From contig JAATGM010000043.1 in assembly GCA_015654675.1 (NCBI GenBank), positions 1 to 64,000 of the forward strand: a stretch of 64,000 nt of DNA, in the 5' to 3' direction. The stretch is from Planctomycetota bacterium (GTDB taxonomy: Bacteria; Planctomycetota; Phycisphaerae; UBA1845; UTPLA1). The notes below the pieces were generated by a model. That model was not told the DNA's origin. It searched no databases and saw nothing but the letters and a program-made list of their open reading frames with translations. Made by a program: the position numbers and the translations under genes. Within the stretch, counting starts at the first letter, position 1, and every line of letters starts with the position of its first letter. Of the stretch, positions 1 through 64,000 are shown one piece after another.

Positions 1-49
1 CGATCTTGTTCCACTGCTCTTCCGTGAGCATCGGCTTGTATCCGCCCAT
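1..49 (-). CDS. Putative IS5/IS4-type transposase, N-terminal fragment (runs off the window)
   Basis: Only the first 16 codons are inside the window. They read MGGYKPMLTEEQWNKI, which resembles the LTDEQW start of IS5/IS4-family (DUF4096-type) transposases. The ATG at 49 is preceded on the minus strand by a good ribosome binding site (GAGAGGAG, about 7 bases away), which supports a true gene start. No terminal inverted repeat could be identified in this short piece. The family is inferred from the N-terminal motif alone. Confidence 0.5.
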   Translation of the reverse strand, partial: MGGYKPMLTEEQWNKI

Positions 50-93
50 CGCGAACTCCTCTCGCTTGCGATGGCAAAGTAGACCACAACCTC

Positions 94-369
94 ATGCAGG
101 GCGCAATCTTGCGAAAACCAAGTTGTGAAACAGACTCTAGTGAACGTCGCCTAACAAACGACGAACTACACGCACTTCAGGCGCTGGTAGGCGATAGGCA
201 GCAAGATTCGTTAAGGAATCTCTCTACGAGTACGTTGGGAAAGCTCCCGTACTACTTGCTGTTCGATGAGCACTGGCGGCGCGCAATCGCGGACCAGATC
301 GCCATGATGACTGATTCTAACGCTGAGCGGGAATTCCAGTCGCTATATGGTGCGGGCGTGCGAGGATAG
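94..369 (+). CDS. Hypothetical small protein
   Basis: A 91-residue open frame with an ATG at 94 and a stop just before the next gene. I recognise no domain. The protein is polar and likely helical, with no signal peptide or membrane segment. Base composition is less GC-rich than the main body of the window, like the HEPN-like gene that follows. No convincing ribosome binding site is visible. It could be a real accessory gene beside the transposase fragment or a chance frame. Confidence 0.3.
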   Translation: MQGAILRKPSCETDSSERRLTNDELHALQALVGDRQQDSLRNLSTSTLGKLPYYLLFDEHWRRAIADQIAMMTDSNAEREFQSLYGAGVRG

Positions 370-473
370 GAGACAACATCCGCTCCCACGGCTGAGCAAC
401 GCACACGGGGAAATTGTGGAATACGCAAACGATCGCAATCGATTGCAGATGGATTTGCTAGAGGACTGCAGTT

Positions 474-1181
474 GTGCCAAGCCCGCTTGATTGTCCATTT
501 CATGAATGCGCGACATGCAACTTCGTTGGCGTGGAGATTACGATTGGAGGCACTTGCCCGGTGTGCAAACAACGGGTTGGGAATTCCGTCGCTTCTTGGC
601 CCCGCGTTCAGTGGCTGCACGTGACCGACGATATTTGGTTTCTCTATGAGCACGAGAAGCTCGAATTACTGACAATCGCGGTCGCCGCCTATTTTGAGGG
701 GACATTCCACGCATTTTTGTTTGATGCGATGCTCCATATTCACCGACCTACGCGAACGCCGGCCCCTGGCACGTTCTCCGCCTTGACCGATGAATTGGCG
801 AAGCACCAAGCCGAGATCGCCAATTTTGATACACGAATGCAGAAATGCGACTGTTTGTTTAAGAAATACCGCTCCGTTTCGAGTCGCATGAAAAAGCTCT
901 GCAAAACACTGTTTGGATCAACTCTTGATGAGCTTGTTAGACAGTATTATCCGGGCGCGGAGGATTTTCTGACTAATCGACGGAACATTCACGAGTGGCG
1001 AAACCTTATATTGCATCGCGGTGTTCCACTCAACGAGGTATGGTCGCCCGAAATGCGGACTGCCGCGCCACAGATCGCAATTGCATTCGTGAAGGAGTGT
1101 TGGGACGTCTTTCGAGTTCTTTCAAATAAGCTCATCCACGAACCGTCTTGGTCTACTCGTTCGGCTCACTCCGGTCCGTAA
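474..1181 (+). CDS. Zinc-ribbon protein with HEPN-like RNase motif
   Basis: A 235-residue protein with a GTG start at 474. The N-terminus has a zinc-ribbon pattern of two CxxC knuckles, C12/C15 (CATC) and C28/C31 (CPVC). The rest is mostly helical. Near the C-terminus is RNLILH (R176-N177 to H181), which matches the R-N-x3-H signature of HEPN domains, the helical fold of many toxin and defence ribonucleases and of non-catalytic HEPN proteins. Codon use is less GC-rich than in the core genes, and the gene lies beside a transposase fragment, so acquisition by transfer is plausible. The HEPN call rests on the motif and helical context only. RNase activity and a role in defence are inference, and no antitoxin-like partner is evident apart from the weak 91-aa frame upstream. 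Confidence 0.5.
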   Translation: MPSPLDCPFHECATCNFVGVEITIGGTCPVCKQRVGNSVASWPRVQWLHVTDDIWFLYEHEKLELLTIAVAAYFEGTFHAFLFDAMLHIHRPTRTPAPGTFSALTDELAKHQAEIANFDTRMQKCDCLFKKYRSVSSRMKKLCKTLFGSTLDELVRQYYPGAEDFLTNRRNIHEWRNLILHRGVPLNEVWSPEMRTAAPQIAIAFVKECWDVFRVLSNKLIHEPSWSTRSAHSGP

Positions 1182-1458
1182 TCACGAGCGCAAATCTTCA
1201 CCCGAAACTCGGAAACGCGCCGGGTGCCCGGGAGAACCCGTCTTGGCGTAGAATGGACAAACTCATTCGCCCGTGCGGCATCGACCCGAACCCACGCCAT
1301 CCCGCTTCGCGCAAAAAATCGTTACGGAGACTATTTCCCGGGTTAAAGTCGAATTGACAAAGCCAATTACAGCGCTACCGACCGCCGCCGCTCACCCTCG
1401 ACAGTTTCTCTCGGTCCGCCCCAATGAGAGCATTTCCGACGGGCATGCGCTGAGCCGA

Positions 1459-1854
1459 CTAGAGTTTATTCATCACAATTGCATCGATCAGCGGTGGCAC
1501 GCCCTGCCCAATGCTCGCAGCAGATGTTCCGACAAGCGTTCCATCTGGTTGCAATTCGACGGTGTAGGTGACCGACAATGGGTCGTTTGACGAGGTCAAC
1601 ACGACGAACTGAAAGACATAGACATCACCCGTCTGAACAATGGGCTGGGAGCTGAGCAGTGGTGTGGTCGTCCCTGTGCAACCATCCGAAGTCGAAACAA
1701 CTAAGTTGCCTTGAACTTCGAGACAGGCGATTCCATATCCGCCAAGCGAAGTAGACCTCCAAGTACCGTTGATATCGAACAGCGGGACCACGGGCGCCGT
1801 CCCGCAGCCAGATAAAGCAAGAATTGTAAGCGCAATGACTTGTTGTGATTTCAT
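1459..1854 (-). CDS. Secreted lipoprotein of unknown function
   Basis: A 131-residue protein with a clear lipoprotein signal: short charged start, hydrophobic stretch, lipobox LSGC with lipidated C17. The mature part (FDINGTWRSTSL and following) looks like a small beta-rich domain, similar in style to lipocalin-like or META-like bacterial lipoproteins, but I cannot assign a family. The ATG at 1854 follows a near-perfect AGGAGG about 7 bases upstream on the minus strand, which fixes the start. It stands alone, with the repeat-filled region on its upstream side. Confidence 0.75.
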   Translation of the reverse strand: MKSQQVIALTILALSGCGTAPVVPLFDINGTWRSTSLGGYGIACLEVQGNLVVSTSDGCTGTTTPLLSSQPIVQTGDVYVFQFVVLTSSNDPLSVTYTVELQPDGTLVGTSAASIGQGVPPLIDAIVMNKL

Positions 1855-2117
1855 AGTGTGCCTCCTTGGTTCAACTTACCGGAAATAAGCGCGAGAAATC
1901 AAGGAGAATTTCACGTGGGAACAATCAATGAGTTCATTCATTCGTACTCCGGCCAAGATAGTATTGAGTCATCCATTAGCGTAGATGCGCCAGGTACACC
2001 GGACGTTCCCCTTGTGGGAGCACGGCATAACTCATTTGCTAGCGCGGCACGAGCCCAAATCCCCGCCATGCCGCTTCGCGAAATATCCCGCTCTCCCAAC
2101 CCGACCATGCCTCACCC

Positions 2118-3060
2118 CGCCCCACCCAATTCTCCGCCCCTCCCCCCCGGATAGGGAGAGGCCCCAGCTTGCGGATCGAAAAGTGGGTCGAATTCGCAAA
2201 GCCACCCCCTAATGCGACCAGCACCATCCCCATGCGCCAACCCCCACGCGCCCGCTCATCGCCCACCGCCTGCCGGCCCACCCCAAGCCCCACCCCCACA
2301 GTCAGCCCCGCCGCCCGCAACAAGAAACCTGCCTATGTCATTTCATGACATTTCGGGTCCACTGTCCGCCATATATCTATAATAAGCCACCCCACACCTC
2401 CCCGCCCCCCACAGATCCCCCGCCAAGCATCAGACGCCCAGCCCAGCTCACATATGACGAATTCCAATTCTCCGCCCCTCCCCCTGGATAGGGAGAGGCC
2501 CCAGCTTGCGGATCGAAATGTGGGTCGAATTCGCAAAGCCATCCCCCAATGCGACCAGTGTCATCGCCCCGCGCCGAAGAGCCCAACCCAGCCGGCCCCC
2601 CCCGCGTCGTTGTCCACTGTCCATTACCCATTGTCCATTCCCCTCCGCCCTCAGCCCGCCGCCCGCCCATTTCACCTGTCGCCTACCGCCTGCCCGCTAC
2701 CCGCTAAAGAAGACCCTATGTCCGTTCCTGACATTTCGGGTCCACTGTCCCCTGTATATCAATAATAAGCCACCCCAATCCTCCCCACCCCCACGGATCC
2801 CCCGCCAGGCATCAGACGCCCAGCCCAGCTCACATATTACGAATTCCAATTCTCCGCCCCTCCCCCGGGATCGGGAGAGGCCCCAGCTTGCGGATCGAAA
2901 TGTGGGTCGAATTCGCAAAGCCACCCCCTAATGCGACCAGTGTCATCGCTCCGCGCCGAAGAGCCCAACCCAGCCGGCCCCCCGCGTCGTTGTCCACTGT
3001 CCATTATCCATTGTCCATTCCCCGTCGCCCCGCCCGCCCACTCCCCCCAATGAACTTCAG
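2118..3060. repeat. Tandem repeat of ~382 bp, about 2.5 copies
   Basis: The sequence starting TGACATTTCGGGTCCACTGT occurs at 2346 and again at 2729 (period 383). The block GCCCCAGCTTGCGGATCGAA occurs at 2161, 2498 and 2880 (spacings 337 and 382). Copies 2346-2728 and 2729-3060 are nearly identical over about 300 bp. The part at 2118-2345 is a shorter, more diverged first copy. Each unit carries an imperfect inverted repeat (CTCCCC...GGGAGAGG) and a run of short TGTCCATT-like subrepeats. There is no coding content. It may be an intergenic repeat family or a minisatellite that grew by unequal crossing-over. Confidence 0.85.
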
Positions 3061-3251
3061 AAACCTCCCTTGACTTCCAATTCTCGCCCGACTAAACACT
3101 ATCCGAACATGCTCCCATGAAACGAGCATGGGGGCAATCCGGGGTCAAACTGCGCAAAAGCCCAACGTGGGGGCCAGCGCCGATTCCCCGCCCAACGAAC
3201 GCCGCTCTTTGAAAAGTGAAGCACCCCAGCCGCAGTGAGCGGTTTGAACGA

Positions 3252-3341
3252 TTATCACTGATTATCACCTTTATCACCTGCCGTCTGTGCCCTGTAGTCC
3301 GCAACCTGCGGCCGCTCGCGCCGCATTATCACTTTTATCAC
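3252..3341. repeat. Phased TTATCAC direct repeats
   Basis: TTATCAC (GTGATAA on the other strand) starts at 3252, 3262 and 3271, and again at 3326 and 3335, so copies within each group are 9-10 bases apart, about one helical turn. The second group lies in the 21-bp string at 3323-3343, which recurs exactly at 63704-63724 near the other end of the window. Such phasing fits a protein-binding array, but function is unknown. Confidence 0.7.
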
Positions 3342-3405
3342 CGCGCATGATCACAGCGCCAGGAGAGGGTGGTCCGAACCGATACCAAACAAACCGGACC
3401 GCCCC

Positions 3406-3519
3406 AAATCTCACAAATCTCACCCGACAACCCCGTTTTCGCCCCCTCAAACACGGTCTGATTCGGAAATCTCACAAATCTCACCGCCGCGTCTCATCGC
3501 GACGTTTCATAAATCTCAA
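3406..3519. repeat. AAATCTCAC 9-bp direct repeats
   Basis: AAATCTCAC is doubled head to tail at 3406-3423 and again at 3467-3484, and a variant (AAATCTCAA) lies at 3511-3519, just beyond the 3' end of the sigma factor gene. The 9-base period resembles that of the TTATCAC group next to it. Confidence 0.65.
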
Positions 3520-3523
3520 CCTC

Positions 3524-4108
3524 TTAATTGGCCCCCTCTTCCTCCCCAAGCAACTCCCGCATCCGCTCCGAAAGCTTCTTCGTCAGTCGAAACTTGATCG
3601 AATAAAGCTGGTTGGCATTCATCTTCATCCGCTCGCACACCGACTCGAGCGCCTCGTCGCGAATCACCAGCGCCTCGAACGCCGCCCAGCTCGACGGCTC
3701 CACCGACGTCCGCACTTCGTTCATCGCGAAATCAAGGTGCTCCTTCATCCACATCCGATCGAACATCTCATCCGGCGACTCTTCGCGCGCGTCATCCTGC
3801 TTGAAATCGAGCGACTGCGCCGCCTCCTCGTGCCGCGCCGCCGCCATGTTACGGATGCGATTGTTCACGATAGTCCGCAGCCACGCCTTGAACCGCCCCT
3901 TGTCCGGGTTGTAATCGAACCCGCCGATGTGCTCCGAAATCGCCAGCATCGCAAACTGAACAATGTCGTCCGCCGCCGACTCGTCCAGACCCCGCGCCCG
4001 CGCAAATCGCCCCAGCATCGGCCGGTAAATCGCGTCAAACTCGCGCCACGCCGCCGCGTTGTTCCGGTCCCGAACCCGAATCAGCAGACTCGCCCGCGTC
4101 GTCTCCAT
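3524..4108 (-). CDS. RNA polymerase sigma factor, ECF/sigma-70 family
   Basis: A 194-residue sigma factor. The N-terminal half carries region 2 (AWREFDAIYRPMLGRFAR, then ESAADDIVQFAMLAI, then GFDYNPDKGRFKAWLRTIV), including the RFKAWLRTI stretch shared by planctomycete ECF factors. The C-terminal half (residues ~115-190) fits region 4, with a helix-turn-helix around ALESVCERMKMNANQLYSIKFRLTKKL. Length is normal for the group. No anti-sigma gene is adjacent. The gene is divergent from the permease gene, with 76 bases between the start codons. Targets cannot be inferred. Confidence 0.85.
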   Translation of the reverse strand: METTRASLLIRVRDRNNAAAWREFDAIYRPMLGRFARARGLDESAADDIVQFAMLAISEHIGGFDYNPDKGRFKAWLRTIVNNRIRNMAAARHEEAAQSLDFKQDDAREESPDEMFDRMWMKEHLDFAMNEVRTSVEPSSWAAFEALVIRDEALESVCERMKMNANQLYSIKFRLTKKLSERMRELLGEEEGAN

Positions 4109-4184
4109 GCCAATCTAGAATACCACCCGGCCCCCGTGTCCCGCCACGTTGCGTCAATCGCCGACTTCCCCTAACACGTCGATC

Positions 4185-5402
4185 ATGACTCTCGTGCTCG
4201 TCGTCGTTGCCGTCGTCTACGTCGGCATGACCCTCGGCTCATTGCCCGGCCTCAAGCTCGACCGCGCCTCGATCGCCCTGCTCGGCGCGATCGTCCTCAT
4301 CGCCGCCGGTCGCATCTCACAGAAAGAGGCCGTCGCCGCGATCGACATCGGCACGATTGTCATGCTCTTCGGCCTGATGCTCGTCTCCGCCCAGCTCCAG
4401 ATGGCCGGTTTCTACACCGCCGTCACCCGCTGGCTCGCCGGCGTCTCCATCGGCCCGCGCGGCCTGCTCGCCGTCCTGATCCTGGTCGCCGGACTGCTGT
4501 CATCAATGCTGACCAACGACGTAACCTGCATCGCCATGGCCCCCGTGCTGATCGAGGGCTGCCGCGAGCGCAAGCTCAACCCCGCCCCCTACCTGCTCGC
4601 ACTCGCCTGCGCGGCCAATTGCTGCTCTGCCGCGACCCCCATGGCCAGCCCGCAGAACATGCTCATCAGCGAGGCCATGAATCTCTCCTTCGTCCGCTTC
4701 CTGCTAGACGCCGGCATCCCCGCCTTCGCCTCGCTCGCCGTTGTCTGGCTCGTCATCACGATTCAGTACCGCGGCCGCTGGCAGCTCGCTCCCACCGCGC
4801 CCGTCACGCTATCCGTCGCGCCAGAGCTTTATCGCAGCGAGGCCATCAAAGGCATCGTCATCGCCGCGAGCGTGGTGCTCATCTTTGTATTCACGAACTG
4901 GTCGCGCAGCACCGTCGCCCTCGCCGCCGGCGGCCTGCTACTTGTCGATCGCCGCTTTCAGTCGCGCCAGATGCTCGACCGCATCGACTGGGAGCTCCTG
5001 GTGCTGATCATCGGCCTTTTCATTGTCACCGGCGCGCTCAACGCGACCCACCTGCCCAACCACTGGCTCGCCGATCTGCAGCATGTCGGCGTCGATCTCC
5101 GCAAGCCCGCCTGGATCTTCGGCGTCGCCGCCGTCCTAAGCGACGTCGTCTCCAACGTGCCCGCCGTCATGCTCCTGCTGCCGCTCGCCCAGGGAACCCT
5201 CAGCGGCGCAGCCATGGCGCTCGCCAGCGGCCTCTCCAGCAACCTCATTCTGATTGGAAGTCTCGCGAACCTGATCGTCATCGATGCGGCGAACCGCGAA
5301 GGCATCCGCATCTCGTTCAGTCAGCACGCCCGAACCGGCGTCCCCGTCACACTGCTGACGCTCGCCATCGCCGCCGGCTGGCTCTGGCTGCGATCCGGCT
5401 AG
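4185..5402 (+). CDS. Anion permease of the ArsB/NhaD/CitT (ion transporter) superfamily
   Basis: A roughly 405-residue polytopic inner-membrane protein with about ten to twelve hydrophobic segments. Two related loops typical of this superfamily are visible: TNDVTCIAMAPVLIE in the first half and LSDVVSNVPAVMLLLP in the second, followed by SNLILIGSLANLIV. The ATG at 4185 (MTLVLVVV) is preferred over the upstream TTG at 4149, because it places the first membrane segment at the N-terminus. Members move arsenite, sulfate, citrate or sodium, and the substrate cannot be told here. The 3' end overlaps the convergent dockerin gene by 4 bases. Confidence 0.8.
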   Translation: MTLVLVVVAVVYVGMTLGSLPGLKLDRASIALLGAIVLIAAGRISQKEAVAAIDIGTIVMLFGLMLVSAQLQMAGFYTAVTRWLAGVSIGPRGLLAVLILVAGLLSSMLTNDVTCIAMAPVLIEGCRERKLNPAPYLLALACAANCCSAATPMASPQNMLISEAMNLSFVRFLLDAGIPAFASLAVVWLVITIQYRGRWQLAPTAPVTLSVAPELYRSEAIKGIVIAASVVLIFVFTNWSRSTVALAAGGLLLVDRRFQSRQMLDRIDWELLVLIIGLFIVTGALNATHLPNHWLADLQHVGVDLRKPAWIFGVAAVLSDVVSNVPAVMLLLPLAQGTLSGAAMALASGLSSNLILIGSLANLIVIDAANREGIRISFSQHARTGVPVTLLTLAIAAGWLWLRSG

Positions 5403-6295
5403 AACACCCCAAGCCGCGCCACAAAACCCTGCACGTCCCGCCCGTCGAGCACGCCATCCTGGTTCATGTCCACCACCGCCGTACGCAATCCGTTCGGGAG
5501 CGCCCCCGTCAGCAGCGCCGTAACAAACGGCCCGATGTCGTCACTCGTCACCAGCCCATTGCCGTCAGCGTCACCCCGCGGAACCGCCACGAGATAAATG
5601 ACGGGCTTCTTTGACGAATCGAAGTAGTTCGTCGAGTGAACCGAAAACCCGATCGTCGGCGTGATCGGCACAATATGCAACGACGCCACCCCGCCCGCAT
5701 TCAATTCCGATTCGAGCGAGGTTTGGAACGGAAGCGGATAGACCATCGGCTCATCCGTGCCTGTCGAAACAAGCGTCCCAAGCGTCTCTTCCGTGCCGCC
5801 CGCCAAAAGCGTTTGAAGCAGCGACCAGCAAATTACCGTGCCCGACGCAGGCATCGGAACCATCGGCGTCCCATTACCCTGCGTCCACCCATCCGCCGAC
5901 ATCCACTTGACCGAGAATTGCCCCACGCCGCGTGGAAAAAGCGAATTCCCGGGCTCGCCATTTTCGAAAAGCCGCAGCTCCATTCTCGAAATCACCCAGC
6001 GCCCCGGCTCATATGCGGAGTCAAAACTGCCCGTTGCTTCAGAAGCGTCAAACTGCATCACCGATTCAAATCGCCCATTCTGCTGCCCGCCCGCGTTCAC
6101 CGAGTCCGGACCACCTGCGCATAGCAATCCCGCCCCTCCGTAATTCAAAGTCGGTGCCTGCTCGCGCACAAACGAGTCCGCCGTCGGAAAAAGACTGACC
6201 TGAATTGGCAGACCCGCCCAAACCGGCCCGGCCGCCAACACCACGATCAGCGCAATCCAATCAATACAGCTCCGCGTTCGACACATGTTTTTCAT
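5399..6295 (-). CDS. Secreted DNRLRE-type protein with C-terminal dockerin-like EF-hand repeat
   Basis: The ATG at 6295 begins a convincing signal peptide (MKNMCRTRSCIDWIALIVV, cleavage after VWA). The frame is open further upstream, but that extension has no export signal. The mature protein (~270 aa) starts with SLFPTADSFVREQAPTLNYGG, the hallmark of DNRLRE/CBM96-like beta-sandwich domains of secreted proteins. The last ~60 residues contain two calcium-loop repeats, GDADGNGLVTSDD and DMNQDGVLDGRD, as in type I dockerins. In planctomycetes such C-termini are very common without a cellulosome and may act in surface attachment. Function is otherwise unknown. Confidence 0.8.
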   Translation of the reverse strand: MKNMCRTRSCIDWIALIVVLAAGPVWAGLPIQVSLFPTADSFVREQAPTLNYGGAGLLCAGGPDSVNAGGQQNGRFESVMQFDASEATGSFDSAYEPGRWVISRMELRLFENGEPGNSLFPRGVGQFSVKWMSADGWTQGNGTPMVPMPASGTVICWSLLQTLLAGGTEETLGTLVSTGTDEPMVYPLPFQTSLESELNAGGVASLHIVPITPTIGFSVHSTNYFDSSKKPVIYLVAVPRGDADGNGLVTSDDIGPFVTALLTGALPNGLRTAVVDMNQDGVLDGRDVQGFVARLGVF

Positions 6296-6426
6296 TATAC
6301 AACCCGTTGGCGATCGCCCACAAAACCATTCCAGCACAAGAGATACAACCACCCACCCCAGTCGTTGACGCACGCGGTAGCCCGTCTTATAGTCTGTAGC
6401 CGATGTTACATTCTGGAGAATCAGCT

Positions 6427-7305
6427 ATGTCAGCCCGCTCAGCCGCAAACCGTGCTCGCCGCCGCCCCGCCTTCACCCTCATCGAACTCCTCGTCTCCGT
6501 CGCCATCATTTCAACCCTCATCTCCCTCCTCCTCCCCGGCCTCTCCGGCGCCCGCCGCCGAACCATGCTCCTCAAGTGCATGAGCAACATGCGCCAGATC
6601 ACCATGGCCGTGCAGATGTACGGACAGGAAAACGATGGTTACTTCCCCCGCACCATGGAAACCGTCGCCAGCGAAGTCCCCGTCACGGTCAGTTGGTGGG
6701 CCATCGAAAACTACCAGTCCGCCCTCAACCCCTACATCCAGATGAACCGCGGCGGCGTCAACGAGGATGGCCAGTCCACGGGTAAGGGCAACAACGTCTG
6801 GTTCGATCCGGCCGACCCCGACGCCAACATCCCCGTCATGTGGGGCTCATTCGTCGACAACGGCCTCGTCACCGGCGTCCCGCGCAAAGACAGCAACATC
6901 TGGAAACCCGCCGAGACAATTTACGCCACGCTCCGCGAACAGCATTGGTCCGAGGCCACTGGCGTCGCCATCCCCGACCAACTGCCCGTCAGCGATCCCA
7001 ACGATCCGTTCTGGACCAGCGTCTACTTCGACATGTGTCTCGACCCCTGGGCCAATACAAACGACGACACCGACCCGTTCCACTGGTCCGCCGGCCGCGT
7101 CTGCCCGCCCGACCGTCTCTTCCCCGGTGCCGACCACGCCACGCCCTGGGACGCCGTCATCGACGGACGATCGCGCGGCCCACACGTCCTGCCGCCGCGC
7201 TACGGCACGGGCCAGCCCTACGCCTTTTGCGACGGCCACGTCGAGCTCATGCCGTTCGAAGCCACCTACGAATCACCGGACGGCAACATGTGGGATATTC
7301 GTTAG
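6427..7305 (+). CDS. Type IV pilin-like / pseudopilin protein with prepilin leader
   Basis: A roughly 292-residue protein. A short basic leader ends in RRRPAFTLIELLVSVAII, the prepilin peptidase site followed by the hydrophobic N-terminal helix of type IV pilins and type II secretion pseudopilins. The C-terminal part ends with a YAFCDGHVELMPFEA segment, like the DGHV end of the large planctomycete DUF1559/pilin-like family. The ATG at 6427 is chosen over that at 6403 because GGAG lies 8 bases before it. It is one of the many paralogous pilin-like proteins typical of the phylum and is probably exported through a pilus or secretion-like machine. A tiny membrane-protein gene follows after 9 bases. 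Confidence 0.85.
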   Translation: MSARSAANRARRRPAFTLIELLVSVAIISTLISLLLPGLSGARRRTMLLKCMSNMRQITMAVQMYGQENDGYFPRTMETVASEVPVTVSWWAIENYQSALNPYIQMNRGGVNEDGQSTGKGNNVWFDPADPDANIPVMWGSFVDNGLVTGVPRKDSNIWKPAETIYATLREQHWSEATGVAIPDQLPVSDPNDPFWTSVYFDMCLDPWANTNDDTDPFHWSAGRVCPPDRLFPGADHATPWDAVIDGRSRGPHVLPPRYGTGQPYAFCDGHVELMPFEATYESPDGNMWDIR

Positions 7306-7314
7306 GAAACAATC

Positions 7315-7461
7315 GTGCGCCGAACCATGTTGATCGCAGTCGCAATTGCTCTCGTCATCGGAGGCGTGCTCTGGTGGCGCAACTCGCGTGCCTCCGGGCG
7401 CACCACGTCAGGCATCGGCCCGCGCGGCCTCCCAACCCGCACCGCCGCGCCAGCGCAGTAA
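7315..7461 (+). CDS. Small single-pass membrane protein (48 aa)
   Basis: A GTG start at 7315 gives 48 codons to a TAA at 7459. The product is VRRTMLIAVAIALVIGGVLW, then a polar RGPRG/T-rich tail: a basic N-terminus, one hydrophobic helix (residues ~5-21) and a short soluble tail. AGGA lies about 7 bases upstream, within and just after the stop of the pilin-like gene, so the two are probably co-transcribed. Function is unknown, and the position suggests an accessory to the pilin-like protein. Confidence 0.55.
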   Translation: MRRTMLIAVAIALVIGGVLWWRNSRASGRTTSGIGPRGLPTRTAAPAQ

Positions 7462-7478
7462 CTCCCCCGCGAAGTGAC

Positions 7479-8555
7479 TCACGGCATTCGTAGCACGTCC
7501 GCCGCCTGCGTGAACACGCATTCGTCGAACCCAAGCGCCCGCTTCAGCATCAAGTCCTGCTCCACCCACGAAGTCGTCGCCGCAATCCGTCGCCGCGTCG
7601 CCCGATCCACCCGATGCCAAAACAGCGACAGCATCACCGGAATCGGAAAATCGCTCCCCCACAAAAGCTTCCGATGCAACTCGCGTAGCGCCGCCAGCTT
7701 CGACAGCCAATGCGTCCGCCCGAACGCCGCCAATCCCGAGATGTCCGCGTAAAGCGGCGCATCCGCAAACTCGCCCAGCATCGCCTCGATGAACGCCAGG
7801 CAATCCGACGCCGACTGCCAGCGAAACGACGGCGTCGCGACATGCGCCACAATGACCGGCGGCATCACCCCCTCGGCCCGCAGCCGACGCAACACAGTCA
7901 GCATCGGCCCGACATGCTCAAACTCCATGTGCTGCCGCGCCAGCGCCATCTCGCCGCCATAGTGAATCAGCATTGGAATTCCGAGCCGCCCCGCCGCCCG
8001 CAGAAACTCCACCGTCCGCGGATCCTCCGCCCGAATGTTCTGATGAATCGGCAGCCACTTCAGCAGCGCCGCCCCGCCCGCAACCACCTCGGCCACCATC
8101 TCCGTCGCCCCGCGTCGATACGGATGCACCGACGCCCCAAACAAATATCGATCCGGCCGCGCCCGGCACATCGCCGCCACATATGAATTGGACGCGTAGA
8201 GGTCCGACCCGATCCGTTGCCGGCGCTCCGCCCACCCGATCGCCGCCCCGCTGTCATCGTGATATTCATCAAACGCCAGCAACACCACGCGATCAAACGC
8301 CGCCGTCCCCAGCCAGTGCCGCTCGTTCGCCGCCTCAATCTGCGCATCAAGCGCATCTCCGCGTTCAAGCCACGGATCAATCCCCAGCCACCGCCGCGCC
8401 ACGTGCCAGACAATCTGCCCGATCATCCGCGGCGCAAGATAGCTGTCGTACCCGGCGCTCCCCTCCGCGCCATTTCGCTCAAATGAAAACCGCGCAATCG
8501 ACGAGTCGACCCGCCGCGCGCTCAGCCCCACGTGACAGTGAACATCAATGACCAT
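7479..8555 (-). CDS. Amidohydrolase family protein (TIM-barrel metal-dependent hydrolase)
   Basis: A 358-residue protein. It opens with MVIDVHCHVG, the HxH metal motif of amidohydrolase-2 (ACMSD-like) enzymes. Further metal or active-site elements are visible: LLKWLPIHQNI in the middle, VIVAHVATP (second His), and LLWGSDFPIP near the end with the conserved Asp. Length is typical. The substrate is unknown; family members act as decarboxylases or C-N/C-C bond hydrolases. It is divergent from the GMC oxidoreductase, and the first possible ATG of that gene overlaps this start. Confidence 0.8.
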   Translation of the reverse strand: MVIDVHCHVGLSARRVDSSIARFSFERNGAEGSAGYDSYLAPRMIGQIVWHVARRWLGIDPWLERGDALDAQIEAANERHWLGTAAFDRVVLLAFDEYHDDSGAAIGWAERRQRIGSDLYASNSYVAAMCRARPDRYLFGASVHPYRRGATEMVAEVVAGGAALLKWLPIHQNIRAEDPRTVEFLRAAGRLGIPMLIHYGGEMALARQHMEFEHVGPMLTVLRRLRAEGVMPPVIVAHVATPSFRWQSASDCLAFIEAMLGEFADAPLYADISGLAAFGRTHWLSKLAALRELHRKLLWGSDFPIPVMLSLFWHRVDRATRRRIAATTSWVEQDLMLKRALGFDECVFTQAADVLRMP

Positions 8556-8574
8556 GTCGGACGGCCACTATAAC

Positions 8575-10020
8575 ATGCCACCGATGCCCTCGTCCGTGTG
8601 GGACCTCCTGATCATCGGCTCGGGTTTCGGCGGAAGCGTCTGCGCCTGCCGCGCGGCCGCCGCCGGCATGCGCGTCGCCGTGCTCGAACGCGGCCCGCGC
8701 GCAACCAGTGACTACTATCAGCAACTCGCCCGCGGTTCCGAGCCCCTGATCGACCAACCGTATGCCCCGTCCCTCGTCCGTCCAAGTCGCGTGCGCGGCC
8801 TGCGCGCACTCTCCGCCAGTGCCGTCGGCGGCACATCCCACCTCTACACCGCCGTCACCGTACCCGCCCCCGCCGAAATCTTCGCGTCCAACTGGCCGGC
8901 CGGCCTGAACGCTGACTCGCTCCGTCCGCACTATGCACGCGTCGAAGGGATGATCGCCGCGAGTCCAATTCCCGCGCCCCTCCCCCGCACGCGCGTGCTG
9001 CACGAGGCCGCAACCAGACTCCGCGCAGCATCGGCAACACTCCCACTCGCAATGAACTGGTCGCGCGGCGCTGACCCGATACATCCCGGGCAGCGCCCAA
9101 TGTCCATCCGCGAAGAGTGTGTGACATGGATTCAAGGCGGCCCCAGCGCAAGAAAGCGCACGCTTGATCAAACCTACCTCGCCGCGGCCGAATCAAACGC
9201 AGCGACCATTCTCCCGCTCCACGAAGCCGACGCCATCACCCCACACGATGGCGGCTATCGCATCGACGCAACCCACCGCGACGGGCCACACCCGCGCCGC
9301 GTCTCGTTCTTGGCACGGCGCGTCGTCGTCGCCGCCGGCACCCTTGGCACTGTCTCCCTGCTGCTTCGCTGCCGCGACCAATTTGTGTCCTTGCCAAACC
9401 TCAGTCCGGCCCTCGGCCGCCGCTTCTTCACCAACGGCGACTTCGGCGGCCTGCTCATCGTCAATCGCGAAGACCTGCCGCTCGACGCCGGCCCACCGGT
9501 CACCGCCTGGATCGACCTCTGGCGCACCGACAAACTCTATCTGATGGAAACCGGCTTCCTGCCAGTCTTGCAACGACTCGCCTCATTTCCGGCTTCAGCC
9601 CATCGCAAAGTCTGGAGCTTCGGCGTCATGGGCTTCGACGACGACCCCGGCACGCTGCGGATGGACAACCGCGCCCACCTGACCTGCGATTTCGATTCGC
9701 ATCACGGCAACAATTTCCATTACACCCGCGTGCAGCGCCTCCGCGAACTTGCCAGCGCCATCGGCGGGCGTCTCCTGCTACCGCCCGGCTGGTTCATCCG
9801 CCGCACCCCAATCACCGTCCACCCACTCGGCGGCGCAGCCCTCGCCGACTCACCCGAGCACGGCGTGACAAATCCATTTGGCGAGTGCTTCGGCCACCCC
9901 GGTCTCTATATCGCCGACGGCTCGCTCCTCCCCACGCCGATCGGTGCCGCCCCCTCAATGACCATCGCCGCCCTCGCCGAACACATCGTGGACGCAATGC
10001 TTCGAGGTCGATCGCCATGA
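8575..10020 (+). CDS. GMC-type FAD-dependent oxidoreductase (cholesterol-oxidase-like)
   Basis: About 481 residues. The N-terminus holds the dinucleotide-binding Rossmann motif IIGSGFGGSVCACRAAAAGM, followed by VLERGPR and SAVGGTSHLY as in cholesterol oxidase-like GMC enzymes. The C-terminus has the GMC_oxred_C signature: HPLGGAALADS (active-site His), then LYIADGSLLPTPIGAAPSMTIAALAEHI. The frame is open from an ATG at 8548 that lies inside the start of the divergent amidohydrolase. The ATG at 8575 (or 8584) is preferred because the FAD motif normally lies close to the N-terminus. It ends in an ATGA overlap with the next gene, so the pair is translationally coupled. Substrate is unknown, and a sterol is only one possibility. 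Confidence 0.82.
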   Translation: MPPMPSSVWDLLIIGSGFGGSVCACRAAAAGMRVAVLERGPRATSDYYQQLARGSEPLIDQPYAPSLVRPSRVRGLRALSASAVGGTSHLYTAVTVPAPAEIFASNWPAGLNADSLRPHYARVEGMIAASPIPAPLPRTRVLHEAATRLRAASATLPLAMNWSRGADPIHPGQRPMSIREECVTWIQGGPSARKRTLDQTYLAAAESNAATILPLHEADAITPHDGGYRIDATHRDGPHPRRVSFLARRVVVAAGTLGTVSLLLRCRDQFVSLPNLSPALGRRFFTNGDFGGLLIVNREDLPLDAGPPVTAWIDLWRTDKLYLMETGFLPVLQRLASFPASAHRKVWSFGVMGFDDDPGTLRMDNRAHLTCDFDSHHGNNFHYTRVQRLRELASAIGGRLLLPPGWFIRRTPITVHPLGGAALADSPEHGVTNPFGECFGHPGLYIADGSLLPTPIGAAPSMTIAALAEHIVDAMLRGRSP

Positions 10021-11108
10021 GCGACCCCGCCGAAATCCCCCTGTTCGCGGCTTTCCCCGCTTTGGCCCGACGCATCCCGCGCCGGCCGCTCGGTCAATGG
10101 CCCACGCTCGTGACCCATCTCGCAAACTTCGGCCCCGCCCACAATCTCCCGCACCTTTACATCAAACGCGAAGACCTATCTCACCCCGACTGCGGTGGAA
10201 ACAAGGTCCGCGGCCTCGAGTTCCTGCTCGCCGACGCACAGTCACGAAGCGCCACAACAATCCTGACCATGGGCGCCGCCGGCAGCCACCACGTCGCCCG
10301 AACCGCGTTGCACGCCGCAAAACTCGGCATGCACACCACCGCGGTCCTCCTCCGTCAGCCGATGGCCGAATACGTCCGCCGCAATCTGCTCCTCGCGTCG
10401 TCCATCGGCGCAACCCTCGTGCCCGCCAACGCCTTGACCATCATCCCGCGACTATTCGCACTGCGCTATTTCACCGCGCACCGTCCCTACTTCATCGCAC
10501 CCGGCGGCACGACGCCCCTCGCATGCCTCGGCCACGTCAACGCCGCCTTCGAACTGAAAGCTCAGATCGACCGCGGAGACTTGCCCGCACCCGATTTCAT
10601 CTATGTCCCCCTCGGAAGTCTCGGCACCTGCGCCGGCCTGCTCCTCGGCGTAAAACTGGCCGGCCTCACCGCGCGCCTAGTCGGCGTAGTCACGTCCTAT
10701 CGCTGGTACGCAACTCCTAGTCGGATTGTCCGCCTGGCTGACAAAACCCACGCCCTCATGCGCCGCTTAGATCCCGCGATTCCCGACGCTCGCCTGTCCG
10801 CAACCGATATCGATGTCATCACCACATCACTCGGCCCCGGCTACGCCCAATTCACCGCGGACTCGGTCGAACTCGCGCGAGACTTGTTCACCCGCGAGCA
10901 GATCGAATTCGACGGAACCTACACCGCAAAGGCACTCGCAGGCGCGCTCAATTTCATCGCCGATCGATCACTCGCCAACCGCGCACACCTGTTCTGGCAC
11001 ACCTATCACCGCCTCAAAATCGCCTTGCCGTCGAACATCACACTCGCACCATGGATCGCGTCATATATTCGCGAGCCCGCGCAGCCCCTCGACCAGCAAT
11101 TGCAATGA
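10017..11108 (+). CDS. PLP-dependent enzyme, ACC deaminase / D-cysteine desulfhydrase family
   Basis: 363 residues from an ATG at 10017 that overlaps the GMC gene stop (ATGA). Fold-type II PLP enzyme: IKREDLSHPDCGGNKVRGLE contains the Schiff-base lysine (GGNK), followed by TMGAAGSHHVARTALHAAKLGM for cofactor and substrate contacts, and FIYVPLGSLGTCAGLLLG near the phosphate-binding loop. This resembles 1-aminocyclopropane-1-carboxylate deaminase and D-cysteine desulfhydrase, which release ammonia and a keto acid. The actual substrate is uncertain. Coupling to an FAD oxidoreductase suggests a shared small-molecule pathway, which I cannot name. Confidence 0.8.
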   Translation: MSDPAEIPLFAAFPALARRIPRRPLGQWPTLVTHLANFGPAHNLPHLYIKREDLSHPDCGGNKVRGLEFLLADAQSRSATTILTMGAAGSHHVARTALHAAKLGMHTTAVLLRQPMAEYVRRNLLLASSIGATLVPANALTIIPRLFALRYFTAHRPYFIAPGGTTPLACLGHVNAAFELKAQIDRGDLPAPDFIYVPLGSLGTCAGLLLGVKLAGLTARLVGVVTSYRWYATPSRIVRLADKTHALMRRLDPAIPDARLSATDIDVITTSLGPGYAQFTADSVELARDLFTREQIEFDGTYTAKALAGALNFIADRSLANRAHLFWHTYHRLKIALPSNITLAPWIASYIREPAQPLDQQLQ

Positions 11109-11292
11109 ACAACCCGCGTGGAATCGCGGCCCAACCCAACGAAAGACAAGACCTTGCGTGCCCTCATTCTCTGACCTCTACGATCATGTAAAGGTTTCGC
11201 TAAGAACGGTTTGCGCCAGTCGAGTTTTCCAATGCCCTCGCTAACATGACTGCCTGACTTCGACTGGTGTCCACCAAGTCAGCGGAGCAATC

Positions 11293-12063
11293 ATGGCAGC
11301 TACAATGGCCAAGAAGGAGCGCCCGACGATGGCGGCCGAACCGCGCCCGGTTCTTAAGAGCAAATCGATTCTCGTCGTCGAGGATGAGGGCGATCTGGCC
11401 GAACTCATTTGCTACAACCTCGAACGAGAGGGTTACTCACACCGCCGGGTCGCGGGCGGAGACGCGGCCCTCGCCGAAGTCCGCCGGCGCCCCCCCGATC
11501 TCATCCTTCTTGATCGAATGCTCCCCGGCATGTCGGGCGACGATGTCTGCTCGCAAATTCGCCGCGAGCCGGCCACCGCATCCATCCCGGTGATCATGCT
11601 CACCGCCAAGGGCGAAGAGTCCGACCAACTCGTTGGCTTTGCGATCGGCGCCGACGACTACATCCCCAAGCCCTTCTCGATGAAAGTCCTGCTGGCTCGC
11701 GTTGCCGCCATCCTCCGCCGCGGCGGCGAAACAACCAACGGCGAATCCGTCCCCATCACGGCCGGACCGTTCTCGCTCGATCCGGCCCGCCACGAAGTCA
11801 AAGTCGAGAACTTCCCCGTCCAGCTCACCGCCACCGAATTCCGGCTCCTCCGCGCCCTCATGCTGGCCCGCGGCCGCGTCCTCGATCGTGCCCAGCTCAT
11901 CGAAAAAGTCCTTGGTTCCGGCGTCGTCGTCACAGATCGCACCATCGACGTCCATATCACCGCCCTCCGCAAGAAAATCACCGCCGTCTCGATCAGCGGC
12001 GCGGTCTGGATTCAGACCGTACGCGGTGCCGGCTATGCCTTCCGCGAGCCGACTACCGACTAA
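11293..12063 (+). CDS. phoB: Response regulator, OmpR/PhoB family
   Basis: 256 residues. The receiver domain (residues ~25-145) has the acidic pocket VVEDEGDLAE, phosphoacceptor Asp74 (LLDRMLPG), MLTAKG and the lysine of DDYIPKPFS. The C-terminal winged helix (residues ~155-250) shows LTATEFRLLRALMLARGRVLDRAQLIEKV and ends RTIDVHITALRKKI...IQTVRGAGYAF, the usual OmpR/PhoB pattern. It sits directly before a PhoR-like kinase and upstream of phosphate transport genes, so assignment to phosphate control is contextual. A ~25-residue N-terminal extension precedes the receiver. I see no clear Pho box in the 184 bases upstream. Confidence 0.85.
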   Translation: MAATMAKKERPTMAAEPRPVLKSKSILVVEDEGDLAELICYNLEREGYSHRRVAGGDAALAEVRRRPPDLILLDRMLPGMSGDDVCSQIRREPATASIPVIMLTAKGEESDQLVGFAIGADDYIPKPFSMKVLLARVAAILRRGGETTNGESVPITAGPFSLDPARHEVKVENFPVQLTATEFRLLRALMLARGRVLDRAQLIEKVLGSGVVVTDRTIDVHITALRKKITAVSISGAVWIQTVRGAGYAFREPTTD

Positions 12064-12135
12064 CCCCAACCGCGGCCCCGCTGGCACGCGCCCCGAATCT
12101 CCCTGACACTACCCCCCGGAGAGTGAAGCAAGCGC

Positions 12136-14058
12136 ATGTGGCCCGGGCGGTTCTTCTGGAAGCTCTTCCTCGGCATCGCAGTGCTGATGGCCGTCGTACT
12201 CATTTCTTCCATTCGCCTCATCTCCGGCGAACTCCAGACTGTTTACCTCCGCGAATTGACTCGGCAGCTCATCTCTCAGGCCGAAACCATCGCCCGCGAA
12301 GCCCACGGACAGTTTGACGCATCCCACGCCGCCGCCCTCAACGCCATCGCCCATCGCGTCGCCGCCCTCACGCCGGAGCTCCGTGTCACGTTTATCTCAA
12401 TCAACGGCACCGTATGGGGCGATTCCGAGGCCGACCCGTCGCACATGGAGCTGCACGCCAACCGCGCCGAGTTCATCGACGCCATCCGCACCGGCAGCGG
12501 AGAATCCTCGCGCTGGTCCAAAACCACTTCGCGCGAAACAAAATACGTCGCCATCCGCGTCGGTGACGCCGCCAACCCGCTCGGTGTCGTCCGCGTCTCG
12601 ATGCCCACCCGTTTCGTCGCCGCCCATGAGGAAGCCACCCGGCGTCTCGTCTGGAAGATCGGCGGCGTCGGTATTGCCGCCACCCTCGTCCTGGCACTCG
12701 GCCTCGCCCTCGTCTGGAGCGCCCCCATCCGCCGCATCACCGAAACGGCCCGCACCCTGTCGCGCGGCGATCTCTCCGCCCGTGTTCGCGTCACCGGCCG
12801 TGACGAACTAGGCGTCATGGCCCGCTCGCTGAACCAGATGCGTGATCACCTCGCCGCACAGTTGCAGACCATCGATCGCCAGCGTCAAAACCTCGAATAT
12901 CTCATTCGCACCCTCCAGGAAGGCGTCATTGTCGCCGGCGCGGATGGCAGAATTCTCCTCATCAACCCGGCCGCCGTCAGACTCCTCCGTCTCATGCAAA
13001 ACCGCGTCAACCCGCATCCATCCGCCGCCCCCGGCGATAACGGCTCGCGTCCGCGACTGCCGGCCGATGCCTTGCTCGGTGGCTCCATCGATGAATGCGT
13101 CCCGCACGCGGCCCTCCGCGAGATGCTCCGGCCGCACGACCCAACCTCCTCCGGCTCCGACCCCGGCAGCGGCGATCTGACCCGCGCCCGCTCAGGCCGT
13201 GAAATGCGGCTCGAGTTCGAGCACACCGGCGGTGTCGAGGTCTGGTCAGCCCGTGCCTCGCACATCGAGCTCGCCGCCGCGCGCGTCGGAGCGGGCGAGC
13301 CGGCCGCGCGCCTCGTCGTGCTCACCGACATTACCGAGCTAACCCGCACCATCCAGATGAAAACCGACTTCGTCGCCAACGCCTCGCACGAGCTGCGCAC
13401 CCCGCTCTCCGCCATCCGCGCCTCGGTCGAAACGCTTCAACAGCTCGACCCCGTCGCGGAGCCCGCCGCCGTCCGAAACTTTGTTGAAGTCATCGACCGC
13501 CACAGCACGCGCCTGGTCGATCTCGTCGCCGATCTGCTCGATCTCTCAAAATTGGAATCCGCCGAGGCCCAGTTCCCACCACAGCAAATCAGCATGCGCG
13601 AGTTTCTCGACGAATTATCGTCGCGCTATTCAGCGTCGCTGAAGGCGAACGGACTCACCCTCTCGGGCCAGTGCGCGCCCGATGCCGACGAATTATTCGT
13701 CAGTCCGCAACTCCTCCGGCTCGTCCTCGACAATCTGGTCGACAATGCCATTAAGTTCACCGAACCCGGCGGCGAAATTCGTGTGACCGCCCAGCGTGCC
13801 GGCGGCGATGTCGGTATTCAGGTGGCCGACTCGGGTTGCGGCATCCCGGAAGATCAACAGCCGCGCGTCTTCGAACGCTTCTACCAGGTCCAGCGCTCTC
13901 GTTCCGCCCACGGCGCTGCGGCAACCAAGGTCCGCGGCACCGGCCTCGGGCTCTCAATCGTGCGCCATGCCGTCGCTGCAATGCAGGGTCGCGTCGACCT
14001 TTGGAGCAAAGTCGGTGAAGGCACGCGCGTCACTGTCACCATTCCCCATCGTGGATGA
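12136..14058 (+). CDS. phoR: Sensor histidine kinase, PhoR-like
   Basis: 640 residues. Domain order: a membrane helix at residues ~10-30; an extracytoplasmic region to ~170; a second helix at ~172-192; HAMP (APIRRITETARTLSRGDLSARV); a PAS-like domain (LQEGVIVAGADGRILLINPAA) with a Pro/Ser-rich insert; HisKA with phosphoacceptor His418 in NASHELRTPLSAIRAS; and HATPase with DNLVDNAIKFTEPGG (N box), VADSGCGIPED (G1) and GTGLGLSIVRHA (G2). All catalytic boxes are intact. It follows phoB after 72 bases, so the two form a cognate pair. A strong terminator lies about 90 bases downstream. Confidence 0.87.
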   Translation: MWPGRFFWKLFLGIAVLMAVVLISSIRLISGELQTVYLRELTRQLISQAETIAREAHGQFDASHAAALNAIAHRVAALTPELRVTFISINGTVWGDSEADPSHMELHANRAEFIDAIRTGSGESSRWSKTTSRETKYVAIRVGDAANPLGVVRVSMPTRFVAAHEEATRRLVWKIGGVGIAATLVLALGLALVWSAPIRRITETARTLSRGDLSARVRVTGRDELGVMARSLNQMRDHLAAQLQTIDRQRQNLEYLIRTLQEGVIVAGADGRILLINPAAVRLLRLMQNRVNPHPSAAPGDNGSRPRLPADALLGGSIDECVPHAALREMLRPHDPTSSGSDPGSGDLTRARSGREMRLEFEHTGGVEVWSARASHIELAAARVGAGEPAARLVVLTDITELTRTIQMKTDFVANASHELRTPLSAIRASVETLQQLDPVAEPAAVRNFVEVIDRHSTRLVDLVADLLDLSKLESAEAQFPPQQISMREFLDELSSRYSASLKANGLTLSGQCAPDADELFVSPQLLRLVLDNLVDNAIKFTEPGGEIRVTAQRAGGDVGIQVADSGCGIPEDQQPRVFERFYQVQRSRSAHGAAATKVRGTGLGLSIVRHAVAAMQGRVDLWSKVGEGTRVTVTIPHRG

Positions 14059-14146
14059 ACGACGCCGGATTCATCGGGATTTATCACAATGATGATTCGC
14101 CTCTCACATCCACCCGATAACCTGTCCCAAGGGAAAGCAGCAATGC

Positions 14147-14196
14147 GGGCCGGTTCCGGCGACCCCGCAGGGGCAGGCCGGGTCCGGCCCATTTTT
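14147..14196 (+). terminator. Rho-independent terminator after phoBR
   Basis: The arms GGGCCGGTTCCGGC (14147-14160) and GCCGGGTCCGGCCC (14177-14190) form a long GC-rich stem with one 2-base internal mismatch. The loop carries a small CCCC/GGGG hairpin, and ATTTTT follows directly. This is a textbook intrinsic terminator on the plus strand. The remaining gene-free DNA to 14489 shows no clear promoter. Confidence 0.8.
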
Positions 14197-14489
14197 CGTT
14201 CATGGGAACCCGCTTCGCACCGCCCCTTGACCTCCAGCCGACCCATTGGCAAACTCCCTTGCATCCGGTTCTTGAGTGGGTCATCGCCGGTCCGCTCATC
14301 CCACCTGGTCCTGATGAAAATCGAATCGCGCGACGGCGCAAGGGCCGCAGCGAATGCTCCGGGCGACGAGGGTCTAAGCTCGTCCTCCGGCGCGGTAAGC
14401 AGGCGGAAAAAGAAATCGGACGCAGAACAACGACGCGAAGCGGCCCGGCAATGCTGACTGCATCGCCGCCGCCCTCTGGAGTAAGGCAC

Positions 14490-15113
14490 ATGCTCGGCAT
14501 CCTGCCTCGCAATACCGGCTTCTTCGACCTCATGGACCAATCCGCTGATTGCGTGGTCCGCACGGCCGAGGCCTACCGCGACCTCATGCGCCACTACGCT
14601 CGTCGCGAAGAAATCGTCGGCCGCATCCGCGAACTCGAACACGCCGCCGACGAAATCATGCACCGCACCCTCGAAAAACTCGACAAGACGTTTATCACGC
14701 CCTTCGACCGCGAAGATATCCAGACCCTCACCACTCAGATGGACGACGTCATCGACGAAGTCGACGCCGCCTCCAAACGCATGACCCTCTACCGCATCGA
14801 AGAGCCGACCCCGTGGCTCGTGAAACAGTCCGACGTACTACTCGAAGCCAGCCAAAGCGTGAGCGACGCCGTCCGCCACCTCCGCAGTCTCAAAAACGTC
14901 GAAGCCCTCTATCAACTGCTCATCCAGATTCGCCGCCTCGAAAGTCTCGGCGACGATCACAACCACGCCGCCGTTGCCGAACTCTACAACTCGACCAATG
15001 ACCCCTTCCGCGCCATGAAACTCAAGGAGATCTACGACCGGACCGAGAAGGCCATCGACCGCTGCGACGATATTGCCAACACCATTCAGGCCATCGTCCT
15101 GAAGAACACCTGA
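14490..15113 (+). CDS. DUF47 / PhoU-like phosphate transport accessory protein
   Basis: 207 residues, entirely helical. The start is the ATG at 14490 (MLGILPRNTGFFDLMDQSAD), preceded by GGAGTAAGG. The frame is open upstream, but that part lacks coding character and overlaps the terminator region. The sequence matches the DUF47 family (PhoU-divergent): an FFDLM start, ELEHAADEIMHRTLEKLDKTFITPFDREDI with metal-binding-type acidic residues, and QMDDVIDEVDAASKR. Such proteins are encoded next to PiT transporters and are thought to modulate them. The pit gene follows after 19 bases, which strongly supports this role. Confidence 0.85.
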   Translation: MLGILPRNTGFFDLMDQSADCVVRTAEAYRDLMRHYARREEIVGRIRELEHAADEIMHRTLEKLDKTFITPFDREDIQTLTTQMDDVIDEVDAASKRMTLYRIEEPTPWLVKQSDVLLEASQSVSDAVRHLRSLKNVEALYQLLIQIRRLESLGDDHNHAAVAELYNSTNDPFRAMKLKEIYDRTEKAIDRCDDIANTIQAIVLKNT

Positions 15114-15132
15114 GCGACGAATACCGCCGCCC

Positions 15133-16161
15133 ATGCTGACCTACGTCATCATCGTCATCGCCATTGCACTGGTGTTTGACTTCCTGAACGGCTTCCACGA
15201 CGCGGCGAACTCCATCGCCACTGTCGTCTCCACTCGCGTACTTTCGCCACGCACCGCCGTGATCTGGGCCGCCGCCTTCAACTTCATTGCCGCATTCGTC
15301 TTCGGTACAGGTGTGGCCAAGGCGATCGGCAGCGGGATTGTCGACACCGCCAAAGTCGACGTGCCCGTCGTCTTCGGCGCGCTCCTGGGCGCAATCGTCT
15401 GGAATCTACTCACCTGGTATTACGGCCTCCCCTCCAGCTCTTCACATGCCCTGGTCGGCGGAATCGCCGGTGCCGCCATTAGCAAGGCTGGCTGGTCCGT
15501 CATCATCGCAAAGGGCTGGTATCCGATCCTCGCCTTCATCGTCCTCTCGCCGGTCATCGGCTTCGTTCTCGGCGGGCTCAACATGGCCATCGTCAGTTGG
15601 CTATGCCGCAACGCCGACCGCAACCGCACCGCCGCAATCTTCCGCAAGCTCCAGTTGCTCTCCGCCGCTATCTATAGTCTTGGCCACGGGGGAAATGACG
15701 CCCAGAAAACCATGGGCATCATCGTCATGCTCCTCAACGCAGGCGGACTGGGCGGCTACGCCGTCGGCGGCCACACTCTTTTCGGCCGCGAGCACTCCAT
15801 CGCCCTTTGGATCATCCTCATCTGCCACTTCGCCATCGCGATGGGAACGATGTCCGGCGGCTGGCGAATCGTGAAGACCATGGGCCAGAAAATCACTCAC
15901 CTCCAGCCCGTTGGTGGCTTCTGTGCCGAAACTGCCGCCGCCACCACCATCATCGGCGCGACCATCGGCCACATCCCAATCTCTACGACCCACGCCATCA
16001 CCGGCGCAATCCTCGGCGTCGGAAGTGTGAAGGGCCTGAGAACCGTCCGCTGGCAATGGGGCGAACGAATCGTCTGGGCCTGGATTCTCACCATCCCCGC
16101 CTCGGCACTCATCGCCGCTTGCAGTTATCGAATCATCGCGCTCGTCAGCCCCGCCCGCTGA
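15133..16161 (+). CDS. pit: Low-affinity inorganic phosphate transporter, PiT family
   Basis: 342 residues, about ten membrane segments. It carries the two PiT signature repeats: FDFLNGFHDAANSIATVVSTR near the N-terminus and SLGHGGNDAQKTMGIIVML in the second half. PSSSSHALVGGIAGAA and PISTTHAITGAILGVG complete the usual internal duplication. It imports phosphate (commonly as metal phosphate) with protons or sodium across the inner membrane. It is co-transcribed with the DUF47 protein and placed behind phoBR. The 3' end converges on birA with 12 bases between. Confidence 0.9.
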   Translation: MLTYVIIVIAIALVFDFLNGFHDAANSIATVVSTRVLSPRTAVIWAAAFNFIAAFVFGTGVAKAIGSGIVDTAKVDVPVVFGALLGAIVWNLLTWYYGLPSSSSHALVGGIAGAAISKAGWSVIIAKGWYPILAFIVLSPVIGFVLGGLNMAIVSWLCRNADRNRTAAIFRKLQLLSAAIYSLGHGGNDAQKTMGIIVMLLNAGGLGGYAVGGHTLFGREHSIALWIILICHFAIAMGTMSGGWRIVKTMGQKITHLQPVGGFCAETAAATTIIGATIGHIPISTTHAITGAILGVGSVKGLRTVRWQWGERIVWAWILTIPASALIAACSYRIIALVSPAR

Positions 16162-16173
16162 GCACCGCCCCTC

Positions 16174-16968
16174 TCAAATCGCCTTGCTCGTCGTCAGCGG
16201 ATCAAATCGAAGCCGCCCCCCGCCATCCAGTTGCATCCACAACCCGTGCGATTCATCAATGTCCACCACCGTCCCGGCATACTCCCGACCCGCATGCACA
16301 AGCACGACGCGCCGCCCGATATCCCCGCTGTGTTGTCGCCATCGCATCGCCAGCGCCTGATCGCGCCCCTCAATCGCCGCAGGCAACAGCCGATCGAGCT
16401 GCCGCAGCAAACCAATCGCCAGTTCCTGCCGAGAAACAACCCCGTGCGATTCGATCTCTAACGACGTCGCCCGTTCGCGAATCTCCGGCGGAAAGTGCCC
16501 CGCGTGCTGCAGACAATTGATTCCCATTCCAATCGCCAGCATCGCCGTTCCGTCCCCCGTTCGCGCCGCCTCGACCAGCACACCCGCCAGCTTTCGCCCG
16601 CGTACGTAAACATCGTTCGGCCACGCCAGCTCCGCTTCGATCCCGCAGCTCTCGTGAACCGCCTCCCGAATCGCGATGCCCGTCGCCAGCACAACCCGGC
16701 TCGCCACGCCCGCATCCCCCGCAATCACCGCCGTCATCAGCAAGCTCGCCCCGCGCGGCGCATGCCACGTCCGCCCCAGACGCCCGCGTCCCGCCGACTG
16801 ATGATCGGTGATGAGGACCAGTCCGTCGCAACCGGCCGCGTCCGCCACCAATCGCCGCACCGCTTCGCTGTTCGTGCTGTCGCACTCGGACAGGTACACC
16901 ACCCGCCGCCCCACGCACCTCGGAGTCAGCGCTCCACCGATGGCCTCGGCGTCCAATGGACCAGTCAT
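16174..16968 (-). CDS. birA: Biotin--[acetyl-CoA-carboxylase] ligase
   Basis: 264 residues. The catalytic core of biotin protein ligase is clear: CDSTNSEAVRRL, DHQSAGRGRLGRTWHAP (the GRGRxGR biotinyl-AMP loop), LAWPNDVYVRGRKLAGVLVEA (with the active-site Lys) and AIGMGINC. A small C-terminal SH3-like domain follows. There is no N-terminal helix-turn-helix, so it is the monofunctional type without repressor activity. It attaches biotin to the carboxyl carrier protein of acetyl-CoA carboxylase. Its start overlaps the stop of nadC by 4 bases, forming a coupled nadC-birA pair, an arrangement seen in many bacteria. Confidence 0.9.
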   Translation of the reverse strand: MTGPLDAEAIGGALTPRCVGRRVVYLSECDSTNSEAVRRLVADAAGCDGLVLITDHQSAGRGRLGRTWHAPRGASLLMTAVIAGDAGVASRVVLATGIAIREAVHESCGIEAELAWPNDVYVRGRKLAGVLVEAARTGDGTAMLAIGMGINCLQHAGHFPPEIRERATSLEIESHGVVSRQELAIGLLRQLDRLLPAAIEGRDQALAMRWRQHSGDIGRRVVLVHAGREYAGTVVDIDESHGLWMQLDGGGRLRFDPLTTSKAI

Positions 16969-17879
16969 CCGGCCGAGTCCAGTCCGATGTCCAGCACCGG
17001 CGCCGAATGCGTCAACGCCCCAACCGCAATCCGCTCAACCCCCGTGCCCGCAATCGCCCCAACCGTCTCGAGCGTCACCCCGCCGCTCGCCTCCAGTGCC
17101 ACGCGCCCCCGCAGACCCATCGAATCGCGCATCCGCACCGCCTCACGCATTCCAGGCAAGTCAAAATTATCCAGCAGGATCACATCGATCCCCACCACCA
17201 CCAAAAGTTCCCGAAACTGGTCCAGACTATCAACCTCAACCTCGACAAATCGCGGCCGCACCGGCAACTGGCCGATCCCATTCAGCATCTCAAAAACGTA
17301 ATACGCCAGCCGCCCAGATTTCGTCCCCGCCAGATGATTGTCCTTGATCAACACCGCGTCATACAGCCCGTCGCGATGGTTGCATCCGCCCCCCATCCTC
17401 ACCGCATAACGCTCCAGATCGCGCAACCCCGGCGTCGTTTTCCGCGTATCCAGAATCTTCGCCTCCGTCCCGGCCGCCGCGCGGACGAATTGCTGCGTAA
17501 GCGTCGCAATTCCGCTCAACCGTTGCACAAAATTCAGCAAAATGCGCTCCGCCGAAAGCACTTCCCCGACCGGCCCCGTTATCCGCGCCACCGTTTCTCC
17601 GGCACCAACGTCCGCCCCATCGGCCCGAACCAGCTCAACCCGCGCCGCCGGAGCCAGCTCCGTCAAAAGCGTTGGCAGCAGCGCATTCCCGCACAGCCGC
17701 CCATTCTTCCGCGGCGCCATGCTCCAGACGCCCGTCGCCGCGCGCTGCTCTGGCGACATCAGCGCCATCGTAAGGTCGCCGACGTCGGCAAAGTCCTCCG
17801 CTCGCGCCAACTCAATCAGCCGCGCAAATCGATCCGGATTGATTCCATCAGGTAGCGACACATATCCTCCGCGCCGCAT
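16965..17879 (-). CDS. nadC: Nicotinate-nucleotide pyrophosphorylase (quinolinate phosphoribosyltransferase)
   Basis: 304 residues, the usual length. It converts quinolinate and PRPP to nicotinate mononucleotide in de novo NAD synthesis. Family motifs: RILLNFVQRLSGIATLTQ, ILDTRKTTPGLRDLERYAVRMGGG with the substrate-binding DTRKTTPG, NHRDGLYDAVLIKDNH, VEVDSLDQF, DVILLDNF and ALEASGGV. The start at 17879 is the first ATG in frame, and internal methionines are less likely. It is the first gene of a coupled pair with birA. Confidence 0.9.
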   Translation of the reverse strand: MRRGGYVSLPDGINPDRFARLIELARAEDFADVGDLTMALMSPEQRAATGVWSMAPRKNGRLCGNALLPTLLTELAPAARVELVRADGADVGAGETVARITGPVGEVLSAERILLNFVQRLSGIATLTQQFVRAAAGTEAKILDTRKTTPGLRDLERYAVRMGGGCNHRDGLYDAVLIKDNHLAGTKSGRLAYYVFEMLNGIGQLPVRPRFVEVEVDSLDQFRELLVVVGIDVILLDNFDLPGMREAVRMRDSMGLRGRVALEASGGVTLETVGAIAGTGVERIAVGALTHSAPVLDIGLDSAG

Positions 17880-18040
17880 TCTAGCGTCGCCCGCCGCCGC
17901 ATCGCTAAGTTAGTGCCCGCTTACTTCCCATCGGTTTCGGCCCCGCAACACGCCCTCTTCGGCTAGTGCACGCCAACTTTTCCACTGAAACCGCCCCGCC
18001 AACCATTGACGCACATCCGCTCGCTCGCTAACGTTCCGCC

Positions 18041-19468
18041 ATGCAAAGGGTGAATCCGAGCAAACCGACAGCCCGGACCGCGGCCCCCGCTTCTCTTTCG
18101 CTCGACCAATTCCTCAAGAACACCCTCGACGGCATTTTCATCCTCGATCGCGAACGCCGCTTCGTCCTCTTCAATGCCGCCGCCGAACGAATCACCGGCC
18201 ATTCCGCCCGCGATGTCATCGGCACCAACTGCTCCTGTCACGCCTTCATCGATTGCCACGATCAGCAGGGCCGCTCCCTCGCCGGCTTCCTCTGTCCCGC
18301 CCGTCACCTCGGCGGAAACTCCGCTTCCGACGGCGCCCGCCAGCGAATGCGTCTCCGCCGCAAGGATGGCGCTCACGTCTGGGTCGAAACCATCTATACC
18401 CCGCTCCGCAACGGCTCAGGCGAGGTCGAATTGTTCCTCGGCATCATGCGCGACATCACAGAAGATCACGCCCGCGAAACCGACCTCGTCGCCACCCTGT
18501 CCGATCTCCGCGCCGAAAACGCCCGCCTGCTCGAAGAACGCCGTGGTCGCTTCGGCTTTTCGACTTTCATCAGCCGCTCGGCCCGCATGCAGTTCGTCTT
18601 CGAGCTCATTCAGTCAGCCCTCGCCGGCTCGTCGTCCGTCCTCGTCACCGGCGAACGCGGCACCGGAAAGGACCTCGTCGCGCGCACGATCCACGAACAT
18701 GGCCCGCATAGCTCCGGCCCCTTTATCGTCGCCCCGTCGCCCGCCGATTCGCGCGACGCCGCCGAACACGAACTCCTGACCGCCCTCGACTCGGCTCGCG
18801 GTGGAACACTTTACCTCGACGATCTCACCCGCCTCCCCATCGACCTTCAACGCCGCTTGATCGGTTGGCTCTCCGCCCCTGCCACCCCGCAGTCGCGCCC
18901 GGCTCGCAACAAACCGCGCATCATCGCCTCGCTCGCCGAAGATCCGTCGGCAGCCCTCAACGCCGGCAAAGTCCTCACCGAACTGCTCTCAGCATTGAAT
19001 CCCACCCTCATCACGTTGCCCGCGCTCCGCCTCCGCCGCGAAGACATTCCCTGTCTCGTCCAACACTTTCTCGATCAGCTCAACGCCGACGGCCGCCGCC
19101 GCATCGCCGATATCTCCCCCAAGGCCTGGTCAGTCCTCCTCGCCTATCACTGGCCCGGCAACGTCGCCGAGTTGGCCGCCGTCATTCAAACCGCCCACAC
19201 CGCCGGCAAAGGTGCGATGCTCCAGACCAACGACCTACCGGCCGCGCTCCAGTCGCCCAACGCCGCCGCCGATTCCGCCGGCGCCGACTCGCTCAAGCTC
19301 GATCCACTCCTCGAGCGCATCGAGCGTCAGGCCATCCTCGACGCCCTCCGCCAGGCCAAGGGTCAGCGCAACATGGCCGCCAAGCTCATGGGAATCTCGC
19401 GCAGCCGCCTCTACCGCCGCATGGAGGTGCTCGGAATCCTTCAGCCCGCCGGCGGCGAACCGGCCTGA
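18041..19468 (+). CDS. PAS / AAA+ / Fis-HTH regulator lacking the sigma-54 contact loop
   Basis: 475 residues. PAS domain at ~25-145 (LDGIFILDRERRFVLFNAAAERITGHSA; it contains several cysteines, NCSCHAFIDCHD). The AAA+ domain has Walker A GERGTGKDLVARTIH and Walker B GGTLYLDDLTRLP, followed by the LRLRREDIPCLVQHFL sensor region and YHWPGNVAEL. The C-terminus is a Fis-type helix-turn-helix (ERQAILDALRQAKGQRNMAAKLMGISRSRLYRRM). The stretch that normally holds ELFGHxxGAFTGA is shortened and the GAFTGA loop is absent, so it is unlikely to activate sigma-54 polymerase in the normal way. It is first in the methyltransferase/sugar-transport operon and probably controls it. Confidence 0.82.
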   Translation: MQRVNPSKPTARTAAPASLSLDQFLKNTLDGIFILDRERRFVLFNAAAERITGHSARDVIGTNCSCHAFIDCHDQQGRSLAGFLCPARHLGGNSASDGARQRMRLRRKDGAHVWVETIYTPLRNGSGEVELFLGIMRDITEDHARETDLVATLSDLRAENARLLEERRGRFGFSTFISRSARMQFVFELIQSALAGSSSVLVTGERGTGKDLVARTIHEHGPHSSGPFIVAPSPADSRDAAEHELLTALDSARGGTLYLDDLTRLPIDLQRRLIGWLSAPATPQSRPARNKPRIIASLAEDPSAALNAGKVLTELLSALNPTLITLPALRLRREDIPCLVQHFLDQLNADGRRRIADISPKAWSVLLAYHWPGNVAELAAVIQTAHTAGKGAMLQTNDLPAALQSPNAAADSAGADSLKLDPLLERIERQAILDALRQAKGQRNMAAKLMGISRSRLYRRMEVLGILQPAGGEPA

Positions 19469-19475
19469 GCCACCA

Positions 19476-20312
19476 ATGCCCCGCAAGCGCCCCGCGGCCC
19501 GCACCGACGACTTCACCAACACCATCCAACGCTGCGACGCTCTCGACCTCGCCGCGCGCCTGCCGGACGCCTCCTGCGACCTGATCTACATCGACCCGCC
19601 ATTCGGCACCGACTCGCGCCGCGCCTCGCAAACCGGCCAGAGCTTCAACGACAGTTGGCAAGACGGCTTGAAGGGCTACCTCCGCTTCCTCCAACCCCAT
19701 CTCGCTGAGTTCCACCGCCTCCTGGCGCCCCACGGCACGCTCTGGCTCCATCTCGACTGGCGCGCCGTCCACTACGCAAAAATCCAGCTCGACACCATCT
19801 TCGAGCCGCAAAACTTCATGAACGAAATCATCTGGCACTACCGCACCGGCGGCCTCTCGACGCGCTGGTTTGGCCGCAAACACGACACAATTCTCGTCTA
19901 CGCCAAACAACTCGGCCGTCACCGCTTCCACTCGCTCCGCGGTGGCGAATACCGCACCGACGGTCTCAATTTCGACGGCAATCGCCCCTATAAAATGACC
20001 CGCAAGGGCCGCCTCTACTTCAATCCGGAAGGCCCGGCCCTCACCGACGTGTGGGACATTCCGTTCCTCTCCACAGTCTCCCTCGAACGAACCGGCTGGC
20101 CGACGCAAAAACCGCTCGCCCTGCTCGATCGAATCATCCGTGCCACCACAAACGAAGGCGATTGCGTGGCCGACTTCTTCTGCGGCAGCGGCACGACACT
20201 GGCAGCGGCAAAGGCCCTGAATCGCCGTTGGATCGGCTGCGACAAATCAGCGGCCGCCGTGCGAATCGCGAAGAACCGTCTCAAAGGAGCAAAGCATGCA
20301 ACGATGGACTAA
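19476..20312 (+). CDS. Site-specific DNA methyltransferase (beta-class N6-adenine / N4-cytosine)
   Basis: 278 residues from the ATG at 19476, 7 bases after the regulator stop (the open frame extends upstream inside the regulator and is not used). The catalytic motif IV DPPFGT comes first (IYIDPPFGTDSR), and the AdoMet motif FCGSGTTLAAAKALNR follows near the C-terminus, the motif order of the beta class. TGWPTQKPLALLDRII is the usual segment before motif I. No restriction endonuclease gene is adjacent, so this is an orphan enzyme. Its 3' end overlaps the next gene, a sugar-binding lipoprotein, by 17 bases, so it is translated as part of the sugar operon. Confidence 0.85.
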   Translation: MPRKRPAARTDDFTNTIQRCDALDLAARLPDASCDLIYIDPPFGTDSRRASQTGQSFNDSWQDGLKGYLRFLQPHLAEFHRLLAPHGTLWLHLDWRAVHYAKIQLDTIFEPQNFMNEIIWHYRTGGLSTRWFGRKHDTILVYAKQLGRHRFHSLRGGEYRTDGLNFDGNRPYKMTRKGRLYFNPEGPALTDVWDIPFLSTVSLERTGWPTQKPLALLDRIIRATTNEGDCVADFFCGSGTTLAAAKALNRRWIGCDKSAAAVRIAKNRLKGAKHATMD

Positions 20313-21261
20313 ATGCGCCGCGTGCCTGGCGACGATCCTGGCGTTGACTGGCTGTGAAAAGAAGGACGGCAAACCCGACCAGCCAACCGTCGCCGCGATC
20401 CTCATGCAGCAGGACCAGTTCTTCCGCCTCAACGAAAATGGAATGCAGGCCGCCGCCACCGACCTCAAGATCGACCTGAAGGCCCAGAACGCCGGCGGCG
20501 CAATCGACAAGGAAATCACCCTCACTGAATCATTCACCGCCCAGAAGGTCGGCGCGATCCTCGTCTCGCCGCTCTCTGCCCAGGGCTCCATCCCCGCCCT
20601 CCGCCGCGCCGCCAGCGCCGGAATCAAAATCGTCACCTACAACAATTCCATCAACGCCGATTTCGTTGGCGCCGCCATCGCCAGTGACCAGGTCGCCCTC
20701 GGCGCAGCCACCGGCCAGGCCGCCCGCGACTTCATCGAGAAAAAACTCGGCGGCAAAGCCAAGGTCGCCATCATCGGTTTCACATCTCAACTCCCCGAGC
20801 AGGGCGGCGCCCGCGTCCGCGGCTTCAAGCAGGCCATCCAGTCGCTCCCCGGCGTACAGATCATCGCCGAGCAGGACACATGGGAAGCCCCGCAAGCCGC
20901 CACCGCCGTCACCGAGCTGCTGACAAAATCTCCCGACATCATCTGGGCCGCCAACGAGGGCGGAACCGTCGGCGCAGTCACCGCTATCAAGAACGCGGGC
21001 AAGGCCGGCAAGTGCTTTGTCTTCGGCACCGACATCACCAACCAGTTGATCGATTTCCTCCTCGCCCCGGACGACATCCTCCAGGCCGTCACCGCCCAGA
21101 AGCCCTTCGAAATGGGCAAGGCCGCCGTGACCTCTGCCGTCAGGCTCATCCACAACGAACCCGTCGAGAAAACGCAGGTCCTCCCCGGCATGCTCTTCAC
21201 TCGCGAAAAACCCGACGAATTGCGCGCCTACCAGCAGCAACTCCAACAAGCCGCCCGTTAG
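20296..21261 (+). CDS. Sugar ABC transporter substrate-binding lipoprotein (RbsB-like)
   Basis: 321 residues. Lipoprotein signal with lipobox LTGC (C20). The mature protein is a type I periplasmic binding protein of the ribose/galactose group (Peripla_BP_4): VAAILMQQDQFFRLNENGMQAAA, GAILVSPLSAQGSIPALRRAASAGIKIVTYNN, and WAANEGGTVGAVTAIKNAG for ligand and hinge contacts. It delivers sugar to the permease and ATPase encoded next. The sugar cannot be read directly, and the alpha-mannosidase downstream suggests mannose or a mannoside. GGAG lies just upstream, inside the methyltransferase gene. Confidence 0.87.
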   Translation: MQRWTKCAACLATILALTGCEKKDGKPDQPTVAAILMQQDQFFRLNENGMQAAATDLKIDLKAQNAGGAIDKEITLTESFTAQKVGAILVSPLSAQGSIPALRRAASAGIKIVTYNNSINADFVGAAIASDQVALGAATGQAARDFIEKKLGGKAKVAIIGFTSQLPEQGGARVRGFKQAIQSLPGVQIIAEQDTWEAPQAATAVTELLTKSPDIIWAANEGGTVGAVTAIKNAGKAGKCFVFGTDITNQLIDFLLAPDDILQAVTAQKPFEMGKAAVTSAVRLIHNEPVEKTQVLPGMLFTREKPDELRAYQQQLQQAAR

Positions 21262-21273
21262 AATCGCCGCGGC

Positions 21274-22770
21274 ATGGCCGCCCCGTCACTTGAAGTTCGC
21301 GACATACGCAAGGCTTATCCCGGCACGATCGCGCTCGACGACGTCACCCTCACCTTCCGCCCCGGCCAGGTCCACGCCCTGCTCGGCCGCAACGGCGCAG
21401 GCAAATCCACCCTCGTCAAAATCCTCTCCGGCGCAATCACCCCCACAAGCGGAGCGATTCTCGTCAACGGGCGCGACATAGCACTTCGCTCACCGCAGGA
21501 CGCGCTCGCCAATGGCATCGCCACCGTCTATCAGGAACTCAGCATCATTCCCGAGCTGACCGTCGCCGAAAATATGCTCCTCGGTCGCCTGCCGAGACAC
21601 CGCGGAATCGCTCGTTTCGCCGTCGACCGCCGCGCCGCCGAAGTCGTTGCCGATCGCACGCTCGATACTCTCGGCGTAAAACTCGACGTCCGCCGCAAGG
21701 CCGCCCGCCTCAGCGTCGGCCAGCAACAACTCGTGGAAATCGCCCGCGCCGTCTCACGCGGCGCGTCAGCCGTACTCCTCGACGAACCAACCTCGGCCCT
21801 CGCCCGCCACGAAGTAGCCGCCCTCTTCGCCGCCGTTCGAAGTCTCGTCGAAAAAAACGTCGCAGTCGTTTACATCACCCACCGCCTCAACGAACTCCGC
21901 GAAATAGCCGACCAGGTCTCAGTCCTCCGCGACGGGAAACTCGCCGGCAGCGTCCGCATCGCCGAAGCAACGCCAAAAACAATCGTCGAGCTCATGTTCG
22001 GCAGCTCACCGTCCGCGCCCGCGCCAACAGTCGCGCCCGCGCAAGCCCAACCCGTCCTGCAAATCCGCAACCTAAACATCCCCCACACGCTCACCGACGT
22101 CAGCTTCACCCTCCACGCCGGCGAAATCCTCGGCATTGCCGGCATGCTCGGCTCCGGCCGCACCGAACTGCTCTCCGCCATCTTCGGCGCAATCCCGTTC
22201 ACCAGCGGCGAAATCACCATCGGCAATCAAACCGTCCGCGCCCCCACGCCCGCACTCATGAAGCGCCTCGGCCTCGCCTTCACCCCCGAAAGCCGCAAAG
22301 AACAAGCCCTCGTCCTCCCCATGTCCACGCGAGACAACCTCTGCCTCGCCGCCCTCAACCGCGTCGGCAAGCGCGGCTTCGTCACCCGCGCCACCCAGCG
22401 CCCCACCGTCGCCCGCCGCATCAGCGAGCTGCACATCGCCGCCGCCGACCCCAACCGCCCCGTCGCCTTCCTCAGCGGCGGCAATCAACAAAAAGTAGTC
22501 GTTGGCAACTGGCTCAACACCGAACCGCGCGTCATCCTCTTCGACGAGCCCACCCGCGGCATCGACGTCCACGCCAAGCAGCAGATCTTCGACATCATCC
22601 GCGACCTCAGCCGCCGCAACATCGCCTCAATCTTCGTCTCAAGCGAACTCGAAGAACTCCCCGAAATCTGCCACCGCATCCTCATCCTCCGCGCCGGCCG
22701 CATCACCGCCGAAGTCCGCCCGCACGAAATCACCCTCGATCAACTCGTCGCCCGCTGCATGGAGTCCTGA
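21274..22770 (+). CDS. Sugar ABC transporter ATP-binding protein with two ABC cassettes (RbsA/MglA-like)
   Basis: 498 residues, the normal length for RbsA-type ATPases. Cassette 1: Walker A GRNGAGKST, signature LSVGQQQLVEIARAVS, Walker B AVLLDEPTSAL. Cassette 2 (from ~residue 260): a degenerate Walker A GMLGSGRTE, signature LSGGNQQKVVVGNWL, Walker B VILFDEPTRGID. The degenerate second site is normal for this family. It powers sugar import with the preceding binding protein and the following permease, and the start lies 12 bases after the binding-protein stop. Confidence 0.9.
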   Translation: MAAPSLEVRDIRKAYPGTIALDDVTLTFRPGQVHALLGRNGAGKSTLVKILSGAITPTSGAILVNGRDIALRSPQDALANGIATVYQELSIIPELTVAENMLLGRLPRHRGIARFAVDRRAAEVVADRTLDTLGVKLDVRRKAARLSVGQQQLVEIARAVSRGASAVLLDEPTSALARHEVAALFAAVRSLVEKNVAVVYITHRLNELREIADQVSVLRDGKLAGSVRIAEATPKTIVELMFGSSPSAPAPTVAPAQAQPVLQIRNLNIPHTLTDVSFTLHAGEILGIAGMLGSGRTELLSAIFGAIPFTSGEITIGNQTVRAPTPALMKRLGLAFTPESRKEQALVLPMSTRDNLCLAALNRVGKRGFVTRATQRPTVARRISELHIAAADPNRPVAFLSGGNQQKVVVGNWLNTEPRVILFDEPTRGIDVHAKQQIFDIIRDLSRRNIASIFVSSELEELPEICHRILILRAGRITAEVRPHEITLDQLVARCMES

Positions 22771-23718
22771 TTGACCCGCGCCCGCCTCATCTCGCTCCTC
22801 GCCAACAGCGTCCTCGAGGTCGTTCTCGTCGCCGCCTGCATCTTCTTCGCCGCCCGCTCCCCGCACTTCCTGACCCTCGACAACGCCCTCAACATCCTCC
22901 GCTCCGTCGCCGAAATCGGCGTCATCGCCTTTGGCATGACCCTCGTCATCGTCGCCGGCGAAATCGACCTCAGCGTCGGCTCCATGGTCGCCCTCGCCGG
23001 CTGCCTCGCCGCCTGGCTCGTCCAGGCCGGCGCGCCCACGCCGCTCGCCATCCTCTGCGTCCTCGCCCTCGGCTTCGCCTGCGGCGGTTTCACCGGCTGG
23101 ATGCGAAATCGCTACAACGTCCCCACATTCATCATCTCGCTGGCGATGATGACCATCCTCCGCGGCGCGGCCCTCAAGCTCACCCACGAATTCCCCCTCA
23201 CCCCCTTCCCAAATTGGTACGACTTCATCGGCAGCGGCCGCATCTACGGCGTTCCATTCGCGACGATCCTCTTCGCCGCCGTCTTCGTCGTGATCTACGT
23301 CCTCATGAACCTCACCGCCTTCGGCCGCGCCATCTACGCCGTCGGCGGCAACGCCGAAGCCGCCCGCCTCTGCGGCCTAAACGTCGCCCTCGCCCGCATC
23401 CTGGTCCTCGCCATCACCGGCCTGCTCGCCGCCATCAGCGGCGTCATGCTCTCGTCGAGAATGATGGCCGGAAATCCAAACGTCGCCTCCGGCTGGGAGC
23501 TCGACGTCATCGCCGCCGTCGTCGTCGGCGGCACCAGTCTCCGCGGCGGCGTCGGATCCGTCTGGGGCACCCTCGTCGGCGTCATCTTCATCGGCGTCGT
23601 CGCCAACGGCATGCTCCTGCTCAACGTCCACCAGGACGGCCAACTCATCGCCCGCGGTATCATCATCGTGCTCGCAGTCCTGCTCAGCCGGCTGCGGCGC
23701 ATCCAAGTGGAGGTATAA
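22771..23718 (+). CDS. Sugar ABC transporter permease (RbsC-like)
   Basis: 315 residues with eight to ten membrane segments. It shows the family's conserved stretches: FGMTLVIVAGEIDLSVGSMVALAGC, NVPTFIISLAMMTILRGAAL, YAVGGNAEAARLCGLNV and DVIAAVVVGGTSLRGGVGSVWGTLVGV. The start is a TTG immediately after the ATPase stop (GGAG 6 bases upstream), so translation is coupled. It forms the membrane channel of the importer. Confidence 0.9.
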   Translation: MTRARLISLLANSVLEVVLVAACIFFAARSPHFLTLDNALNILRSVAEIGVIAFGMTLVIVAGEIDLSVGSMVALAGCLAAWLVQAGAPTPLAILCVLALGFACGGFTGWMRNRYNVPTFIISLAMMTILRGAALKLTHEFPLTPFPNWYDFIGSGRIYGVPFATILFAAVFVVIYVLMNLTAFGRAIYAVGGNAEAARLCGLNVALARILVLAITGLLAAISGVMLSSRMMAGNPNVASGWELDVIAAVVVGGTSLRGGVGSVWGTLVGVIFIGVVANGMLLLNVHQDGQLIARGIIIVLAVLLSRLRRIQVEV

Positions 23719-23721
23719 GAA

Positions 23722-26700
23722 ATGCGCGCCCTGCTACCGTTCATATTCTGCGCGGCCGTAGCCAACGCCGCCGTCCCGACCACGCAGTCGACGCTCTACG
23801 TCGTCGGCACCGCCCACCTGGACACGCAATGGCTCTGGACCATCCAAGACTCCATCCGCGAGTACGTCCCCGCCACGCTAAACGACAACTTCGCCCGCTT
23901 CGAAAAGTTCCCCGACTACGTCTTCAGCTTCGAAGGCGCATTCCGCTACATGCTCGCGAAAGAGTACGAGCCCAAGGCCTACGAAAAGCTGAAGAAGTAC
24001 ATCGCCGACGGCCGCTGGCGTGTAGCCGGCAGCTCCATCGACGCCGGCGACGTCAACATCCCCTCCCCCGAAGCCCTCATTCGCCAGATCCTCTACGGCA
24101 ACGGCTTCTTCGAGCGCGAGTTCGGCAAGACCAGTTGCGACATCTACCTCCCCGACTGCTTCGGCTTTGGCTTCGCCCTCCCCAGCGTCGCCGCCCACTG
24201 CGGCCTCAAGGGCTTCTCCACCCAGAAGCTCACCTGGGGCTCCTCCGTCGGCATCCCCTTCGACATCGGCGTCTGGCAAGGCGTTGACGGCTCGCAGATT
24301 GTCGCCGCCCTCAACCCCGGCGACTACGTCAGCCACATTACCGAAGACCTCAGCGTCAGCCCCCTCTGGAAAGACCGCATCGAAAAGCTCGGCGCGAAAT
24401 CCGGCGCATACGACGGCTACCGCTACTTCGGCGTAGGCGATCAGGGCGGCGCCCCCGACGCCGACTCCGTCGCAATGCTCGAAAAATCCATCCACGGCAA
24501 AGGCCCCGTCCACGTCCGCAGCACCGGCTCCGACCAGCTCTACCGCGACCTTACCCCCGAACAGATCGCCAAACTCCCGCGCTACACAGGCGAGCTCCTC
24601 ATGACCCGCCACGGCACCGGCTGCTACACCTCGCAGGCCATCATGAAGCGCTGGAACCGCCGCAACGAACAACTCGCCGACGCCGCCGAACGCGCCGCAG
24701 TCGTGGCCGACTGGCTCGGCATGGCCACCTACCCGCGCGAAAAACTCACCGAGGCCTGGACCCGCCTCCTCTGGCACCACCACCACGACGACCTCACCGG
24801 CACCAGCATCCCGCAGGCCTACACCTTCTCCTGGAACGACGAAGCCATCTGCCTCAACCAGTTCGCGTCCGTCCTCACCAACTCCGTCGCCGCCGTAGCC
24901 CGCGCCCTCGACACCGAATCCAAAGTCACCGGTATCCCGCTCGTCATCTTTAACCCGCTCTCGATCGACCGCGAAGACGTCGTCGAAGCCGTCGTGAAGT
25001 TCCCGACCGAAGCACCGCCGGCCATCCGCGTCATCGGCCCCGACGGCCACGAAGCCCCATCCCAGATCCTCGACCGCTCCGGCAACGAACTCCGCATCCT
25101 CATCCTCGCCAAAGTCCCCTCCATCGGCTTCGCCGTGTTCGACGTCCAGTCGCAACCTCAGCCCGTTGCAACGATGTCTCCCATCCAGGTCACCGATTCG
25201 CAACTCGACAACGACCGCTACCGCGTAAAGCTCGACGAAAACGGCGACATCGCCAGCATCCTCGACAAATCCATCAACAAAGAGCTGCTCGCCGCCCCGA
25301 TCCGCCTCCAGCTCCTGACCGACGCCCCCGACCAATGGCCCGAGTGGGAAGTAAGCTTTAAAAACGTAATGGCCAAACCGCGCGGCTTTGTAGGCAAGCC
25401 CGCCACAATCCGCGTCACCGAAAAAGGCCCCGTCCGCGCCGCCATCGAAGTACTCCGCGAAGCCGACGGCTCAACTTTCGTCCAACGCATCCGCCTCGCC
25501 GCCGGAAAAGCCGGCGACCACGTCGAGATCGACAATCGCGTAGACTGGCACACGCCCCGCACGCTGGTCAAAGCCGCCTTCGACCTCACCGCCTCAAACC
25601 CCAAGGCCACCTACGACCTCGGCCTCGGCACCATCGAACGCGGCAACAACCACGAACAGCTCTACGAAGTCCCCGCCCAGCAATGGGCCGACCTCACCGA
25701 CAAATCCGGCGACTTCGGCACCGCCATCATCAACGACTGCAAATACGGCTGGGACAAACCCAACGACCACACGCTCCGCCTCACTCTAATCCATAGCCCC
25801 CTCAACATCGAAAAAGAAATGGTCCCCCACCGCTTCCTCTACGCAATAACCGGCCACAAAGGCGACTGGCGCGAAGGCGAAATCCCCTGGAACGCGGCCC
25901 GCATCAACCAGCCGCTCATGGCATTCCAAACATCCAGACACCTCGGTCGCGGTAGCCCTGACGTTGGATTCTCACGCTCGAAGGATGGTGATCTCGGTGT
26001 CACACCAGCAGACGGCCCTCTCGATGACGCCCCAGTGCGCGCTCGATCGCTCGCGTCGCTCAGCACGCCGCAGGTCGCCGTTCGAGCGTTTAAGAAAGCC
26101 GATGCCAGTGACGAGTTCGTCATCCGCCTTCAAGAGCTTGAAGGTCTCCCTGCTGATCACGTCCAGATTACCTTTCCCAACCGTCTCATGACCGTCCGCG
26201 AAACAGATGGCCGCGAACAACCCCTCGAAAAACTCATCGTCGATCCCAACGATGGCATTCTTGATACATCGTTCAAACCATTCCAAACTCGCACATTTGC
26301 CCTGCGGATTCAGGGCCTCAAATCCGTATTCCGTCCGCGAACCCCAAACTTCGCTCTCAACCTCCCTTTCAACGCCGACATCGTCACCTCTGAGCCCAAC
26401 CTAACCGACGGCCAATTCGACCCCGCCGGCCACTCCATCCCCGCCGAACTCCTCCCGCCCGAAATCACCGCCGAATCCATCAGCTTCAAACTCGGCCCCA
26501 TCGCCAACAAGCAGTACAACGCCCTCACCTGCAAAGGCCAGACCATCGACCTCCCCACCGGCGACTACGACATGCTCTACCTCCTCGCCGCCGCCGACGA
26601 TCGCGTCACCGCCCCGTTCGAAATCGACGGCACGCGCCACGAGCTCACGATCGGCAACATCACCGGCCACATCGCCCAGTGGGCCTCGCTCGTCCACGAC

Positions 26701-27651
26701 GGCCAGATCCTCGACGCCAGCCGCATGTCCGACCCCTTCCTCCACCGCGACCCCATCGCCTGGGTCGCCACCCACCGCCACTCGCCCAAAGGCATCGACC
26801 CCTACATCTTCTGCTACCTCTACCGTTACGGCCTTCCGCTCCCGAAAGGCGCGAAGCACCTCAAGCTCCCCGACGACCCGCGCATCAAAATCATGGCCAT
26901 CACGCTGGCCAACAACCCGCTCGCCCAGACCACCGCCGCCTCCGACCTCTACGATCGCGTCCTCGTCCCCACCATCGAACCGCGCCAGGAACTAACCATG
27001 CACCCGCTGACCGCGACAATCACGACCAGCGAGCCCGGCGCAGAAATCCACTACACCACCGACAAGAGCGAACCCGACCGAAGCTCCCCGCGCTACACCC
27101 AACCGCTATCGATTACAAAAGACACAACGGTAAAAGCCCGCGCCTACACAGGCGCAGCCCCCTCCGACCTGATCGCCGAGCGCCGCTACCGCTTCACCCA
27201 ACCGCGCCAACCCGAATCCCCAACCAACCTCAAACCCGGCCTCCAGGTCGCAATCTTCGAAGGCCAGTTCAAATCCACCGACGACCTGCTCAAATCCAAA
27301 CCCGCCCGCACCCTCACCAACCCCGACTTCACAAAACCCGCCAACACCCGCGAAAACGACTTCGCCCTCACCTACTCTGGCTTCATCGAAATCCCAAAAA
27401 CCGGCATCTGGACCTTCTATACCAAATCCGACGACGGCAGCCGCCTCTGGATCGGCGACAAACTCGTAGTCGAAAACGACGGCCTCCACGGCGCCTCCGA
27501 ACGAAGCGGCGCAATAGCCCTCGCAAAAGGAAAACACCCCATCAAGGTGGCCTACTTCCAGCGCGGCGGCGACGCCGAGCTAACTGTGAGCTACGACGGT
27601 CCCGAGTCGGCTAAATCGCCAATAGCCACTTCGGCCCTGAGCGCTCCTTAA
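23722..27651 (+). CDS. Secreted GH38 alpha-mannosidase-like protein with chitobiase-C-like and PA14 domains
   Basis: 1309 residues with a signal peptide (cleavage near VANA). The N-terminal half is glycoside hydrolase family 38: VVGTAHLDTQWLW (metal His/Asp), YVFSFEGAFRYML, LPDCFGFGFALP (the Asp expected to be the nucleophile) and LLWHHHHDDLTGTSI. The middle holds the GH38 beta-rich domains. Near residues 1090-1150 is a CHB_HEX_C-like module (AEIHYTTDKSEPDRSSPRY), then a PA14 module (~1180-1300; GFIEIPKTGIWTFYTKSDDGSRLWIGDKLVVE), probably for carbohydrate or surface binding. The start has GGAGG 8 bases upstream and follows the permease by 3 bases. Residues ~735-895 use noticeably different codons from the rest. 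Confidence 0.85.
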   Translation: MRALLPFIFCAAVANAAVPTTQSTLYVVGTAHLDTQWLWTIQDSIREYVPATLNDNFARFEKFPDYVFSFEGAFRYMLAKEYEPKAYEKLKKYIADGRWRVAGSSIDAGDVNIPSPEALIRQILYGNGFFEREFGKTSCDIYLPDCFGFGFALPSVAAHCGLKGFSTQKLTWGSSVGIPFDIGVWQGVDGSQIVAALNPGDYVSHITEDLSVSPLWKDRIEKLGAKSGAYDGYRYFGVGDQGGAPDADSVAMLEKSIHGKGPVHVRSTGSDQLYRDLTPEQIAKLPRYTGELLMTRHGTGCYTSQAIMKRWNRRNEQLADAAERAAVVADWLGMATYPREKLTEAWTRLLWHHHHDDLTGTSIPQAYTFSWNDEAICLNQFASVLTNSVAAVARALDTESKVTGIPLVIFNPLSIDREDVVEAVVKFPTEAPPAIRVIGPDGHEAPSQILDRSGNELRILILAKVPSIGFAVFDVQSQPQPVATMSPIQVTDSQLDNDRYRVKLDENGDIASILDKSINKELLAAPIRLQLLTDAPDQWPEWEVSFKNVMAKPRGFVGKPATIRVTEKGPVRAAIEVLREADGSTFVQRIRLAAGKAGDHVEIDNRVDWHTPRTLVKAAFDLTASNPKATYDLGLGTIERGNNHEQLYEVPAQQWADLTDKSGDFGTAIINDCKYGWDKPNDHTLRLTLIHSPLNIEKEMVPHRFLYAITGHKGDWREGEIPWNAARINQPLMAFQTSRHLGRGSPDVGFSRSKDGDLGVTPADGPLDDAPVRARSLASLSTPQVAVRAFKKADASDEFVIRLQELEGLPADHVQITFPNRLMTVRETDGREQPLEKLIVDPNDGILDTSFKPFQTRTFALRIQGLKSVFRPRTPNFALNLPFNADIVTSEPNLTDGQFDPAGHSIPAELLPPEITAESISFKLGPIANKQYNALTCKGQTIDLPTGDYDMLYLLAAADDRVTAPFEIDGTRHELTIGNITGHIAQWASLVHDGQILDASRMSDPFLHRDPIAWVATHRHSPKGIDPYIFCYLYRYGLPLPKGAKHLKLPDDPRIKIMAITLANNPLAQTTAASDLYDRVLVPTIEPRQELTMHPLTATITTSEPGAEIHYTTDKSEPDRSSPRYTQPLSITKDTTVKARAYTGAAPSDLIAERRYRFTQPRQPESPTNLKPGLQVAIFEGQFKSTDDLLKSKPARTLTNPDFTKPANTRENDFALTYSGFIEIPKTGIWTFYTKSDDGSRLWIGDKLVVENDGLHGASERSGAIALAKGKHPIKVAYFQRGGDAELTVSYDGPESAKSPIATSALSAP

Positions 27652-27815
27652 TCCCCGCCGAAATTTCGTAAAGCATTGTTGGTGCCGCAGTTGTGATCTG
27701 GATCCTGAATCCGTCGCGCGCGTCTCGCGCGAAAAAAAGAAGATTTTGTGTTGCGTGATGGCCTGACTACCGACTACTCGGGCGTCGAACCGGAAAACTC
27801 AAGAGGAGAACCGCC

Positions 27816-29270
27816 ATGCTCAGTTTTCGTCGCTTGCACGATTCACGCAGCTGCCTTTCCACCGCACTCTTCGTCTTCGCGATAGCCCAGCATTCATTTG
27901 CCGCCCCCTGCCCGATTGAATTCGAGCTTCTCCAGGATCAGCCGACTTCAGCCGTCGGTCTGCAAATCGGAGATTTCAACGGTGATTTGAATCTCGATGT
28001 CGTCGGCCCCGGAAACACGTGCGCCATCATGCACTTTGGAAACGGCGACGGTACGCTCGGCCCACCTACGGGTGTTAGTTGCGCATCGTCTTTTTCCCTA
28101 ACGACAATCACTGCCGCAGATGCAATCAACGACGGGAAGCTGGATCTGATTGCGGTGTCTCAATTCGCGCGAACCGTCTATGTCGCAAGAGGAAATGGCA
28201 ATGGCACATTTCAAGCGACCGTCGCCTACGCGACCGGGTTCTCGCCCGATACCGCCGCTATCAGCCTAATCAATAACGATCCGTACCCGGACCTCGTCGT
28301 GAGCAACACCAACGACCATAACCTCACCTTGTATTTCGGCACGGTGACGGGCGATTTTCTTCCCGGTGGAACGATCTCGACCGGCACTTTCAGTCTTCCG
28401 GGCGACATCGCTGTCGCCGATGTTAACGGCGACGGCCGACAGGATGTGCTTCTAACAAACAAGAGCGCCTCCACTCCGGGCGTCACCGTCATGCTTGGTT
28501 CTGCGGCCGGAGTACTGGTGCAGGGTGCGAACTGGTCGACCGACAACGGGCCGCAGGCGCTAGTGCTAACCGACCTAAATCGCGATTCGAAGCTCGATGT
28601 GATCACCGCCAATTTCTTCTCCAATACAATCTCTGTGCTGCTGGGAAATGGAGACGGAACATTTCGGCCGCAGACGCACTATCCGGTCGGCACAAACCCG
28701 TTCGATCTTGCGGTCGGCGACTTAAATGGCGATGGAATGCCAGACGTGGTCGTTGCCAATATTAACTCAAATAGCATCTCCGTCTACTCTGGGGATGCGA
28801 GTGGAGCGCTTCTGCCGCAGGCGACCGTTTTCCCGTCGGGATCACCATACGCCGTGGCCATCGCCGATCTCAATCGAGACGGCAAACCCGACCTGATCGT
28901 ATCGCGCGGGAATCGCCTGCTCGTCTACGCGAATCGGTCGCCGTCGCTGAGCATCACCCAGCAGCCGCAATCACATGTCGCACAAACCGGCGAGTCCGTT
29001 GTCTTCAGCGTCGCCGTGTCCAGCGGGCCTGAGATCACCTACCAGTGGCGAAAAAACGGCGTCAATCTGGTCGACGACGGCCGGATCGACGGCGCATACT
29101 CCGAAACTCTAACGATTCATGACGCGATGCTTGGCGATGCGGGAAAGTACACTGTGTTCATAACCAACCCCTGCGGATCGCTGACGAGCGCTCCCGCCAA
29201 TCTGCGATTGTACGCCGTTGTCGACGGCCCACCGTCCAGCGCCCCCATTGAGACCCCAATCCCAAACTGA
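27816..29270 (+). CDS. Secreted FG-GAP/VCBS-repeat protein with C-terminal Ig-like domain
   Basis: 484 residues with a signal peptide (cleavage after SFA; AGGAG 9 bases before the ATG). The body is a series of FG-GAP/VCBS repeats, each with a calcium-type loop such as IGDFNGDLNLDVV, VADVNGDGRQDVL, LTDLNRDSKLDVI, VGDLNGDGMPDVV and IADLNRDGKPDLI, forming an integrin-like beta-propeller. The C-terminal ~95 residues (ITQQPQSHVAQTGESVVFSV to AGKYTVFITNPCGS) are an immunoglobulin-like domain. It is probably extracellular or surface-bound and involved in adhesion. Codon bias is weaker than in the preceding operon. It stands alone. Confidence 0.82.
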   Translation: MLSFRRLHDSRSCLSTALFVFAIAQHSFAAPCPIEFELLQDQPTSAVGLQIGDFNGDLNLDVVGPGNTCAIMHFGNGDGTLGPPTGVSCASSFSLTTITAADAINDGKLDLIAVSQFARTVYVARGNGNGTFQATVAYATGFSPDTAAISLINNDPYPDLVVSNTNDHNLTLYFGTVTGDFLPGGTISTGTFSLPGDIAVADVNGDGRQDVLLTNKSASTPGVTVMLGSAAGVLVQGANWSTDNGPQALVLTDLNRDSKLDVITANFFSNTISVLLGNGDGTFRPQTHYPVGTNPFDLAVGDLNGDGMPDVVVANINSNSISVYSGDASGALLPQATVFPSGSPYAVAIADLNRDGKPDLIVSRGNRLLVYANRSPSLSITQQPQSHVAQTGESVVFSVAVSSGPEITYQWRKNGVNLVDDGRIDGAYSETLTIHDAMLGDAGKYTVFITNPCGSLTSAPANLRLYAVVDGPPSSAPIETPIPN

Positions 29271-29335
29271 CAAGACGCACAGCGCAACCGCTGTACCTTC
29301 ACGCGCCGATCGTACGCGCGAAATGCCCGAATAAT

Positions 29336-29408
29336 TGAGGGCGCTGGGGCTCGAACCCAGGACCCACGGCTTAAAAGGCCGTTGCTCTACCGACTGAGCT
29401 ACGCCCTC
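29336..29408 (-). tRNA. tRNA-Lys (anticodon TTT)
   Basis: Read on the minus strand, a complete cloverleaf is seen: acceptor GAGGGCG/CGCCCTC, D arm GCTC...GAGC, anticodon stem ACGGC/GCCGT with loop CTTTTAA (anticodon TTT), and T arm CTGGG-TTCGAGC-CCCAG, with discriminator A. CCA is not encoded. Confidence 0.95.
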
Positions 29409-29455
29409 AACGGAACACAACGATTCTAGAGTTTCACGCCCAAACGGGCAAGCTT

Positions 29456-30829
29456 TCACGCGCCGCCATACGTCCCCGTCTTGATCCACGCCGCGATCCC
29501 CGGCACCACCTTCGCGTCCACATGCCCCGCCGTTTCATAATCCTTCGGCGTCGCCATCCCCTTCCCATCCATGAAGAGGTGATTCACATTCGGAACCCAC
29601 ACCAACGTCGCATTCTTCCGCCCCTTGAGCACGCGTTGCCAAACCTCAAAATCTTTCCGCGTAACCTGATAGTCCCGCCCGCCCCCCAAAACCAGAACCG
29701 CTCCCTTGAACGTCCCGATCGCCTCGGCCGCATGCTCGCCAAGCTGCGCGTTCAAATCACGCCAGTACGAAATCGGTACGCCCAGCAGCGTCGTCTGTCC
29801 CTCAACCGGCTTCGCCAGTTCCGCTTTCGTGTCGGCCAGCGCCTTCCTCCGCTCTCCCTGCCCCTCGCCCGGCAACGACGCGAGGTAGGCCAGTTGATCC
29901 ACAATCACATCATTCATAGACCGCAAAGACCCCGACAAACTGATCACCCCCGCCAGCGCCGGATCGCGTTTCGCGATCGCCGGCGCAAGACACCCGCCCA
30001 AACTATGCCCCAAGACATAGACGCGCAACGGATCAACATCCGTCATCCCGCGCAACAGCTCCGCCGCCGCCACCGCGTCATCAATCACCTCCGCCTTCAC
30101 ATTGATCTGATCCGGCGTCATCTCCCCGCCATGCGCATGCGTCCGCTTCTCATACCGCAGAACAACCACGCCCTGACTCGCCAGCCCCCACGCCAGATCG
30201 CGAAACGGCCGGTTCGGACCGATCGCCTCGTCCGCATCGTGCGGCCCCGACCCATGCACCAGCACCACCGCCGGCTTCTTCGCCTTGTTGTTCGGAATCG
30301 AAACGATCCCCTTCAGCGCCCACGGCTTCGCCCCGATCACCACCTCCTTCTCATGGAAAGTGCTCTCGTCGACGTAAGCCGGCTCCTGATACGCCGTCGT
30401 CGCCGCAGCCGCCGGTCGAAACCAAAGCCCCGAAATCTTCCCATGCCGGCTGACCACCACCTGCATGTCCAGCGTCAACTTCTTCCACCGCGCCGGCCGC
30501 ACCACGCGAAACGAGTCGTCCACTTTCTCCGTCTTGATCTCGCCAAACGAATCAAACCCCGCGCCGCTCTTAGCCATCGCGCCCCAGATCTCGCCCAGCT
30601 TCTTCGCGCTGATCGCGCTCTTCATCCGCTTGTTGAACGGCGCGACCGCATCTTCAAACTTCTCGCCGCGCAGCCGCTCGGCAAACGTCGTCGCAATCCG
30701 CTCCGCCTCGGCCTGATCGATCTCCGCCCGCTGCGTCGCCGGCTTCGCGTCGCCGTCGCCCGTCGGCGTCGGTGCCTTCACATCCGATCCCATCATCGCC
30801 AATACCACCGTCAGTTCGAAAATTCCCAT
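29456..30829 (-). CDS. Alpha/beta hydrolase with N-terminal DUF3887-like domain
   Basis: About 457 residues from the ATG at 30829, preferred over the one at 30847 because GGCGGAAG precedes it and it avoids overlap with the gene upstream. The N-terminus has a hydrophobic signal-like stretch. Residues ~45-140 resemble DUF3887 (IATTFAERLRGEKFEDAVAPFNKRM). The hydrolase domain follows, with the oxyanion loop VVLVHGSGPHD and the nucleophile elbow GHSLGG. It ends with GGGRDYQVT (acid) and NVNHLFMDG (His), so the triad appears complete. Substrate is unknown; related proteins are esterases or peptidase-like. It lies 14 bases behind sdpI and may be in the same transcript. Confidence 0.78.
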   Translation of the reverse strand: MGIFELTVVLAMMGSDVKAPTPTGDGDAKPATQRAEIDQAEAERIATTFAERLRGEKFEDAVAPFNKRMKSAISAKKLGEIWGAMAKSGAGFDSFGEIKTEKVDDSFRVVRPARWKKLTLDMQVVVSRHGKISGLWFRPAAAATTAYQEPAYVDESTFHEKEVVIGAKPWALKGIVSIPNNKAKKPAVVLVHGSGPHDADEAIGPNRPFRDLAWGLASQGVVVLRYEKRTHAHGGEMTPDQINVKAEVIDDAVAAAELLRGMTDVDPLRVYVLGHSLGGCLAPAIAKRDPALAGVISLSGSLRSMNDVIVDQLAYLASLPGEGQGERRKALADTKAELAKPVEGQTTLLGVPISYWRDLNAQLGEHAAEAIGTFKGAVLVLGGGRDYQVTRKDFEVWQRVLKGRKNATLVWVPNVNHLFMDGKGMATPKDYETAGHVDAKVVPGIAAWIKTGTYGGA

Positions 30830-30843
30830 AACGCTTCCGCCTT

Positions 30844-31512
30844 TCACGCCGCCAGTTCATCCACCGCGCCGACGCGCCGATAAATCACGTACGAATAAAC
30901 AAAAGACCATGCCACCAGCACGCCCACGCTGCTCATCACCACGATAAAACAGGTCGTGTCGCGCAGCCCCATCAGCCCCGCCGCCGCGATCACCGCGCCG
31001 CAAACCATCATGATCCGGCCGCCCACCCGATGCGTCCGCTCCCACACCACGTCATTCGCGATCGTCCACGGCGTCCGAATCCCGACATACAGGTTTCGCC
31101 GCAGCTTGCCCATCCAGTTCCCCAGCACCGCGAACAGCACTCCGCAGATCACCGCCATCGCCGCCCCGATATCGATCGCCCGCCCGGTTCCCTTCAACAC
31201 GATCACCACGTGAATCGCAACCATCGCCGCCGCGACGGTCACGCAAACCCGCCCATACACCACGCGAAAACGCTCGAAGTTCGCGCGAAACGGCCCCATC
31301 ATGGGCAACAGCGCCAGCAGCAGCATCACGCCCGCCAGCACCACCGGCACGCCAAACGCCAGCTCCCAGCGCGGCCCGAATCCGTCCGCCACGCCGTGCA
31401 TATTCCAGTGCGTCGCCACGCGCTCCGGGAGCCGCGAATACATCGCGCCGCCGAACGCCGCCCCGCCCAGAATAAGCGCCAGACTGATTAACAGATGAAT
31501 GCGCGGAATCAT
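30844..31512 (-). CDS. SdpI-like membrane protein (DUF1648 plus SdpI domains)
   Basis: 222 residues with six hydrophobic segments. The N-terminal part has [22 protein letters not shown], the DUF1648 signature, and the C-terminal part has [29 protein letters not shown], the SdpI signature. In Bacillus, SdpI confers immunity to the SdpC peptide and also sequesters the repressor SdpR. Here no sdpABC genes are nearby, so the role in immunity is uncertain. It overlaps the upstream ArsR-type regulator by 4 bases, as in classic sdpR-sdpI pairs. Confidence 0.85.
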
Positions 31513-31829
31513 GACTTCTCCTCGCGTTTCGGTTTCGAGTTTCCTTTCGCCGGTGCCTTTCCATTGCCCGCGAATTGCTCCATGAAAAACCGGGCCACGT
31601 CCTCCACCACGCTCGTATTCAGCCGATACTCAATGAACTGCCCGCGTCGCTCCGCGTCGATCAGGTCCGCGTCCTTGAGAATCCTCAGGTGAAACGACAG
31701 CGCGTTCGGCGCGATCTTCAAAGACTCGGCCAGCGCGCCCGCCGCCGTCGGCCCCTCGCGCAGCGCCGCCAGAATCGCCCGCCGCGTCGGGTCAGCCAGC
31801 GCCTTGAATGTCCGGTCCAGTCGAAACAT
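31509..31829 (-). CDS. ArsR/SdpR-family transcriptional autorepressor
   Basis: 106 residues. Winged helix of the ArsR family: [50 protein letters not shown] and then the wing [11 protein letters not shown]. No metal-binding cysteines are present in the recognition helix region, as in SdpR-type rather than metal-sensing members. It is co-transcribed with sdpI, and a palindrome that suits autoregulation lies just before the start codon. The C-terminal ~20 residues are Lys/Glu-rich. Confidence 0.85.
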
Positions 31830-31840
31830 GGCAAATCAGC

Positions 31841-31860
31841 ATTTCAACGACTATTGAAAT
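31841..31860. promoter_or_regulatory. Likely SdpR-type operator (inverted repeat)
   Basis: ATTTCAA, six bases, then TTGAAAT: a perfect 7-bp inverted repeat located 12-31 bases upstream of the sdpR-like start codon. Size and AT-rich arms fit an ArsR-family dimer site overlapping the promoter. The binding assignment is inferred from position and symmetry. Confidence 0.65.
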
Positions 31861-32011
31861 ATAACGGCCTGTCCACCCCCCGCACACGCCGCACGAAGGA
31901 TTTTTCATAACGTTATGGCAGTGCTCCCCTTGCGACGCACATTCCGGTACGATCCTTGCCGCGAGCTACACCGAGGAATTCCCCATCCCGCGATTCAAAG
32001 GAGCCAACGAT

Positions 32012-34039
32012 ATGCGTCTCTCTCTTCCCATCGCCGCCTTCGTCGCCGTTTTCGCCGCGGCTGCCGCCCGCGCCGACCAGCCGCCCGCAAAGCCCGCCCA
32101 GCCGCCACCCAGTGCCCCCGCCGCGGCCATCAACCTCGCCGGCGTTCAGGACAAAGGCGACTGGGTCGTCGCCGGCGTCCCCGATTTCCGCGCCGATGTC
32201 CGCGAGCGCATGCTCCAATATCTGAACGTCCGCTCCGCCAACCTCATCGACACCAACGATGAAGGCAAGCCCCTCAAGGAAGTCCTCATCACCACGCGCT
32301 TCGGCAACACCGCCCAGGCCCACAAACTCGCCATGCCCGGCGGAGCCCGCACCCAGCTCACCTTCTACGATGAGCCGGTCGCCTCCGCCCGCTTCGTCCC
32401 CGGCAGCGACGGCAAGCGCATCCTTCTCCTCCGTGACGCCGGCGGCGCCGAAGACTTCCAGGTCTTCCACCTCGACGTCCCCGCCGGCCGCACCCAGATG
32501 CTCACCGCCGGCAAAGGCCAGCACGGCTCGCTCGTCCTCTCGAAAGACGGCAAGCTCGCCGCCTTCTACGGCACCGAGCGCAACGGCCGCGACTACGACA
32601 CTTATCTCGTTGACCTAACGACAGACATGAAGCCGCAGCTCGTCTACGAAGGCAAAGGCGCCGTGTCCCCCGCCGGCTTCAGCCCGGACGGTAAACAACT
32701 CGTCCTCGTCGAGGAAATGTCAGTCAAAGAATCGCGCCTGTACCTCTTCGACATTGCATCGAAAAAGGCCACGCTCCTCACCCCCGGCACGGAGAAACAC
32801 GCCTATGCCGACCCCGTTTTCTCCGCCGACGGAAAAGCCCTCTACTTCACCTCCGACAAGGCCGGCGAGTTCATGTCGCTCTACCGCCGCGACCTCGCCA
32901 CCGGCCAGGACATGGCCCTGACACCCAAGCTCAATTGGGACGTCGAGCAGATCGCCGTCTCCCCCACCGGCAACGCCCTCGTCTTCGCGTCTAACGAAGA
33001 CGGCGCGTCGAAGCTCTACCGCCTCGAACCGCCCAACAGCGCGTCATTCTCTCCGCTCCCGCTGCCCATCGAAGGCGCCATCGGGGCCCTCGGCTTCAAC
33101 CACACCGGCACCCACCTCTGCATGTCCATCGGCGCGGCCAACATGCCCGGCGACGTCTTCACCCTGCCCATCGCCGACTTCGGCAGGTCCGATGCCCCCA
33201 CCCGCTGGACCTTCAGCGAAACCGGCGGCATCGACCCGTCGCGCTTCGTCCTCCCGACCCGCATTGAGTTCCCCACCTTTGACAATGTGGGCGATAAGCC
33301 CCGCATGATCCCCGCCTGGTACTACAAGCCGCGCGGCAAGGGCCCCTTCCCCGTCCTCATCAACATCCACGGCGGACCCGAGGGCCAGTCGCGCCCCGTC
33401 TTCTCCGGATTCACGCAATACCTCGTCAACGAAATGAACATCGCCGTCATCATCCCCAACGTCCGCGGCTCGACCGGCTACGGCCGCACCTACCACATGC
33501 TCGACGACGGCTTCAATCGCGAAGACTCGGTCAAGGACATCGGCAAACTGCTCGTGTGGATTTCGCTGCAGGGCGACCTCGACGCCAAGCGCGTCGGCGT
33601 CTACGGCGGTTCCTACGGCGGGTACATGGTCCTCGCCGCCCTCACCCACTTCCCCGCGCAGATCAAGGCCGGAATCGACATCGTCGGTATCGCCAATTTC
33701 ATCACCTTCCTCGAAAAAACCAGCGACTACCGCCGCGACCTCCGCCGCGCCGAATACGGTGACGAGCAGGATCCCAAAATGCGCGCCCACCTCAAGGAAA
33801 TTTCCCCCCTCAACCACGCCGCCAACATCCGCTCAGCCCTGTTCGTTCAGCACGGCCAGAACGACCCGCGCGTCCCGCTCTACGAAGCGCAGCAAATCGT
33901 GAAGCAACAACAGGACGCCGGCCGCCCCGTCTGGTTCTTCATGGCCAAAGGCGAAGGCCACGGCTTCCGCAAAAAAACCAACAGCGACGCCTCACTGGTC
34001 CTGACGGCAATGTTCCTGGAAAAGTATCTCGTGAACTAA
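32012..34039 (+). CDS. Secreted S9-family peptidase (prolyl oligopeptidase / acylaminoacyl-peptidase type)
   Basis: 675 residues with a signal peptide (cleavage after ARA). Residues ~70-400 form a WD40/beta-propeller-like domain (GKRILLLRDAGG, SPDGKQLVLVEE, SADGKALYFTSDKAG). The catalytic alpha/beta-hydrolase domain at ~420-670 has INIHGGPEGQSRP, NVRGSTGYGRTY, the nucleophile motif GGSYGGYM, FVQHGQNDPRVPLYEAQQIV with the acid, and GEGHGF with the His. The triad is complete. It cleaves peptides or acyl-amino acids in the periplasm. It starts divergently from sdpR. Two proline- and alanine-rich linkers follow the signal. Confidence 0.88.
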   Translation: MRLSLPIAAFVAVFAAAAARADQPPAKPAQPPPSAPAAAINLAGVQDKGDWVVAGVPDFRADVRERMLQYLNVRSANLIDTNDEGKPLKEVLITTRFGNTAQAHKLAMPGGARTQLTFYDEPVASARFVPGSDGKRILLLRDAGGAEDFQVFHLDVPAGRTQMLTAGKGQHGSLVLSKDGKLAAFYGTERNGRDYDTYLVDLTTDMKPQLVYEGKGAVSPAGFSPDGKQLVLVEEMSVKESRLYLFDIASKKATLLTPGTEKHAYADPVFSADGKALYFTSDKAGEFMSLYRRDLATGQDMALTPKLNWDVEQIAVSPTGNALVFASNEDGASKLYRLEPPNSASFSPLPLPIEGAIGALGFNHTGTHLCMSIGAANMPGDVFTLPIADFGRSDAPTRWTFSETGGIDPSRFVLPTRIEFPTFDNVGDKPRMIPAWYYKPRGKGPFPVLINIHGGPEGQSRPVFSGFTQYLVNEMNIAVIIPNVRGSTGYGRTYHMLDDGFNREDSVKDIGKLLVWISLQGDLDAKRVGVYGGSYGGYMVLAALTHFPAQIKAGIDIVGIANFITFLEKTSDYRRDLRRAEYGDEQDPKMRAHLKEISPLNHAANIRSALFVQHGQNDPRVPLYEAQQIVKQQQDAGRPVWFFMAKGEGHGFRKKTNSDASLVLTAMFLEKYLVN

Positions 34040-34055
34040 GCGGACCGACCGCGAG

Positions 34056-34421
34056 CTACCCCGCTGGCTGCGTGCTCGGCTGACTTGCCGGCCGCGCCCC
34101 GGGCAGCCGCGGCTCGCCGATATCCGCAATCCGCGCCAGCGTCAGCTTGACGTCCATCAACGTCCCGTCGCGGTCAATGCTGAGTGTGATCTCAGTCCCC
34201 GCCTCGGTGTCGCTCAGCCGCCGTTGAAGCTCGCCGATCTCCCCCACCGGCTTGCCATCCACCGCCAGGATGATGTCTTCGGCCTTCAACCCCGCCTTCA
34301 GCGCCGGCGACGGGTCCGCAATCATGGTGATCTTCACTCGCCGCGGCTCGGCCGGCGCATCATCGTTTTCGTTGTCGTCCCCCGCCGAAGTAAGCCCGAG
34401 CACAACCCCAATCCGCCCCGG
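34056..34421 (-). pseudogene. PDZ-domain C-terminal part of an HtrA-like protein, cut off by an in-frame TAG
   Basis: This frame continues the 259-residue gene upstream without any shift. The only interruption is the TAG at 34422-34424, after which the reading goes on as PGRIGVVLGLTSAGDD and then a PDZ domain (KITMIADPSPALKAGLKAEDIILAVDGKPVGEIGELQRRL). A GTG at 34403 could restart translation, but no strong ribosome binding site is seen. I read it as the severed tail of one trypsin-fold/PDZ protein. Alternatives are stop-codon readthrough, a separate short PDZ protein, or a sequencing error. Confidence 0.7.
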
Positions 34422-35201
34422 CTAAATGTCCGTCCCACCCATCAGCCGCGCCACAACCGCTTCGATCCGTCCGCGCGGAATCGCAAACCCGATCCCCGAG
34501 TCGTACCACTCCACGCCTGCCAGCTCGCCTCCGCCACCCGCCAGCGGCACGCAAATGCCGAGCACGCGCCCATCCAGATCAATCAGCGGCCCGCCATAAT
34601 TCGCCGGCGACAGCTTCGCATCCGTCTGAATCGCATTTCCCGCCCGCCGCCCCAGCGCGCTCACCATCCCGACGCTCACCGACGGCATCGTCCCGCCGAA
34701 CCCGCGCCCGCACGCGATGGCATACTGTCCCACCCGAATCTCGTCATTCGGCGCCCACTCCGGCGCCGGCAGATCATTCGCCTCGACCTTCAGTAGCGCA
34801 ATCCGCCGAATCATGTCCCGCGCCAGCAGTTTCGCCACAAACCGCCGCCCATCCGCCATCACCACCGTAATAATCGTCGGGTCACGAACAAAATTGAACG
34901 CGCTCGTCACGATCAAACCGTCCGCCGACCAGACCATCCCCGATGTCGGACCGTCCGCGACCCGAAATCCCCCGCGCCCGAGACGCGGCGCGCTCGGCTG
35001 CGTCGTCGGCCGCCGCGCCGCCCGCGGCTGCCCCGATGGCTGCGTCCCGCCGATCGTCTCGATCGTCACAATCGACGGCCCGATCTTCGCGACCGCCGCC
35101 CGAATCGCCATCGCCCGATCCGCATCAATCTGCGACCCCGGAGCCGCAAGAGCTGCGCTGCTCGCGATGAAAATGCCCGTTGTAAGACAAACCAACCTCA
35201 T
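34422..35201 (-). CDS. HtrA-like protein with all three catalytic residues lost (pseudo-protease), truncated before its PDZ domain
   Basis: 259 residues with a signal peptide (cleavage after ALA). The trypsin-like fold is recognisable by WSADGLIVTSAFNF, VVMADGRRFVAKLLARD, IALLKVE, GMVSALGRR and YGGPLIDLDGRVLGI. Compared with the intact paralogue encoded upstream in the operon, the catalytic His is Phe102, the Asp is Ile134 and the Ser is Tyr202 (SPANYGGP for NPGNSGGP), so it cannot act as a serine protease. The start overlaps the previous gene by 4 bases. Translation ends at a TAG directly before an in-frame PDZ segment. It probably binds peptides or serves as a scaffold, if functional. Confidence 0.75.
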   Translation of the reverse strand: MRLVCLTTGIFIASSAALAAPGSQIDADRAMAIRAAVAKIGPSIVTIETIGGTQPSGQPRAARRPTTQPSAPRLGRGGFRVADGPTSGMVWSADGLIVTSAFNFVRDPTIITVVMADGRRFVAKLLARDMIRRIALLKVEANDLPAPEWAPNDEIRVGQYAIACGRGFGGTMPSVSVGMVSALGRRAGNAIQTDAKLSPANYGGPLIDLDGRVLGICVPLAGGGGELAGVEWYDSGIGFAIPRGRIEAVVARLMGGTDI

Positions 35202-36217
35202 CGCGGCGCCTCGCCAACCGTCATCTCGACGTTCATCACCTGCCCGCCGCGCTTCAGCGTCACCCGCACAATCTGCCCCGGCCGAAACTCGCTCGCGATC
35301 CGCTCAAAATCTTCAACCGACGAAACCCGCCGATCGTCCATCGCCACAATCAGGTCGTCCGTCTTGACTCCCGCCGCAGCCCCGGGCGAATCCGGCGCAA
35401 CCCGATCCACAAACGCCGCCTTCTTCAGATATCCAAGCTTGAACAGCCGAATCCCCGTAAACGGCTTCGCCCCCGGCGTCGTGGGAGTCGCTGCCACCGC
35501 CGGCGCGCTCGCCGTCGCCCGCAATCCCAGAAACTCCTCAATCTTCTCCGCCGGAATCGCGTAATTCACCCGCGTATTCGTCTCCGCCGCCTCCGCCAAT
35601 GGCCCGATCAATCCCACCCACCGCCCCGACGCATCGCACATCGGACCGCCCGCCATCCCCGGATTGCTCGCGATCGCGTCGATCACCAGCAACTGCCCCG
35701 CATAGTCGAGCGGCTGCGTCCCGCGCCGCAACTCCAGCGTCGTCCGCGCCGCCAGCACGCCATACATGATCGACACCGGCTCCGACCCCTCGGCCCCCTT
35801 GAACGAGTTCCCCAGAATCACCACGCCATCCCCAGGCAACAGCGATTCCGAACTCTCCGGCGCAAGAAACGGCAGCTTGTTCGCGTCAATCCGCAGCAGC
35901 GCCAACTCGCGCGACGGGTCGCGCCGCACCACCTCAGCCCGAAACTGCCGCCCATCCGCCAGCACCACCCGAATGTTCAACCCATCCAGCAGCACCGAAT
36001 CGACGGTCACGATCAGTCCATCCGCCGAAATCAAAACCCCCGTGCCATACCCATGCACCGACCCGCCCGCCGCCCCATACAACTTCACCACCGTCGGCAG
36101 GATCTTTCGAAAAGTCCCCTCCACCGCATTTGGCATCGACGGCGGAACGCCCCCGCTTTCATCCGCGCGCGACGGCGCACACAAAGCCGACAGCATCAAA
36201 ACCGTGCGAAGCAGCAT
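35198..36217 (-). CDS. HtrA-like pseudo-protease with C-terminal PDZ domain
   Basis: 339 residues from the ATG at 36217, which begins a signal peptide (MLLRTVLMLSALCAPSRA) and leaves a 4-base gap to the gene before it. Trypsin-like fold with GTGVLISADGLIVTVDSVL, VVLADGRQFRAEVVRRD, ELALLRID and NPGMAGGPMCDASGRWVGLIG. Relative to the active paralogue, the His is Ser74, the Asp is Glu104 and the Ser is Ala189, so catalysis should be lost while the fold is kept. The PDZ domain is at ~245-335 (AFVDRVAPDSPGAAAGVKTDDLIVAMDDRRV). It is likely secreted and may regulate or partner the active HtrA. Confidence 0.8.
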   Translation of the reverse strand: MLLRTVLMLSALCAPSRADESGGVPPSMPNAVEGTFRKILPTVVKLYGAAGGSVHGYGTGVLISADGLIVTVDSVLLDGLNIRVVLADGRQFRAEVVRRDPSRELALLRIDANKLPFLAPESSESLLPGDGVVILGNSFKGAEGSEPVSIMYGVLAARTTLELRRGTQPLDYAGQLLVIDAIASNPGMAGGPMCDASGRWVGLIGPLAEAAETNTRVNYAIPAEKIEEFLGLRATASAPAVAATPTTPGAKPFTGIRLFKLGYLKKAAFVDRVAPDSPGAAAGVKTDDLIVAMDDRRVSSVEDFERIASEFRPGQIVRVTLKRGGQVMNVEMTVGEAPR

Positions 36218-36221
36218 CACG

Positions 36222-37844
36222 TCAGGCCCCACCGGCCGCCGGCTCGACCTTCGTCATCTCATCCAGAAAAAGCGGTTCGCCGCCAATCAACACCCGCCTC
36301 TTGAACGGCCACCGAATCGCCCCAACGCGTCGGTAGTCGTCATACTCGTACCGCACGCGCCGCCCATCCGCCTTCGCATCAAACTCAATCGCCCGCAGCG
36401 CCCCGCCATCGTCATCGAAGAAAAGTCGATACTCCGGAACCCCCTCGACCTTCCGCTCCACCACCACAACGATGTCGCCGCCGACTTCGTCACCGCCCAC
36501 GACCCGATACCCGGCCTTCCCCGCGTCCTCCAGCGGTCGCAGCAGCGACCACCGAATCCATTTCTCAAGCTCCCCCGGCTCCTCCGGCGCCTTCGCATCC
36601 GCCGCCGGCCGCGACTCCACTACATCCAAAGAAGTCGGCGCATCATCCGGCTTGCCCGCGCGCCGCCGCTCGCCGGTCAGCCGCACCTCGTTCACTTGCG
36701 AGACCGCCTCAGGCCGCCCCACAAAACGTTGATACCGATCCCACGCGCGCATCACCGCCCGCGCATTCGCCTCCGGATTCGGCCGCAGCGGGTCCTTCAC
36801 CTGCAACTGCGCGAGCACATCCTTCGGCGGCCGCAACCCGCGCGGCAACGGAATCCCATCCAGACGCAGATTCAAATCACGCTGCTTCCCCTCCCGCTCA
36901 ATCGTCATCGTCACCGGCCATTCCGCCGGATACGTCCCCAGCAGCGTCAGCAGATGATTCGCCGACTGCACCTCCACGCCCCCAAACCGCAGCACGCGAT
37001 CGCCAAGCTTGAGCCCCGCCTTCGCCGCGCACGAATCATTCAGAATCTGATCCACCACCACATGCCGCAGCGCCTTGTCGCGCGTCGTCGCCCCCAGCGT
37101 AGCATGCTTCGTAATCAACCCCGCCCGCAGCGACGGAATGAACCGCTTGATCTGATTAATCGTGATCGCGTAGCCCAACCCCACATTGACGCGCCCGCGC
37201 TCTTCGATGCTGATCCGCCCATTGATCCCCACCAGGTCCCCGCGCAGGTCAAACAAAGGCCCGCCCGAATTACCCGGATTGATCGACGTATCCACCTGGA
37301 TGCAATCCGTATAGTTCAGCGCCCGCCCCTCGCCGCGCTGATACCGATGCAACCCCGACACAATCCCACACGTCACCGTCGGCCGGAAATCCTCCGCCAG
37401 CAGAAACGGGTTTCCCATCGCCAGCGTCCAGTCGCCCACCCGCAGCGCATCCGAATCCCCCAGCGGCGCCGGATAGAACGGCTTCTCGCGATCAATCTTG
37501 AACATCGCCACGTCGCCGCCCGGATCAAACCCCAACACTTCGAGCGGATACACCTGCCCGTCCGGCAACCCCGCGTCACCGCGCCGATCGCCGATAAACC
37601 CGCGAATGACGTGAAAGTTGGTTACCCCATAACCCTGCGAGTCGATGATCACCCCCGACCCGCCCCCCGCCCGGCTGCCGCGCGGAAAAATGCAAACCAC
37701 GCACGGCGTCAGCCGCTGCACCATCTCCACCCGCGCCCGCTCAATCGCGCGCAGCCGCGCCAGCCCAGCCGGATCAGCCGGCCCGCTCGTCGGAGTCGGC
37801 GCCGCGCAAACCAGCCACACCAGCGATAATACGGCGTTCATCAT
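36222..37844 (-). CDS. HtrA/DegP-like serine protease with PDZ domain, catalytic triad intact
   Basis: 540 residues with a signal peptide. Trypsin-like domain with GSGVIIDSQGYGVTNFHVI (His78), GFDPGGDVAMFKID (Asp111) and QVDTSINPGNSGGPLFD (Ser193), so the triad is complete. A PDZ domain follows at ~265-345 (DSCAAKAGLKLGDRVLRFGGVEV). The C-terminal ~190 residues form an extra domain not found in DegP, with a beta-rich look (RVVGGDEVGGDIVVVVERKVEGVPEYRLFFDDDGG). It is the only active member of three tandem HtrA-like genes and probably performs periplasmic proteolysis or chaperoning within this operon. Confidence 0.85.
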   Translation of the reverse strand: MMNAVLSLVWLVCAAPTPTSGPADPAGLARLRAIERARVEMVQRLTPCVVCIFPRGSRAGGGSGVIIDSQGYGVTNFHVIRGFIGDRRGDAGLPDGQVYPLEVLGFDPGGDVAMFKIDREKPFYPAPLGDSDALRVGDWTLAMGNPFLLAEDFRPTVTCGIVSGLHRYQRGEGRALNYTDCIQVDTSINPGNSGGPLFDLRGDLVGINGRISIEERGRVNVGLGYAITINQIKRFIPSLRAGLITKHATLGATTRDKALRHVVVDQILNDSCAAKAGLKLGDRVLRFGGVEVQSANHLLTLLGTYPAEWPVTMTIEREGKQRDLNLRLDGIPLPRGLRPPKDVLAQLQVKDPLRPNPEANARAVMRAWDRYQRFVGRPEAVSQVNEVRLTGERRRAGKPDDAPTSLDVVESRPAADAKAPEEPGELEKWIRWSLLRPLEDAGKAGYRVVGGDEVGGDIVVVVERKVEGVPEYRLFFDDDGGALRAIEFDAKADGRRVRYEYDDYRRVGAIRWPFKRRVLIGGEPLFLDEMTKVEPAAGGA

Positions 37845-37866
37845 CGAAGATTGAAGACGTCCGCGC

Positions 37867-39078
37867 CTAACGAATCAAGCGGGCATTTCCCCACACCGCT
37901 CGATCCCCCAGGTCCAATCCATCCCCAAAGTCCACTTCCAGCGAAAGCCGCCGCGCCCCCTTCAACTCCACCGCAATCTCCCGCGGTGCCTCTCCGGCCT
38001 TCACCGCCCCGCTCTCAAACAACGGCTGCCCGTCCCCCAGCACGCGAAACACCACATTCCCCTGCCGCGCCGGATCATCCACCCCGATCGTCGCCTGAAA
38101 CTGCGCGAACGACTCCGGCAACTCATAAATCAGCCGGCTCTGCGAATGCACCGCCAGCCCCTTTGCAAACGTCCGCTCGCCGATCTTCAGCGGCCCGCCC
38201 ATCAGCCCGCGATCCGCCGACCACGGCCAGTCGTCTCCCAGAAATCCGCGACTCTCCACCGCGCTCGGCTTCAGGTTCGACAGGAACTCCACTCGCGAAC
38301 TCTGCAAATCAACCCGCTCAATCTCGCTCCACGGCAGCGACACATCCGCATCGAACGAAGTCCGCAGCCGCAACCCGCTCTCGTCCGCCGAACGAAGCGT
38401 CGCCGCAAACCGCGCCCCGGAGCGCAGCACAACCCGCGCCGTCGCATCCGATCGTTGCCCGCTCCCCGACGCAAACACAATCGCAAACGTCCGCGCCAAC
38501 GGCCCGCGCCGCACCTGCCCGCCCAGCTTAAACGTCCACTCCGTGGGCGTCAGCGATTCCAACGCCCCCGGCACGGCCGTCGCCCCGTCCGCCCCCAGCG
38601 CAATCAAAAAATCCCGCGTCGCGTCACGATGTGCCAGCCGCGTCTCCAATTCACGCTCGGCCGCCTCGTTCCGCGTATTAGAAATCCGAATCGCCGCCAG
38701 CGAACTCAACGGAAACGCCACCGGCCGCGGCAGTCCAACGTCCGCCAACACGCCGCGCCCATCCTCGCTCGGCAACAGTCGCCCGCGCAACTCTCCCCCA
38801 TCCGCCAGAATAATCGTGACCGCCCCTTCTCCCTCGGCCGGCCGCGAGCTCACCGTCGCCCCCGGCGGAACAATCTGCACTAGGTCCTCCAGCCGGGCCG
38901 GCGATTGATCCTTCGACGCCGGAATCGAAATCTTCCCGTCCGCCCCGATCGACAATTCCGCCGCGCTCAGCGTCCGCCCGTCGACGGTCGTCAGCGTGAA
39001 TGCCCCGTTCGTCCGCCGATCGCTCGGCGTCGAAATCAACCCCGCCAGAAGTATCCCGGCCACCATTAAGCGCATCAT
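37867..39078 (-). CDS. Secreted protein with C-terminal NPCBM-like domain
   Basis: 403 residues with a signal peptide (MMRLMVAGILLAGLIS). The first ~230 residues are beta-rich, with repeated LADGGELRGRLLPSEDG and LRSGARFAATLRSADESGLRLRT segments, suggesting two small barrel-like modules. The last ~140 residues match the NPCBM (novel putative carbohydrate binding module) pattern: DWPWSADRGLMGGPLKIGE, FAKGLAVHSQSRLIYELP, QFQATIGVDD and VVFRVLGDGQPLFESG. It probably binds glycan or cell wall in the periplasm or outside. The start overlaps the preceding gene by 4 bases. Confidence 0.78.
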   Translation of the reverse strand: MMRLMVAGILLAGLISTPSDRRTNGAFTLTTVDGRTLSAAELSIGADGKISIPASKDQSPARLEDLVQIVPPGATVSSRPAEGEGAVTIILADGGELRGRLLPSEDGRGVLADVGLPRPVAFPLSSLAAIRISNTRNEAAERELETRLAHRDATRDFLIALGADGATAVPGALESLTPTEWTFKLGGQVRRGPLARTFAIVFASGSGQRSDATARVVLRSGARFAATLRSADESGLRLRTSFDADVSLPWSEIERVDLQSSRVEFLSNLKPSAVESRGFLGDDWPWSADRGLMGGPLKIGERTFAKGLAVHSQSRLIYELPESFAQFQATIGVDDPARQGNVVFRVLGDGQPLFESGAVKAGEAPREIAVELKGARRLSLEVDFGDGLDLGDRAVWGNARLIR

Positions 39079-40214
39079 GGCTCGCCATTTTCCTTCGACA
39101 GCTCGCGGTAGTATTGCTCAACCAAATCGCGATACTGGCTCGGAAACCGCTTCTGCAACGCCTGCAACAACGCCTCGCGCTCCTTCGCCGGCATCTTCCC
39201 CCACGATTCGCCCGGCCGAACGCGTTTGTTATCGCCCAGGTTCGTATCCCCGCCCCCCTGCGGCAACGTCGATTTCTGCGCGTGCTGCGCCCCCGGCTTC
39301 GCCCCGCGCGGATCATTATTGTTCTTCCCGCCGCCGTTCTTCTGCGATTTCGAGTTCTGCTGCTGCTGTTGTTGTTGCTGCTGCTTCTCCTGGTCTTCGG
39401 CCTGTTCGACCAGCTTCCCCAGCAAGTCAACCGCCTTCTTCTGCTTCTCGCGCACGTCGTCGCCCGACTTGCCCAGGTCCATCTCGCGCCGCGCATAATC
39501 CATCAGGTCATGCACGTCGCTCAGCCCGTCCGGCTCGCGCGTGTTCAATTCCTTGATCATCTGCTCGGCCGACTTCCGCAGCCGCTCGGGCGCATTCGCA
39601 TAGTTGTGCAGAAACTCACCCAGCTCGGCCGTCGCCTGCTCGTATCGCAGCATCTGCACCGCCGAAAACCCGGACAGAAACAGCATCTCCCCCGCGCTGG
39701 TCGTCCTCTCTCGCCAATCCCCGTGTTTCGCCTCCACGCCGCGCAGCAGCGCATCCGCATTCACCAGCCGATCCTCCCCCACCATCGCCTGCGCCGCCAA
39801 AGCCGCGGCGTTCACCGCGAGATACGGATCATCGCTCTCGGCCAGCTTCGCCAGCGCTCCGGTTGCCTTCGAAGCGTCGTTCCCATTCTGCAGGTCCAGC
39901 GCCGCCTTGAACTCCGGATACAGCACCGCCAGCGCATCGACGACAAACGTCTCCGCTTCCGGATTGCCGCGTCGCTTGGCCCACTCCGCCGCGACAAACT
40001 GTCGCGCCGTCTCCGGATAACTCGCCGTCTCCCCAACGTGCTTGACAAATCCCTCCACAATCTCATCCGCCGGCTCCACCGCCGGATACACCGGCTCGCT
40101 CGTCGGCGTCAGATTGAGCGGCCGCAACGGCGGCGGCATCTCGGGCGTCTGCGCCACGCCGGCCGTTCCAGCCCACGCCACCAGCAATCCACAAATAATC
40201 CGGTTCACGCCCAT
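39075..40214 (-). CDS. Secreted helical-repeat protein with Q/N-rich linker
   Basis: 379 residues with a signal peptide (cleavage after GVA). Residues ~60-260 are helical and resemble TPR-like repeats (AALDLQNGNDASKATGALAK, LVNADALLRGVEAKHGDW, QMLRYEQATAELGEFLHNY). A low-complexity linker with an unbroken run of eight or more Gln, then Asn/Gly/Lys (residues ~275-310), leads to a conserved-looking C-terminal helical piece (SWGKMPAKEREALLQALQKR, then YRDLVEQYYRELSKENG). No enzyme motif is seen. It may act as a scaffold or adaptor in the operon's complex. Confidence 0.7.
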   Translation of the reverse strand: MGVNRIICGLLVAWAGTAGVAQTPEMPPPLRPLNLTPTSEPVYPAVEPADEIVEGFVKHVGETASYPETARQFVAAEWAKRRGNPEAETFVVDALAVLYPEFKAALDLQNGNDASKATGALAKLAESDDPYLAVNAAALAAQAMVGEDRLVNADALLRGVEAKHGDWRERTTSAGEMLFLSGFSAVQMLRYEQATAELGEFLHNYANAPERLRKSAEQMIKELNTREPDGLSDVHDLMDYARREMDLGKSGDDVREKQKKAVDLLGKLVEQAEDQEKQQQQQQQQQNSKSQKNGGGKNNNDPRGAKPGAQHAQKSTLPQGGGDTNLGDNKRVRPGESWGKMPAKEREALLQALQKRFPSQYRDLVEQYYRELSKENGEP

Positions 40215-40216
40215 CG

Positions 40217-42202
40217 CTACGGCCCGGCTTCCTTCCGCGACTGCTCGCCTTCGACCATGTCCTTCGCCATCTTCGCTACCGCCGCCTGACGCTTTGACGC
40301 CCCCTTCAACATGTCATTCAAGCCCTTCGGCGACTCAGTCGGCAGCACGCGCTTCTTCTCAACCTCCGACGTCATTTTATTCACGCGAACCTGCAAACTC
40401 TTCAGCAGCTTCAATTCGGCCGACCCCGGCATCAGCGGCGGCGTCTTGTCCGACTCGCCCGCCTGCCCGCCGCCGTTCGACTCATTCTCATTCTTCTTCT
40501 GCATTTCCTTCACGGCGTCCAGCAGTTCCTGCAGCGTCGCGACGATGTTCTCCTGAATCTGTCGCACGTCGCTGCCCGTTTCCGCCTCGCCCAGCCGCCG
40601 CGCCACATCCAGCGCATCATCCCGGACCTGCTCGATGATCTGCGGCACCACAATCGTCGTGCCGTCCTCTTTCAGAATCTTCAGCGCCGTGTCCGCCTCG
40701 TCGCCGACCCACTTCTGCTGCTTCGAAGCGTCCGCCAGCTCAAGCTGCTGCGTCCGCGACCAGTTCTCCTTGCCCGCGCTGTCCAGCGTGTTCGTCTGTT
40801 TGTCGATCTCGATCTGCTTCGCCAGCATCGCCGCGAATCGCGCCTCCAGCGCCGCCAGCATCTCTTCCTGCTGTTCCTTGCGGAGCTGTTCCAGCGCGTC
40901 CTCCAGGTCCTGCTTCGCCTGCTTCAGCCGCTCGACCGCCTTCTCCTGTTCCTTTTCCGCATCCTTCGGCTTCTTCTGGTCGAGCTTCTCACCCGCCTTC
41001 TGCTGATGCGGAACCGCCTCCTTCACCGATTGCCCGCCCGGCTTCGGCGGCGAATTCTGACCCTCTTCTTCCTTCTTCTCTCCGCCCTGATCATCCTTCT
41101 GTGATTCGCCCTTCTGCTGCTCTCCGCCGTCCTTCTGCTCGCCGTTCTTTTGCTTGCCGCCCTTCGGATCACCCCCCGGCTTGCCGTCGTCCTTCTGCTT
41201 TGCGCTCTTCTGTTGCCCGTCCTGCTGCTCGCGGCCATCCATCTTCCGCGCCAACTGATCCGTCTTCTTGGCCGTATCGCGCTGCTGCTCCGCCTGCTTC
41301 AACAGATCCAGCGACTTCTCGACTTCCTTCTTCCGCTCCTCAATCTTGTTCAGCGCGTCCTTCAGCGCCTCCTCGGCCTTCTCTTGCGAAGCCGGCGCCT
41401 CAGAAGACTTCTCCCCGCCAAGCTTCTCCTCCGCCTCCTGCATCTCCTTCGCCGCCTGCTCAGCCGACTTCGACGCCAGATTTGCCTTGTCCTCTTCGTC
41501 GCCCTGCCGGCCGGCCTGCGATGCCGCCTTGGCCGCCTGTTCGGTCTGCTTGCGAACCTCGCCCTGCTTCTTCGAAAGCTCGCCCTTGGCCGTCTTGCCC
41601 GCCTTCGACTCCTTCGTCAGCGCCTCCTGCTTCTTCAGCGCCTCGCGAAGCTCGCCGGCCGCCGCCTGCAACTGCGCCCGAATCCGCTCCGCGTCCGCCG
41701 CCGTCCGCGAGTCCCGCAGCTCCTCCTCCTGCTCTTTGAGAAGCCGATTGAGTTGCTCGCGCAGCGCTAGCAGCTCCTTCGTCTCCTCCTTCTTCGCCTC
41801 GTTATCCGCATTCTCGTTCAGCAAAACCTTTAGCACTTTGGCCAGGTCCGCCAGCATTTGGTCCTGCGAGTCAGCCGCGTCCGACAGCTTCGCCGCCCGC
41901 AGATCATCGATGATCCGCTGCGCCCGCTGCCGCAACAGCATGTTCCGCCCCGTAGACAGCGCATCCAGCAACCGCGCCGCATGCTCCGGCTCGGTCTTCT
42001 GCAGCACCTGGCTCAGCTGGTAAAGCCGATCCTCGAGCCGCGTCAGCCGCGACAGCACGATCGCCTGCTCGTCCGCCAGCCGGTCCCCGGGTCGATTGCC
42101 CGGCTGTGTAGACGCCGAAGTATCCGCGCTAGCCGCGCCCGCCCCGGCGCAGACGATCGCCGCCGTCCACAAACTCCGGCAAAATGCGCCTCGCACCATC
42201 AT
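40217..42202 (-). CDS. Secreted Glu/Lys/Gln-rich coiled-coil protein
   Basis: 661 residues with a signal peptide (cleavage after ASA). Almost the entire mature protein is predicted helix and coiled coil, with long stretches of E, K, Q and A (for example RLLKEQEEELRDSRTAADAE and EEALKDALNKIEERKKEVEK) and a central low-complexity Gly/Gln/Lys section (~residues 325-400). The C-terminal third has more complex helices (QQKWVGDEADTALKILKEDG). No catalytic domain is recognisable. Large coiled-coil proteins at this position are usual in planctomycete MoxR/VWA operons and may be structural. It is 18 bases downstream of the preceding gene. Confidence 0.75.
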   Translation of the reverse strand: MMVRGAFCRSLWTAAIVCAGAGAASADTSASTQPGNRPGDRLADEQAIVLSRLTRLEDRLYQLSQVLQKTEPEHAARLLDALSTGRNMLLRQRAQRIIDDLRAAKLSDAADSQDQMLADLAKVLKVLLNENADNEAKKEETKELLALREQLNRLLKEQEEELRDSRTAADAERIRAQLQAAAGELREALKKQEALTKESKAGKTAKGELSKKQGEVRKQTEQAAKAASQAGRQGDEEDKANLASKSAEQAAKEMQEAEEKLGGEKSSEAPASQEKAEEALKDALNKIEERKKEVEKSLDLLKQAEQQRDTAKKTDQLARKMDGREQQDGQQKSAKQKDDGKPGGDPKGGKQKNGEQKDGGEQQKGESQKDDQGGEKKEEEGQNSPPKPGGQSVKEAVPHQQKAGEKLDQKKPKDAEKEQEKAVERLKQAKQDLEDALEQLRKEQQEEMLAALEARFAAMLAKQIEIDKQTNTLDSAGKENWSRTQQLELADASKQQKWVGDEADTALKILKEDGTTIVVPQIIEQVRDDALDVARRLGEAETGSDVRQIQENIVATLQELLDAVKEMQKKNENESNGGGQAGESDKTPPLMPGSAELKLLKSLQVRVNKMTSEVEKKRVLPTESPKGLNDMLKGASKRQAAVAKMAKDMVEGEQSRKEAGP

Positions 42203-42220
42203 CCCCGGCTCTCCGGTCCG

Positions 42221-44467
42221 CTATGGCGCGGGCCGACTGGTCGGCGATCCAAACATCTCATCCAGACGCCGCTGCATTTCCGCCTGCGTCTCGCGTTTGA
42301 CGTCGCCCTGAATCTTCAACAAATCTTGCAAAAGGCCCACGGCCTCGTTGTATCCTTCCCATCTTATCATGTTCGCCAGAATCGCTTGCATGCTTTGAAG
42401 AATCTTGTCCTGCAACGCCCCAAGCTCATTGGCGCCGCTGGAATCGTAGCCCTTCTCCAGCCGATCCAGCCGGCTGACCGCGTCGGTCAGGTCCGTATCG
42501 ATCAGCGTGGTCATCGGATCGATGATCCCGCCTTGCAGTCTTCGCCGCACCTGGGCCGATGCCAGTTGATTCACTGCCAGCTCCGCCAGCATGTCCTGAA
42601 AATTCTTCCGAACTCCCTTCACGCGCGTCGCCAGTTGCCGCTGCCGCCGCGCGAAGTCGCGATACGTCCGCGACGCCTCGCTGGCCTCCTTCGCGTCCGA
42701 ATCCAGCTTCCGCCGCGCCGCCTCCAGTTCGTCGCGAACCCGCGTCTGCGCCTTGATGATCTGTTCGAACTCCTGACGCCATTCCGACTCCCGCCGTGAT
42801 AGCTCGGTCAGCAGCTCCTCCGGCGTGACCACTCTTAATGTATACGTCGCCGAACGCCCCTCGTTTGCGGGGATGGCGTCCCGATTCTCGGTCGTTTGCC
42901 CCAAATCCGGATTGAAGTCGCGGGCCCGACAGTAGATAGCGATTCGATCATTCGGCACGAGCCGCAGCGGTTCCAGCGCAAACGGCCGCGCCGCGCTGAA
43001 TCGCGTCTGTCCCGGTTCGACCCCCTTCAACGCCGCGACGACCTCGTCCGGCTGCGTGGTCGGCTGAGTCGTCGCCTCCGCCTCGATGGCGTCCGCAGCC
43101 CGTTGCGCCCGATAGACAAGGTCCGCCGAAGCGATCCCCAGGTTGTCTTCGATCTCGGTCTCAACGCGCAACACCGCGCCCGGCGTAATGATGTCTCCCG
43201 CACCCGGAAGTCGCAGACGAACCCGCGGCGGACGATCATTCACTAGTCGAATCAGCGCCGACGCCGGCCGCACGTCCTTCAACCCGTCTTCGTCGGTTAG
43301 ATCAAACGAATACGATCCGCTCCGCGTCGGCTTAAATGTCGCGGCCCACTTCTTCTCGTCAATCCTCGTCGCCGCGATCGGCTTCGCACCGGAGCCCGCC
43401 AGCGCCGCCCCGCTCAGCAGCTTGTTCACATCCGCCTTCAACTCAACAGACGATCCCGTCAGCACATCGCCGCTCAACTGTCCCGCCGGCCAGTCGTACG
43501 CCGGCTGCTTCGCATACTCCGGCGGCGTCACCCGCACCGTCAGTTTGCGAACGCTCGGCCGATCCAGCGCCTCGACGCGATACTCTTCGCTTCGCTCATC
43601 CACGCCCCACCGCCCCAGCACGAACCGCAGCTTCAGCGATCGATCCAGCGACCCCAACTCGACCCGGAACTGCCGATCGCCGATCGCCGCCATCGATCGC
43701 TGATTGCTCTGTCCGTCGTCCCCCTCAAACTCAACCCGCACTCCGTGCCGCGGTTGTTCACCTTCGGCGTTGACCACCAGCGTCAACGCATCGCCTCGCG
43801 GCCAGCGCAGCACTCCATTCACAAATCCAACCGGCGTCAGCCGCGTGTTCGATGGCCACGGCGTGTCATCCAGTAACACGTTGCGGCTGACAAAAACCGC
43901 CGCCGTCGTCGGAAACGCGATGGCCGCCCCACCCGCGATAGCAACCACCACCGCCCCAAGCGCCAGGTGTTTCGTAAGTCGCGCGTTCAGCAGCAGCCCC
44001 GACCACGAATACGACCCGAATCTGGCCGCAATTCGGTCAATCAGCGCCGCCACCAGCGCCGGCGAATCGGATTGCGGATTCAATCGCCCCGCCGATGCGA
44101 ACTGCACGGCGCTGATCAACTCATCCCGCAGCCCCGCGTCGTGCCGCTCGACAATGGCCGCCATTGCGTCCACCGTCAGCCGCTGCCGCAACGGTCGCAA
44201 TACCAGCCGCCAGAGCAGCGTCGCCAGCGTGGCCGCCACCACCAGCAGCATCGCCGCCCGCGGCCCGCGCTCCAGCCGCAGCAATCGATCGATGGCGAAC
44301 TGCACCGCCATCAGTCCGACCGCCGCCGCCACGACCAGGCACAAACCTTCCAGCGTCGCGTGTAGCCGGATCCGCCGCGCCAATCGCGCCAGCGGCCGCA
44401 GCACGCGATCGCCGAATGCCGCTCGCGGCTCGACGTCGATCAGGTTGCCTGTAGTCAGCGTGGACAT
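42221..44467 (-). CDS. Large membrane protein with N-terminal helices and C-terminal coiled coil (DUF4175-like)
   Basis: 748 residues from the ATG at 44467, 10 bases after the preceding stop (an ATG at 44554 would overlap that gene by 77 bases). Two membrane helices at ~45-100 (LEGLCLVVAAAVGLMAVQF, AAMLLVVAATLATLLWRLVL) and another at ~175-195 (LALGAVVVAIAGGAAIAF). A large extracytoplasmic region with Ig-like beta segments follows (SVRKLTVRVTPPEYAKQPAY, GSYSFDLTDEDGLKD). The last ~190 residues are coiled coil. This arrangement resembles DUF4175-type proteins found with VWA/BatA genes. Function is unknown. Confidence 0.72.
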   Translation of the reverse strand: MSTLTTGNLIDVEPRAAFGDRVLRPLARLARRIRLHATLEGLCLVVAAAVGLMAVQFAIDRLLRLERGPRAAMLLVVAATLATLLWRLVLRPLRQRLTVDAMAAIVERHDAGLRDELISAVQFASAGRLNPQSDSPALVAALIDRIAARFGSYSWSGLLLNARLTKHLALGAVVVAIAGGAAIAFPTTAAVFVSRNVLLDDTPWPSNTRLTPVGFVNGVLRWPRGDALTLVVNAEGEQPRHGVRVEFEGDDGQSNQRSMAAIGDRQFRVELGSLDRSLKLRFVLGRWGVDERSEEYRVEALDRPSVRKLTVRVTPPEYAKQPAYDWPAGQLSGDVLTGSSVELKADVNKLLSGAALAGSGAKPIAATRIDEKKWAATFKPTRSGSYSFDLTDEDGLKDVRPASALIRLVNDRPPRVRLRLPGAGDIITPGAVLRVETEIEDNLGIASADLVYRAQRAADAIEAEATTQPTTQPDEVVAALKGVEPGQTRFSAARPFALEPLRLVPNDRIAIYCRARDFNPDLGQTTENRDAIPANEGRSATYTLRVVTPEELLTELSRRESEWRQEFEQIIKAQTRVRDELEAARRKLDSDAKEASEASRTYRDFARRQRQLATRVKGVRKNFQDMLAELAVNQLASAQVRRRLQGGIIDPMTTLIDTDLTDAVSRLDRLEKGYDSSGANELGALQDKILQSMQAILANMIRWEGYNEAVGLLQDLLKIQGDVKRETQAEMQRRLDEMFGSPTSRPAP

Positions 44468-44477
44468 TCCGATCCAA

Positions 44478-46886
44478 TCACAGCAGGTTCTTCGCCCGCC
44501 GAACGATCCACTCAATCGTGAGCAAACCGACCAGCGCCGCAAATACGTAAGCATTGTCCCAAAGCGGTTTCGGCCGCTCGCGCACGATCATCGTCTGGCT
44601 CCGGTCCTCAATCCCCAGCGGCAACTGTCGCGCCGCGTCAATTTCGTAATATTTCCCGCCCGTCTGCTCCGCGAGTTCGACCAGCGTCGCCCGCCGCATC
44701 ACCGGATTGCTCAACTCCACGTCGCTCGGCGCAATCGCGATCTCGCGCGTTACCTTCAGCGGCTCCCCGCCCTTGGCCGGCAAGCTCACCGCCAACTGCG
44801 CCGTCCCCGGCTGATCCGCGATGAACCGCCCCTGGTAATAACCCGGACGGCTCTCAATCGGCTCCAGCGTAATGGTCCGCGCCGCCTTCCCCGCGTTCGT
44901 CATGCTCAACTCCGCCCCCGGCTGCAACAGCGGCTGAAACTTCTCATCCAGCAATCGCACCGTCACCACCACCGCTTCACCCGGCTGAAACCGATCGCGA
45001 TCCGTCAGCAGCAGCACGCGATTCCGCGAACCCGCCAGCTTCCCCTCCACCAGATATCTCAGCGTCTGGATCCAGAATCGATTGAAATACTTCTCCCCCA
45101 GTCGCCGCCACCGCCACGAATCATCAAACCCCACAAACACCGACCGCCCCGACCCGACATACTGCGTCGCCATCAGAACGTGCGGCCCGACCGCGTTCAC
45201 CATCTTCGGATTTGAGTGCCGCAGCAAAACCGTCGCCGCTGGCTTCTCGCGCCGCACCGGATAGTGCCAATATGCCCCCTCAAACGAGTTCCACAGCGAC
45301 CGGCTCGACAGCGGATCATCCGCCATCCGCAAAATCGGGCTCGAAAGCGAGTTCTCCGGAATGATCACCGGCCAGTTCTTCCGCTGATAAATCCCCAGAT
45401 CATTCAGCGCCAACTCAGCGTCCGGATCGCGAACCACCGGCAGGATTTCCATCAAAGGCGCAGTCTTCGGGCTGCGGAAAAAGTCGCTCGAATACTTCCG
45501 CCCCGCCGAATACAGAATCCCGCCGCCGTAGTCCGTCACCAGCGATGCCGCCATGCTCGCCCAGTTCGCCGGCAGCGGCGCCGGGTTCGGATCAAGCAGC
45601 AGAATCGCGTCATACTTGAACAACTCCGCCGACGTCGCCGGCAGATGATCAATGATCGTCGTCCCCTCGCGCACCGCCTTGTCATCCGCCGATTGCAGCC
45701 AGCAACTCACATCCACCGACCGGTCGCGAATCAAAAGCCGCGCCAGCAATCGATAATCAAAGCTCGGCGCGCCGCCCACCAGCAACACCCGCATCTTGTC
45801 ATCCAGCACGCGTACCGCCGGAAAAACATCCCGCACGTTGTCCGATTCGATCGACTCGTCTTCAAGCGGAACCGCCCGCACCGCGTACTGAATGTCCCCC
45901 GGCTTCGACACCCGCTGCTCGAAAACCACCGGATCGAACTGCCCATCTCCGCGCGGCATGACCGTCCGCTTCTCAACTCTCCGATCCTGCCCGCCGGCCC
46001 CCTTCTCCAGCAGTTCCACATCCACCGGCCGCCCGGCAAGCCCCTGCCCCGCCAGAAAAGCCGTCACCTGAAACGGATCGGCCTTGAACACCATCCGCGG
46101 TGCACTCACCTCCACCACCCGCACATTCACCGGCTCCGACGCATCCCCCGTCCCCACCGCCGATATCGGAATGCGCCGCGCCTTCAGCGTCTGCGCCACT
46201 GCCTCCGCCGGCTCGCCGTCGTTAAATCCGCCGTCACTGACCAGTACCACCCCGGCCACCGGCGCGCCGCCCAGCGATTCAATTGCCCCGCGTACCGCCT
46301 GGCTCAGGTTCGTCATCCCGCCCCGCGCATCCAGCTTCAAGTCCGCCGGCTGCGTCGTCGCCGACTGCGGAATCTCCGCCAGCTCGCGCAGGCGATCCCC
46401 AAACGCAAACACCTTCACTCGATTCCGCTTCGCCAGCTCATTCAACCAATCGGAAGTCACCAGCTTCGCAGTCAGCGCCTCGCGCGAAATCCCTGCCTTC
46501 TCGTCAAACGCCCCCGCCACCGCCGCAACCTGCCGCGCCGCCTCCGGCGACCGATACCGATCCGCCACCCCCATGCTCGCCGACTCGTCAATCAGCACAA
46601 TCGTGTAAGCATCCACCCGCCGATGCACATACTTCACCAGCACCGGCTCCAGCCCGATCAACCCCAGCAGCATCAGCGCCGCGCACCGCAGCCCGATCAG
46701 CACCGCCCGCGTCCCGCGCCCCATCGAGCCGCGCGCCTCGTGCCGATACATCCACCGCACCGCCAGCACCAGCACGATCGTCAGCCCGACGCCAGCGATC
46801 AGCGCATTGCCGCTCGACCACCGCGCCAGCTCCACTTGCTCCTCGACGCGCGTCGAATCCGCCAGCATCAGCGCCGCAGGAATCAT
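44478..46886 (-). CDS. VWA-domain membrane protein (glutamine-amidotransferase-like type)
   Basis: 802 residues starting at the ATG 46886, which overlaps the previous stop (ATGA). Two membrane helices lie at ~28-46 and ~60-80. The von Willebrand A domain follows with an intact MIDAS motif DESAS (residues 100-104) and VVLVSDGGFNDGEP. A Rossmann-like segment (RVLLVGGAPSFDYRLLARLL) is typical of the GATase-like part of these proteins, without a visible catalytic Cys triad. Beta-rich repeats come next, and a final membrane helix (YVFAALVGLLTIEWIVRR) ends the protein. It likely sits in the inner membrane and works with MoxR and DUF58. Confidence 0.82.
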   Translation of the reverse strand: MIPAALMLADSTRVEEQVELARWSSGNALIAGVGLTIVLVLAVRWMYRHEARGSMGRGTRAVLIGLRCAALMLLGLIGLEPVLVKYVHRRVDAYTIVLIDESASMGVADRYRSPEAARQVAAVAGAFDEKAGISREALTAKLVTSDWLNELAKRNRVKVFAFGDRLRELAEIPQSATTQPADLKLDARGGMTNLSQAVRGAIESLGGAPVAGVVLVSDGGFNDGEPAEAVAQTLKARRIPISAVGTGDASEPVNVRVVEVSAPRMVFKADPFQVTAFLAGQGLAGRPVDVELLEKGAGGQDRRVEKRTVMPRGDGQFDPVVFEQRVSKPGDIQYAVRAVPLEDESIESDNVRDVFPAVRVLDDKMRVLLVGGAPSFDYRLLARLLIRDRSVDVSCWLQSADDKAVREGTTIIDHLPATSAELFKYDAILLLDPNPAPLPANWASMAASLVTDYGGGILYSAGRKYSSDFFRSPKTAPLMEILPVVRDPDAELALNDLGIYQRKNWPVIIPENSLSSPILRMADDPLSSRSLWNSFEGAYWHYPVRREKPAATVLLRHSNPKMVNAVGPHVLMATQYVGSGRSVFVGFDDSWRWRRLGEKYFNRFWIQTLRYLVEGKLAGSRNRVLLLTDRDRFQPGEAVVVTVRLLDEKFQPLLQPGAELSMTNAGKAARTITLEPIESRPGYYQGRFIADQPGTAQLAVSLPAKGGEPLKVTREIAIAPSDVELSNPVMRRATLVELAEQTGGKYYEIDAARQLPLGIEDRSQTMIVRERPKPLWDNAYVFAALVGLLTIEWIVRRAKNLL

Positions 46887-49186
46887 GCCCGCGCACCAAA
46901 CCAGCGCGCCAGCCCCTGCTCCAGCATCAAAATCGCCACCGTCGCCAGCAGGATCGGCCACCAGATCTCCCGCCGCGCCGTCGCCGACTCATCCGCGAAC
47001 GCCCCCACGTCGCGCACATACTCGAACTTCATCTCCTTCAGCGCGTCGCCCAGCTCCGCCCGGTTCGCCCGCCGCAAATCGCTCTCGCGCGCCTCCGGAT
47101 TCACCGCCACATACCGCAACGCGCTCTCGCCCGAAGTCCGCTTCAACTCAAACGCATAAATCCCAACCCGATCCGTCCGCTCCCACAAAAGCTGAAACCC
47201 GCCATCCCCCGACTTCGCCTCAATCGGATACGCCGGATCAGCCGGATAGCTCGGCAACCGCAAAGAGGCCTGCAGCGCAAACCGATTCGCATCCAGATTC
47301 ATCCGAATCGGGCTGCCCGCCGTGACCTGCCCCACGAAAGAGCTCGGCCGCGACACATACTGCGCAATCTGCAACATCGTCGGCAGGTAGCTCGGATCGC
47401 GCGCCCACCCGTTCCACTCCAGGTCCGCCGAGGTCGTGCACAACACCACCCGCCCCGCCCCGAAACTCCGCTCCACCAGCAGCGGCGAATGCTCCGCATC
47501 ATCCAGACTCGCGATCACCCGCGCCCCCGGCTGCGTGGTCGCAATCTGTGTCGTCGTCGGCCCGCTAGTCGCAACAGTCGCCGCCGGCCGCGCAGCGGTA
47601 TACGCATAAAACCGCGGACTCTTCAGCAATCGCCCCGCCTCACCCGAAAACGGCCGAAAGATCGGATGCCCCTCATCCCACGTCCCGATCCCAACCCCAT
47701 CCGCCGCCTCCATCGCGTTCGCCGTCTCGCCCAGCTCCGCCGGCAGCAACCCATTCCCCCCCGCAAACAACCGCTCGTTGTAGAGCGACGCATCCACCTG
47801 GTCGCCCGCGAAAATCACCAGCCCGCCCCCGTCACGGACATACTGCTCCAGCTTCCGCTGCGCCACCTCGTCAATCCGATACACGTTCGCCAGAAACACC
47901 GCGTCAAACGCCGTTAAATCCGTCGCGTCCAACTGATCGTCCGCGATCACGCGGACGTCATTCCCGCTCGCCACTCGGCCAGCCGGGCTCAGCGCCGTCT
48001 TCAACAGATAAACCTCGTCCCGATACCCATCGCTGCTCGGCTCCCCATCCACCAGCAGCAGCGGCACCCCTGCCGCAACCTCCACGCCCACCCCGCGCCG
48101 ATTGTCGATCGGCAGCCGGTCCTCCGCCGCCGCGCTCACCACGTCCGCCGTGACGCGATCCGCGCCCTCCTGCCCAAACGTCACTTCCAGCGGCTCCGCT
48201 AGCGTCCGCCCCGCATCAAACCGCGGCAACACGATCGTCGGCAGCGCCTGGTCCGCAATCGACCCGCGCAGCTCGCCGTCCGACACATCTCCGTCGGAAT
48301 AATTCGCCATCGTCACGTCATACCGCCCGCGAACCCCAGCCACCGCCCGCGTAGCCGACGACGCGATATCCGTCACCGCCAGGTTCACCGGTCGATCCGC
48401 CCCGACATCCACCAGCGTCAGCCGCAACGATTTCCGCGTCTCAGCCAGCGCCGCCAGCGGAGCAATAACGCTCGCCTGCCCCGCCCCACTGCCTTGCCCC
48501 CCGCCACCCTGCCCTGCAGGCCGCACCCAGTCCACTTTCTGAAAATCACTGACCAGATAAACCGCCGTGTTCGTCTGCGTCGGCGACCGCTCAATCATCT
48601 CCGCCACCGATGCAACCGCCGTCGAAGCCCCGCGCGCCAAGTCGCTCGCCATCGGCTGCGACAGCGCATCCCGCAACTTGGCGATGTTCTCCTCCGAAAG
48701 ATTCGGAAGCGCCACCACCGGCTGATCCGGCCGCGACGATCGAATCAGCGTCAGCGAGTCGTTCGGCAGCTCGCTCCCCACCCACCGCGCCAACTGCTCC
48801 ACGGCCTTGCATCCGCGCGAAAAAACCGTCTCCCCCGCTCCCATGCCATATTGCATCGAAAACGAATCATCCAAAACGACGATCCGCTCAGTCCGCGCCC
48901 CCGACCCCAACAATGCCGCCGCCGCCGCCGGCCGCAAAAAAGGCCGCGCTACCATCAGCGCCAGCAAAAGCACCGCCAAACACCGCAGCACCAGCAAGAT
49001 GATCTGCTCAATCTGCACCTGCCGCCGATTCTGTCGCAGCGCCGCCAGCAGGAAATCCATCGCCGCCCAGTCGACCACCCGAAACCGCCGCCGCGAAAAA
49101 ATATGAATCAGAATCGGCGCGGCAACAGCCGCCCCGCCCAGCGCCAGCGCGGGATGAAACAGCCAGCTTCCCAGCCAACCCATCAT
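46883..49186 (-). CDS. BatA-type VWA membrane protein
   Basis: 767 residues. The N-terminal BatA domain (LFHPALALGGAAVAAPILIHIFSRRRFRVVDWAAM) carries the first membrane helix, with a second at ~62-82. The VWA domain begins with the MIDAS-like DDSFS (residues 106-110). A long periplasmic region has a GATase-like segment (VPLLLVDGEPSSDGYRDEVYLL) and beta-sandwich stretches. The C-terminal helix is WWPILLATVAILMLEQGL. It is paralogous in layout to the next gene of the operon. BatA-type proteins are linked to envelope stress and to metal- or complex-assembly roles of MoxR systems. Confidence 0.83.
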   Translation of the reverse strand: MMGWLGSWLFHPALALGGAAVAAPILIHIFSRRRFRVVDWAAMDFLLAALRQNRRQVQIEQIILLVLRCLAVLLLALMVARPFLRPAAAAALLGSGARTERIVVLDDSFSMQYGMGAGETVFSRGCKAVEQLARWVGSELPNDSLTLIRSSRPDQPVVALPNLSEENIAKLRDALSQPMASDLARGASTAVASVAEMIERSPTQTNTAVYLVSDFQKVDWVRPAGQGGGGQGSGAGQASVIAPLAALAETRKSLRLTLVDVGADRPVNLAVTDIASSATRAVAGVRGRYDVTMANYSDGDVSDGELRGSIADQALPTIVLPRFDAGRTLAEPLEVTFGQEGADRVTADVVSAAAEDRLPIDNRRGVGVEVAAGVPLLLVDGEPSSDGYRDEVYLLKTALSPAGRVASGNDVRVIADDQLDATDLTAFDAVFLANVYRIDEVAQRKLEQYVRDGGGLVIFAGDQVDASLYNERLFAGGNGLLPAELGETANAMEAADGVGIGTWDEGHPIFRPFSGEAGRLLKSPRFYAYTAARPAATVATSGPTTTQIATTQPGARVIASLDDAEHSPLLVERSFGAGRVVLCTTSADLEWNGWARDPSYLPTMLQIAQYVSRPSSFVGQVTAGSPIRMNLDANRFALQASLRLPSYPADPAYPIEAKSGDGGFQLLWERTDRVGIYAFELKRTSGESALRYVAVNPEARESDLRRANRAELGDALKEMKFEYVRDVGAFADESATARREIWWPILLATVAILMLEQGLARWFGARA

Positions 49187-49192
49187 GCCGCC

Positions 49193-50112
49193 CTACCGCT
49201 TTCGCAAATGCTCGCGCATCGCCAGATAGCGCCGCAGCGCCACATCCAGCGGCTGCGTCGTCGTCAACTCGACGAAATCAACCTGCCGATTCAAACACTC
49301 CCCCCGAATCCGCGTCAAAAACTTCGCCAGCTCCTCCAGATAAGCCCGCCGCAACGACTGCGGATCAACCGTCAAATGCGACGCCGACTCCAGCCCCTCA
49401 AACCGCGTGTGCTGCTGAAATCGAAACTCCCGCTCATCCTCATCCAGCACGTGCATCACGATCACCTCGTGCCGCTCGTGCCTCATCCGATCCAGCGTCC
49501 GCAGCAGCGCGTCCGTGTCCATCAGCAGATCGCTGATCAGCACCACCACGCTCCGCCGCCGCAGCTTGCTATGCAGATCGCGCGTCAGAACATCCGACCC
49601 GCTCGCCCGCTCCAGCAGCGCCCGCTCAAGCTGCGCCACCAGCGCCCGCAGATGCGCCTGGCTCGAAAGCGCCGGCATCTCCGCCCGCACCGCATCATCA
49701 AACAACAGCAACCCCACCGCGTCCTGCTGATGCGTCAGCAAAAACGCCAGCGACGCCGCCAGCGTCGCCGCATACTCAAACTTGCTCATCCGCCCCGGCT
49801 CGCGCCGCTCCGGATACCGCATCGATTTCGAACAATCCACCAACAACTGCGTGCGAAGGTTCGTCTCCTCCTCATATTGCTTGATGTAAAGCCGATCCAC
49901 CCGCCCCCAAACCCGCCAATCCAGGTGCCGCGTGTCATCACCGGCGACGTATTCCCGGTGCTCGGCAAACTCGACCGAATAACCCCGGTACGGGCTGCGG
50001 TGCATGCCCGAAACAAACCCCTCCACCACCTGCCGCGCGCGAATCTCCAGCCCGCCCAGGCGCGATAGCACCTCCGGCCGCAGATAGCCCGCCGCTCCCG
50101 GCGCGCCCGAAC

Positions 50113-50116
<4 letters not shown>
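49193..50116 (-). CDS. DUF58-domain protein (MoxR-associated, VWA-like fold)
   Basis: 307 residues. The DUF58 signature is clear: [64 protein letters not shown]-like fold follows with a metal site ([10 protein letters not shown]-x-S-x-S). No membrane segment is seen, so it is cytoplasmic. It overlaps the moxR stop by 4 bases and precedes the BatA-type gene by 6. DUF58 proteins are regular partners of MoxR ATPases. Confidence 0.88.
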
Positions 50117-51171
<1,055 letters not shown>

Positions 51172-51273
51172 TGAGTCTCCCGCACTTGCGCAGCAAGTTC
51201 ACAATCCTGTCGTTGTAATCGAAATTGCGACGCCCGTTCAACGCCGCCGAAATGCTCAACGTCGCGAGTCCCG

Positions 51274-52332
51274 TCAACGCTGATAAATAGGTAGGTAGTT
51301 GTAGGGCAGTTGCAGAATCGTCAGCGCCAGGGCCGTGCCATAAATCCGGCCCACGCTGTCCCCCTCCCACGACCCATCCTCATTCTGAATGCTCAAAAAC
51401 TGGTCCTTGATCGCCGGATAGTAAGGTTTCCATTCATTCTCGCCCGCCAGGTAAAGCACCTGCGAGAGATACAAATGCGCGTAGAAAAAATGCCCCAGCA
51501 CGTTCCGCTCGCCGCGCCCCGTACCGATCGCCGCCTTCGAATACCGCAGACACTTCAGCGCCATCGGATTGTTGTATTCGCCCGCGTTGAACCAGCACGC
51601 CACCGCCGCCGCCGATATCGGCGGACGCGATCCCACCATCCCCACGCGATAAGCGATCCCGCCGTCCGGCTGGACCGACTTCTCCAGATAGCCCATCGCG
51701 TTGCGGATCACCTTCTTCGGCACCGCGATCCCCGCATCGCGGCACGATCGCAGCGCCTGCACCTGCGTGATCGTCACCGACCCCTCGTCGCTGTTCGCGT
51801 CCGGCGTGTAAATCCAACCGCCAAGGTTGCTCTGCGCCCGCCCCGTTAGATCCACGCCGTTCTGCAAAACCCGCCGAATCTCGGCCATCCGGTCATTGTC
51901 CCCCTCCATGCCCATCATCTGCGACAGAAACAGCATCGAGAAGCCGTGCCCGTACATCGACCGGCTCTCTTCCTCGCCCGCGCGACAGATCAATCCGTTC
52001 GGCTGCGCGCTCTTCAAAAGATACATCGTCGCGCGCGTCAGGTTCGGCGCGTAAACACCCTCGACCGGCGTGCTGCCCGCGCCGGCCATCGCCATCCCGG
52101 CCAGCGCCGTCATCGCCACTGGGTAACCCGTATAGCCGCCCGCCCCGGTCTCCCGCCACGAGCCGTCCGCCGCCTGCCGCGACGCCAGATATTTCAATCC
52201 GCGCTGAATCGCCTCGTCCGTCTTTTGATCAACCAGCGGCGGGTATCTCCGCGGCGCGTCCGCGCGCAGCGACGCCACGCTCGTCAGTACGCACACGATG
52301 GCCGCTGCCACGCCTCCGACTCGCCTCATCAT
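51274..52332 (-). CDS. Terpenoid-cyclase / prenyltransferase-fold secreted protein
   Basis: 352 residues with a signal peptide (cleavage near LRA). It is built of alpha-alpha barrel repeats of the squalene cyclase/prenyltransferase type: AIQRGLKYLASRQAADGSWR, ATMYLLKSAQPNGLIC, VIRNAMGYLEKSVQPDGGIAY and KDQFLSIQNEDGSWEGDSVG, i.e. QxxDGSW motifs. The acidic DxDD active site of true cyclases is not visible, so it may be a binding or structural protein, as in many planctomycete homologues. The start ATG overlaps the stop of the propeller gene (ATGA). Confidence 0.8.
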   Translation of the reverse strand: MMRRVGGVAAAIVCVLTSVASLRADAPRRYPPLVDQKTDEAIQRGLKYLASRQAADGSWRETGAGGYTGYPVAMTALAGMAMAGAGSTPVEGVYAPNLTRATMYLLKSAQPNGLICRAGEEESRSMYGHGFSMLFLSQMMGMEGDNDRMAEIRRVLQNGVDLTGRAQSNLGGWIYTPDANSDEGSVTITQVQALRSCRDAGIAVPKKVIRNAMGYLEKSVQPDGGIAYRVGMVGSRPPISAAAVACWFNAGEYNNPMALKCLRYSKAAIGTGRGERNVLGHFFYAHLYLSQVLYLAGENEWKPYYPAIKDQFLSIQNEDGSWEGDSVGRIYGTALALTILQLPYNYLPIYQR

Positions 52333-55300
52333 GGAGTTCCCTCTTTCCCTTCCTCCTCGTTCCGAACCGGCTCCGCCGGCGTCTCTACTCTCGGCCCCAC
52401 CACAAAGTATCCGTTCATCGAAGTGACCAATCCGCGATTCGGATACATCAACACGTCGAGCACTTGACCCGTCACGCTCAGCGCCGCCCCCGTCAGCACA
52501 ATCGGAGATCCGATCCGGCTTCCGGTCGCCTTGTCGATCAATCGCAGCCGGCCCGTGTACCGATTCGCATCCACGTTGAACTGCTGCGGAGTCGCCGCCT
52601 CGTTCGCCGGTGTAATGACAACAGTTTCAATGTATGGAATGACGCGTCCCGATGACCGGAGCTGTCGATCCGTCACCAGCGTCTGCGTCAACGGTCCAAT
52701 CGACCAGTTCATCGCCCCAGAGGCCACATCATAAGCCGCGAGCCGCGACTGACTCGACGACGGCCCGAGCCGCAGAAACAGGTACAACCGCCCGCGGTCA
52801 ATCGCCGCCGACTCCGGCGGAACCACGCTATCGTCGATTTGTAGGTCCGTCCGCGTCTGCCCATCTCCCGCGTCGACCACCAGGTATCGGCTCGGCGGCG
52901 AAGACACCCCGATGTGCCGGTCATCCAGCGCATCCAGTCGCTCGGCCGCCGGCGGAACATCCGTATGCCACAACGGTCGCCCCGTCATGGCGTGCCATGC
53001 CGACAGCGAGTGTCCGCGCAACTGGCACACGTACGGGCCCACGCATGTCGTGGTCGATGGGCCCTGGTCGTTGTCGTCCACCTCTGGTGTCGTGTCTTTC
53101 GACTCGCCGCGCAGCCCGATCCGCGACTGCAGTCGGCCCGACCGCGCCCGCAACACAACCGCGCTCTCTTGCTCGCGATCGAGAACAACCACCACTCCGT
53201 CAGTCGCATGCAACGACGCAATCGTCGAACCGCGCAGCTCGCGCTGCCAGATGGGTCCCGACCACTCCCGCGCCGGCCACCCCACCAGCGTGTGCGCGTC
53301 CAGCGCCGCCACGAACCACCCGTCGGTCGTCACTACCCGTCCGTCTACTGCCGACGAATTGCCGGCCGTCGGCGTCAGCGGCGGCCCCATCATCCGGCCC
53401 GTGATCAATCCGATCGGATAATACGGCCCGTCCCCCGGGACCATCGCCACGCTTCCCGCAACCGCTCCCTCGTCGCCGTCCGGCGGCGCCTGATTCGAGT
53501 TGTATTGGTTCAGCATCCGGCTCTGAAACGACAGCGCCGTATCAATCAGGTCAACCGACCAGCTGATCGCGCGCGGCTCCGAGCTCCACATGTCCAGGCC
53601 GATCAGTTGTTTTGCATGACAAAGCACCGCCAGTCCGTCCGTCGTTCCACCGTCCGGGTGAAACGCGGTTGTGGCCGGATCCGAATACGTCCGCGTGCGG
53701 CTGTCGATCACGCCCCAGCCGTCATAGGAAGATGATTCCGCCGACTTCCCGCCCCGTGCCGCCGTCAGCTTCGCCGACCATTCCTCGATGAATTCTCCCA
53801 GCCGCGCCTTCCCGACCGCAAGCCCGCTGTCCTCGTTGGAAAGCGCCGCCAGTTCCTTGCCAGCCGAGTCGCGTCGCAGCGGCAGCCCCGCCCCTGGAGC
53901 AAGGTGCAACTGTACCAGTTCGCACAACGCCGCCACGGCAGTTGCCCGGTCCTCTCGCGCAGCCCGGTTCGCCGCCCGCTGCCAGAAAAACTCGGCGCTC
54001 TCCAGCGCGCCCTCGCCCGCCAGCTCACGCCCGAGCGAAAGGTCCAGCCGCGCCGCCGCCGGCGCGAACCCAACCGCGTCCGACAGACGCACGCGTTCGC
54101 CGCGATCCTTCGCCTTCGCGATCGTCTCATCGATGATGCCGCCGAAGGTCTCGCGCGTTTTCTTGTCCGCGTCCGCCCACAGCCGCTCCAGTCGCTCCGA
54201 AATCGCCACCCACGCCTGACTCGTCAATCCGCCTTCCAGGTCGACCGCGTTCCCGCCGATTCGCACCAGCAGTTCCACACCTCGCCTGAATGCCTTCTCC
54301 CCGCCCGCCGCCGCGTCGATGTCCAGCAACGTCAGTTCGGACCGCAGTACGTCTCCCGGCCGTCGCGCCGCCCCCGCTGCCGCCTGAATCAGCTCAAGCC
54401 GCCGATCCGGCTGCGCGTCTCGCGCCAATTCCAGCGACGTCTCCACCCACATGTGATCAATCTGATCATCCAGCCGGACATCCGGCTGCGCCGCCGCCGC
54501 GTCGCGCGCCCGTCGCAAGATGTCCTGCGTCTTGCTCAGGTTGCCGCGCTGCGACTCCAGCACCGCCAGTCGCAGCAGCGCGTCCCGATCGGTTGGTGTC
54601 TTTTCCAGCCGCGCCTCGGCCAGCGCCACCGATTGCACTAGGTCCGGAATCTTCTCCAGCTCCGTCGCCGACAAGCTGTACAACGATCCGTCCCATGCCA
54701 GCAGATTGCCGAACGCCGTTCGATCCGGGCCGTTCGGATATTTCTCAAGCAGCTTCCCCGTCTCCGCCTCCAGCACCACCACGCCCGCCTTCACCGGCAC
54801 GAAAATCTTCCCGCCCGATAGCGCCGCCCGCCCCACCGGCTTCGCGTCGCCAAACTCCCAGGCACTCTTTCCATTCTGCAGATTGATCGCCTCGACCTTG
54901 CTCCCGCTCACATAAACCCGCGCGGCGTCGCAGCCGATCACGTACCGATTTTCCTTTCGCGGTGCGCTCCATCGCCGCGCGCCGGTTTCACGGTCGATCG
55001 CATAAAGCTTCGCTCCATCCGTCGGCGCCAGCAGCACCAACCCGCCCGCCACCACTGGCGGATTCGACGCCCACTGCGTCGGCGTCAACGACATCGCCAT
55101 GATCGGGCTGGTCGGCGACGATCGCGTCATCACCATCTCCGACGCATCTCGATTGACGCGCCGCTCGTAGTTGAATACCCACCGCAACGAAAAGTCGCCC
55201 GACCCCAGCGCCAGCATCGCCCCGGCCCCGGTCGGAACATACAAAAACGGATCGGCCACGCTCGGCTGAAGTACGCCTTTTGATGGCATCGCGCCCTGCG

Positions 55301-56918
55301 GTGCCGATCCCAGCGTTAGCGCCTTAACCAGCCGCCCCTCGCGCGTCATGATCGCCAGCCCGAACTCTTCCCCAGACGCGAACGGCGCAACCAGCACGTC
55401 CCCACACTCAACTGGCGTGGAGAAAAAGTGTGCCTGCGCCATGCCATCCGTGAGCGGCCCATCCGCCCCTTTCGTCCAGAGCAATTTCCCCGTCGCCGCG
55501 TCGAATCCCTGTATCGAGTTCTCCGTCAGCTCCCCGGCCCCGTTGTCCACCGCCAGAAACCGCTGACCGCCCCCGAGCTGCCCGAACACCGCGCTCCCAT
55601 CAACCACTTCGCGCGGCGGCTCGACCACGAACAGAATTCCCTGCGCCAGCCCCAGCGTCCCGGACAGCTCGTCCGTCAGGGACCGCGCCTCCAGCGCGCC
55701 CAGCACCGGCCCGCTCGGACCTGCCTCCTGCGCTCCAATCGTCACGAACCCGCCGCGAAACGAGGGGAACCGGTTCCGATCGCGCGATCGCGTCCGCGCC
55801 TGCCAAGCCGGCTCAAATGTCGTCGCATCCAGTGCCATCGCCCCATTCGGGAATCGCACGAACAGCAGCGCGCCCTCCGCCGCCATCTGCCATACCGGCG
55901 TCACCACGAATTGCCCGCAAAGCTTCGCAAGCTGCGACCCGTTCGCCTCCGACATCCCCGGGAGCCCCAATCGCCACGAAAACGGAACGTCCAGACTTGG
56001 ATTCACAGCCGGCATCCGGCCGTCACAATTGCCGCCACCCAGCAATCCGCCCCACCGCGCGATCAGCCCGACGCCAGCCGCGCTCGGCCCCCGCTCCGAC
56101 GCCACGAACTTCCCAACCTCGTCGACCAGCGCACCGAATTTCTCCGGCAACTTCTCCGCCGGCTGTGACGTCGCCGCTGTCTCGCGCAACTCCGCCAGCA
56201 GCTTCTCTGCCCGATCGCGCCGCCCGGCGTCCGCCTCCGCCACCGCCAGCCGCAGCGACACCTTCCACTTCGGCACCACCGTCTCAGGCAGCTCGAGCAG
56301 TCGCCGCAGCGCCGCCATCGCCTCGAACGGACGGCCCGCATCCAGCGACCACGTCGCGATCCGATCCAGCGCCTCCGCCCCCGCCTTCGTCAGCCGATAC
56401 CGGCTCGCAACCGCCCGCAGTCCTTCGATACTCCCGCGCTTCTCCGCGTCCGAGAGCAGTCGCGCCGCCTCCGGCTCATAGATCGTGCGATAAGTCTCCA
56501 TCGCCGGCGCCGGCCACTCGCGCAGCATCGCCCACGCGATCTCACCCGCCGACCCGCCCGATTTGCCGTCCGGACTGACGATCGTCTCCCCGTACTGATC
56601 GATCACGCGCCAAAGCGTATCGATCGCCAGCTTCCATTCCTGTCGATCCCCCGCCACCTGCGCCTTCTTAAGCCACTGCTCCGCCTCGGCGTCCCGCGCC
56701 AGACTAAACCGCCCAATCGCATCCGCGGTCCCCGTCCGCCCCGGCGCAAAATTGATCATCGGTGCCTGGATAATCCTGCGTGGCTGTAAGACCTGACCCT
56801 CGCCCCCCGCTGGCAACGGCTTGGGCTTCTGTTGCTGGTTCTGACCGTAACTGACCCCGCCCAGCGTCACCCAGATGACGCCGCCCCAAATCACCAGCCG
56901 ACTCTTCCGTTGCATCAT
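52329..56918 (-). CDS. Giant secreted PQQ-like beta-propeller protein with helical repeats
   Basis: 1529 residues, the first gene of the 23-kb operon. Signal peptide (cleavage after SYG). The N-terminal ~250 residues are helical, TPR-like (AEQWLKKAQVAGDRQEWKLA, LRRLLELPETVVPKWK). A first PQQ-type propeller occupies ~residues 300-760 (GFDAATGKLLWTKGADGP, LYAIDRETGARRWSAPRKEN, EAINLQNGKSAWEFGDAKPV). A helical stretch at ~765-1050 comes next (VALAEARLEKTPTDRDALLR). A second propeller fills the C-terminus (SLSAWHAMTGRPLWHTDVPP, VASGAMNWSIGPL). It may act as an extracytoplasmic scaffold like BamB. PQQ binding itself is not shown. Its start is 156 bases from the next minus-strand gene end. Confidence 0.82.
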   Translation of the reverse strand: MMQRKSRLVIWGGVIWVTLGGVSYGQNQQQKPKPLPAGGEGQVLQPRRIIQAPMINFAPGRTGTADAIGRFSLARDAEAEQWLKKAQVAGDRQEWKLAIDTLWRVIDQYGETIVSPDGKSGGSAGEIAWAMLREWPAPAMETYRTIYEPEAARLLSDAEKRGSIEGLRAVASRYRLTKAGAEALDRIATWSLDAGRPFEAMAALRRLLELPETVVPKWKVSLRLAVAEADAGRRDRAEKLLAELRETAATSQPAEKLPEKFGALVDEVGKFVASERGPSAAGVGLIARWGGLLGGGNCDGRMPAVNPSLDVPFSWRLGLPGMSEANGSQLAKLCGQFVVTPVWQMAAEGALLFVRFPNGAMALDATTFEPAWQARTRSRDRNRFPSFRGGFVTIGAQEAGPSGPVLGALEARSLTDELSGTLGLAQGILFVVEPPREVVDGSAVFGQLGGGQRFLAVDNGAGELTENSIQGFDAATGKLLWTKGADGPLTDGMAQAHFFSTPVECGDVLVAPFASGEEFGLAIMTREGRLVKALTLGSAPQGAMPSKGVLQPSVADPFLYVPTGAGAMLALGSGDFSLRWVFNYERRVNRDASEMVMTRSSPTSPIMAMSLTPTQWASNPPVVAGGLVLLAPTDGAKLYAIDRETGARRWSAPRKENRYVIGCDAARVYVSGSKVEAINLQNGKSAWEFGDAKPVGRAALSGGKIFVPVKAGVVVLEAETGKLLEKYPNGPDRTAFGNLLAWDGSLYSLSATELEKIPDLVQSVALAEARLEKTPTDRDALLRLAVLESQRGNLSKTQDILRRARDAAAAQPDVRLDDQIDHMWVETSLELARDAQPDRRLELIQAAAGAARRPGDVLRSELTLLDIDAAAGGEKAFRRGVELLVRIGGNAVDLEGGLTSQAWVAISERLERLWADADKKTRETFGGIIDETIAKAKDRGERVRLSDAVGFAPAAARLDLSLGRELAGEGALESAEFFWQRAANRAAREDRATAVAALCELVQLHLAPGAGLPLRRDSAGKELAALSNEDSGLAVGKARLGEFIEEWSAKLTAARGGKSAESSSYDGWGVIDSRTRTYSDPATTAFHPDGGTTDGLAVLCHAKQLIGLDMWSSEPRAISWSVDLIDTALSFQSRMLNQYNSNQAPPDGDEGAVAGSVAMVPGDGPYYPIGLITGRMMGPPLTPTAGNSSAVDGRVVTTDGWFVAALDAHTLVGWPAREWSGPIWQRELRGSTIASLHATDGVVVVLDREQESAVVLRARSGRLQSRIGLRGESKDTTPEVDDNDQGPSTTTCVGPYVCQLRGHSLSAWHAMTGRPLWHTDVPPAAERLDALDDRHIGVSSPPSRYLVVDAGDGQTRTDLQIDDSVVPPESAAIDRGRLYLFLRLGPSSSQSRLAAYDVASGAMNWSIGPLTQTLVTDRQLRSSGRVIPYIETVVITPANEAATPQQFNVDANRYTGRLRLIDKATGSRIGSPIVLTGAALSVTGQVLDVLMYPNRGLVTSMNGYFVVGPRVETPAEPVRNEEEGKEGTP

Positions 56919-57074
56919 CGCTGCCTGCTTCGCGTCACCCGCGTGAAGGCCGGACCGGAACCCCGCGTTATCCTAGTCCCAACCCGTTTCGGCATACACC
57001 CTTATACGTTCTCTAACGCCCCTCGCTTCCATGGGCTCACGCTTTTTCGGCTCGTTCCGCGACCCACCCCGCGG

Positions 57075-57548
57075 CTATCCTCGCGCAAACTCGACCCGGG
57101 CCGCTTCCCAGCCCTGCCGCAGCGTTTCCACAAGCCCCGGCCGGTCCTGAAGCTGGATCGTATCCCCATCAATTTCCCACCGCCCCGCCGGTGGCTCCGC
57201 CCTCCGAGAAACGTAAACGTAACTCGCCCCCCCCACCCCGACGGAATACCGCTCTATCCCCCGCACATCCCCCCACCCAATCCGCACCCGCCGCCACGGC
57301 GACCGATACCCCACCCCGTCCCCATCCATCGTCACCCGGCAGAAATACCCCCGCACCAGCGCATACACCGAACATCCCAGCACCACCGCCGCCGACGCCC
57401 GCAACCCCCACCGCGATGCCAGTATCGCCAATGGCCCCATCAGCGCGCACACCGGCACAAGCACCCACAAAAAGTACTTCAGCGGCGTCGAAAAATACGG
57501 CCACGACCGCCGCGCAACCGCCGGCAGACCATCGTCAGCCGTCACCAT
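57075..57548 (-). CDS. Small membrane protein with PH-like domain
   Basis: 157 residues. Two close membrane helices at ~25-65 (YFLWVLVPVCALMGPLAIL, ASAAVVLGCSVYALVRGYF) are followed by a soluble beta-rich part (VTMDGDGVGYRSPWRRVRIGWGDVRGIERY, TIQLQDRPGLVETLRQGW) that looks like a bacterial pleckstrin-homology domain. It starts 6 bases after the upstream gene and is probably co-transcribed with it. Function is unknown. Confidence 0.6.
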   Translation of the reverse strand: MVTADDGLPAVARRSWPYFSTPLKYFLWVLVPVCALMGPLAILASRWGLRASAAVVLGCSVYALVRGYFCRVTMDGDGVGYRSPWRRVRIGWGDVRGIERYSVGVGGASYVYVSRRAEPPAGRWEIDGDTIQLQDRPGLVETLRQGWEAARVEFARG

Positions 57549-57554
57549 CGCCGA

Positions 57555-57839
57555 TCAATGCTCGTAATAGTTGTGCTTCGGCCGCCCTTCGAGGATCTGC
57601 TCTTTACCCCAATTCGCCACCGCCCGGAAAGTATCCGACGCAATAAACGCGTCAAACGCCCCGCGATCATTCCAGTCCGACAAAATCACGTACGACCGCG
57701 CATTGTCGATATCGCGGTACATGTGCGACGCGCTGTGCCCCGCAATCCCCTGCATCGCCGTGATCACCTTCCGAAACGCATTCTCAAACGTCGCTTCCTT
57801 CCCCGGAAGCACCACGTAATTCATCCCAACCGTCACCAC
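57555..57839 (-). CDS. Antibiotic-biosynthesis-monooxygenase (ABM) fold protein
   Basis: 94 residues, a single ferredoxin-like dimeric alpha-beta barrel domain: VGMNYVVLPGKEATFENAFRKV, SHMYRDIDNARSYVILSDWNDRGAFDAFIASDTFRAVANWG. The start is a GTG at 57839 with AGGAG 8 bases upstream; an ATG five codons in is the alternative. Proteins of this fold include small monooxygenases, heme-degrading enzymes and regulators, so the reaction cannot be named. It lies just downstream of the tRNA-Ser gene on the same strand. Confidence 0.75.
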   Translation of the reverse strand: MVTVGMNYVVLPGKEATFENAFRKVITAMQGIAGHSASHMYRDIDNARSYVILSDWNDRGAFDAFIASDTFRAVANWGKEQILEGRPKHNYYEH

Positions 57840-57877
57840 GTTGTATTCTCCTTCGCAACAGATCCTTCAGACGGAAT

Positions 57878-57964
57878 CGGAGCGGGAGGGGTTCGAACCC
57901 CCGGTACCCTTTCGGGTACACCGCATTTCCAATGCGGCACCTTCAGCCACTCGGCCACCGCTCC
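57878..57964 (-). tRNA. tRNA-Ser (anticodon GGA)
   Basis: On the minus strand: acceptor GGAGCGG/CCGCTCC, anticodon stem CCGCA/TGCGG with loop TTGGAAA (anticodon GGA), the long variable arm expected of serine tRNAs (GTACCC-GAAA-GGGTAC), T arm GGGGG-TTCGAAC-CCCTC, and discriminator G. CCA is not encoded. Confidence 0.95.
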
Positions 57965-58082
57965 AGAACTTCAATTGTTGGCACTCACGCCATTCTGTCA
58001 ACCGGCCCCTTTTCATCCAGCCCGCCCCGACCTCCCGCCGACATCTTCAAAGACCCGGCCACCGGCCGCGAACGGAGCAACC

Positions 58083-58244
58083 ATGAACAAGCGAAAACTC
58101 TTCTTCCTCGCCGTCCTCACCTGCGGAACCGCCCTCCAGTTCTCCGGATGCATGAGCGCCGCCCGATTCCTCTATCGAAACGTCGGAAATCTGAGCTCCC
58201 TGCTCACTGGCGGCGGCTCCACGCCCCCCGGCTCCACCCTCTAG
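58083..58244 (+). CDS. Tiny lipoprotein 1 (53 aa)
   Basis: An ATG with GGAG five bases before it begins a 53-residue product: MNKRKLFFLAVLTCG, then a lipobox QFSGC (C23), then a 30-residue mature part MSAARFLYRNVGNLSSLLTG followed by a Gly/Ser/Pro tail. The mature part is an amphipathic or hydrophobic helix. It is the first of four tiny genes on the same strand. Homologues are not known to me. The strong export signal and ribosome binding site argue that it is real. Confidence 0.65.
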   Translation: MNKRKLFFLAVLTCGTALQFSGCMSAARFLYRNVGNLSSLLTGGGSTPPGSTL

Positions 58245-58372
58245 TCCGCGCCCCGCGCAATTCCCGCGCCTTCCGGCCGCCCGGCAACGTCGTTTGGGTG
58301 CAGCCCGCCCTCGCCCTACGCCGAAATCGCTAACAACCGCGGGGCAATTCCCGCCATCCTTCGGAGCTACCC

Positions 58373-58516
58373 ATGAACGCTCGCCGCTGGCGTCAATTCG
58401 CCCTTCTCACCGTCGGCGTCACCTACCTCGCCAACGGCTGCACTCAATGGATCCCCTGGATCTTCCAGGGCAAGAGCTTGTTCTGGCCGCTCGGGCAGTA
58501 CCTCGGCGCCTTCTAA
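58373..58516 (+). CDS. Tiny lipoprotein 2 (47 aa)
   Basis: An ATG at 58373 with GGAG six bases upstream gives 47 residues: basic start MNARRWRQ, hydrophobic stretch, lipobox LANGC (C23), then TQWIPWIFQGKSLFWPLGQY, an unusually aromatic tail (four Trp in the gene). It is likely lipid-anchored with a membrane-surface helix. It shares the layout but not clear sequence identity with its neighbours. Confidence 0.62.
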   Translation: MNARRWRQFALLTVGVTYLANGCTQWIPWIFQGKSLFWPLGQYLGAF

Positions 58517-58577
58517 CCCCGCGCTGGCATCCGCCACCCCCACCCGCTACGATCCCGCCTCCTATAAGGAGGTCTCG

Positions 58578-58685
58578 ATGAAAAAACGCGCCTGGTGGCT
58601 CCTCACCCTCACCTCAACCCTCGCCTTCAGCGTCCCCGGCTGCTTCCGCACCATCGCCGCCACCTTCGGCGCGACCTTCTACTAA
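58578..58685 (+). CDS. Tiny lipoprotein 3 (35 aa)
   Basis: AAGGAGG five bases before the ATG is the best ribosome binding site in this group. The 35-residue product is MKKRAWWLLTLTSTLAFSVP, then GC (lipobox VPGC, C22), then only 13 mature residues, FRTIAATFGATFY. A normal enzyme is excluded by size. It could be a lipopeptide, a membrane-active peptide or a small regulatory subunit. Confidence 0.65.
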   Translation: MKKRAWWLLTLTSTLAFSVPGCFRTIAATFGATFY

Positions 58686-58697
58686 TCCGAGCCAACC

Positions 58698-58835
58698 ATG
58701 ACGCGCCCACCCACCAAACGCCGCCGCAAATGGCTCCTCCTGGCCGCCACCGTCTGCGGCACCTGCTACTACGTAGCCCCCGAATGCTTCGTAGTCCTGG
58801 CCCGCCTAATCTTCAACCCCTTGGGCTCGCGCTAG
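58698..58835 (+). CDS. Tiny membrane peptide 4 (45 aa)
   Basis: An ATG at 58698, 12 bases after the previous stop, encodes MTRPPTKRRRKWLLLAATVC and then GTCYYVAPECFVVLARLIFN with a short end. The N-terminus is strongly basic and two hydrophobic stretches follow. Three cysteines (20, 23, 30) are present but no clean lipobox. The ribosome binding site is weak (GAG), so translation may depend on coupling to the gene before. Confidence 0.5.
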   Translation: MTRPPTKRRRKWLLLAATVCGTCYYVAPECFVVLARLIFNPLGSR

Positions 58836-58878
58836 ACCCGCATACCCGTCGCGATCGATCGGACAATTGCATCATTCC

Positions 58879-58924
58879 GGATATTATATATTATGTATTA
58901 CAAATTATTAATTACTAATGATTT
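58879..58924. repeat. AT-rich repeat, copy 1
   Basis: Starts GGATATTATATATTATGTAT and continues AT-rich to the end of the interval. It is in clear contrast with the surrounding GC-rich DNA. It matches copy 2 at 61647-61684 in the same orientation, so the two copies flank the 895-residue protein gene. No terminal target duplication is evident. Confidence 0.65.
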
Positions 58925-58942
58925 GTCATTGGTTTCGAGCCG

Positions 58943-61630
58943 CTAACGAAGAACCCAGGTCTCCCCCCCACGCAGCTCCACCTCAATACGAACGTCGCCG
59001 CCATCAACCACCCCGCGCTTCTCGCCACCCGTCAACATCTCATGCAGCGTCTCGCCCCCGACTCGCCCGCGCGCCAACCAAACCCGCCCGCGAACGGTCC
59101 GATCCGTAGGATTGTGCACCGTCCAGTACTGCGGCCCCGAGTCCCCCGCCGCAAACCGTTCCACCAGAATCTCCCGCGGCGAATCACTCCGCCCCCACGT
59201 CACCGGCTCCCACCCCGCCCGACCAATCGTCTGCAACACCGGGATAAACTGCTTGAACACCGGCCGGTCCCGGTTGTACCAAGCCGGCTGCTCCCAATAA
59301 TTCTTGTCGTAAGCGTTGTGCGAGAAAAAGCTCGGAAAAAACCCATAAGCCGCGCACCGCATGAAATACCGCCGCGTATCTTCAACTGTCCACCGATCAA
59401 AATCACTGTTCATCAAAAGACAATACGGCTTCTTCCCACACAGCGCCCGCCGATACCACATCTCTTCAGCCGACATAGGCACCCACCCCCCATCAATCTT
59501 CCAATTAATCTCCTGCCCCATCACGTCAAACAAAGCCGCCATCCACCAATACCGCGTCGGACACCCATTCGCCATCGTAAACTGATGACGCTTTCTCTCG
59601 TCTACATAACTCTGAGATTGATGGAACTCCGTAATCTGACCGGGCTTCAACACGGGCGCCGGTGAATGCACCGTTCCACTCCGATCCGCCCAGTCGCGCC
59701 AGCCGTCGTAATAGTGTGCCATCGAAATTGCATTCAGCACACCGATCCTCTTGGTTCGTGGGTCATACGCAAGCGACGACGCAGTTTCGATCGTCGCGGG
59801 CCGATAGTCGATGATGTCTGCCCAACCATCTACAGAATCAAAAAATGGCCCATCAACGTCTTTGCGCACTCGTCCACCAGACTTTGGCTCGAACGACGCA
59901 GCATCTTGTGCCAAGCTGTACCAACTCCTCAGCAACGGATTAACCGCGAGCACGGCACCACGACACCACGGCTGGTTTGTCGGCCACAAATAGTCGCGTC
60001 CGCCGGCCGTGCGGCACGCTGCCTCAATTCCCCGATTTCGATCGCCTTCCGCGCTTTCAGACGCCTGGCTCGTCGCCAATGCCTGCACCGCTCTCGAAAG
60101 CTCGCCGTAGCTCTTCAGCCCGGCGTCTTGTAAGCCGACCCAAACCGTTTGCGGATAGAAATATTGAAAAGTCAGTATCGAGTGCTTCTCGTCGAAATCA
60201 ACATCATTATCCCCTTCTTTGAACGCAAATCCAAAATCTTCCGACCGTTCAATCGTGCTAATCTTTACAAACGGTGCCCAGATTCCAAGCGGCCGCTGGC
60301 TCGGCCACACCTTTCCCCAATCAATTCCCTTCCAGCAAACTCGGAATGGCTCCGCCTCATCCGTGCGCTTCTCATAAATGTCGAATGTGGACGAGTAGCG
60401 AGACATCCCCCCGACATTCCTTCTCCCGCGCGTCCCCGAATCGACTTCCGCTACGACATCACACGCCAGACAAAACAGTCCGAGTGACGAATCGAAGCAG
60501 AACCGGCTGATTTGGTAGTTTTCCCACCAGAACGAACGAACCCTCGAGACAGACTCGCGAGTGCTCATTCTTAGAGTTTGATGATCCGCTGTGACCACGC
60601 CAATTGGGTACCGCGACATCCAACCAGTCTTGCCCGCGCCGGCCTGAACGAGATTGGCGAGCTGAACGCCTGTACGGTCGTTCGAGCTTTTTGAAAAATC
60701 GCGCGATTGGACGCCGTCATCCCACCAGATGCCCTTCCCAGCAATACGACGTGCCCAATAGGCCGTAACCGGGCGGTCGTGCGTGGCCCAATTCGCAAGC
60801 GTGATTTGATAGCTCCCCCCTTTGAGAAACCGCACGATGCCCGCAAGTTTGATCGGCCGCACTTCGAAAGCGAACTTGGTGCCCGTCACCTGCGAGATCT
60901 CCGGCTCCCAAATCCGCCCGTCATCATGCGCCTGAACCAGAATCACCAGATCATCCATCCACGACGGCTGCGTCGTCGCCAGCCGCGTCGGCATCGCCAC
61001 CTGCCGCACAATCTCCCCGTCAAACATCCGCACCCGCGCCGGGTCCACCTCCCGGCAGGCCACATCATCAAACCACGCCGTCCCCGCCGTGCCGCGAAAC
61101 AGGCAATACAAATCAATCGCCGCAATCGCCCGCGTCGGCTGCAAAACCAGCTCCACCCGCTCCCAGACCCGCGCATCCGTCGGACATTTCGCGACTACCC
61201 CAAACTCCCGCGTCCCATCCGCGTAAGTCACATCGCAATACAAGCTGTACTCGCTCGAAGGCGGAAACTCCGTCCCCTCGCACCGAGTCCAAAACTCCAC
61301 CACCACCGGCCGCGCCTCGCGTTGCTTCAAAGAAACCCGCTGCACCGCCCCCAAAGTGGTAGAAATGTCCGAAGCCCGACACCGAATAGAAGCAGCCACG
61401 CCATGCTTCACATCACGATCATTCTCATACCCCTTCCCATACCCGCGCCACTCCCCACGAGCGCCAGCACCGTTCTCAAACCCCCCGTCCGAAACAAGAT
61501 TCGGCAGCACCTCAAGCGTCTCGCGGGCCGGCTCGAAAATAACCCGCGCTTCATCGCCCCAACCCGCCGACGCGCAGATCACAACACCCAGCCAAGCCCC
61601 CACCACCCGCGCCATCCACGCAACCCGCAT
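58943..61630 (-). CDS. Large secreted protein with N-terminal CBM-like domain, function unknown
   Basis: 895 residues with a signal peptide (MRVAWMARVVGAWLGVVICA, cleavage near GWG). Residues ~40-195 look like a CBM4/9-type jelly roll (NLVSDGGFENGAGARGEWRG, VVVEFWTRCEGT, GTAGTAWFDDVACREV). The remaining ~700 residues are rich in aromatic residues and have a carbohydrate-enzyme look (GMSRYSSTFDIYEKR, GYFPSFFSHN-like segment in CAAYGFFPSFFSHNAYDKNY, and a C-terminal beta domain WTVHNPTDRTVRGRVWLARG), but I cannot assign a glycoside hydrolase family or catalytic residues. The segment 59580-60860 is lower in GC and differs in codon use from both ends. It is flanked by AT-rich repeats. Confidence 0.7.
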   Translation of the reverse strand: MRVAWMARVVGAWLGVVICASAGWGDEARVIFEPARETLEVLPNLVSDGGFENGAGARGEWRGYGKGYENDRDVKHGVAASIRCRASDISTTLGAVQRVSLKQREARPVVVEFWTRCEGTEFPPSSEYSLYCDVTYADGTREFGVVAKCPTDARVWERVELVLQPTRAIAAIDLYCLFRGTAGTAWFDDVACREVDPARVRMFDGEIVRQVAMPTRLATTQPSWMDDLVILVQAHDDGRIWEPEISQVTGTKFAFEVRPIKLAGIVRFLKGGSYQITLANWATHDRPVTAYWARRIAGKGIWWDDGVQSRDFSKSSNDRTGVQLANLVQAGAGKTGWMSRYPIGVVTADHQTLRMSTRESVSRVRSFWWENYQISRFCFDSSLGLFCLACDVVAEVDSGTRGRRNVGGMSRYSSTFDIYEKRTDEAEPFRVCWKGIDWGKVWPSQRPLGIWAPFVKISTIERSEDFGFAFKEGDNDVDFDEKHSILTFQYFYPQTVWVGLQDAGLKSYGELSRAVQALATSQASESAEGDRNRGIEAACRTAGGRDYLWPTNQPWCRGAVLAVNPLLRSWYSLAQDAASFEPKSGGRVRKDVDGPFFDSVDGWADIIDYRPATIETASSLAYDPRTKRIGVLNAISMAHYYDGWRDWADRSGTVHSPAPVLKPGQITEFHQSQSYVDERKRHQFTMANGCPTRYWWMAALFDVMGQEINWKIDGGWVPMSAEEMWYRRALCGKKPYCLLMNSDFDRWTVEDTRRYFMRCAAYGFFPSFFSHNAYDKNYWEQPAWYNRDRPVFKQFIPVLQTIGRAGWEPVTWGRSDSPREILVERFAAGDSGPQYWTVHNPTDRTVRGRVWLARGRVGGETLHEMLTGGEKRGVVDGGDVRIEVELRGGETWVLR

Positions 61631-61646
61631 AACCGCTCCGTAAATT

Positions 61647-61684
61647 GGATATTATGTATTAGGTATTACCAATTATGTATGATT
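61647..61684. repeat. AT-rich repeat, copy 2
   Basis: Starts GGATATTATGTATTAGGTAT and resembles copy 1 at 58879-58924 in the same orientation. It contains the last codons and the stop of the zinc-ribbon gene that ends at 61673. Confidence 0.65.
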
Positions 61685-62632
61685 CCGATCATGCGAATCG
61701 ATCACCGTCTCACCCAACTCCACCGTAGACCGCGCGATCTCCTTCCCACACTCCGAACAAACCCCACTCTCATTCCCCGTCAGGTCATACCCGCAGCTCG
61801 CACAACGCTCGATCGATTCCCCAGCCGTCCGACGTTTACGGATTACGAATGACGCAATCCCGAATGTGGCGCACAGAATCCAGAGCGGAAACACGAGCGC
61901 GGTTCCGACGAGCGTGGATCGCGAAGTCGCCGCTCGAACGCGCGGCCGGCTCAGGCCCCATGCCGACGTTGAAACGGTCCAGCGATCCGGGAATCCCTCT
62001 GCAACTTCAAACGTGCCCAACGGTGAAGTCGGATCGGGAGACCCATATTGCGGAATTCCGCTTTTCGCGCTGAGACCCACGATCGTTAGACATCCTCGTC
62101 CGACCTCGATCTCCGATTGCACGCTCGGCGACCAGCGAATACTCCAACCCACACTAAACGACCACAAGAGAAACGAAGCCGCGCAAACGCCCGCCATCAA
62201 CCGGCTGCAGAGCGAGCGCCCGGCCGGCGCCCTGGACGCCCACGCGAGCAGGAGTGCCCCGACCAGGAACACACCGCCAATAATCCAGATTGGAATCGAA
62301 CCGAGAACGGACGGGCTGATCCCCGCGTCCGTCCCGGCGAATTGTGCTGCAACGAGGCCCAACCGAAGGCCCCAGTCGGAGGGCGGATTCAGAACCGGCC
62401 AGACTCTCAAACCCTTGCCGTGGAATCCCAATTCGCCTGCCACTGCCTGCCATCCGATTCGGATCTGCCCCGACTCCGCGACAAATGCGACAGATTGATT
62501 CTCGGTCACCCAGACGTATTGCACGCTCCGCCATAGACTCACGCACCAAAGGATGAGCAGCGCCAGCACACCCACCAACGTCGCGCGCGAAAACCACCGG
62601 AGAACGAGCCGAATCAAGCGCATACCGTTCAT
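61673..62632 (-). CDS. Membrane protein with C-terminal zinc ribbon (paralogue of its neighbour)
   Basis: 319 residues from the ATG at 62632, which overlaps the upstream stop (ATGA). An N-terminal membrane helix (TLVGVLALLILWCVSLW) is followed by an extracytoplasmic region and further helices (WIIGGVFLVGALLLAWASR, AASFLLWSFSVGWSI, LVFPLWILCATFGIASFVI). It ends with a zinc ribbon CASCGYDLTGNESGVCSECG. Such proteins are abundant in planctomycetes and uncharacterised. The C-terminal end lies in an AT-rich repeat, so the last residues may be repeat-derived. Confidence 0.75.
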   Translation of the reverse strand: MNGMRLIRLVLRWFSRATLVGVLALLILWCVSLWRSVQYVWVTENQSVAFVAESGQIRIGWQAVAGELGFHGKGLRVWPVLNPPSDWGLRLGLVAAQFAGTDAGISPSVLGSIPIWIIGGVFLVGALLLAWASRAPAGRSLCSRLMAGVCAASFLLWSFSVGWSIRWSPSVQSEIEVGRGCLTIVGLSAKSGIPQYGSPDPTSPLGTFEVAEGFPDRWTVSTSAWGLSRPRVRAATSRSTLVGTALVFPLWILCATFGIASFVIRKRRTAGESIERCASCGYDLTGNESGVCSECGKEIARSTVELGETVIDSHDRNHT

Positions 62633-63051
62633 GGCTCCGCCGTGAATTGCTGAGTCGCCGCCGATTTGACGATCTTCTCCCCGCACTCCGAACAAACCCC
62701 ACTCTCATTCCCCGTCAGGTCATACCCGCACGCCGCGCACTTGCCCGGAACCGCGACCGCCTGCCATCGACGCCGGATGGCAAAAACGGAAAACGCGGTG
62801 ACAGCGACAATTCCCAACTCAATCGGAGCCGCAATCAACGAACTCTTCCACAGTTGAACTGGCCCCAGCCCGACCTTGACGATGCACGGTGCCAGCACAC
62901 TCCCAACCATCAGCAGCAATGCCCCGATGACCGAAAATCCAACCCGCTTGGAGATCGCATTGAGGATCGCCACATTCGCCACGAACCAGACTGGAAGCAG
63001 AACCAACCCACTGGCCACGACGAGCATGAACACCGTAGGGTCAACGACCAT
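62629..63051 (-). CDS. Small membrane protein with C-terminal zinc ribbon
   Basis: 140 residues from the ATG at 63051 (a GTG at 63066 is the alternative). Three membrane helices (FMLVVASGLVLLPVWFV, FSVIGALLLMVGSVLAPCIV, PIELGIVAVTAFSVFAI) precede a zinc ribbon CAACGYDLTGNESGVCSECG. The DNA encoding the ribbon is identical over 47 bases (62684-62730) with 61749-61795 in the next gene, showing a recent shared origin or conversion. It is coupled to that gene by a 4-base overlap. Confidence 0.72.
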   Translation of the reverse strand: MVVDPTVFMLVVASGLVLLPVWFVANVAILNAISKRVGFSVIGALLLMVGSVLAPCIVKVGLGPVQLWKSSLIAAPIELGIVAVTAFSVFAIRRRWQAVAVPGKCAACGYDLTGNESGVCSECGEKIVKSAATQQFTAEP

Positions 63052-63180
63052 CAAACCACCGGCCACTCAAGCAATTCAAAGCACACCGCAATCCACTCCA
63101 CCCCAATAGTCGCAGAATCGGCCCCAGCGCAACAGAAATACCACTCGTTTTTCAAAGCAGTTCCCCCGGCCACTCCCAAT

Positions 63181-63239
63181 TCGCCCCAACGGGGCGAAGG
63201 CCTGTAGCCACGCGGTGGAGCGAGGCCTCTTGGCCTCGC
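63181..63239. repeat. Double hairpin element
   Basis: TCGCCCC-AAC-GGGGCGA (63181-63197) is a perfect 7-bp stem with a 3-base loop. After 22 bases follows GCGAGGCC-TCTT-GGCCTCGC (63220-63239), a perfect 8-bp stem with a 4-base loop. The two together look like one repeat unit. Confidence 0.65.
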
Positions 63240-63296
63240 GCAACCCGTGGACGCAAAGAATCGCGGAACCAGTGGATTCCAAATCACCCAACCACC

Positions 63297-63314
63297 CCGC
63301 CCCGGCAGGGGCGG
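63297..63314. repeat. GC-rich hairpin
   Basis: CCGCCCC-GGCA-GGGGCGG is a perfect 7-bp stem with a 4-base loop. No T-run follows on either strand, so it is not an intrinsic terminator. Confidence 0.55.
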
Positions 63315-63469
63315 AGGAACGCATACGCGCGACCCCCATAAACGCCGTAAAAACCCAGATACCGCGCATTTTGTTTTTTCCATAACTAACGACCTGCCCA
63401 ATTCTTATTCGCGTTTTCCCCCCTCCAAAGTGGAGCGCTGATCCAGCTTGATAGTCAGGCGGCCGGTGT

Positions 63470-63492
63470 GCCACTGCTCTATGAGCAGTGGC
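63470..63492. repeat. Perfect 10-bp hairpin
   Basis: GCCACTGCTC-TAT-GAGCAGTGGC has ten paired bases and a 3-base loop. Neither side has a T-run. It lies 10 bases before the next hairpin and is probably part of a repeat element. Confidence 0.65.
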
Positions 63493-63502
63493 GTGCGTGT
63501 CT

Positions 63503-63523
63503 CCCTCTCCCCGCGGGAGAGGG
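63503..63523. repeat. GC-rich hairpin of an intergenic repeat
   Basis: CCCTCTCC-CCGCG-GGAGAGGG is a perfect 8-bp stem, continued by GCCGGGGTGAGGGT. This string type recurs between genes in many bacteria and resembles the CTCCCC/GGGAGAGG part of the tandem repeat near 2.1-3.0 kb. Confidence 0.55.
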
Positions 63524-63703
63524 CCGGGGTGAGGGTCGATCGCGCAAACAGAACCAAAGCGCGCGGCCAATGTGAAGGTCGATCGAACGAAAACGCGAGC
63601 CCAATCGCGAAGCGCGCAAGGTGCGCGCAAAGTGAATCGGACGCACGATTACGTTCCTCTCACCGAAAACCGCGATCTCGCCCCGAAAACGAAGGATCGC
63701 GAC

Positions 63704-63724
63704 GCATTATCACTTTTATCACCG
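63704..63724. repeat. TTATCAC pair, exact second copy of 3323-3343
   Basis: A 21-bp string identical to 3323-3343, with TTATCAC starting at 63707 and 63716. It ends 40 bases before the start codon of the partial gene at 63765, where it could act as an operator or promoter part. Confidence 0.65.
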
Positions 63725-63764
63725 GCGCAACGGACCGCGTCAGGCCAGAGAAAGGAGAATCATC

Positions 63765-64000
63765 ATGAACGAATGCCCCACACAGGCCGACTGTCTCGAC
63801 CGCATCGAGCTGCTCAGCGCCAACTCCTCCATCCACGCCAAAACCACGCCCGAGCTGCGCCGCCAGGTCAACACCGCCCTCATCAACCGCGACCCCGAAT
63901 TGGTCAGCGACGTCTTCGAGATGTTCAACCTCCGCCTGCGCGGCCTGCACCTGGTCTCGTTCTATCGCTACGCCCGCCGCGTCCGGAACTTCGCCTTGGC
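63765..64000 (+). CDS. Unrecognised gene, 5' end only
   Basis: An ATG at 63765 with AAAGGAG 7 bases upstream opens a frame that runs to the window edge (78 codons). The product begins MNECPTQADCLDRIELLSAN and continues as a helical, charged protein (TPELRRQVNTALINRDPELV, then MFNLRLRGLHLVSFYRYARR). No signal peptide is seen. I recognise no domain. Codon use matches the host genes. Confidence 0.6.
   Translation, partial: MNECPTQADCLDRIELLSANSSIHAKTTPELRRQVNTALINRDPELVSDVFEMFNLRLRGLHLVSFYRYARRVRNFAL

Follow-up and report, generated by a model that had tools for sequence, protein, structure and literature searches.

HtrA proteases are textbook self-controlling homo-oligomers. What, then, are two HtrA-like proteins doing when they have no catalytic triad and are encoded directly beside one that does? 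The question is raised by positions 34,056 to 37,844 of the window, meaning the whole 64,000-nucleotide stretch of DNA that was analysed (Planctomycetota bacterium, contig JAATGM010000043.1). The initial annotation, made from the sequence alone, had proposed that the two are selected as pseudoproteases.

Three overlapping genes and one catalytic triad

As that annotation held, three HtrA-like genes stand in tandem. They occupy consecutive minus-strand frames, g1 at 36222..37844, g2 at 35198..36232 and g3 in two parts, one pseudoprotease-like (34422..35201) and one PDZ (34056..34403). In each, the trypsin-like Pfam domain Trypsin_2 is above its cut-off (E 1.9e-29, 3.1e-24 and 9.4e-25 for g1, g2 and g3). 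The arrangement is operon-like, with g1 and g2 overlapping at 36222-36232 and g2 and g3 at 35198-35201. The PDZ domain is C-terminal in g1, in g2 and in the intact g3 of the relative G011, and the C-terminal part of g1 is poorly conserved. All three genes start with a stretch that, judged by eye, resembles an export signal, from which we infer export. While g1 is HtrA-like, it lies outside the Do-family model TIGR02037, against which it scores 216 bits (cut-off 416).

The triad of g1 is intact, with His78, Asp111 and Ser193 all in place. In g2 the same columns hold Ser79, Glu109 and Ala194 when counted from the GTG start; these are the residues that the annotation had numbered 74, 104 and 189, which fits a start at an internal ATG five codons downstream. 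Its reading of g3 stood only in part. Tyr202 does occupy the Ser column, but the alignment puts Arg133, not Ile134, in the Asp column. With g3 aligned from its left side the His column holds Phe102; alignment from the right side puts Asn103 there, as does MAFFT, and neither is a histidine. Five other HtrA-like genes found in the same genome each keep the TNxHV and GNSGGP motifs. Since g2 and g3 have no triad, we class them as catalytically inactive homologues rather than HtrA proteases; although their two families match serine protease models, pseudoproteases is the proper name for them.

Triad columns across relatives

The loss is conserved. Among aligned relatives, g1 keeps His, Asp and Ser in 84 of 84 rows, including that of G065, which has a TAG ahead of the g1 protease domain and is still counted as triad-intact. 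Intact triads in relatives of g2 and g3 had been named beforehand as the outcome that would speak against the pseudoprotease proposal; the opposite was found, with histidine at the triad column in 0/88 g2 rows and 0/93 g3 rows, and the replacements recur across the phylum. These counts leave out G004, the g1 genes of G003, G068 and G088 (which lie on other contigs), and L149-L205, L209, L220 and L225, many of which repeat genomes already counted. A scan of named genomes, of which 80 of 500 confirmed loci were covered, gives tallies that share genomes with those of the relatives and are thus not independent of them; with this coverage, the conclusions stay within Planctomycetota. In quick trees with SH-aLRT support and no bootstrap, g1, g2 and g3 each form one clade spanning several planctomycete families.

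In the pseudo-domains of both g2 and g3, the loop that once carried the Ser ranks with the best-conserved stretches; conservation is not unusual in the former His segment of g2 or in the former Asp segments of either. In g3 the Ser column is Tyr or Phe in all 93 rows, and together with its surroundings, SPANYGGPL, it is strongly conserved. Such conservation would be expected if g2 and g3 cut peptides by an unusual mechanism that uses other residues, for instance this tyrosine. That idea is very improbable: Phe takes the place of Tyr in 7 of the 93 g3 rows, the Ser column of g2 is mostly Pro or Ala across its 88 rows, no column is His in at least 60% of the rows of g2 or g3, and only one Cys column, in g3, gets as far as 59/93.

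Shared presence and gene order

Presence and absence coincide for the three genes. Of 101 related genomes, one and the same set of 74 has strong matches to g1, g2 and g3; for g2 and g3 the set was delimited by hand, where the scores fall from strong matches to those of ordinary HtrA proteins. One genome, G049, was scored as g2-positive despite a short match (94 bits) because its region carries g2 next to g1 and g3. In a sample of 294 genomes from the phylum, all 46 g2-bearing genomes (profile at E 1e-55) also have g3, and the two genes are adjacent in 44. The g3 profile at E 1e-45 matches 173/294 genomes, and an ordinary HtrA of the source genome scores 178 bits against it; the g3 positives were therefore limited to the 47 genomes that score over 230 bits, where the listed values drop from 234.6 to 217.6. 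One of these 47, G291, has g3 without a g2 match.

Selection and the stop codon in g3

Purifying selection acts on all three genes. Across 22 pairs, some with genomes in common and many close to saturation, dN/dS is mostly 0.05-0.3, and g2 and g3 fall within the range of the active g1. Selection of g2 and g3 as pseudoproteases is well supported by recurrent replacements, g1-like dN/dS, a conserved Ser loop, and joint retention and absence.

The annotation had read g3 as one uninterrupted frame. In the window this frame runs for 259 amino acids and ends at an in-frame TAG (34424-34422, minus strand) between the protease-like part and the PDZ part. The latter follows in the same frame (34403-34056), with a GTG at 34403 as its first possible start. 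The claim that the PDZ parts are kept is therefore right for g1 and g2, and for g3 it is right for the DNA but not for a continuous frame. Could g2 and g3 then be decaying duplicates of g1, with the stop as part of that decay? Besides the TAG, the comparison of the window with its nearest relative, G011, fits this explanation, as dN/dS is high (g1 0.419, g2 0.419, g3 0.370). But the active g1 is affected equally, dN/dS is low elsewhere, the PDZ part behind the TAG and the part ahead of it stand in about the same ratio of divergence as in pairs of intact genes, and the same replaced residues recur throughout the phylum. No TAG occurs at this site in any of the relatives examined, where g3 is intact; three other g3-type matches among the 47 of the phylum sample also carry a stop, at the gene end, behind the PDZ domain. 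For the family, decay is contradicted by residue recurrence, dN/dS and shared presence and absence, and as an account of this locus it is hardly credible. The stop in this genome is recent, or else an assembly or strain variant.

Natural fusions and the case for a partnership

If g2 and g3 are maintained without catalysis, do they act on g1 directly? In 16 of 72 genomes examined, g1 and g2 are fused into one gene, and on the g3 tree, which includes two further fused loci, the fusion state changes at least seven times. In one further locus, L214, it is g2 and g3 that are fused; no g1 lies within the flank fetched around it. A confident model of g3 has the HtrA fold, and its best structural matches are DegP, DegQ and DegS. 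A model of a natural g1-g2 fusion gave no readable interface; its match list, which excludes no other fold, chiefly pairs the g1 half with HtrA structures, mycobacterial HtrA-like proteases first and DegP, DegQ and DegS also among the best. This model was built from the 16 fused rows alone, after an alignment that mixed fused sequences with those of g1 or g2 alone had been dropped: its g1-only rows were 21-27% identical to the first row, and were read as misplaced onto the g2 half.

The initial annotation had offered three roles for the pseudoproteases: regulators, decoys, or subunits of a mixed HtrA complex. The g1-g2 fusions and the g2-g3 fusion lend support to the last of these, in which g2 and g3 would be partners of g1 or subunits of a mixed complex; as between regulator and decoy they favour neither. 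Co-inheritance and fusion would also fit partners that work in the same pathway outside any one particle. In that case g2 and g3 would never contact g1, but would be HtrA-fold receptors for peptides or other ligands, perhaps in substrate capture, as chaperones or in sensing, within an envelope pathway that needs all three proteins. The conserved former Ser loop and the PDZ domains suit binding without catalysis, and in G003 the module genes are dispersed yet all three are retained. Passages of a study of the comparable MamE/MamO pair also report that its authors detected no physical interaction between the two (PMC4794232). Such separate receptors are possible, though on the whole unlikely: direct partnership more easily explains why g1 and g2 have been joined repeatedly, and g2 and g3 once. 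We therefore prefer, with a probability of roughly 0.6, the reading in which g1, the one active HtrA, has two ancient pseudoproteases as its partners or subunits, neither of them catalytic.

Under this partnership model, g1-g2-g3 would be an ancient planctomycete module made of one catalytic HtrA-type protease and two dedicated pseudoproteases. Both g2 and g3 would bind g1 and set its activity or its choice of substrate, using their remodelled former active sites and their PDZ domains as binding surfaces. A stricter version is rather unlikely. In it, the HtrA would work only as a mixed assembly, perhaps a trimer in which one subunit is active and the other two are different, specialised pseudo-subunits. 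Such an assembly would have become fixed early in the history of Planctomycetota and would supply a MoxR-DUF58-BatA-VWA envelope machine with its proteolytic arm.

The upstream operon

The module is usually the terminal part of a MoxR-DUF58-BatA-VWA type operon, here on the minus strand throughout. Directly upstream of g1 is an NPCBM-domain gene (37867..39078), similar to one found in 63 of 80 fetched regions, on the opposite strand in two. It is preceded by a gene with no confident Pfam domain (39075..40214) and by two genes without a Pfam match (40217..42202 and 42221..44554). Among the 74 relatives that carry the module, 72 have the second of these two genes, as do 8 other genomes. Next come a gene whose VWA matches fall just under the Pfam cut-offs (44478..46961), a BatA-like gene (46883..49186; Pfam BatA 54.5 bits, cut-off 25.9), a DUF58 gene (49193..50116) and a MoxR-type AAA ATPase (50113..51171; Pfam AAA_3 213 bits). 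Up to 8 of the 101 related genomes have a MoxR-type operon without the module. Known MoxR/Bat operons likewise hold a MoxR-type AAA protein, DUF58 and BatA in one row, and excerpts of a paper on them call their function elusive and describe them without an HtrA triple, which here closes the operon (PMC3557215). For this upstream envelope system, g1-g2-g3 probably serves as the proteolytic arm, and its link to the Bat system is putative.

Relation to known HtrA systems

No publication on the g1-g2-g3 module was found among the top-ranked results for openly available journal literature (bioRxiv excluded). Its closest precedent is MamE/MamO of magnetotactic bacteria. There, according to passages of that study, an active HtrA and a degenerate paralogue cooperate, the pseudoprotease clade is conserved, and MamO promotes MamE-dependent proteolysis without catalysis of its own (PMC4794232). 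The planctomycete module differs in having two distinct pseudoproteases per active protease, which are sometimes fused. Unlike MamO, g2 and g3 have neither a conserved His/Cys pair nor a transporter domain: Pfam finds no match to a TauE-like transporter domain in the module genes, and the NCBIfam MamO model gives 48 and 25 bits (cut-off 800). A surface di-histidine metal motif of the MamO type is likewise unsupported in g2 and g3, judged by the His-column threshold given above across the alignment rather than at the motif's own position.

DegP, DegQ and DegS share with the module a trypsin-like domain followed by PDZ, but g2 and g3 have lost the catalytic triad. Arabidopsis Deg5/Deg8 is a hetero-oligomer in which two different Deg proteins join in one complex with 1:1 stoichiometry; the portions of the source dealing with it describe both as triad-bearing proteases built on homotrimers, whereas here two of three members have no triad (PMC4877387). 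The same portions mention inactive Deg proteins of Nostoc and Anabaena with mutated peptidase domains, as in g2 and g3, although these are from two strains without a conserved module, and the likeness is one of description, not of sequence (PMC4877387).

Significance

One active and two differently inactivated HtrA copies, co-inherited and sometimes fused, extend across much of the phylum. The module connects an HtrA with a MoxR/Bat-type operon, and makes a general question testable, namely how pseudoenzymes that share an assembly with an active sibling control it. If the stricter, mixed-assembly version is true, HtrA activity in these bacteria would be set by two ancient dead paralogues, and not by the self-assembly of identical subunits.

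Catalytic residues

The three HtrA-like genes lie in tandem on the minus strand, with g1 at 37844-36222 (540 aa), g2 at 36232-35198 (344 aa counted from GTG) and g3 at 35201-34422 (259 aa, then TAG). Neighboring frames overlap by 11 bases (g1/g2) and 4 bases (g2/g3). All match Pfam Trypsin_2 (E = 1.9e-29, 3.1e-24, and 9.4e-25, respectively), and Pfam places a PDZ domain in both g1 and g2. Beyond about residue 330, the C-terminal part of g1 is poorly conserved. The g1 triad is His78, Asp111, and Ser193, as the initial annotation had it. Aligned to these are Ser79, Glu109, and Ala194 in g2 and, in g3, either Asn103 or Phe102 (the placement of a one-residue gap decides), Arg133, and Tyr202. For g3, the Tyr202 proposed earlier is therefore confirmed and Phe102 holds under one gap placement, but the proposed Asp-equivalent, Ile134, is off by one residue. 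The five other HtrA-like genes in the same genome each carry the TNxHV and GNSGGP motifs.

Columns were counted over the window together with 69 g1, 72 g2, and 72 g3 sequences. The g1 triad is H/D/S in 70/70. In g2 (n = 73), the His column holds S66 T3 A2 G2, the Asp column Q65 R3 E2 K2 H1, and the Ser column P42 A28 S1 Q1 E1; the g3 columns (n = 73) are N71 T1 S1, R36 K36 Q1, and Y66 F7. When fetched relatives were combined with named-genome loci, overlapping loci being excluded (84 g1, 88 g2, and 93 g3 rows), the g1 triad was intact in all 84, and no His was present at the triad column in any of the 88 g2 or 93 g3 rows. Asp occurs at the Asp column in three g2 rows and Ser at the Ser column in two, while Ser is replaced by Tyr/Phe in 93/93 g3 rows. 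Three more distant g3 sequences from a phylum sample also have Tyr there. Outside the triad, Cys181 (83/84) and His247 (84/84) are nearly invariant in g1, and Cys51 is found in 57/84. Decay in this genome only, with intact triads in relatives, would have spoken against the initial annotation; the loss instead recurs in relatives, and it is not a local accident.

Selection

Nei-Gojobori dN/dS values were calculated with our own script for 22 genome pairs, many of them near synonymous saturation. The g2 values span 0.09-0.42 and the g3 values 0.05-0.37 (one undefined), mostly below 0.3 and in the g1 range (0.07-0.42), so that this check, suggested with the original claim of selection as pseudoproteases, finds g2 and g3 comparable to g1. 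Two close pairs agree with the rest, with g1, g2, and g3 values of 0.20, 0.17, and 0.16 (G027/G081) and 0.18, 0.14, and 0.16 (G033/G045). For the window against its nearest relative, G011, the three values are 0.42, 0.42, and 0.37. Few stretches of either pseudo-domain are as conserved as the former Ser loop, whose value is reached by 3/164 windows in g2 and 6/153 in g3. The former His segment is conserved in g3 (20/155 windows reach its value) and not in g2 (63/164), and the former Asp segment is not unusually conserved in either (61/166 in g2, 118/156 in g3). Judging from this conservation of the Ser loop, and of the His segment in g3, some of the former active site seems to be retained for a non-catalytic role.

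A stop codon in g3

The initial annotation treated g3 as one continuous gene with a PDZ part extending to 34056, and thus read through a stop. An in-frame TAG at 34424-34422 separates the protease-like part from the PDZ part (PDZ_2, E = 3.7e-14), which lies in the same frame continuing to 34056. A search of the window's own genome also finds one TAG within the g3 match. This stop falls in a linker of low conservation. In related genomes, the protease-like part is free of stops in all 73 other strong g3 matches, and 71 of the 72 fetched g3 frames have 322-406 aa, the other (G010) being truncated by a contig end. In the phylum sample, 4/47 g3-type matches contain a stop, which in the other three is the gene end 3' of the PDZ. 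Identity to G011 is 51% behind the TAG and 67% before it; pairs of intact genes give 49 vs. 58, 47 vs. 63, 48 vs. 61, and 55 vs. 70%, so the drift behind the TAG is not exceptional. Hence the TAG either arose recently or is a variant of the assembly or strain. Since g3's own terminal stop is a TAG at 34056, TAG need not encode an amino acid here. Translation could restart at GTG 34403, but the resulting PDZ protein would lack an export signal. The g1 of G065 (L232:362-1291) likewise has a single TAG, upstream of its protease domain.

Distribution, fusions, and neighborhood

Each protein was searched against 101 genomes, made up of the one that contains the window and 100 relatives from its family and order. 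Strong g1, g2, and g3 matches occur in an identical set of 74 genomes, and the other 27 have none of the three; 80 regions were fetched from 72 of the 74. When named genomes were scanned with the g3 alignment, 80 loci of 500 confirmed relatives were listed, with record titles from Phycisphaerae, Pirellulaceae, Gemmataceae, Planctomycetaceae, and other Planctomycetota. All three genes exceed the score limits in 62 of these listed loci; the other 18 have g3 alone or g3 and g2, several at contig ends. Two listed loci with proteobacterial titles, L157 (Alphaproteobacteria) and L173 (Proteobacteria), carry a planctomycete-type g3; the g3 tree places L173 among Phycisphaerae, and both are probably misnamed bins. 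A tree built from 86 protease domains gives g1, g2, and g3 one clade each (SH-aLRT 99, quick method). Besides Phycisphaerae relatives, each clade includes rows whose titles name Pirellulaceae, Gemmataceae, and Planctomycetaceae, indicating that the three types diverged before these lineages separated. Across the 294 genomes of the phylum sample, g2-type matches occur in 46 and g3-type in 47; all 46 also have a g3-type match, and g2 adjoins g3 in 44. G003, from the same family, retains all three genes on three separate contigs, and G027, G058, G079, and G081 have g3 and a g1-g2 fusion on different contigs. In G081, G027, and G058, an extra HtrA-like gene with intact motifs adjoins g3 on the opposite strand (L092:11057-12412, L100:4041-5396, and L102:10644-11897).

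A single g1-g2 open reading frame is found in 16/72 fetched genomes, and in the alignment of all 16 the g1 half is intact and the g2 half degenerate. On the g3 tree (104 rows, three records present twice), the fused state requires at least seven changes. A Pirellulaceae record has a g2-g3 fusion (L214:4600-6963), one 788-aa frame with two Trypsin_2 matches; no g1 was seen within the fetched flank. Such natural fusions are indirect evidence that the products may be partners. The predicted fold of the G011 g3 (mean pLDDT 85.8, pTM 0.82) has DegS, DegP, and DegQ as its best Foldseek matches (E 5e-26 to 2e-25). For the natural g1-g2 fusion of G060 (pLDDT 78.4, pTM 0.74), the first half best matches 2z9i_A, a Mycobacterium HtrA-like protease (Z 31.9, rmsd 4.0 over 281 residues). 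Some non-Phycisphaerae g3 are much longer, with two PDZ matches (L213:5980-7962, 661 aa; L215:5908-8007, 700 aa) and no named domain in the remainder.

Upstream of g1 in the window, on the same strand, come an NPCBM gene, three genes lacking confident domains, a weak-VWA gene, a BatA-like gene, a DUF58 gene, and a MoxR-type AAA gene. Families f1, f4, f5, and f8 show the order BatA, VWA, 42221, 40217, 39075, NPCBM, g1, g2, g3 in many of their fetched regions. Of the 80 regions, 63 contain an NPCBM gene like that of the window and 34 such a BatA gene, many regions being too short to extend as far as BatA. The marker gene 42221-44554 occurs in 80/101 genomes: 72 of them are among the 74 module-bearing genomes, and the remaining 8 (two with weak matches) lack the module. 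Thus the module is almost always accompanied by the operon, and the operon can occur without the module. MoxR/Bat-type operons have been described as elusive in function (PMC3557215). Elsewhere in the window, a 484-aa protein (27816-29270, plus strand) weakly and partially matches the NCBIfam "inactivated M6-like metalloprotease" (E = 1.1e-6).

A model for the module

We propose that g2 and g3 are non-catalytic partners of g1, tuning its activity or substrate choice; in the simplest arrangement, all three would sit together in one mixed HtrA particle. As a precedent, MamO fits best: it needs no catalysis of its own to activate MamE-dependent proteolysis, although the authors detected no physical interaction between the two (PMC4794232). 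Unlike MamO, g2 and g3 show no conserved His pair and no transporter domain. Deg5/Deg8 show that different Deg proteins can occupy one complex (PMC4877387). Microbial PDZ proteins were surveyed in 2019; that study records many in planctomycetes, and the word "inactive" does not appear in its main text (PMC6411480). No description of the g1-g2-g3 module was found among the top-listed results of literature searches. HtrA pseudoproteases as such are already known; what is new is a co-inherited set of three copies, one active and two inactivated in different ways, sometimes fused, in several lineages of one phylum.
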